From a virus, in the IMG/VR virus record IMGVR_UViG_3300049846_001207, positions 1 through 26,350 of that record: a DNA stretch of 26,350 nt. One strand, given 5' to 3'. Position 1 is the first letter of the stretch, and each line of letters begins with the position of its first letter. The translations under genes and the position numbers were made by a program. Under the pieces are notes generated by a model. That model was not told where the DNA came from, did no database searches, and saw only the letters and a list, made by a program, of their open reading frames with translations. Below are positions 1 to 26,350 of this stretch, piece after piece.

Positions 1-188
1 CTATCAGATACTAAAAATTGTTTATTGCAGAATTTGCAATTTTTGTGTACAGAATTATAAATTTTATTATAATTTTTTTGGTAGTCACCCCTGCATTTCA
101 CAGAACAAAATTTCTTGTTTTGTAATTGTTTAGTATTATACCATTTATGGTCCTCACCACAATTCAAACATTTTGAAATTATTTTCAT
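1..188 (-). CDS. Zinc-finger protein, probable HNH-type endonuclease N-terminus (partial)
   Basis: A reading frame opens at ATG 188-186 and runs without a stop to the left edge, giving 62 residues; the 3' end lies outside the window. It shows Cys pairs CLNC (7,10) and CSVKC (28,32), and a second ribbon starts at CKFC (51,54). Short Cys4 ribbons with a KKFCSxxC second half are common at the N-terminus of phage HNH and related homing endonucleases, but the catalytic part is not visible, so the function is inferred. It follows the sheath gene after a 68-base gap and is preceded by GGGGGA six bases before the ATG, one of the few purine-rich Shine-Dalgarno-like sites in the window. It could instead be a small zinc-binding regulator. 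Confidence 0.6.
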   Translation of the reverse strand, partial: MKIISKCLNCGEDHKWYNTKQLQNKKFCSVKCRGDYQKNYNKIYNSVHKNCKFCNKQFLVSD

Positions 189-207
189 AAAAAATCCCCC
201 TATATTA

Positions 208-215
208 ATAAATAT
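208..215 (-). promoter_or_regulatory. Candidate promoter motif ATATTTAT
   Basis: The coding strand reads ATATTTATTAATATA 19 bases before the start of the zinc-finger gene. This is one of seven exact copies of the octamer found in gaps between genes. Promoter function is inferred from recurrence only. Confidence 0.35.
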
Positions 216-256
216 AAGAGGATTTAGTTTCCGTTAATTTAAGTTACTACCGATTG

Positions 257-2614
257 TTATGCGTTGGAAAATTGAGCACCGGTACTTTGGATATTGAAAT
301 CTATTAAGATAAATTCAGCAGTCTTAGTTGGCTGTAAATATATTTGACCGTACATTATATTTCTGTCTATAATATCCGGAGTGTTATTGGTTTCATCCAT
401 AACAACTTTGAATGCATACAAACCTTGTTGCTGTTTAACAGTTTCTAAATAAGGAGTAACCATATTTAAGAATTTGTTTCTAGTAGCTTTTGTATTTTGT
501 TCAAACACTAAATAATTAGTAGCAGAAGAAATATACTTCTTAGTAGCAATTAATAGTCTTCTAACATTAATTCTATCCAAAGCTGATGCCTTAGTTTGTA
601 ATGTCTTTTGACCCCAAGCTACTATACCACTACCAGGGAATGAAGCAATCGGATTAATACGGTTAATGTATAATTGATCACGATCAGTTTGGTTAAGTTT
701 ATAATAAACGTTAACAGCATCTTCAATACCACCACGATTCAAACCAGCAGGTGCATACCATTCATATGCCTTAGTATCATTCTTAGCAAATACACCAGCA
801 ATTACCGTTGAAGGCGGAACCCAAACAAATTTCTTACTTACTGTGTCTTGTATTTTAACCCAAGGGAAATAAGTAGCTGCATAGTTAGTATTAAATGTAC
901 TTACTTCATTAACTGCAACTGAAATATTATCAGCTATCGCTACTGAATCCATTACATAAAATACATCCCCTCTTCCTTCACAAACTTGAATAGCTCGGTC
1001 AGTTACGGTTTCATGCAACTTACTAATAATACCAGGCATAAACATTGCATTAATGTTATACTCGTCAGCATTAGTTAGGATATTTACTGCTTTCTTAAAT
1101 TGTAATGAACCAGATGAATTAGCCCCTGAACAATCAAATCCAAATACGTTAGTAGTAGTTATATCCGTTCCTACGTTTTTAGTTCTATTGTATGGCATAC
1201 CATCATGACCTCCTTGCAATGGAATAGCAAACTTCAACATTTCAGAAGGAGCAGTTGATGCAGACAATGATGTACCTGGGGTAAATGTATTACCATCCGT
1301 ACCATAAACGCCTGATGAACTAGCATGACTGAACATATTATCTAGGTTAAAGTCACCACCAAATGATGCAGTAACACCAGTATTAGAATCACATATTGAC
1401 CATAATAAAGTTATTTGATCATCTTCATAAAAATCAAATCCAAAATCAACTCTCTTATCATACGTATCTGCAGTACCTTGACGAGTTACATATGAATACG
1501 AAGACGCAACATATGCTGAATTAGATCCGGTAGGAATAGTGAATATCGGTGTTCTAAATCCTGCAGGGTATAAATTAGCAGGGATAGATTCAAATTCATC
1601 TACTGGTATAATATAAATGTATTTACTCTTATTAGGAAAATCTCCTGTATAAGTTACTTTACCATCGCTATCAACAGATGAATACGTATCACCAATTCTC
1701 TTAAGAATATAATTAGGATCAGATGGATTCATTGATAAATTAACAAATGATTCCAATACTTCCTGATGCTGATCTGTATCTTGAGAATCTAACATTCCAC
1801 CAACTCTGCGAACGAAAAGGTTGAATGTACCATAGTCAGTTCCTGGAACAGAACCTGGTCTTTTTATATCTTCGATAGTTACTTTAACATCATAGTTACC
1901 CTCAGTTCCATCAGATATTCTACCTACTTTAAATAGATTGAATGTCTGCCCTGATGCAATTTGAGATGTAATATAAGGGGTTTTAGCATCTTCATATGAA
2001 GCATTTGCTCCGGAAAAACTCATAGTGTGAGAACTACCTGTGATAGCCTGCGCTAAAGCTGCCGATGCTGATGCTGCGTTTGGTAACAAACGATACAAGT
2101 AATAATTTGCTGTTAATCCAGATCCTGCAGGGAATGGTGATGTACTAAACAACTTAGTAATATAATTCGCGCTAGTAGGATTTAATGAACAAGCTAATGA
2201 TCCATAAGAACTAGTTATTGTAAACGCATTAGTTGTGTTAGTACTACCCGAAAAAGCTAATACTTGGCCATTACCTGATGTAGGCAACAAAGTAGCTAAT
2301 GGTTTATTACCTGGTCCAACTAGAGTAAATGCTCCGGCTTGGTTCCATGGTTCAGTGCCCATAACACGAATAATAGTAGCCGTGCTAGCACTTTTTAAAT
2401 AAGATTTTACTGCGTATGGAATATAAGTACTTGCATTTTGGTCACCGAACTGATCAATAAAATCTTGATAAGAAGTAACTACCGTTGGTCTAAAAGCAGG
2501 ACCTTTAGTAGTGGTACCAATGAACGCAGCGCCTATATTTCCAGTACCTGAGGGTAAGAACGAATTATCGTTTTCTTGTGTAAATACCCCAGGAGAAATA
2601 AGTTTTTCTGCCAT
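257..2614 (-). CDS. 18: Contractile tail sheath protein (gp18-like)
   Basis: Protein of 785 residues that should polymerise around the tail tube and contract at infection. The N-terminus (SPGVFTQENDNS, then GTTTKGPAFRPTVVTSYQDF) is the typical opening of T4-type sheath proteins: a 'PGV' start, a 'GTTTKGP' turn and an 'F...FG' segment near residues 30-60. The C-terminal region (about 640-785) has the conserved sheath end, with NxxRLLIATKKYI, a T(K)ATRNKF segment and GQIYLQPTKTAEFILIDF. It is longer than T4 gp18 (659 residues), and the extra length lies in a Ser/Gly/Thr-rich middle that probably forms surface domains. The ATG follows an A/T-rich leader without a clear Shine-Dalgarno sequence. 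It is the downstream member of the neck-tail cluster, and no tail tube gene is visible in this window. Confidence 0.93.
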   Translation of the reverse strand: MAEKLISPGVFTQENDNSFLPSGTGNIGAAFIGTTTKGPAFRPTVVTSYQDFIDQFGDQNASTYIPYAVKSYLKSASTATIIRVMGTEPWNQAGAFTLVGPGNKPLATLLPTSGNGQVLAFSGSTNTTNAFTITSSYGSLACSLNPTSANYITKLFSTSPFPAGSGLTANYYLYRLLPNAASASAALAQAITGSSHTMSFSGANASYEDAKTPYITSQIASGQTFNLFKVGRISDGTEGNYDVKVTIEDIKRPGSVPGTDYGTFNLFVRRVGGMLDSQDTDQHQEVLESFVNLSMNPSDPNYILKRIGDTYSSVDSDGKVTYTGDFPNKSKYIYIIPVDEFESIPANLYPAGFRTPIFTIPTGSNSAYVASSYSYVTRQGTADTYDKRVDFGFDFYEDDQITLLWSICDSNTGVTASFGGDFNLDNMFSHASSSGVYGTDGNTFTPGTSLSASTAPSEMLKFAIPLQGGHDGMPYNRTKNVGTDITTTNVFGFDCSGANSSGSLQFKKAVNILTNADEYNINAMFMPGIISKLHETVTDRAIQVCEGRGDVFYVMDSVAIADNISVAVNEVSTFNTNYAATYFPWVKIQDTVSKKFVWVPPSTVIAGVFAKNDTKAYEWYAPAGLNRGGIEDAVNVYYKLNQTDRDQLYINRINPIASFPGSGIVAWGQKTLQTKASALDRINVRRLLIATKKYISSATNYLVFEQNTKATRNKFLNMVTPYLETVKQQQGLYAFKVVMDETNNTPDIIDRNIMYGQIYLQPTKTAEFILIDFNIQSTGAQFSNA

Positions 2615-2618
2615 TTTA

Positions 2619-2626
2619 ATAAATAG
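2619..2626 (-). promoter_or_regulatory. Variant promoter-like motif (7 of 8 bases)
   Basis: The coding strand reads CTATTTATTAA, four bases from the sheath ATG. It differs by one base from the octamer found before seven other genes. It is so close to the ATG that a transcript starting here would be nearly leaderless. Confidence 0.22.
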
Positions 2627-2694
2627 GTTTTAAATTGTTAATAAATGTATATTAAATATCTAAATATAAATATACCACAATTTTATCAAAACCT
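2625..2694 (-). promoter_or_regulatory. Long nested inverted repeat in the sheath leader
   Basis: The gap between the coiled-coil gene and the sheath gene can fold into one long hairpin. Outer arms at 2625-2638 and 2677-2694 pair over 14 bases (AGGTTTT and AAATTGT blocks) with a 4-base bulge. An inner perfect 7-bp stem pairs 2647-2653 with 2669-2675 (GTATATT/AATATAC). It ends about 10 bases before the sheath ATG. No T-run follows, so it looks more like an mRNA leader structure or processing/stability element than a terminator. The function is not known. Confidence 0.4.
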
Positions 2695-2942
2695 TATTTA
2701 TTACTAGTAAAAGTACCGGTGGTTAAATCCAAAGTTCCGGGGCCATATTTAGTAGTAAACTGACCTAAAAGAGCTTGTTCTCTATTATTTAGTGATTGAT
2801 ATGTAGAATCCAATTCTCTTTGTTTTGATTCCAAAATACGTTTTTCAATTTCCAATTGCCCTAAATTAAATATTAAGGTCTGATATTCGGCTTGGATTTG
2901 TTTAATTTCTTCTAATTCTTGTTCTGAAAACTTTATGTCCAT
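2694..2942 (-). CDS. Small coiled-coil protein of the tail cluster
   Basis: Protein of 82 residues. Residues 5-60 are strongly helical with heptad-like spacing (EQELEEIKQIQAEYQTLIFN and following), so a prefoldin-like coiled coil is likely. The last 20 residues (KYGPGTLDLTTGTFTSNK) form a Gly/Thr-rich tail. I recall similar small coiled-coil proteins ending in a YGxGxLD segment beside structural genes of aquatic T4-like phages, with no assigned function. It lies between gp15-like and gp18 genes, so a role as a tail assembly factor or small virion protein is a guess from position. Confidence 0.8.
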   Translation of the reverse strand: MDIKFSEQELEEIKQIQAEYQTLIFNLGQLEIEKRILESKQRELDSTYQSLNNREQALLGQFTTKYGPGTLDLTTGTFTSNK

Positions 2943-2956
2943 AATAACACTTTTAT

Positions 2957-2964
2957 ATAAATAT
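2957..2964 (-). promoter_or_regulatory. Candidate promoter motif ATATTTAT
   Basis: Exact octamer on the coding strand, 14 bases before the ATG of the coiled-coil gene, in the 26-base gap after the gp15-like gene. Confidence 0.35.
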
Positions 2965-2968
2965 TAAT

Positions 2969-3778
2969 TTAAGAAATTTCATTAGTACCATCAATTTCCG
3001 TACCGAATTTAATTCTAGCATTGGTAAAAGCTTTTGTAGGTTTAGAAGTTTGTTTATTAATTGAATTCGGTACTATGTATCCGGCCAAAGTTAAATTACA
3101 TGAACTTTTGATTATTCGTTGTTGTGATTGATTCAAGTCAGATAAATCACTAAAGTCTTCTATTCTAACTCTAAATTTATATCTTTCCGGATCACCCCAA
3201 TATGAATCATCTGCATAATTTATAGCTTCAATTAATCTATTCATATGTTCTACGAAATCAGTCCATATAACCATTTCATAATTTATAGTCATAAAATCCG
3301 GTACTACTACATTGTATTGTTCCAATATTGGAAAATTCTTATTCAATATATTAAATGGAGTATACGCATTCTTTTTTGACCATTGCTTAGTTACGGTAGT
3401 ATATATATTAGGATTATTAGCATCAACTTTACTAGATAACTCTCTATTTCTAGTCATACCAGTTTTTCTAACCATAATTAATGGTATTTGAATTTTACCA
3501 TCTTTATCCTTAAAAAATCCCTGTTCTTGTGTAGAAGCCCAACGTTCAGGTGTTCCATATATTACAGGTACATTGAACGCAGTACCATTAACGTTTATTA
3601 CCGGTACTATTTTATTTCGGATATGTTCAATTACGGCTGAGTCAATATCTAATATTGATATTGATTCATCCTTCACATTATCATTATCCCTTCTAACTTC
3701 TAGTGCACGATTTACCTTCTTCGGTTTACCCGTAGAAATCTCAAATTGTGATTTAGGATTATTAGGTTGTTCAGCCAT
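2969..3778 (-). CDS. 15: Tail completion / sheath stabiliser protein (gp15-like)
   Basis: Protein of 269 residues, close to T4 gp15 (272), which caps the finished tail and joins it to the neck. The family pattern can be followed by eye. FNVPVIYGTPERWAS (68-82) corresponds to the T4 VPITYASKEHF segment. IPLIMVRK (97-104) matches the following strand. YEMVIWTDFVEHMNRLIEAI (167-186) matches the T4 YELSIFTRYEDDMFQIVEQI stretch, and LTLAGYIVP near 231 matches the T4 LTFEVNGWMYPP segment. An N-terminal extension of about 50 charged residues is extra. The start codon sits inside the end of the metallopeptidase gene (8-base overlap), implying coupled translation. Assignment is from remembered family similarity and position next to gp14-like and gp18. 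Confidence 0.78.
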   Translation of the reverse strand: MAEQPNNPKSQFEISTGKPKKVNRALEVRRDNDNVKDESISILDIDSAVIEHIRNKIVPVINVNGTAFNVPVIYGTPERWASTQEQGFFKDKDGKIQIPLIMVRKTGMTRNRELSSKVDANNPNIYTTVTKQWSKKNAYTPFNILNKNFPILEQYNVVVPDFMTINYEMVIWTDFVEHMNRLIEAINYADDSYWGDPERYKFRVRIEDFSDLSDLNQSQQRIIKSSCNLTLAGYIVPNSINKQTSKPTKAFTNARIKFGTEIDGTNEIS

Positions 3779-4157
3779 TTTTTACACTATCTTCCCATGA
3801 ACGGAATAATAAATTACCTTTTAAATATGCTTCAGCTTCAATCTTTTTTAATCTACTATCTTCATTTACATTAGATGTACTAGGAGTACCTAACGTACCA
3901 CTAAGGTTTTGGTGATGATGTATAAGCTCATGTGCATACGATCTCAACACATCTTTTAAATGTCGGCCCTCAGTATATAAAGATATAGATTTATTAGTAG
4001 GGTCATAATATGCAGTCTTGCCAAAAGGATTTTCTGCATTTTTAGAATCCTTTACTATTTTAACTGAAGGATATGGTTTTAATGTTAACTTATTTTCTAA
4101 AAAAAATTTAGTTAAACTACCAATATATTCCGATATAGATTTTTTAGTTGCTTTCAC
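3771..4157 (-). CDS. Small zinc metallopeptidase with HExxH motif
   Basis: Protein of 128 residues with a perfect zinc-binding helix AHELIHHHQ: His76, Glu77 and His80. A plausible third ligand is Glu107 or Glu109 in IEAEAY, about 30 residues on, the usual arrangement in gluzincin-like minimal metalloproteases. Residues 45-66 (an AYYDPTNKSISLY stretch) look like the beta hairpin that precedes the active helix. The N-terminus MKATKKSISEY contains an (I)xE site like other proteins here. No signal peptide or transmembrane segment is seen. It overlaps the 80-residue gene by 4 bases (ATGA) and the gp15-like gene by 8 bases, so it is locked into the neck operon. The substrate is unknown; a virion-associated or assembly protease is inferred. 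Confidence 0.82.
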   Translation of the reverse strand: MKATKKSISEYIGSLTKFFLENKLTLKPYPSVKIVKDSKNAENPFGKTAYYDPTNKSISLYTEGRHLKDVLRSYAHELIHHHQNLSGTLGTPSTSNVNEDSRLKKIEAEAYLKGNLLFRSWEDSVKNG

Positions 4158-4396
4158 CTAACTGATATTTTAATAGTGAAATATTTATCTACCAACCCGG
4201 CTTTAGTTATTACATCTAGTATACGCTTAGCGTGACTTATATGATTACCGGATGCGAAAACTTCAATTGCTAAATCTATTTTTTTGTCTGCAAATAAATG
4301 ATTCACATTACCATTCGCTCTAACAAGTTTCTTATCCGAGCTCCTAATCACAAATGTGTCTGTAGTTGATTCTTTTAATAATTGTTTTAATTTCAT
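4154..4396 (-). CDS. Hypothetical 80-residue protein with MKLKxLLKE start
   Basis: I do not recognise a family. The N-terminus MKLKQLLKES matches the short basic/hydrophobic leader seen on several other proteins here and has an LKE|S site of the kind cut by T4-type prohead proteases. The rest (residues 12-80) looks like a small alpha/beta domain (TFVIRSSDKKLVRA, a helix HISHAKRILDVITKAG, then KYFTIKISVR). It overlaps gp14-like by 4 bases (ATGA) upstream and the metallopeptidase by 4 bases downstream, so the three are translationally coupled. A small packaged or neck-associated protein is possible. Confidence 0.75.
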   Translation of the reverse strand: MKLKQLLKESTTDTFVIRSSDKKLVRANGNVNHLFADKKIDLAIEVFASGNHISHAKRILDVITKAGLVDKYFTIKISVR

Positions 4397-4893
4397 GATC
4401 CGAATCTTATATTATCAATCAATAAACTTGACTGGCGAGTTAAAATAGTATTACAAATATAACTCCAATTAGATCCAAATTCCGACCCGACAGTTTTATT
4501 TGTTAAATCATTCTTTCCTAAAATATATTGGTTTATATTCACATTAGTTACTTCAAAATATCTTTCATCCCAATTAATGATATCACCTACTTCCGGCACT
4601 AAATTTATTTCATTTAATGTACCATCTCTAAGGAAACCAAAGGTGATATTTTGATCGGTATCCACACCATTAACGTCAGTCGTATTAATTATATCTTCTT
4701 TAGTTATTAAGCAAGCCAATCTCACAGGTAAGTAATATGATTTTTTAGATGGAGCTTCACCATATACATTTACTTCTGTTTCGTCTAAATTTAATTTAAA
4801 AAAATCAATTTCGGTTTGTATGATATCATTTATCAATTCTTTATTGATATGTCTAAACATTGATATATCTCTTGACGAACCGAATAATGCCAT
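4393..4893 (-). CDS. 14: Neck protein (gp14-like)
   Basis: Protein of 166 residues, shorter than T4 gp14 (256). Features matching gp14 of aquatic T4-like phages: a helical N-terminus ending in FFKLNLDETEVNVYGEAPSK (33-50), an SYYLPVRLACLI strand, FGFLRDGTLNEINLVPEVGD (85-104), ERYFEVTNVNINQYILGKND, and the C-terminal ILTRQSSL near residue 150. With gp13 it should form the head-tail neck. The ATG (4893-4891) overlaps a TAA at 4895-4893 as TAATG, but that TAA is not the stop of the annotated upstream gene. It closes an in-frame segment lying after that gene's stop. Confidence 0.75.
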   Translation of the reverse strand: MALFGSSRDISMFRHINKELINDIIQTEIDFFKLNLDETEVNVYGEAPSKKSYYLPVRLACLITKEDIINTTDVNGVDTDQNITFGFLRDGTLNEINLVPEVGDIINWDERYFEVTNVNINQYILGKNDLTNKTVGSEFGSNWSYICNTILTRQSSLLIDNIRFGS

Positions 4894-4964
4894 TATTTTT
4901 TCTTCTTAACCTTAATTTCTTCCATCTTCTGATCCTTTTTAGGTTCAGGTTTTTTGAATTGGTA
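4893..4964 (-). pseudogene. In-frame post-stop coding remnant (duplicated C-terminus)
   Basis: Directly after the TAA of the 227-residue gene (4967-4965), the same frame encodes YQFKKPEPKKDQKMEEIKVK then KKK and a TAA at 4895-4893 that overlaps the gp14-like ATG. The peptide is nearly the same as residues 111-130 inside that gene (17 of 20 identical). It looks like the original 3' end of the gene, left behind when a segment was duplicated or inserted, or a readthrough extension. There is no start codon of its own at its beginning. Confidence 0.7.
4905..4964 (-). repeat. 60-bp direct repeat, copy 1 (post-stop)
   Basis: Pairs with 5259-5318 at an offset of exactly 354 bases (118 codons), so both copies are in the same frame. 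By hand count 12 of 60 bases differ. Eight of the eleven changed codons are synonymous. Confidence 0.85.
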
Positions 4965-5648
4965 TTAGTATCTAGAATCTCCCATTTCTCCTCGACCACC
5001 CATTAAAATATCATCTATGGCTTGATCAAAATCTCCTTCAAAATCTTCATCTTTTTTCATAGCCGTTTTAAGAACGTTCAATGTCGCTGTGGGATCGTTA
5101 ATTGGTAATTTAGTTTTAATTTGCTTTTCCAAATCCTTAATAAGTCGTTTCGCTTGTTTCGAGTACATAGCGATCTTTAACATTTTATATAGTTCCTTAA
5201 CATTTTCTTTGGGGGTACGGTAATATTCTTTTAATATGGTCTTACCTTCATTTAATTTTTTAACCTTAACTTTCTCCATCTTTTGGTCTTTCTTAACCTC
5301 AGGTTTTTTAAATTGGTATTTAACTAAAAGATTGTCTACATACTCCATAAACAATTCATGCTTATCTTTTTGTATAAACTCTTTTAATTCTTTAATCAAA
5401 TCATTAGGTGTTTTAAAATGCCCGGCCATGTGGCACTCCAATATATGACGCTTTAATAATTTAGGTGTAAATTTATCTGCGTAACGAATCATTTCTTTTA
5501 CGAATTGATCCGGTAGCGTTTCTTCATTAAAGTTAACTTCGTCTATTCCCTTTTTAAGTTTAGATTCGGAAAGAATCTTCTTTTTTCTTTCTTCTATAAC
5601 TTCCTTTATTATAGACCTGATTACTTTTCTTAGTTCTGATTTTTTCAT
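4965..5648 (-). CDS. Lysine-rich helical protein with capsid-targeting-like N-terminus
   Basis: Protein of 227 residues, no family recognised. The start MKKSELRKVIRSIIKEVIEE is a basic amphipathic helix with IKE and LSE sites; openings of this MKKSELRxxI type are, from memory, frequent on unknown proteins of aquatic phages. Residues 44-110 are helical and contain His/Cys (RHILECHMAGH, 68-77). Residues 111-130 form a Lys-rich linker that is duplicated after the stop. Residues 132-150 start a second part (LNEGKTILKEY) with further (L)xE sites, then two or three helices and a Gly-rich end MGGRGEMGDSRY. The two-part layout suggests fusion of two small proteins. It sits between gp13-like and gp14-like neck genes, two bases after gp13's stop. 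A packaged internal protein is inferred. Confidence 0.75.
   Translation of the reverse strand: MKKSELRKVIRSIIKEVIEERKKKILSESKLKKGIDEVNFNEETLPDQFVKEMIRYADKFTPKLLKRHILECHMAGHFKTPNDLIKELKEFIQKDKHELFMEYVDNLLVKYQFKKPEVKKDQKMEKVKVKKLNEGKTILKEYYRTPKENVKELYKMLKIAMYSKQAKRLIKDLEKQIKTKLPINDPTATLNVLKTAMKKDEDFEGDFDQAIDDILMGGRGEMGDSRY
5259..5318 (-). repeat. 60-bp direct repeat, copy 2 (inside the 227-residue gene)
   Basis: Encodes residues 111-130 of the helical protein. The other copy is at 4905-4964, after the stop codon in the same frame. Confidence 0.85.
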
Positions 5649-5650
5649 AA

Positions 5651-6826
5651 TTATCCAATATAAATTTTTAAAGGGACTCCCTTCATAGTGTTTTGTAAAT
5701 TTGTTGCTATTTCCTGTTCATTAGCCATTAATGCTTTTCTAGATAATTGCTCTAAATTTTCTCTTAATAGCGTAATTAATTTTTCTTTTTCTTGCTGAGC
5801 TTGTGATACTAAATCCGCACCATTTAAAGTAGTTTCACTACCCGGGATAGGAATAGTGGAATATTTGTTTCGTATATTACCTAACAATTCTTTACATAAA
5901 GCTAAAGTGTACTGCCATATCCATTGTTTACCTATATCATTAATATTAATATAATCAATATTAGTATATGTAGCATTAGAATAATCCGATATTGAACCGG
6001 AATTTAATAATAATGGATTATTTCTATCTTCTTTTACTATATAATGGAACCATAATCTATATGAATCCCTAGGAATAGGAAATATTCTTAAATGATTTCC
6101 GGTAATATCAAATGAATAAGCAGATTTTCTTATTTGATCATTTAACTCAATAGCTTGTAATCTTAATATATCTGCGTAAATCGGCATCATAATAAAATTA
6201 ACTGCTGGCGAGTAATTACCCCAACCGAATGAATCCAATAAATTTTGAGTTCCCATGCCCGTACCAACGAATGGGTCAAAATATCTTACTATTGCGGGAG
6301 GGCCTTCATGAAATATTTTCTTTATCTCTATTGACCTACTCTGTTCATACACATCAGCAAATAAAGTATCTAAATCATAAACTTGCTGATTTGCATTAAC
6401 CTGTATACTTCCCGATTTATATGGTATTTTACCACCGGTACCGGCTTCCGTACCGTAATTTTCTGCAATATCTATTATAGAACCCAAGTTATTAGATATA
6501 ACTCTTTGTGTCAAATCATTAGAAGTGCTAGAACCCCTTAAAGATAATAAGTGATCTCTTATATTAAATTGATTTACTTGAGAAGAATATTCCGTAACAG
6601 CTTCTTCAAAACAAGCCCAAAAATTAATATCCTGCATTTCAATCTCCATAATTGGATACCCCATTCTTCTGGCTGCCCAATTAGCTACTTTATCTGCATC
6701 CGATTTAAATTGTGTGTCGGAATCATATAAACCAAATGGCGTAGGTGCTATACTTATAGACCCAGTATAATAAGATGCGGAATACGCACTAAATGATGAT
6801 GATCCCGGCCAAATAGCGATGTTCAT
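5651..6826 (-). CDS. 13: Neck protein (gp13-like)
   Basis: Protein of 391 residues (T4 gp13: 309). The core pattern of T4-type gp13 is visible. ADKVANWAARRMGYPIMEIE (44-63) is followed by an acidic helix WACFEEAVTEYSSQVNQF. Near the C-terminus an IWQYTLALCKELLGNIRNKY helix leads into STIPIPG and an LNGADL segment, then a Glu/Lys-rich helix (EKEKLITLLRENLEQLSRK), the same order as in gp13 of aquatic T4-like phages. The middle (residues 150-290) contains an FFxxHYIVKE-type beta part. The first 30 residues are Ser/Tyr-rich and look like an added tail. It should connect the portal vertex to gp14 and the tail. It is preceded by a candidate promoter motif and follows the fibre genes rather than head completion genes. 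Confidence 0.75.
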   Translation of the reverse strand: MNIAIWPGSSSFSAYSASYYTGSISIAPTPFGLYDSDTQFKSDADKVANWAARRMGYPIMEIEMQDINFWACFEEAVTEYSSQVNQFNIRDHLLSLRGSSTSNDLTQRVISNNLGSIIDIAENYGTEAGTGGKIPYKSGSIQVNANQQVYDLDTLFADVYEQSRSIEIKKIFHEGPPAIVRYFDPFVGTGMGTQNLLDSFGWGNYSPAVNFIMMPIYADILRLQAIELNDQIRKSAYSFDITGNHLRIFPIPRDSYRLWFHYIVKEDRNNPLLLNSGSISDYSNATYTNIDYININDIGKQWIWQYTLALCKELLGNIRNKYSTIPIPGSETTLNGADLVSQAQQEKEKLITLLRENLEQLSRKALMANEQEIATNLQNTMKGVPLKIYIG

Positions 6827-6848
6827 TTATTATATTAATTTATTAACT

Positions 6849-6856
6849 ATAAATAT
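6849..6856 (-). promoter_or_regulatory. Candidate promoter motif ATATTTAT
   Basis: Exact octamer on the coding strand, 22 bases before the gp13-like ATG, in the 47-base gap after the long fibre gene. Confidence 0.35.
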
Positions 6857-6873
6857 ATGTAAAAATTATAATA

Positions 6874-9800
6874 TTATTCAGCTTCCCACATATAAACCTT
6901 TGCGACTGCCGTTCCAGTTTCAGTCCATGCTATATCGAATCCCGTAGAAGTTACGTTTTGTATCACTCCCGTAACAAAAGAGTTAGCACCTGTTTGAATG
7001 TTCACCGCGTATGTTGTTGACGTGTTTGCGTTCTGAGTCGTTGTTATTGCTGCTGTGTTGTATGTTTGCGTTATACACCTGTTACCATTTGCTGATGTCC
7101 ATATTCCTATCGAGAACGGAGTCGGTGTTGCGGACGCGTTTGATGTGAACTGAGACATTCCGTAGATACGTATTTTCATAGGTACTCTACCTAAACCATG
7201 ATTGACGGTGTCGGTTTGTGTTGCGGTAGGTGAAGTACCTACTCCTGCGGTAGATGCTATTCTTGCATCTACCACCCCGGTGAAACTAGCAGTACCACTC
7301 GAACTAATATATAATTGCGTATTTATTGATGCTGAATTAAATCCACCTACAAAAAATTCAATTTTAGAATTAGGACCAGCTGGCGTTGCATTACCTATCA
7401 TTAATCTACTGCCCGTGGTATACAAATACCCATCTCCTGCAGTTCCAACTCCGTTACCATTATTAATATAACCGGAACCGTTCATACCTATATTAGTATA
7501 ACCACCGGTTTCAGTACCATTATTCGCAGTAATCACAAAATCTCCGGAAGCGGAATTACCAGCTGATAAATTTTTAAGATTTATCTGCGTGTAATTGTTA
7601 TGATTACTTTTAATAGTCATTATATTAAAAGAAGCATTGGCATTAGTATCTATATTAACAGTTTCCGTATTAGTTCCCGTTAATGATGCAGTATTTACTA
7701 ATAATGACCCAGTTAAAAATAAATACTTGGTGGTTTTATCAAATGTTAAATCACTACTACCACTTACAGTACCGGAGTCGTTAAATTGTATAGCTTTATT
7801 CGTACCTGCAGGAGCTGCCGTTGCAGACACACCGGTTAAACCAGATCCGTCACCTTTAAATGATCCGGTAAAGGATCCTGTGAAACTACCCGTTCCGCTA
7901 TATGCTATTGAAGATTTATCTGCCCATGATGAAGTACCAAATAATGATCCAGTAAATTGTGATCCGGAAAATATAGATGCGGTTATAGCACCGGCAAAAA
8001 GAGCCCCGTCATTAGAAATAAACGATCCGGTTATTGTTAAAGACCCGGATACAAGTACAGCAGTCGTTGAACTACCTACACCAAAAGCCGCTATTCCTGA
8101 ATCTAAACTTAAAGTATTAGTACTAGGATTAAATTTAAACGCGGAATCATGGAAAAATGTTTTTAATCCTGTAGTTATTGAATCACCTAAAATTATGGGG
8201 TAATTAGAGTTTGCAGATCCTAGACCCGTATATATAGATCCGCTATAACCGGATCCGGAAATAGGAACATTAATTTTTACCGATTCTGTATTAAATAAAG
8301 CTACATCAGATCGAACCGTTCCCGTTGTATTTCCTCCACCGACTATAAATACAGCCGATGTATTACCATGTGTATTTGATTGCCCGACTACAGTTTGGAA
8401 TGAACCACTTGCAACGGTGCCGGCCCCAGCAGAAAATGATGCAGTTCCATATGCTACGGATCCGCTACCGATAGTGTGACTCCATGGACCAATAGTCCTA
8501 GTCTTTAGTCCTTCTGCATGGGATGCTAAACCATTGGCTATAGTTTGGGATCCTTCTGCATGGCTATAATCATTCGTAGCAGATGTATTATCACCCTCCG
8601 TATGTGAATATAAACCACTAGCATTTGTATAAAACCCTTCAGCGTGTGCACCTTGATTATTGGTTTCAGAAGTATATCCTTCCGCATGCGAGTAATTTCC
8701 ATTCGCAGCAGTACCATATCCCTCCGAATGTGCACCTTGTGCTAATGCGTTGGTTCCTGTATAATGTCCTTCTGCATGAGAACTGGCTCCTAACGCACCG
8801 GTATTTAATCCTTCTGCGTGGGAATACGTCCCCTGCGCATTAGTAGTATTTCCTTCCGCATGCGAGTAATTTCCATTCGCAGCAGTACCGAATCCTTCGG
8901 CATGAGAATTTGATCCGGAAGCACTAGTACCATATCCTTCAGCATGACTATAATCACCTGTGGTGGTCGTATATTGTCCTTCAGCATGACTATACTGACC
9001 GAATGAACTAGAATATAAATGTTGCGATGCTGTATATTCAGCTATCGGATTACCATTAATACTGAATTCAGTTGATACTGATGCTGATGCTATTGTATAG
9101 TCGGTATTTAATGAAACCCCGGCGCCTTCTAATTGCCATGTTCCTCCACCTAAATCTGTTACGTTAGTTATGACATATGTTTCTGTATCTCCGGGATTCC
9201 CGGCACTGCCCGTAACGGTAACGGACATTGATGGTGGATTAGTATTATTATATCCATTATTAAAATAATCATACCATAGTGAACTAGTTACTACAACATA
9301 GTTACTACCATTGATTGTTATATTACCTTCATATAATGATCTAGAAACATATACCTCAGGTATCCCTCCTAATAAAACGCCTGTTGTGTTATTATAGCCT
9401 TCTGCGTGGGATCCATGACCAATAGCAAATGTAGTATATCCTTCCGCGTGAGCACCTATACCATATGCGTATGCAATTACACCCTCAGCATGAGATGCTG
9501 ATCCCGATGCTATTGAACTTGACCCCTCAGCATGACTATAATTTCCACTTGCAAATGTGTTAATTCCTTCAGCGTGGCTATACGATCCTAATATAGTATT
9601 TAGAATGCCAGTGTTTATACTGCCAGTAAGGAATACTTCATTAGTAGTTTTATTAAAAGTGAAATTACTACTTCCTGACGTTGAACCTGCATCGTTAAAT
9701 TGGATAGATTTATTTGGACCAGCTGGCGCAGCTGTCGCAACTATACCCGTCAACCCCGATCCATTTCCTACAAAACTACCTGAGAAAGATCCTGAAAATA

Positions 9801-10197
9801 TACCATTTCCGGAAGTTGCGTGACTTGAAGTAACTGCATATGATGCCGATGTAACGCTACCCAATAAAAACGATGCAGTTAAAGCATGGGATGCAGTGAC
9901 TGCATTATTAGCCCAAGAAGCCGTAGCAATATATGATGCCGTAGCTGAATTTTGTGAATATGATGAACTAACTGCATTTAATACATATGATGCTGATTGT
10001 GCTAAAGTAACATACGAAGCTGTATTAGCTTGAATAGCATAGCTAGCGCTATCAATTAATCCGGTAATAGATCCGGAAAAACTACCTGTAAAAGTAGAAT
10101 CCGATCCTCCAATTCGGACAACCGCACTTGAAGAAACTATTAATGAACTAGTTACTTCTAAATTATCAAAACTACCACTATTATTAAAATATATCAT
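6874..10197 (-). CDS. Long tail fibre with SHAEG repeat array
   Basis: Protein of 1107 residues. Order: a short N-terminal beta part; Ser/Ala/Thr repeats of the ASYxxTASWANNAVTAS kind (50-128); a module GSGLTGIVATAAPAGPNKSI with QFNDxG following (134-193); a 14-residue SHAEG array (206-577, about 18 units) like the YadA head/Hep_Hag repeat, interrupted at about 270-400 by a domain shared with the other long fibre; a stalk; a second copy of the QFNDxG module (771-831); and a C-terminal tip (975-1107) of different codon use. Trimeric and beta-helical by family analogy. No S74 chaperone domain is recognised. The tip is the likely receptor-binding part. The ATG is five bases from a candidate promoter motif. 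Confidence 0.88.
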   Translation of the reverse strand: MIYFNNSGSFDNLEVTSSLIVSSSAVVRIGGSDSTFTGSFSGSITGLIDSASYAIQANTASYVTLAQSASYVLNAVSSSYSQNSATASYIATASWANNAVTASHALTASFLLGSVTSASYAVTSSHATSGNGIFSGSFSGSFVGNGSGLTGIVATAAPAGPNKSIQFNDAGSTSGSSNFTFNKTTNEVFLTGSINTGILNTILGSYSHAEGINTFASGNYSHAEGSSSIASGSASHAEGVIAYAYGIGAHAEGYTTFAIGHGSHAEGYNNTTGVLLGGIPEVYVSRSLYEGNITINGSNYVVVTSSLWYDYFNNGYNNTNPPSMSVTVTGSAGNPGDTETYVITNVTDLGGGTWQLEGAGVSLNTDYTIASASVSTEFSINGNPIAEYTASQHLYSSSFGQYSHAEGQYTTTTGDYSHAEGYGTSASGSNSHAEGFGTAANGNYSHAEGNTTNAQGTYSHAEGLNTGALGASSHAEGHYTGTNALAQGAHSEGYGTAANGNYSHAEGYTSETNNQGAHAEGFYTNASGLYSHTEGDNTSATNDYSHAEGSQTIANGLASHAEGLKTRTIGPWSHTIGSGSVAYGTASFSAGAGTVASGSFQTVVGQSNTHGNTSAVFIVGGGNTTGTVRSDVALFNTESVKINVPISGSGYSGSIYTGLGSANSNYPIILGDSITTGLKTFFHDSAFKFNPSTNTLSLDSGIAAFGVGSSTTAVLVSGSLTITGSFISNDGALFAGAITASIFSGSQFTGSLFGTSSWADKSSIAYSGTGSFTGSFTGSFKGDGSGLTGVSATAAPAGTNKAIQFNDSGTVSGSSDLTFDKTTKYLFLTGSLLVNTASLTGTNTETVNIDTNANASFNIMTIKSNHNNYTQINLKNLSAGNSASGDFVITANNGTETGGYTNIGMNGSGYINNGNGVGTAGDGYLYTTGSRLMIGNATPAGPNSKIEFFVGGFNSASINTQLYISSSGTASFTGVVDARIASTAGVGTSPTATQTDTVNHGLGRVPMKIRIYGMSQFTSNASATPTPFSIGIWTSANGNRCITQTYNTAAITTTQNANTSTTYAVNIQTGANSFVTGVIQNVTSTGFDIAWTETGTAVAKVYMWEAE
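7705..7887 (-). repeat. Fibre module copy (GSGLTG...QFNDxG...FLTGS)
   Basis: Encodes residues 771-831 of the 1107-residue fibre. It is one of three close copies of a module of about 60 residues in two fibre genes (others at 9619-9798 and 16971-17153). Confidence 0.75.
8467..9582 (-). repeat. SHAEG 14-residue repeat array, first fibre
   Basis: About 18 units with consensus SHAEGxxTxAxGxx (42 bases each). The array is interrupted at about 8992-9396 by a non-repeat domain. Variants include SHTEG, AHSEG, AHAEG and a terminal SHTIG. It is coding repeat DNA in the fibre, not an array of non-coding repeats. Confidence 0.9.
9619..9798 (-). repeat. Fibre module copy (GSGLTG...QFNDxG...FLTGS)
   Basis: Encodes residues 134-193 of the 1107-residue fibre, directly N-terminal to its SHAEG array. 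The matching module in the 1271-residue fibre is N-terminal to that array too. Confidence 0.75.
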
Positions 10198-10203
10198 ATA
10201 TTA

Positions 10204-10211
10204 ATAAATAT
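10204..10211 (-). promoter_or_regulatory. Candidate promoter motif ATATTTAT
   Basis: The coding strand reads ATATTTATTAATATATG, with the octamer six bases from the ATG of the long fibre. The gap between genes is only 15 bases, so the motif occupies most of it. Confidence 0.33.
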
Positions 10212-10212
10212 C

Positions 10213-11880
10213 TTATCCATTAAATTCTCCATAACTCATAGCTTGCCAAGAGGCGGTGCCTATGAGTGCAGTATTACTATTAGAATTAATAACAAAACTA
10301 CCTGCTAATTTAGATTCATATGTCCATGTTCTAACATCTTCGCCTGTTATAGTTATTGTATAATTAGTATTAGGAAATGCAGTACTAAATGTTACTGTAG
10401 CTTTCTTAGGATTGCCGGAAAATGAACCCCCTACTACTATATTATTTTTTATTATTGACCCATTTACATAAGAAGCGGTTGCGGCATATGAAGAAGTAAC
10501 ACTATTATTAGACCACGACGCCGTAGCTATGTAAGATGCAGTAATTGCGTTATTAGACCAACTCGAAGTAGCAACATAAGAAGCCGTTTGTGCTAAAGTA
10601 ACATAAGAAGCGGTCTGTGCTAATACAACATAAGATGCCGTTACTGCATTTGTTGACCACGAGCTCGTAGCTACGTATGAAGCAGTAATAGCATTAAGTG
10701 CCCAACTACTAGTTGCTATATATGATGCCGTAATAGCATTTATTGCCCAACTCGAAGTAGACGCATATGAAGCTGATACTACCGGTGTATCCAAATATGA
10801 TGCTGTCAATGAATAAGAAGCAGTGACAGTATTATTGCTCCAGGATGAAGTACCGAATAAACTTCCGGTAATTCCTTGAGATATATTTATACTACCAGAT
10901 AATGAATAACTACCAGATAATAATTTAGAATATACCCAATACTGACTCGACGAATCAAAAATCATTAAATCACCATAAGCTACATTTGATGATGCGGATA
11001 CTTCAGATATATCATGGAAATGCAATGGGCCGATTGGTCGAACCATCATTTTGCCAGCACCGCCATTACTTGCAACAGTAACAATACCGATAAACATCTT
11101 ATCATATGGAGGTAATGGGCGAACATTAGTAATTTCACCCGCACTACTACTAACATATAATCGATCACCCGCAGTGTATTGCGCCGTTGGAAATATACTT
11201 AAATCAGTTAAAGTTCCTTGTGTAACTACAAACCCATCTTGTCCATTTAAAATAGTCTCGGATACTACTCCCAATAATAAATTGGTATTTTCATATCCAT
11301 TTTGAAAATTAATAGTAGATTGTGCCAATGAAACTGAAGGTCTGTCACCCTGGGCACCTGTGATTTTTACTACCTGTCCTTTATTTAACGCAACACCGGT
11401 ATTATTCCTAACTCTAATTACATTTTCTTGACCTATATGAACTAAACTAGCACTATTATAATATGCTAACGCATGATCTGTACCATCATAGAATAATCTA
11501 CCTTGTAATAAAGCAGGGTCAACTGATTGCGTTACAAAATCTATATATTCACGTACTTTAAATATATCTGAACTAGAAGCTGTGGCTGCATAAGAAGCGC
11601 TATTAGCATTTAATACATAACTCGATGTACTAGCATAAGACGCACTAATAGCAGTTAAAGCGTGGGATGCTGTTACTGCGTTTAGTGCCCAAGATGAGGT
11701 AGCAACATAACTTGCAGTAATAGCATTTAAGGCCCATGAGCTCGTCGCTATATAGGAAGAAGTAGCTGCATAACTAGCAGTACCAAATAAACTACCAGTA
11801 AAGAAACTCTGTGTTAAGTTCGTTCCTAAACTTCCTGATAATTGGTTAGTTCCTATAATATTTGCGTTGAATATTTTCAT
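10213..11880 (-). CDS. Tail fibre with 15-residue Ser/Thr/Ala repeats
   Basis: Protein of 555 residues. Residues 31-103 and 341-471 are arrays of about 15 residues per unit (SSWALNAITASYVAT type). Between them, residues 150-290 form a compact beta domain (NNTGVALNKGQVVKITGAQG, then GVVSETILNGQDGFVVTQGT and AGDRLYVSSSAGEI), a domain seen in many phage fibres. After the second array, residues 473-555 (IIKNNIVVGGSFSGNPKKAT to the end) form a beta-rich tip with several aromatic residues (TWTYESK, SWQAMSY), the likely contact end. The ATG overlaps the stop of the 541-residue gene as TAATG, so the two are coupled and may act in one structure. Confidence 0.85.
   Translation of the reverse strand: MKIFNANIIGTNQLSGSLGTNLTQSFFTGSLFGTASYAATSSYIATSSWALNAITASYVATSSWALNAVTASHALTAISASYASTSSYVLNANSASYAATASSSDIFKVREYIDFVTQSVDPALLQGRLFYDGTDHALAYYNSASLVHIGQENVIRVRNNTGVALNKGQVVKITGAQGDRPSVSLAQSTINFQNGYENTNLLLGVVSETILNGQDGFVVTQGTLTDLSIFPTAQYTAGDRLYVSSSAGEITNVRPLPPYDKMFIGIVTVASNGGAGKMMVRPIGPLHFHDISEVSASSNVAYGDLMIFDSSSQYWVYSKLLSGSYSLSGSINISQGITGSLFGTSSWSNNTVTASYSLTASYLDTPVVSASYASTSSWAINAITASYIATSSWALNAITASYVATSSWSTNAVTASYVVLAQTASYVTLAQTASYVATSSWSNNAITASYIATASWSNNSVTSSYAATASYVNGSIIKNNIVVGGSFSGNPKKATVTFSTAFPNTNYTITITGEDVRTWTYESKLAGSFVINSNSNTALIGTASWQAMSYGEFNG
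10468..10860 (-). repeat. 15-residue fibre repeat array (C-terminal)
   Basis: Encodes residues 341-471 of the 555-residue fibre. The unit is about 45 bases, consensus SSWxxNAITASYxAT, with a shorter nine-residue variant AQTASYVTL in the middle. Confidence 0.8.
11572..11790 (-). repeat. 15-residue fibre repeat array (N-terminal)
   Basis: Encodes residues 31-103 of the 555-residue fibre with the same ASYVATSSWALNA-type units as the later array. Confidence 0.75.
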
Positions 11881-13505
11881 TATTGGTCTTCTATAGTATT
11901 TAAACTAACATTTGAAAAAGTTGCCGTTCCTGATGCTAACTTCATAGCAACTGATAACCATTCGCCTGGCTGTAATTCGATCGGAGCCAAATCTGAAAAA
12001 GTAAGAAAACCTTGAGTAGTTTCTCCTACTGGAAGAGAAAACACTACCTGTGATTGATCTGCAAATGTTACTGATGTTGACCCCGTGTCAAACAATGTAC
12101 AAGACCATGGATCATATTGATTAAATACAGGCGTTCCTACTAAAGACCCATTTCGTATTAAGAAAAATTCACCTGCCGCGTTAGTTGATAATTTACAAGA
12201 ATACGCCATACTCAATAAATTCACAACTGATTGGTTTGCTCTATTTCCAAATCTTCTAGAATTATATATTGTAAATATTTCCGTATATAAAGTTGTACTA
12301 ACACTGCTCACAGTATTTCTATATGTAAATCTATTACCGTTTAACGATTTTTTACCTTCAACAAATCCGGAAAAGGAACCTGCCTTTGCGCTAAGATTTC
12401 CCGTTGAACCGGCTGAATAAACAGCCATTGAGAATGGAAATGACGGATTACTAAATGATGGTTTTGTTCTAGAATTAGGAAAATTAAAAGTGTGCAAATT
12501 AACAAAATCAGGATTGTTTCCGCCCTCGGGAAGTATTTCAGCTTCAACTGTTATCGGGCCGAAACCTAAATATTGTATACCCATTCTATATACATTTCCT
12601 TTATGAGGATCTAATATTGCTCCACTCGAACCACTTCCCAATAAATTATCACCATTCCATTGTGATTGTGATACGAAAACCTGCGTATCCGCAGTACCTG
12701 TAAGTAATTCAGTAAATGACCCGGTTACACCTCCCGATCCTGAAAGATTAAATGATAATGTTTTATCACCTACTGAATCGGCGATAAATAACACTGATGA
12801 CCCCGTTGGTTCTGCTTTCCATCCCGGATATATTCCTTGAGATAATTCCCAAGCCATTCTATTAGCATTATTAGCATTGGTAACAGATATACTCGATGTA
12901 ACACCGTTTAATGTTACTATAACATTTTGATTTGTTGCACTAGGGGTTGTTATAGTTAATAATTGTTGCTCTCTCACGCCATAAGATGAATGTAATATAC
13001 CAAAGTCAGTTCCTACATATCCTATATAAATCCCATCTTCTGCATGACCGACTCCTACAACCTGATAAGATGATGCAGACGGAGGGCTAAACACTGCCGT
13101 AAATTTAGGAACTACTCCCTGGCCAGGCCGGTATCTCAATCTTTTTCTACTTTGTAGATATGCTTGTGAATATATAGTAGTACCTGTTGAACATACAAAC
13201 ATACTTTCAGATGCTATTACAGTTCCTGATGATGATGAACCATATAAGACTTGCCCAGTATTGAGACCATAAACTGCGTCTGTCTGAAATATAGGCGTTA
13301 GATTTTCAGTATGCACGGCTCCAAATGGTAAACGTGGCGCATGAACTGCTACCTCTAAATGCCCTTCGCCTGTTGATGAAAACGGAGTAGTTCTTCCTGA
13401 ATCTGAGATTCCCTGCATTACGGAATATAAACTACCGCTAGAATCAACTTTAAATTCTTTAGGTTGCCCCTCAAATAAACCCCTTATTACTGAAAAAAAT
13501 GACAT
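11880..13505 (-). CDS. Beta-rich virion/fibre-associated protein
   Basis: Protein of 541 residues, predicted soluble and beta-rich. Visible blocks: RKRLRYRPGQGVVPKFTAVF (120-139); VVGVGHAEDGIYIGYVGTDF followed by GVRE; a cadherin-like VIVTLNGVTSSISV segment; HKGNVYRMGIQYLGFGPITV (about 304-323); and a C-terminal LSVAMKLASGTATFSNVSLN. I recall proteins with this YRPGQG/YLGFG pattern in large aquatic phages and some giant viruses, without a firm function; a search would be needed to confirm this. It contains none of the SHAEG or SSW repeats of its neighbours, but it lies between two fibre genes and is coupled to the 555-residue fibre by TAATG, so a fibre-network or adhesin role is likely. Confidence 0.72.
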   Translation of the reverse strand: MSFFSVIRGLFEGQPKEFKVDSSGSLYSVMQGISDSGRTTPFSSTGEGHLEVAVHAPRLPFGAVHTENLTPIFQTDAVYGLNTGQVLYGSSSSGTVIASESMFVCSTGTTIYSQAYLQSRKRLRYRPGQGVVPKFTAVFSPPSASSYQVVGVGHAEDGIYIGYVGTDFGILHSSYGVREQQLLTITTPSATNQNVIVTLNGVTSSISVTNANNANRMAWELSQGIYPGWKAEPTGSSVLFIADSVGDKTLSFNLSGSGGVTGSFTELLTGTADTQVFVSQSQWNGDNLLGSGSSGAILDPHKGNVYRMGIQYLGFGPITVEAEILPEGGNNPDFVNLHTFNFPNSRTKPSFSNPSFPFSMAVYSAGSTGNLSAKAGSFSGFVEGKKSLNGNRFTYRNTVSSVSTTLYTEIFTIYNSRRFGNRANQSVVNLLSMAYSCKLSTNAAGEFFLIRNGSLVGTPVFNQYDPWSCTLFDTGSTSVTFADQSQVVFSLPVGETTQGFLTFSDLAPIELQPGEWLSVAMKLASGTATFSNVSLNTIEDQ

Positions 13506-13514
13506 ATCTTTATA

Positions 13515-13522
13515 TATTTATA
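13515..13522 (-). promoter_or_regulatory. TATAAATA motif before the 541-residue gene
   Basis: The coding strand carries TATAAATA, the exact T4 late-promoter core, nine bases before the ATG. The short distance and the AT-rich setting make it weak evidence. This gene lacks the ATATTTAT octamer in its 21-base gap. Confidence 0.25.
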
Positions 13523-13526
13523 ATTA

Positions 13527-16500
13527 TTAAATTATTCTCCAATTTGAATTATTACTCACTACTGTTATAGAATCTCCCTGAAATACGGTCTGATATGTAG
13601 CTGTTTCGGGATTTCCATTCCCTATTTTTTGCGCACTAACAGATGCTAATTGTACACTTCCAGTGCTCGCATTTATAAGAGTAAATGATTTACCTCGATT
13701 TCCTACAGCGGTAGGTAAACTACTAGTTATATATGGATCGACTACTTCTATAATCGAGTTAGCCGTAGTTATACTATATGAAGCACTTATTATAATATAA
13801 TCAGGCAAAGCAGTAGATTCGGCATAATTTGCATATGAACTTGACCCAGCACCACCTAATGACGCTACTGCGTAACCGCTTTCCAATGTCGGAAAAGTTA
13901 TTACAGAAGAGCTAACACTAGTAAGCTGTATATTCTGAGGAATGATTTCGTTATATTCCCAATCAAATGCTTGAATAACTACAAATCTATTACCTAAATT
14001 ATGCGTAAATTCCCAAGTAGATTGACTCGTAAATGAAGCAGTAGCATTCGATCCTGAACTAACATTAATAGGAGTACCTGTTATAGTTACCGTTCCTAGA
14101 CCGTTTGCTGGTGTTAAAGAAATATTAGATCCTGCTAATAATTGTGTCACACCACCATTAGATGCATATGATGCAGTAAGTGAATATGATGCACTTACTA
14201 CATTGTTAGCCCAACTACTAGTAGCCACATACGATGCAGTTGATGCATAGCTAGAACTTACCGCATTTAATACATAGCTAGCAGTTACAGCGTTATCACT
14301 CCAAGATGAAGTACCAAATAATCTATGACTAGAACCAGTAATGTATATACTACCTGATAATTGAATCGCCGGTGTGGTATTAGCATAATCAAATATTAAT
14401 TTATTTGATCCAGTAATTACGCTTGCTGAATTAAATTGAATTGCTCCCTCAGGTCCTTGTGCACTAGGGACGGCCGATAAAGCAGACGAAGCAGTATAAT
14501 ATATTCTACCTGTAGTTGAATCATATGTAACTACATTGGGTTGTGATGTATTTGTTAGAGTAGGAAAACTTACAGTAGCATTAGCACCGGATACTATTAA
14601 TGATGAAGTAACTTGCATAATGGATGCAGATACTCGAATATCTGTTGCATTATAACCATTAACAAATATTCCGGTGTTAGAACTTTCTAATGACATATTG
14701 GTACTATCCCCGAATATTCTAAAAGGCCCAGTATATAATCCATAATTTACTGGATTTATATATCCTACCGCAGCACTGATTCTAATCCTTTGATTTTGGT
14801 TTGAATAATATTCTAGAGCAACGTTGCCGTTCGATGTCATTCGTAGTTCAGCGGCAGGCCCTTCTACATGCAAGCCTCCGGAAATAATGTGAACTAAATT
14901 AGTATCTTCATTAAATGTAAAGTTACTACTTCCTGTCAATGAACCGGAATCATTATATTGTACACTAGTCCAAGGTCCTGCTACATAACTTGACGTTCCA
15001 TAAAAATTACCATAAAAGTTACCATAAAATTGTGATCCGGTAACTAATTGATTAAACGTAATTGATTGGCTATCAAACCTAGCTAAATCACTTCTATTAT
15101 TATGATCTCCACCATTACCAATTACAAATAAGGATGATGTATTATTTTGTAAATTCCATTTACCTATCGCAATTTGCGGTACACCCGATGATGTTACTTC
15201 TGAAATTGATCCGGTTATATCACTACCAGTAGCAAAACTTCCTGATGCTATTACGCCTACGCCCCATGCCATGGATGCTGTTCCATATGCTATTGACCAA
15301 AAACCTTTGGTATTTGAACCTATACCTAAAGTTTTAGTATTAACCCCTTCAGCGTGAGAATATTGTCCTGATGCAGAACTAATTGCTCCTTCTGTGTGAG
15401 CACCGTAACCTATATTATATGTAGATAAACCTTCTGCATGAGCTGCAAATGCTAAAACTTTAGATCCATTACCCTCAGCATGAGATGCCATTCCAGAAGC
15501 ACTAGTAAACCAACCTTCAGCGTGGGCATATACTCCATGTGTGGGAAACCCTCCTGTTGCTCCTACCCAGTTATTAGCACCTTCAACGTGAGCGCCTTCA
15601 CTTTGAACTACATTGTTCATTCCTTCAGCGTGAGCTCTTCTACCATCAGTCCTAATAGTATTTCCACTTCCTTCTGCGTGAGCTGTATGTGAATTAATAT
15701 CAATTGAGTTTCCACCACCTTCGACATGGCTAGTACTAGAATACGCATAGTTGGCCACTCCTTCTGCGTGAGAATAGTCTCCCGCAGCAATAGTGCCATA
15801 ACCCTCAGCATGCGAATATGAACCACTGGCAATGGTAGTCGTACCTTCTGCATGGGAATAACTTCCCTTCGAAACGGTTTGGTATCCTTCTGCATGGGAG
15901 TGAGATCCGGATGCAATGGTAAAGTAACCTTCTGCATGAGATGACTCTCCTTTGGTTATTGATCCTTCACCTTCCACATGGGAATATGATCCAGTAGCTC
16001 GTGTATTAAATCCCTCAGCGTGAGATGCTGAACCAGAAGCTATAGATCCGGATCCTTCTGCGTGTGTAGCTACTCCTTTGGTTAATGTATTATCGCCTTC
16101 CGTATGCGATGCTGTTCCTGACGCAAATGTAAAATACCCTTCCGCGTGAGAATATAGTCCGGCGGTGTATGATAGCCCGCCTTCGGCATGAGAATACTGC
16201 CCGGTATTATTTATCGGTTGTATTGATCTACTTTCAGGAACATCCACTTGTGCCGATGCGTAATATCCAGTTGCAACTGTTCCCGGTTCTGGATATGCAA
16301 CGGTGAAACTGTTCGTAGTAAACCCGGTAGAATTTATTAAATAATAATATCCAGATCCTAAGGTATCGTCAAATACATCTTCAATAACATAATATTCTGA
16401 TGGATCAGTACTACCAGTTACGGTAACTGCCAAACCGGCATTATAGCCATTATAAAATGCAGTATACCAAGCCGAACTAGTAGTACCTACTACATACGCA

Positions 16501-17342
16501 TTATTAAAATTATAAAAAGTATCCTGAGCGATAATAATAGGCGTATCATTTAAGGATGTTGATACATAGTAACTATACGCAGGTGTTATGACTAATGCAC
16601 CGCCAGCAATCGATCCCGACCCTTCTGCGTGAGATCCGGTTCCGTTTGCTATGGTTCCGTATCCCTCAGCATGAGAATAAATTCCAGATCCCGTTGTACG
16701 TAATCCGATAGTTACTCCGCCTTTATTAGTTATGTTTTGATATACTATTGAACTACTCTCAACTCTAAATATAGATTCAGTGACTATATTTACTGATGCA
16801 GTAACACTTCCCGATACAATTCTATCTGTCGGTGTGGCGGGCCCACTTCCACCATTCATTGCATATGATGCAGTTAAAGCATACGATGATGAAACGGTAT
16901 TAGAAGCGCTTACCGCCCATGATGAAGTACCATAAAATCCAACCGTATTAGCACCTAATGATGCTGAAATTGATCCGGTTAATTGTACTTGATTAAGAGT
17001 TTTATCAAATGTAAAATTACTACTTCCCGATGTTGCACCGGCGTCATTAAATTGAATAGTTTTATTAGCTCCTGCAGGGGCCGCAGTGGCTACAATTCCG
17101 GTTAGAGCACCACCATATCCTGCATAACTACCTGAAAAAGATCCTGAAAATACACCATTTCCACCCAAAGCGTGACTAGCAGTAGCCACTGTCATTGAGC
17201 TAGTATTTTGTGATGTAATTATTTCAACGGGGTTTCCTAATCCATCTGCAAATGACCATGAAGTACTTGCTGATCCGGTAACCTGGGTAACGTATTGAAA
17301 CGTTTCTTGTATATATCTTCCTTCTAAACTAGATAATGGCAC
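13527..17342 (-). CDS. Long tail fibre with SHAEG array (largest)
   Basis: Protein of 1271 residues starting at GTG: an in-frame TAA at 17351-17349 leaves no upstream ATG, and AAAAAGAG precedes the start. Order: N-terminal SSLEGRYIQETFQYVTQVTG, probably for attachment; a GALTGIVATAAPAG/QFNDAG module (64-124); SHAEG array (222-680, about 22 units), interrupted at about 249-381 by the domain shared with the 1107-residue fibre; two degenerate QFN-type modules (VQYNDSGSLTGSSNF, AIQFNSASVITGSN); a short SSW repeat block near 1040-1090; a WEFTHNLGNRFVVIQAFDWE beta domain; and a C-terminal end with GKSFTLINAS and GDSITVVSNNSNWRII, a common phage fibre ending. First gene of the fibre cluster, after a 158-base gap. 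Confidence 0.88.
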   Translation of the reverse strand: MPLSSLEGRYIQETFQYVTQVTGSASTSWSFADGLGNPVEIITSQNTSSMTVATASHALGGNGVFSGSFSGSYAGYGGALTGIVATAAPAGANKTIQFNDAGATSGSSNFTFDKTLNQVQLTGSISASLGANTVGFYGTSSWAVSASNTVSSSYALTASYAMNGGSGPATPTDRIVSGSVTASVNIVTESIFRVESSSIVYQNITNKGGVTIGLRTTGSGIYSHAEGYGTIANGTGSHAEGSGSIAGGALVITPAYSYYVSTSLNDTPIIIAQDTFYNFNNAYVVGTTSSAWYTAFYNGYNAGLAVTVTGSTDPSEYYVIEDVFDDTLGSGYYYLINSTGFTTNSFTVAYPEPGTVATGYYASAQVDVPESRSIQPINNTGQYSHAEGGLSYTAGLYSHAEGYFTFASGTASHTEGDNTLTKGVATHAEGSGSIASGSASHAEGFNTRATGSYSHVEGEGSITKGESSHAEGYFTIASGSHSHAEGYQTVSKGSYSHAEGTTTIASGSYSHAEGYGTIAAGDYSHAEGVANYAYSSTSHVEGGGNSIDINSHTAHAEGSGNTIRTDGRRAHAEGMNNVVQSEGAHVEGANNWVGATGGFPTHGVYAHAEGWFTSASGMASHAEGNGSKVLAFAAHAEGLSTYNIGYGAHTEGAISSASGQYSHAEGVNTKTLGIGSNTKGFWSIAYGTASMAWGVGVIASGSFATGSDITGSISEVTSSGVPQIAIGKWNLQNNTSSLFVIGNGGDHNNRSDLARFDSQSITFNQLVTGSQFYGNFYGNFYGTSSYVAGPWTSVQYNDSGSLTGSSNFTFNEDTNLVHIISGGLHVEGPAAELRMTSNGNVALEYYSNQNQRIRISAAVGYINPVNYGLYTGPFRIFGDSTNMSLESSNTGIFVNGYNATDIRVSASIMQVTSSLIVSGANATVSFPTLTNTSQPNVVTYDSTTGRIYYTASSALSAVPSAQGPEGAIQFNSASVITGSNKLIFDYANTTPAIQLSGSIYITGSSHRLFGTSSWSDNAVTASYVLNAVSSSYASTASYVATSSWANNVVSASYSLTASYASNGGVTQLLAGSNISLTPANGLGTVTITGTPINVSSGSNATASFTSQSTWEFTHNLGNRFVVIQAFDWEYNEIIPQNIQLTSVSSSVITFPTLESGYAVASLGGAGSSSYANYAESTALPDYIIISASYSITTANSIIEVVDPYITSSLPTAVGNRGKSFTLINASTGSVQLASVSAQKIGNGNPETATYQTVFQGDSITVVSNNSNWRII
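15303..16679 (-). repeat. SHAEG 14-residue repeat array, second fibre
   Basis: About 22 units, consensus SHAEGxxTxAxGSx, with variants SHVEG, THAEG, AHVEG and AHTEG. It is interrupted at about 16200-16601 by the shared domain. A run between residues 540 and 600 has irregular spacing (13-22 residues). Confidence 0.9.
16971..17153 (-). repeat. Fibre module copy (GALTG...QFNDAG...QLTGS)
   Basis: Encodes residues 64-124 of the 1271-residue fibre; it closely matches modules at 9619-9798 and 7705-7887 of the other long fibre. Confidence 0.75.
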
Positions 17343-17360
17343 GTGTTTTTACTCTTTTTA

Positions 17361-17368
17361 ATAAATAT
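17361..17368 (-). promoter_or_regulatory. Candidate promoter motif ATATTTAT
   Basis: The coding strand reads TTAATATTTATTAAAAAGAG, with the octamer 18 bases before the GTG start of the largest fibre. The AAAAAGAG just downstream may serve as a ribosome site. Confidence 0.38.
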
Positions 17369-17472
17369 TAACCAACCTTATTTATCATTTTATTTTTAAC
17401 TAATAAAACTGCTTTAAAAGAACACGTCTATTAACCTAACTATTACGGAATAACCTTAGATATTAAATGATA

Positions 17473-17488
17473 TATTAATTAATTAATA
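17473..17488. repeat. 16-bp perfect palindrome after phoH
   Basis: TATTAATTAATTAATA, 13 bases past the phoH stop in the 158-base gap. It has no G/C and no T-run, so it is not a convincing terminator. It may be an AT-rich protein site or chance. The rest of the gap holds only the candidate promoter. Confidence 0.3.
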
Positions 17489-17500
17489 CTATTCTAATTA

Positions 17501-18175
17501 TTAATCTTGGTATTCTTTATATACTTCTAGTATTTTTGGTACGATTGGGTGTCTATGGTTTTCATGAAGAGTAACCACTTTAAATCCTTCAACTTGTTTG
17601 TCCAAAGTAGTAAAAAAAGCCATGCCTGATTCCTTTTTATTTTTTAAATCAATTTGAGACGTATCACCACAAATCACCATTTTACTATTAATACCTAAAC
17701 GACTAATAATCATTTCAGTTTGTGTATGTGATACGTTCTGAGCTTCGTCTACTATAATAAACGCATTAACCAAAGTTCTACCACGCATAAACGCGAATGG
17801 CAATACTTCAATAGTACCTTCATCTAATAGCTTATCAATCTTTTCTCTATTATAGAGCATATATAGATTGGAATATATGGGAGCTAACCACGGATCTAAT
17901 TTTTCTTTTAGATTGCCCGGTAAAAATCCAATTTCTTCTCGAGCTACCGTCGGTCTCGTAATTACTATTTTTTCAATTTCTCGTTTGAATAGCATATCTA
18001 ATGCTACTTGACAGGCCAATAATGTTTTACCTGAACCTGCCATACCTTTTAAAACTGTTATAGGATTATGTAATATTATTTCTTTTGCATCCTTCTGCTC
18101 TTGGTTTAACTTTATATTAAAATTTATTGCACCTTTTGGTTTTCTTTTGTCTTTAAATTTTTGATCCGTATCCAT
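17501..18175 (-). CDS. phoH: PhoH-like ATPase
   Basis: Protein of 224 residues, the usual compact length for phage PhoH. Walker A is GMAGSGKT (44-51); Walker B is AFIIVDEAQN (138-147); a TRPTVARE segment (73-80) and the end LHENHRHPIVPKI (203-215) complete the PhoH P-loop core related to superfamily 1 helicases. No RNA-binding or PIN domain is fused. phoH is widespread in aquatic phages, and its role in infection is unsettled despite the host name linked to phosphate starvation. It sits alone between the gp23 terminator and the fibre genes with its own candidate promoter motif, so it is probably transcribed separately from the capsid unit. Confidence 0.93.
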   Translation of the reverse strand: MDTDQKFKDKRKPKGAINFNIKLNQEQKDAKEIILHNPITVLKGMAGSGKTLLACQVALDMLFKREIEKIVITRPTVAREEIGFLPGNLKEKLDPWLAPIYSNLYMLYNREKIDKLLDEGTIEVLPFAFMRGRTLVNAFIIVDEAQNVSHTQTEMIISRLGINSKMVICGDTSQIDLKNKKESGMAFFTTLDKQVEGFKVVTLHENHRHPIVPKILEVYKEYQD

Positions 18176-18192
18176 AGAACTATTTTATATTC

Positions 18193-18200
18193 ATAAATAT
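18193..18200 (-). promoter_or_regulatory. Candidate promoter motif ATATTTAT
   Basis: The coding strand reads CTATATTTATGAATATAAAA, 17 bases before the phoH ATG and just past the gp23 terminator, where a new promoter would be expected. Confidence 0.42.
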
Positions 18201-18209
18201 AGAAAAAGA

Positions 18210-18237
18210 AAAAAGCTAGCATTTCTGCTAGCTTTTT
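18210..18237 (-). terminator. Intrinsic terminator after the major capsid gene
   Basis: A perfect 12-bp stem (18210-18221 with 18226-18237, core GCTAGCA) with a four-base loop, followed on the coding strand by TTTTTTCTTTTTC. It lies 23 bases past the gp23 stop. The A-run on the other side would let it act in both directions. Confidence 0.92.
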
Positions 18238-18260
18238 CTACTATATTAATAATATTAAAA

Positions 18261-19883
18261 TTATAGAGTTTCCATACCTTTAACATAGATTTTACCGAAG
18301 AACTCAGGACGCAACATTTTCTTAGCGTAACGAGTCATCACACCTCTGTTTGGTGTATATGTTGCTGGATCATATACAAGTGGTGTCATCATCAACGGAA
18401 TATAAGGTGCATACACAGCTCCTGTTTCTAAGAACTGAGAACCTCTGAATCCCATCAATACGGTGTTTTCCAACATATAAGGGTTGATATAAACATCATA
18501 TTGTGAATTCATTTGTCCTACTTTCTGAACACCCATAGCGAATTTCATTTTTTCGCCTCTATCAGATGCAGCATATCCTGGAATTGAATCCATGATAGTT
18601 GCAACGTCAGGAGATACTACAACGAAATTAGCTCCGCCACGCATAGTCAATTGGTGAATCTTGTTACTTACTTTCTTCATTTTATGACCTAAAGTAGCAA
18701 ACCAAGTACCTTGCTGGTTATAGAATCCTAAACCAGTTGTACCACCAGTACCTTGCCATGCTGAACCATCCCAATATTGGTTGTTTACAACTGACCATCT
18801 ATCAACAGTCAATGCATTAACCATCAACATATCAATGATTTCAAGATCTATTTCCATAGAAATATATTCTGAAAGCAATGAAGTTAATTCAGCTTCAGCA
18901 TCAATTGAATGGTACGCATTCAAGTCTTGCGCCATTTCAGGAGTCCATTGTGCTTTTAACTTTTTAGTCTTAGCAACGATAGCCTCACTTCTCATTTGAA
19001 GATCAATTTGAGGAATTTGAGTTGATATAGAAGAGTTATTTTGGTTATAAATACCATTTGAATATAAATCTTCAAAATCACCTCTAGTGTCTTGCGTATT
19101 AGTACGCAACCACGTAAACACAGCTGTACTAGTAGATCCTAAACCAGAACCAGAAATAACGAACTGGTAATTACCACCGCTCAATTTAGTGAACTGAGGT
19201 AGGAATCCGTTAATAGTACCAGTTCCAGATGCAACTTGGAAAGCACGAACTGCATCAGCGTCTGAACTAGAGAATGATGATGTAGCAACTAAAATAGTAC
19301 GATAAGATCCAGTTACTGAATCAAATGTAGTATCATAGTTTACATCAGCGGCTGCTATTGATGAAGTAGCACCAATTACGATTGAAGCACTTACTTCATT
19401 TGAAGTAAATCCAAAACGTCCGGCACCATAAAGACCTCCTGTAGCAACGTCTGTTCTACCGAAGTTAGCAGCACCACCTGTATTCGAACCTCCGAATAGT
19501 GATGTACCTGCAGTAAATCCAGGTTGAGCATTTGTTGATGAATATTTGAAATCCAAGAAGAACACAAGTCCTGATGGCATATTCATCGGTTGAACGCTAA
19601 CGAAATCTTTAGATGAAATCTCACCGAAAATTCTACGTACTAATGGAAGAGCTACACCTGACCATGCTTCTGAGTTAGCAGTAGTTCCAGTGCTGGTAGC
19701 TTCAGCGATAAGACGCTTAGCTTGGTTTTCCAACATCACGGCCATTGCTGACACCTCAAATGGTTGGTCGATGCCTTCCAAAAGTCCCGATTTTTTCCAC
19801 TTAGCGATAAGTGGCTTTGTCTGATTTTGCATTACTAAGTAATCGGTGTTTTCACTTAGCAATTCATTAATTGTTTTTCCCAT
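18261..19883 (-). CDS. 23: Major capsid protein (gp23-like)
   Basis: Protein of 540 residues forming the capsid hexamers. Conserved parts: VSVQPMNMPSGLVFFLDFKY (T4: GVQPMNSPTGQVFAL); SEAIVAKTKKLKAQWTPEMA then QDLNAYHSIDAEAELTSLLS; NFVVVSPDVATIMDSIPGY; YDVYINPYM; GAVYAPYIPLM; and the C-terminal RPEFFGKIYVKGMETL. The N-terminal propeptide ends at IAE61|A62 in KRLIAEATST, matching the gp21-type cut site (T4: TE|A at 65), so the mature chain would be about 479 residues. A Ser/Thr/Gly-rich insertion around 130-260 is likely the surface domain. The A-rich leader AAAAACCTTAAACAAAATT lacks a Shine-Dalgarno. It follows gp22 closely and ends in a strong terminator. Confidence 0.96.
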   Translation of the reverse strand: MGKTINELLSENTDYLVMQNQTKPLIAKWKKSGLLEGIDQPFEVSAMAVMLENQAKRLIAEATSTGTTANSEAWSGVALPLVRRIFGEISSKDFVSVQPMNMPSGLVFFLDFKYSSTNAQPGFTAGTSLFGGSNTGGAANFGRTDVATGGLYGAGRFGFTSNEVSASIVIGATSSIAAADVNYDTTFDSVTGSYRTILVATSSFSSSDADAVRAFQVASGTGTINGFLPQFTKLSGGNYQFVISGSGLGSTSTAVFTWLRTNTQDTRGDFEDLYSNGIYNQNNSSISTQIPQIDLQMRSEAIVAKTKKLKAQWTPEMAQDLNAYHSIDAEAELTSLLSEYISMEIDLEIIDMLMVNALTVDRWSVVNNQYWDGSAWQGTGGTTGLGFYNQQGTWFATLGHKMKKVSNKIHQLTMRGGANFVVVSPDVATIMDSIPGYAASDRGEKMKFAMGVQKVGQMNSQYDVYINPYMLENTVLMGFRGSQFLETGAVYAPYIPLMMTPLVYDPATYTPNRGVMTRYAKKMLRPEFFGKIYVKGMETL

Positions 19884-19917
19884 AATTTTGTTTAAGGTTT
19901 TTAATTGTTTTGTTTAA

Positions 19918-20829
19918 TTATTTCTTTTTAATATTTGCCAAATGTTGGAATCTTTCAGCAAGTTCATTACCTGATTCTAATACTGGCTTCTTTGTTCCGG
20001 CAACTGCTTTTGATGCACCACCAATTGCTTCAGTGATTTTCTTCTTTGCAGTGTCCTTAGCAGAATTAAATGATTCAGCCAAAGTAGAATAAACTAATTT
20101 TACTTCTCTAACTGAATTGGTTCTATCCAACGACTCAAGAATCTTAACTTTTTGCTTTTCATTTAAAGCATAATTCTTGAACAATTTATTTGAATACAAT
20201 AATTTAGCATTCAAAAGATTGATTTCATTGATTTTCTTTTTCAAGAATATCACTGTGTTGCGATATTCGCTCAATTCAGATTTCAAAGACTTAATTTCAT
20301 CAACTTTTTCTTCTTCATCTTCTTCTTTTGTTTCATTAACACCAGAATCATCACCCAATTCAGCTAAAAGTTCATCTAAATCAATTTCTTCATCATCTGA
20401 ATCCGCTGCTGATTTAGTTTCTTTTACATCATCTAGGTCCAATTCTTCGGCATCCGTTTTTCCTTCTTCTACTTCGTCCTCAGTTTCTTCTGAATCTTTT
20501 TCCAATTCAGCTAAAATAGCATTAAGATCGATATCTTCATCCACTTCGTCTTCCTCTTCGGTTTCTTCAGCAGAATCATCATCATCTCCTTTTGCTTCTT
20601 CAACTTCCTCAGTTTCATCAGCTTCTTCTTCGTCCTTAGTTTCTAAGGTAATAGTTTCTTCAACTTCGTCTTCGTCTTCTAGTTCGTCCTCTTCTTCATT
20701 AATCTTTGCAGAAAGCATTGATTGAAGCTTCGGAGCAAACGCTTCTTCCAAAGCGATTTTGGCATTAGCTAACGCAGTTTCTTTAACTGTTTTAGCATCG
20801 GCAATAGCCTCTTTTAGTAATTTGTCCAT
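19918..20829 (-). CDS. 22: Prohead core scaffolding protein (gp22-like)
   Basis: Protein of 303 residues that should form the core around which gp23 assembles and then be degraded by gp21. The N-terminus MDKLLKEAIADAKTVKETAL is helical with an LKE|A site. Residues about 47-180 are extremely acidic (Asp/Glu blocks such as EEEDELEDEDEVEE). Residues 183-240 form a coiled coil with LLNAKLLYSNKLFKNYALNE and KVKILESLDR, followed by SVREVKLVYSTLAESF, the signature of gp22 in aquatic T4-like phages. The end is basic. It lies directly upstream of gp23, as in T4. The antisense strand shows an open serine-rich frame that is only a shadow of the acidic codons. Confidence 0.92.
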   Translation of the reverse strand: MDKLLKEAIADAKTVKETALANAKIALEEAFAPKLQSMLSAKINEEEDELEDEDEVEETITLETKDEEEADETEEVEEAKGDDDDSAEETEEEDEVDEDIDLNAILAELEKDSEETEDEVEEGKTDAEELDLDDVKETKSAADSDDEEIDLDELLAELGDDSGVNETKEEDEEEKVDEIKSLKSELSEYRNTVIFLKKKINEINLLNAKLLYSNKLFKNYALNEKQKVKILESLDRTNSVREVKLVYSTLAESFNSAKDTAKKKITEAIGGASKAVAGTKKPVLESGNELAERFQHLANIKKK

Positions 20830-20855
20830 AATTTTTTAATTTGGTTTTGTGGAAC

Positions 20856-20875
20856 TATAGCTATTAGTAGCTATA
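20856..20875 (-). promoter_or_regulatory. Perfect 8-bp hairpin in the gp22 leader
   Basis: TATAGCTA and its complement separated by a four-base loop, 26 bases before the gp22 ATG. No T-run follows on the coding strand. It may protect or modulate the scaffold mRNA. Confidence 0.45.
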
Positions 20876-20908
20876 ATGGAATTAATTTCTTTCTTACATC
20901 ATATAAAA

Positions 20909-20924
20909 ATACTCGGGCGAGTAT
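20909..20924 (-). promoter_or_regulatory. Second hairpin in the gp22 leader with T-run
   Basis: ATACTCGCCCGAGTAT on the coding strand (6-7 bp stem), followed by TTTTATAT. It could be a weak attenuator-like terminator or a processing site between the candidate promoter and gp22. Confidence 0.45.
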
Positions 20925-20932
20925 AAATGACG

Positions 20933-20948
20933 TATTTATAATAAATAT
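20933..20948 (-). promoter_or_regulatory. Candidate late promoter of the gp22-gp23 unit
   Basis: The coding strand reads ATATTTAT directly followed by TATAAATA, so both the recurrent octamer and an exact T4 late-promoter core are present. It lies just past the terminator at 20981-21006 and about 104 bases before gp22, where a strong capsid promoter is expected. Confidence 0.5.
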
Positions 20949-20980
20949 GTATGATTATTGAAAAATGGATTTTTGAAGAT

Positions 20981-21006
20981 AAAAAAAGGGACTATATTTT
21001 AGCCCC
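20981..21006 (-). terminator. Intrinsic terminator upstream of gp22
   Basis: The coding strand shows GGGGCTA, loop AAATA, TAGTCCC (7 pairs, one G-T), then TTTTTTT. It lies 22 bases past the stop of the 167-residue gene and separates the protease/internal-protein operon from the scaffold-capsid unit. Confidence 0.88.
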
Positions 21007-21028
21007 TGGTAGGTCCCGGTAAAAATTA

Positions 21029-21532
21029 TTATTCGTCGTCCCCGTCGATTGGCTCATCTTTTATCTTTCCACCAAATATATCTTCTTGAGACTTTATTTG
21101 TTTAGCTAAAGCAATTAGTGCCTTTTTTATATCATCTTTCTTTTCTGCGGATGTATCCGAATTCTTAAATGCCTTTACTAAAGTCTGTTTCTTTAAATAT
21201 AAATCTTTTAGTTTATTTACAGTTTTACTTAATCCTGCGGATAAAGACCCCTCAGCTTCAGATAATTTACCGGACGCATTGCCTACCTTTTTAAGAATGT
21301 CCTTATATGCTTTTACCATATCCTCAACGCTGACAGCCAATCCTCTATTATCAAAAATATCAGGATTTTCATCATGCAAATCATGCAGGTGATTAGCTAC
21401 TAAAGACATTCTATTCATAAAATCTTTAAACTTCTTATCTTGCAATATTTCCAAGGTAGCCATAACCTTATCCTGTGCAACGGACACGTCATCAAATGAT
21501 GATATTTCTTTTATTAATTTTCTTAGTTTCAT
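21029..21532 (-). CDS. Helical hypothetical protein with MKLRKLIKE start
   Basis: Protein of 167 residues, no family recognised. The N-terminus MKLRKLIKEISSFDD carries the leader motif with an IKE|I site. The rest is almost wholly helical, with a lysine-rich second half (KLKDLYLKKQTLVKAFKN) and an acidic end (KIKDEPIDGDDE). It also contains LSE at about 92-94. It is the last gene of the gp21 operon, seven bases after the 79-residue gene and just before a terminator. The size, helical make-up, leader and position between the prohead protease and scaffold resemble the small core/internal proteins of T4 (gp67, gp68, IPs) in style, not in recognisable sequence. Confidence 0.78.
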   Translation of the reverse strand: MKLRKLIKEISSFDDVSVAQDKVMATLEILQDKKFKDFMNRMSLVANHLHDLHDENPDIFDNRGLAVSVEDMVKAYKDILKKVGNASGKLSEAEGSLSAGLSKTVNKLKDLYLKKQTLVKAFKNSDTSAEKKDDIKKALIALAKQIKSQEDIFGGKIKDEPIDGDDE

Positions 21533-21539
21533 TTTCCTA

Positions 21540-21779
21540 TTATTGATTTATTGATTCCAAATCTTTAAGTATTTTTGTACTATCATCAAATGACGAAAAG
21601 AATTCCTGTATTTTACCTTTATGTTCATCATTTTCATAACTAGCGTCGTATAATATAGACAACTGTTTTTTGAATTCCGCAGAATTTAATAAACTAAGTA
21701 GCTCCCGGGCTGCATTAGCTATTTCCGGATATCCATAATATTGTTGATTCTCTAATAATTTTTTTAGTTTTATTGCCAT
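21540..21779 (-). CDS. Small helical hypothetical protein with KLKKLLE start
   Basis: Protein of 79 residues, no family recognised. MAIKLKKLLENQQYY repeats the basic/hydrophobic leader with an LLE|N site. Residues 18-79 appear to form three helices (PEIANAARELLSLLNSAEF, then an acidic KIQEFFSSFDDS stretch). It starts one base past the stop of the 334-residue gene and ends seven bases before the next gene, so it belongs to the same operon. A packaged core protein is inferred from the leader and position. Confidence 0.75.
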   Translation of the reverse strand: MAIKLKKLLENQQYYGYPEIANAARELLSLLNSAEFKKQLSILYDASYENDEHKGKIQEFFSSFDDSTKILKDLESINQ

Positions 21780-21780
21780 A

Positions 21781-22785
21781 TCAATCTAATATATCTTCGT
21801 AATTTACTACAATTATGTTATCGCCTACTTTAACCGATACACCTGTTTTAGTTGCCCCCATTAATATTCCGGTATTATCTATGACCGGATATTGATTATA
21901 CTTCTTTACCTTGGCCATATTGAATTTAACATTCGGTTCCTCCGATTGCGCAGGAGCATCTTCTGGTGCATCATCTGCAGGTGCATCTTCTGGTTTATCT
22001 TCCGGTTTATCTTCCGCGGCTTCCAATAATGATGAATAATGTTTCGCTAAACTAAATTCAGCTATTGAAGATGCTTTTAATTTAGCTAATTTTTCTTTTG
22101 CATTTTTCAATGCTACTTCTTTAGCTTTAATATCTTCCTGTGAAGATTTTATTTCTGCGTCTCTAACTTGTTTATCATCTTCATTAAGATCTTCATTAGT
22201 AGTACCGAATTTCTTATCAAATTCTCTAAATACTATTGACGAATCACTGTCTTGACTAGTTAATTTTATAAAATTTTTCAGATTCCATTTATTTGCCGGA
22301 TCTACATCACCTAGAAAAATATATATTTCATTTAATCTCGGTGCTCCCGGTGAAGGATCGGAATATACTATTACTTTTTTATTCCCTAGTGAAAAGGAAT
22401 AAAAAGTACGTTTAGAACCATACCTATCTGGTTCCGTTTTTTTATCAAGTGCTTTTAGTTCCAAATTTTTATTAGTAGCATATTCCTTAATCCACTTAAT
22501 GATATTAGTTATTGTCCACTCTTTATTATAATAAACCTCACTTAGTTTGTCTGATTTTGGTTTCTTCACTTTATCTAATTCTTTTTGAGCAAATTGTTTT
22601 AAATGATTTCTATTAATAGATCCCAGTTTACGATACACATTCCAGGATGCTTCTTGGGCTTCATCTTCCGTAAACCCATTATCCAATAAATTCTGCACCC
22701 ATTCTGCTACTCCGTAGAATCCTCCTTTGGAATTTAACAATTTTAAAAAATTATCAGCTAATTGTGCATTAGTTAAACGTGCCAT
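21781..22785 (-). CDS. Hypothetical protein with acidic Pro/Asp/Glu spacer
   Basis: Protein of 334 residues, no family recognised. Residues 5-60 are helical (LTNAQLADNFLKLLNSKGGF and a FTEDEAQEASWNVYRKLGS helix). Residues 88-165 look like an alpha/beta domain with YSFSLGNKKVIVYSDPSPG. Residues 205-250 form a Lys/Glu coiled coil. Residues 256-284 are a low-complexity acidic spacer (EDKPEDKPEDAPADDAPEDA), immediately after LLE|A at 253-256. A small beta domain follows (288-334; IDNTGILMGATKTGVSVKVG). The leader motif is missing from its N-terminus, but (L)xE sites occur inside (LSE at 81-83, LLE at 253-255), so the C-terminal part might be released. Two bases separate it from the peptidase-like gene upstream. 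Confidence 0.75.
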   Translation of the reverse strand: MARLTNAQLADNFLKLLNSKGGFYGVAEWVQNLLDNGFTEDEAQEASWNVYRKLGSINRNHLKQFAQKELDKVKKPKSDKLSEVYYNKEWTITNIIKWIKEYATNKNLELKALDKKTEPDRYGSKRTFYSFSLGNKKVIVYSDPSPGAPRLNEIYIFLGDVDPANKWNLKNFIKLTSQDSDSSIVFREFDKKFGTTNEDLNEDDKQVRDAEIKSSQEDIKAKEVALKNAKEKLAKLKASSIAEFSLAKHYSSLLEAAEDKPEDKPEDAPADDAPEDAPAQSEEPNVKFNMAKVKKYNQYPVIDNTGILMGATKTGVSVKVGDNIIVVNYEDILD

Positions 22786-22787
22786 AA

Positions 22788-23882
22788 TTATACACCAAAA
22801 TAAGATTCGATTTCATTTTTGATAGTCCCTGGTTCATATTTACCATTACCTACTTGCTTTAAGATAGGAAGAATGCTTTGTCTAGTTAAACTAGGATCTT
22901 TCTTCATAATAAACTTAAACAATTTTTGGTATTGCGCATCACTTAAAAAGGAAGGATTTATTGTATCTTTAAAATATTTTGATATAGTAGTTTTGAATAT
23001 ATCCAATGTTAATGGCGTGTCTGCTGCTGCTATTTCATCAATTTCCATTTCTTTGACGATATCCTTCAATCCGAATTTCTTAATTTCTTTCTGTAAAAAA
23101 CGTAAACGCTCGCTCATTTTAACTAGCTTACGGCCCGTTGATTTCCAATAATCTCCTAACGCTAATCCTTCTTCTTCTCTTAATTTTTTATTTTGTTTAA
23201 GGTACCTCTCAATTTCAAATAAAGCTCTATTACATTCTTTTATCGCAATATTTAATTTTTGCTTTGATGATATAGAAGTATCATTCTTATATTCTTTATA
23301 CGTAATCTCGTTAAGTAAGTCTTTAAATTTCATACTACTTTCTGCTAAATTTTTATTTTTAATGTCATTCATTACATTTTCCAAGTCAATACCTATATTT
23401 CCTATCTGATACCGACTGAACCATGGATTCCACCCATGCTTGTCTTCCACCCATTTAGTTAAGGTTTGTATATTCATACCTTCAAGAAAATTCTTTACCG
23501 GTATTTGTGAATTTACCCATTTTCTAGTATGTATGCCCTCACTATCAATCAAATGTTTATCATCACCGGGCATCTTTAACATAACGTGAACCGCATAACA
23601 TCCTGATTTGTCATTGAATTCTCTAAATGTCGGATATGAATTTATATCTTTAATAGGTTGCTCTTTATCTGCAGTTGCGAAATTCAATAAAATAATCTCA
23701 GGAGTAATTCCAAACCACTTCTTTATCGTGTAATATAAAAGTTTAGCGAATGCACCACAGCCACCTGAATTTATACTATCATATCTCCTATGTATGGCTC
23801 GTATGTCCTGATTAAACTGTTTCTCTTCGGTACCGGATAGTGCCCCAGTTTTACTAGATTCATGAATTAACTTAAGTTTCAT
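22788..23882 (-). CDS. Papain/NlpC-like cysteine peptidase-fold protein B
   Basis: Protein of 364 residues with leader MKLKLIHES (IHE|S). Residues 35-145 form the core: INSGGCGAFAKLLYYTIKKW with Cys42, GCYAVHVMLKM with His99, and KHLIDSEGIHT with Asp113. This Cys-His-Asp order is that of papain-fold (NlpC/P60 or transglutaminase-like) enzymes. Residues 137-156 (MNIQTLTKWVEDKHGWNPWF) are also conserved in the neighbour, its upstream paralogue. At 184 a second leader-like segment begins, MKFKDLLNEIT, followed by a helical Lys-rich domain (205-280) and a small C-terminal domain, as if two packaged proteins were fused. Activity is inferred from three residues and the paralogue; it may bind rather than cleave. 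Confidence 0.75.
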   Translation of the reverse strand: MKLKLIHESSKTGALSGTEEKQFNQDIRAIHRRYDSINSGGCGAFAKLLYYTIKKWFGITPEIILLNFATADKEQPIKDINSYPTFREFNDKSGCYAVHVMLKMPGDDKHLIDSEGIHTRKWVNSQIPVKNFLEGMNIQTLTKWVEDKHGWNPWFSRYQIGNIGIDLENVMNDIKNKNLAESSMKFKDLLNEITYKEYKNDTSISSKQKLNIAIKECNRALFEIERYLKQNKKLREEEGLALGDYWKSTGRKLVKMSERLRFLQKEIKKFGLKDIVKEMEIDEIAAADTPLTLDIFKTTISKYFKDTINPSFLSDAQYQKLFKFIMKKDPSLTRQSILPILKQVGNGKYEPGTIKNEIESYFGV

Positions 23883-23883
23883 T

Positions 23884-25239
23884 TTACTTTAGTTTCAATA
23901 ATTTATTACCGTATCTTACTGCCGCATATAGAGACTCTACTATATCTTTAATAGCTTCTGGTCCATTAGCATCAAATGCTTCTTCCATATATGCTACTAA
24001 ATCATTTTCAATTTCACGCTCCGTAGTCCATTTAGAATTGATATTGGATTTATATTTATACCCAACCTCTTGCAATCTAGTATTAGTATTTACTTCCGTT
24101 TTACCTTCATTCATAGGTTTAAACCAATTATTAGTTTTCGGTGCTTTCATAAATCCTTGTTTCTTAGCAGTTTCTTGCGCAGCGTTAGATGTTTGTCCTT
24201 TTTTGGAAAAAGCTTTCGGGGTTTGGTAACCAGGAACTCCACCTGTTGTCGATTCTTCGTTTGCCTTTTTATCAAATTTCACTACTATATTATATCCGGA
24301 TAACTCTTTTTTACCTAACTTTATCAATGTACCGAATATATCCGGGCCAAATCCTTTAGCTTCCATGTGCTTTACAAAATCATGCACTCCTTCGTCCGGA
24401 AAATACGCCAGCTGTACATGATCATGTTTGTCATACATAAAAGACAACCAACCGGTACCATATTTATATGTTTTAATACTACCACCCTTTGCTTTTATCT
24501 TAATATCACTAAGCCCCGGTAATTTTTCGAATTTATCTACAATATCTTGTAATTCATTATCACCAAAATTTAATGTAGTTTGTTGTTCAGTAACTGACAT
24601 CGATTCTTCCCATTTACCGGGTTTCGAAGGTTTATATGCTTCGTCTAATGTCTCGCGAACTATACTTCGGATCGTTTCTTTTAATTTTGTCATCTCCTTT
24701 ATTTCACTGCTCTTTTCACCTATTTTCTCTGCTGCTTTTAGTTGTTTCATAACATTTTCTAGTTGTTTAGCTATATTAGGAATTTCATTTCTATCAAATG
24801 TAGGATTCCACATATGAGCAGTATTTACCCATTTACTCAAAGTTTTGATAGTCATTTCAGTATTTAATATCGGTAACCTCATCTTTTTTTCGACAAAGTC
24901 AACCGTATGTATTCCGGTGCTATCAATAACATATTTACTGTTAGGGCCAATCATTATAGCTATATGATCCCATGGATGATAATCGGTACGAATTATATCT
25001 AAATTGATATCGCGGTCATCTTCATGCCTCATGAAAACAGCTATCGTTGGATCTATACCGAATTCTTTTTTAACAGCGTAGTAAAGTAATTTAGCGAATG
25101 CTCCGCATCCGCCGGTATTAATATTATCATGCCTATCTTTTCTATACTTAGAATCTATATGACGTAATCCTATATTCAGAGCCTTTTCTTTTGACCCCGT
25201 AGTAATTCCTGTCTTGCTATCCTCAGTACGAATTTCCAT
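23884..25239 (-). CDS. Papain/NlpC-like cysteine peptidase-fold protein A
   Basis: Protein of 451 residues; ATG is the first possible start after the gp21 stop. The N-terminal 165 residues match the next gene: SKTG near residue 10, NINTGGCGAFAKLLYYAVKK (Cys45), WDHIAIMIG (His92), KYVIDSTGIHT (Asp106) and MTIKTLSKWVNTAHMWNPTF. His and Asp are 14 residues apart in both. At 183 a leader-like MTKLKETIRSIVRETLDEAY begins. Residues 222-325 form an alpha/beta domain (GWLSFMYDKHDHVQLAYFPD), then a linker with GVPGYQTPKAFSKKG, an NEGK site and a helical end. Its own N-terminus (MEIRTEDSKTG) lacks the Lys/Leu leader. It lies just after the prohead protease gene. Peptidase, amidase or inactive structural roles are all open. 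Confidence 0.75.
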   Translation of the reverse strand: MEIRTEDSKTGITTGSKEKALNIGLRHIDSKYRKDRHDNINTGGCGAFAKLLYYAVKKEFGIDPTIAVFMRHEDDRDINLDIIRTDYHPWDHIAIMIGPNSKYVIDSTGIHTVDFVEKKMRLPILNTEMTIKTLSKWVNTAHMWNPTFDRNEIPNIAKQLENVMKQLKAAEKIGEKSSEIKEMTKLKETIRSIVRETLDEAYKPSKPGKWEESMSVTEQQTTLNFGDNELQDIVDKFEKLPGLSDIKIKAKGGSIKTYKYGTGWLSFMYDKHDHVQLAYFPDEGVHDFVKHMEAKGFGPDIFGTLIKLGKKELSGYNIVVKFDKKANEESTTGGVPGYQTPKAFSKKGQTSNAAQETAKKQGFMKAPKTNNWFKPMNEGKTEVNTNTRLQEVGYKYKSNINSKWTTEREIENDLVAYMEEAFDANGPEAIKDIVESLYAAVRYGNKLLKLK

Positions 25240-25245
25240 TAAGTC

Positions 25246-25854
25246 TTAGAACTTTATATTTTGTGATATTAAGATATCCGTTACTATTTTATTTATTTTA
25301 TCGTATTTGCCAACGGTTCTAGAACCTTGAACAGATTCATTTACAGGCGCCATGAAAGCTCCGTGAGTGCTAGGATTTGATACAAAGTCCCAAGCTACTA
25401 ATTCAAAATCATCTTGTACTTCAACTGAATTTTCATCCAATTGCTTAACAGATCCCAACCCTCGTGAACTAATACCTAATGTTATCCCAGCTTCGAAAAG
25501 TTCTTTTAAAATTTTACCTGCAGGAGTGTTCAATACCTCAATAGTACCTTGAACATCATTACCATTCCAATGTACTTCTAATATATTATGCGACACATTA
25601 CTAAGATTCACTACTGAACTATCAGGGTGATCTAGCTCTCCTAATGCACGTTTCTGCGCTATATTAGTGGAAGCATATTTTTTTATTTCACGTTCCAATA
25701 TAGTGCGTGGATATATACGACCATTCTGATTCTTAGATTCGGCTCGTTGCAAAACTCCTTTAACAATTAAACGACCATCATTTTCTTTCAATGATTCGTT
25801 TATTTGTTCCCTAGATATCCTAAACGGTATATAGTCTACTAATATATGTTTCAT
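25246..25854 (-). CDS. 21: Prohead core protease (gp21-like)
   Basis: Protein of 202 residues, close to T4 gp21 (212). It matures the prohead by cutting scaffold, capsid and internal proteins after (L/I)-x-E. Matches to T4: GRLIVKGVLQRAES then NGRIYPRTILEREIKKY (T4: NKRLYPKRILEKAVKDY), RALGELDHP with catalytic His76 (T4: QALGELNHP), WNGNDVQGTIEVLNTPAG, and LGISSRGLGSV with the catalytic Ser at 129/130 (T4: PGVSSRGLGS). AWDFVSNPSTHGAF may supply the acidic residue. INE|S (18-21) and VNE|S (171-174) are likely self-processing sites. The ATG overlaps the stop of the upstream gene as TAATG. It opens an operon of six genes ending at the terminator near 21000. Confidence 0.95.
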   Translation of the reverse strand: MKHILVDYIPFRISREQINESLKENDGRLIVKGVLQRAESKNQNGRIYPRTILEREIKKYASTNIAQKRALGELDHPDSSVVNLSNVSHNILEVHWNGNDVQGTIEVLNTPAGKILKELFEAGITLGISSRGLGSVKQLDENSVEVQDDFELVAWDFVSNPSTHGAFMAPVNESVQGSRTVGKYDKINKIVTDILISQNIKF

Positions 25855-26350
25855 TACTTTGTTATATTATTTAATTCTTTTTCCAATTTGTAAATATGAA
25901 GTATTGTTAATAATGTAGATTCGTTAAATTTCTTTTTGGAAATAATACCATCCATTATATTAATAACTTCTGTAATTTTTATTTTGGTTGCAGAATCTTG
26001 TATTTTTTTATTTTTCTTCGAAATATCAGCTTTCAATCTAACCAATTCCGAATCAATATATGATTTCATAGTATCGGAATTAGAAACATTATTAATATAT
26101 TCACGCAATAATGATTTTTCTTTATCACCTAAATTAGTATATTTTTGATTAAATCGATCTACTAAAATCTTATACGCCAATTTACGTACACTATCGTCCT
26201 GTTTTTCATACTCTTCTAATATAGTGGTTCTAGTAGTCTTACCGTCAATAGGTTTGGCAGTAATAAATTCAACCAACGTACACCTTGAAGTTACAACTTC
26301 AGCCGGGCTAAAAGTAAAATCATTATTTTCTAGTAACTTATATATAGAAG
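25854..26350 (-). CDS. Helical protein upstream of gp21 (5' end outside window)
   Basis: The frame is open from the stop at 25854 to the right edge, giving at least 165 residues. A TTG at 26276-26274 is not needed as a start because the frame continues upstream as SIYKLLENNDFTFSPAEVVT. The protein is mostly helical and charged (KLAYKILVDRFNQKYTNLGD, then SLLREYINNVSNSDTMKSYI, and a Lys-rich coiled coil). I recall LLREYINNVSN-type proteins beside head genes of aquatic T4-like phages, without known function. Its place directly before the prohead protease matches that of T4 gp67/gp68 core proteins, but I see no sequence proof. TAATG coupling to gp21. Confidence 0.8.
   Translation of the reverse strand, partial: SIYKLLENNDFTFSPAEVVTSRCTLVEFITAKPIDGKTTRTTILEEYEKQDDSVRKLAYKILVDRFNQKYTNLGDKEKSLLREYINNVSNSDTMKSYIDSELVRLKADISKKNKKIQDSATKIKITEVINIMDGIISKKKFNESTLLTILHIYKLEKELNNITK

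Follow-up and report, generated by a model that had tools for sequence, protein, structure and literature searches.

A putative Cys-His-Asp enzyme module fused to both halves of a split core-type protein in the head-gene cluster of a T4-like phage

Two adjacent genes lie between the prohead protease and the scaffold of a T4-type head cluster, and the question they raise is whether their products build the head, mature it or travel inside it. T4-like phages use short targeting leaders to bring proteins into their heads, and, to our knowledge, few cargo enzymes of such heads are known. The window analysed here is a virus record of 26,350 bases whose minus strand encodes head and tail proteins of T4 type (Table 1). 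The gene order on that strand is the end of the slot-67 gene, the S77 prohead protease, p451, p364, a 334-aa ORF, two small ORFs, a scaffold-like gene and the major capsid protein gene. The names slot-67 and slot-68 are positional, denoting two gene positions between portal and protease, and do not imply orthology with T4 gp67 or gp68. A first-pass annotation had placed two tandem paralogues between protease and scaffold. Its coordinates were right, and three further ORFs (334, 79 and 167 aa) separate p364 from the scaffold-like ORF.

Table 1. Features of the head-gene region of the window and of the composite proteins p451 and p364
Feature	Position	Strand	Evidence or remark
Slot-67 gene, C-terminal part	25854-26348	-	Stop overlaps protease start
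S77 prohead protease, T4 gp21-like	25246-25854	-	PF03420, E 1e-32
p451, 451 aa	23884-25239	-	ORF
Cys-His-Asp module copy A, p451 residues 1-183	24691-25239	-	Cys45, His92, Asp106, Trp144-Asn145
p451 residues 184-451: leader-like TKLKETIRSIVRETLDE, domain ~200-318, slot-68 N-half 320-397 (ends LQE-VGYKYK), tail	23884-24690	-	Profile
p364, 364 aa	22788-23882	-	ORF
Cys-His-Asp module copy B, p364 residues 1-183, after leader MKLKLIHE	23334-23882	-	Cys42, His99, Asp113
MKFKDLLNE-I, p364 residues 184-193, leader-like stretch at the fusion junction, including a Met of its own	23304-23333	-	Position-weight matrix score 23.5; maximum of 500 shuffles 20.5
p364 residues 194-364: slot-68 C-half to ~270, then ~95-aa tail	22788-23303	-	Profile, E 4e-23
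334-aa ORF adjoining the p451/p364 pair	21781-22785	-	Residues 267-334 match small protease-scaffold ORFs of relatives, E 7e-8 and 4e-5
Acidic scaffold-like protein, gp22 position	19918-20829	-	Similar ORFs in relatives, over whole length or C-half
Major capsid protein	18261-19883	-	PHROG 138, E 9e-67

The N-terminal regions of the two proteins (residues ~1-183) are 38% identical over 193 aa (BLASTP, 119 bits, E 2e-34), a similarity far beyond chance, and both contain GGCGAFAKLLYY, the shared motif reported earlier. The candidate triad residues are spaced 47 and 14 residues apart in p451 and 57 and 14 in p364. The earlier reading, that a His follows the Cys by 47-57 residues and an Asp follows the His by exactly 14, thus describes this pair correctly and fails as a constraint on the family: alignments with relatives show other His-Asp spacings as well (11 in L013, for instance), while the residues themselves are conserved. 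The equal spacing in p451 and p364 is therefore best ascribed to common descent. A DUF327 match on p451 residues 142-232 (E 2e-4, below cut-off) was discounted, as it overlaps a predicted long helix.

The Cys domain drew no relatives in scans with full-length p451 and p364 or with an alignment of just the pair, and no Pfam or PHROG family matched either protein at cut-off. The bridge to a family was a tblastn match (E 8e-4) in a 634-kb uncultured phage, where a stand-alone protein of 137 aa shares the GGC, the His and the Asp. Viral scans starting from it recovered relatives in IMG/VR and one in Pseudoalteromonas phage PH357. The alignment of 17 sequences comprises the two window proteins and fifteen from IMG/VR, two of which (L015 and L016) are near-identical. 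At identities of 20-47%, all 17 members keep Ile-Asn, N-x-GGC (Gly-Gly-Cys), the His and one Gly, and 16 keep the Asp and likewise Trp-Asn; a W-N-x-x-F signature is also present. Cys, His and Asp are thus among the few aligned residues that never or hardly vary, and, since a family of this size retains them, p451 and p364 are not an isolated curiosity. As judged from the alignments, the module constitutes a phage family of its own, so far without a name. Scans of cellular genomes gave no confirmed relative, and a candidate from Manatee Spring phage ctwe8250 was rejected because its frame has no motif.

Structure models were obtained with AlphaFold2 for p451 residues 1-181 (pLDDT 79, pTM 0.79) and, with 17 alignment rows, for p364 residues 9-162 (pLDDT 86.9, pTM 0.85). 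Both predict the Cys as the first residue of a helix, the His on a strand and the Asp where the following strand ends (C45 on helix 45-60, H92 on strand 92-96 and D106 on strand 103-106 in p451; C34, H91 and D105 in the numbering of the p364 model), an arrangement characteristic of the papain/transglutaminase superfamily. Foldseek searches against the PDB with the p364 domain returned weak matches (E 0.8 or worse), and the p451 model gave no informative ones; the best match in BFVD was an uncharacterised Caudovirales protein (E 1e-11). Among the VIA-align matches listed for the p364 model, arylamine N-acetyltransferases score best (Z up to 6.0, 2bsz), followed by SseI (Z 5.8), human NTAQ1 (Z 5.0, rmsd 3.6 over 111 residues), protein glutaminase (Z 4.8), pseudomurein endoisopeptidases (Z about 4) and NlpC/P60, autolysin and endolysin domains (Z 2.6-3.9); staphopains, transglutaminases and like folds are listed too. 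All the listed rows belong, by title or by known fold, to the papain/transglutaminase superfamily. Z values of 6 or less are individually weak and prove nothing, and it is the consistency of the list that carries weight.

On these models, the module very likely belongs to the papain/transglutaminase superfamily. Like arylamine N-acetyltransferase, NTAQ1, protein glutaminase and SseI, it is predicted to have its Cys at a helix start and the His and Asp on strands next to each other, the matches to these enzymes extending over 105-123 residues at Z 4-6; unlike them, it has a small core and its own N-x-GGC and W-N-x-x-F signature, and no sequence match connects it to them. None of the NlpC/P60, papain (C1), CHAP or transglutaminase-core profiles exceeded its curated cut-off in the window proteins or their relatives, the transglutaminase-core profile (Transglut_core) reaching 13.5 bits against a cut-off of 23 in one distant member. 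PF24591 (Phage_YunG-like) did not match the window proteins; it matched the distant PH357 relative below cut-off, covering Cys, His and Asp (E 7e-4, 19.8 bits against a curated 27). Family conservation, the models and the fold list together support an enzyme-type Cys-His-Asp fold with putative catalytic residues. The papain/NlpC/transglutaminase pattern that the first-pass annotation had recognised therefore stands at the level of fold, and the structure prediction and fold search that it proposed gave a superfamily-consistent list, albeit of weak single matches. The more specific assignment to NlpC/P60 is not supported, as no such profile matches and chains of that family score below the acetyltransferases, SseI, NTAQ1 and protein glutaminase.

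How such a domain might reach the capsid is suggested by the residues in front of it. Seven stand-alone relatives carry a leader of 10 or 18 residues (L013, L014, L021, L022, L024, L025 and L039), exemplified by MIKLQQILQE followed by SKTG and the domain. The [LI]xE pattern ends one residue before [SG][KR][TS]G in seven of the first eight leader-type members and additionally in L039. T4 gp21 cleaves after L/I-X-E. In IPIII, the ten N-terminal residues are enough to direct a protein to the capsid, positions 4 and 7 serving targeting and 8 and 10 processing (PMC9026906). Leaders of the 10-residue form are hydrophobic at 4, 7 and 8 with Glu at 10, which matches the T4 IPIII CTS geometry. L014 bears a different, longer leader in front of the same domain, pointing to modular exchange of leaders. 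The packaging-like leaders noted earlier are thus present in p364, which keeps [LI]xE as LIHE ahead of its module, and in the seven stand-alone relatives; the N-terminus of p451 (MEIRTE-DSKTG) keeps the Glu and has lost the L/I of the site.

Across ten stretches from relatives, [LI]xE occurs at leader depth in 66 of 149 coding-strand ORFs, as against 21 in shuffled sequences (maximum 32); on the opposite strand it occurs in 1 of 31 ORFs. An S77 protease exceeded cut-off on five of seven contigs with leader-bearing members and on one of ten with leaderless members, a trend only, because the contigs are fragments; in the window the protease and a leader-bearing module occur together. The S77 protease is presumed to process the leaders, and the sequence patterns as a whole support a packaging-leader route into the head. 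The position-weight matrix for short leaders that picks out the fusion junction of p364 (Table 1) did not recognise that of p451. No usable Shine-Dalgarno sequence precedes the internal starts p451 M183 and p364 M184, and starts in this set generally have none.

The C-terminal parts have a different origin. In all eight related records examined, a slot-68 gene lies between the slot-67 gene and the protease. It is not at that place in the window, where the overlap of the slot-67 stop with the protease start implies that the gene has gone from its position. A profile built from the slot-68 proteins of seven relatives nevertheless recovers it within the pair: p364 residues 180-270 correspond to profile positions 84-178 and p451 residues 320-397 to positions 28-107 (E 1e-10), whereas none of 2000 shuffled controls did better than E 0.019. 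The two stretches meet at a conserved xE-x-[ST]YKxYK element (LQE-VGYKYK in p451, LNE-ITYKEYK in p364), which reads [LI]xE in most slot-68 members and is a predicted protease site. Profile comparison thus shows that the C-terminal parts contain the two halves of one ancestral core-type gene, typified by a hypothetical protein of Microcystis phage Mel-JY01 (WWT39308.1). Unlike the single gene upstream of the protease in the eight relatives, the gene in the window is split and lies downstream of the protease, with each half behind a Cys module. No head-protein PHROG matched the slot-68 proteins, and p451 residues 184-318 and p364 residues 271-364 found no relative in nine related records. The C-terminal halves had been described as completely different; they do differ from each other, but both hold pieces of the same gene. 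In the simplest history, the module would have fused to the core gene and the fusion would have been duplicated in tandem, each copy then losing the half that the other kept.

Hence the earlier proposal of a shared delivery module bearing different payloads is better reversed: the Cys domain, which stands alone in other phages, looks like the cargo, and the parts once taken for payloads contain the core-protein halves. As part of the best explanation, p451 and p364 would be composite prohead-core proteins, with an enzyme module in the N-terminal ~180 residues and halves of a core protein behind it. The core-protein halves, the leaders or both would bring the module into the prohead. The S77 protease would then cut at [LI]xE-type sites (E8 and E192 in p364; E182, E188 or E200, and E391 in p451) and free it. 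T4 Alt and the internal proteins enter the host cell along with the DNA; in the same way, the freed enzyme could stay in the head, enter with the DNA and alter a target in the host cytoplasm through hydrolysis, deamidation or acyl transfer. We regard this reading, in which a split core protein carries a Cys-His-Asp enzyme into the head, the protease frees it and it is probably ejected, as a reasonably probable one. Its more particular form, in which the core protein was split at its own protease site so that each half carries an enzyme copy and maturation both builds the capsid and releases enzyme for ejection, is put forward tentatively.

The main rival keeps the modules at home, as an accessory maturation enzyme (a protease, an isopeptidase or a crosslinker of core or shell proteins) acting inside the prohead and not in the host. 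Their fusion to core-protein halves beside the S77 protease and the scaffold would suit such a role. However, relatives keep the same head genes with no module among the ORFs between protease and scaffold, their module lying elsewhere as one unfused copy or not being seen in the contigs examined, and leaderless members are small proteins of jumbo-type and other phages, encoded away from head genes. It is this last distribution that favours ejection and a cytoplasmic target, and we consider the maturation role unlikely. Somewhat less likely still is a non-catalytic structural domain of the superfamily fold that was duplicated along with the core protein. The module is indeed fused to structural proteins, and its catalytic activity is something we infer; against this, the retention of Cys and His in all members and of Asp in all but one, over such divergence, and the occurrence of the module in phages with no core-protein fusion speak for an enzyme. 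A peptidoglycan amidase or endopeptidase of NlpC/P60 or CHAP type, carried in the head and easing DNA through the cell wall, is improbable: wall-lytic domains do appear among the weaker fold matches, but neither profile matches, the superfamily's cytosolic transferases and amidases match better, and many relatives are small stand-alone proteins, too short to hold a wall-binding domain as well.

The favoured reading, of a packaged and probably ejected enzyme, resembles T4 IPI-IPIII and Alt in its short [LI]xE leader with the same hydrophobic and Glu positions, in its T4-type head cluster with an S77 protease, and in that cargo unrelated in sequence has the leader in common. It differs from them in that the putative cargo is a Cys-His-Asp domain rather than an IP or an ADP-ribosyltransferase, and that this domain is joined, in the window, to a core-type protein that has been split. 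In the part of the literature covered, no papain- or transglutaminase-like enzyme is described as cargo of T4-type heads. Beyond the first-pass annotation, the comparisons add a new Cys-His-Asp family with capsid-type leaders, whose leader-bearing members occur in environmental T4-like phages, and a core gene split across two fusions. They also suggest an alternative loading route, by core-protein fusion and release by the maturation protease. The signature N-x-GGC...H...D...W-N-x-x-F after an [LI]xE leader could be used to search for more members, and such natural carrier fusions could guide protein packaging in T4-type capsids.

Several other ORFs deserve mention. The 334-aa ORF of the window also looks composite: in two relatives, small ORFs of the head region match its last 68 residues. 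Four further minus-strand ORFs of the window open with a leader-like N-terminus that finishes in [LI]xE or comes close to it, at 4154-4396 (MKLKQLLKE), 4965-5648 (MKKSELRKVIRSIIKE), 21029-21532 (MKLRKLIKE) and 21540-21779 (MAIKLKKLLEN); since some of these lie among tail genes, such a leader may in some cases mark something other than cargo of the capsid. A 128-aa ORF among the tail genes (3771-4157, minus strand) has a zinc-metallopeptidase-like HELIHHHQ and a DUF6782 match below cut-off (E 0.004). Shine-Dalgarno sequences are rare upstream of the starts of p451, p364, the protease and most relatives, which may indicate a host such as a member of the Bacteroidota. In Mel-JY01 (L009), a 388-aa ORF between protease and scaffold (9653-10819) starts with the leader-like decamer MYEYVEYILE and, with no Pfam match, shows ADP-ribosyltransferase-like motifs by eye in its C-terminal part. 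A 737-aa ORF of L039 (860-3073), likewise with no Pfam match, has the nucleotidyltransferase-like motif LFPGGFKPPHGGH after a leader-like start. In L035, the ORF at 6017-6580 combines the leader MIKLKKIINE with a HAD-phosphatase-like YDFDDTLV and a sub-cut-off HAD match, and its product is possibly another packaged enzyme.
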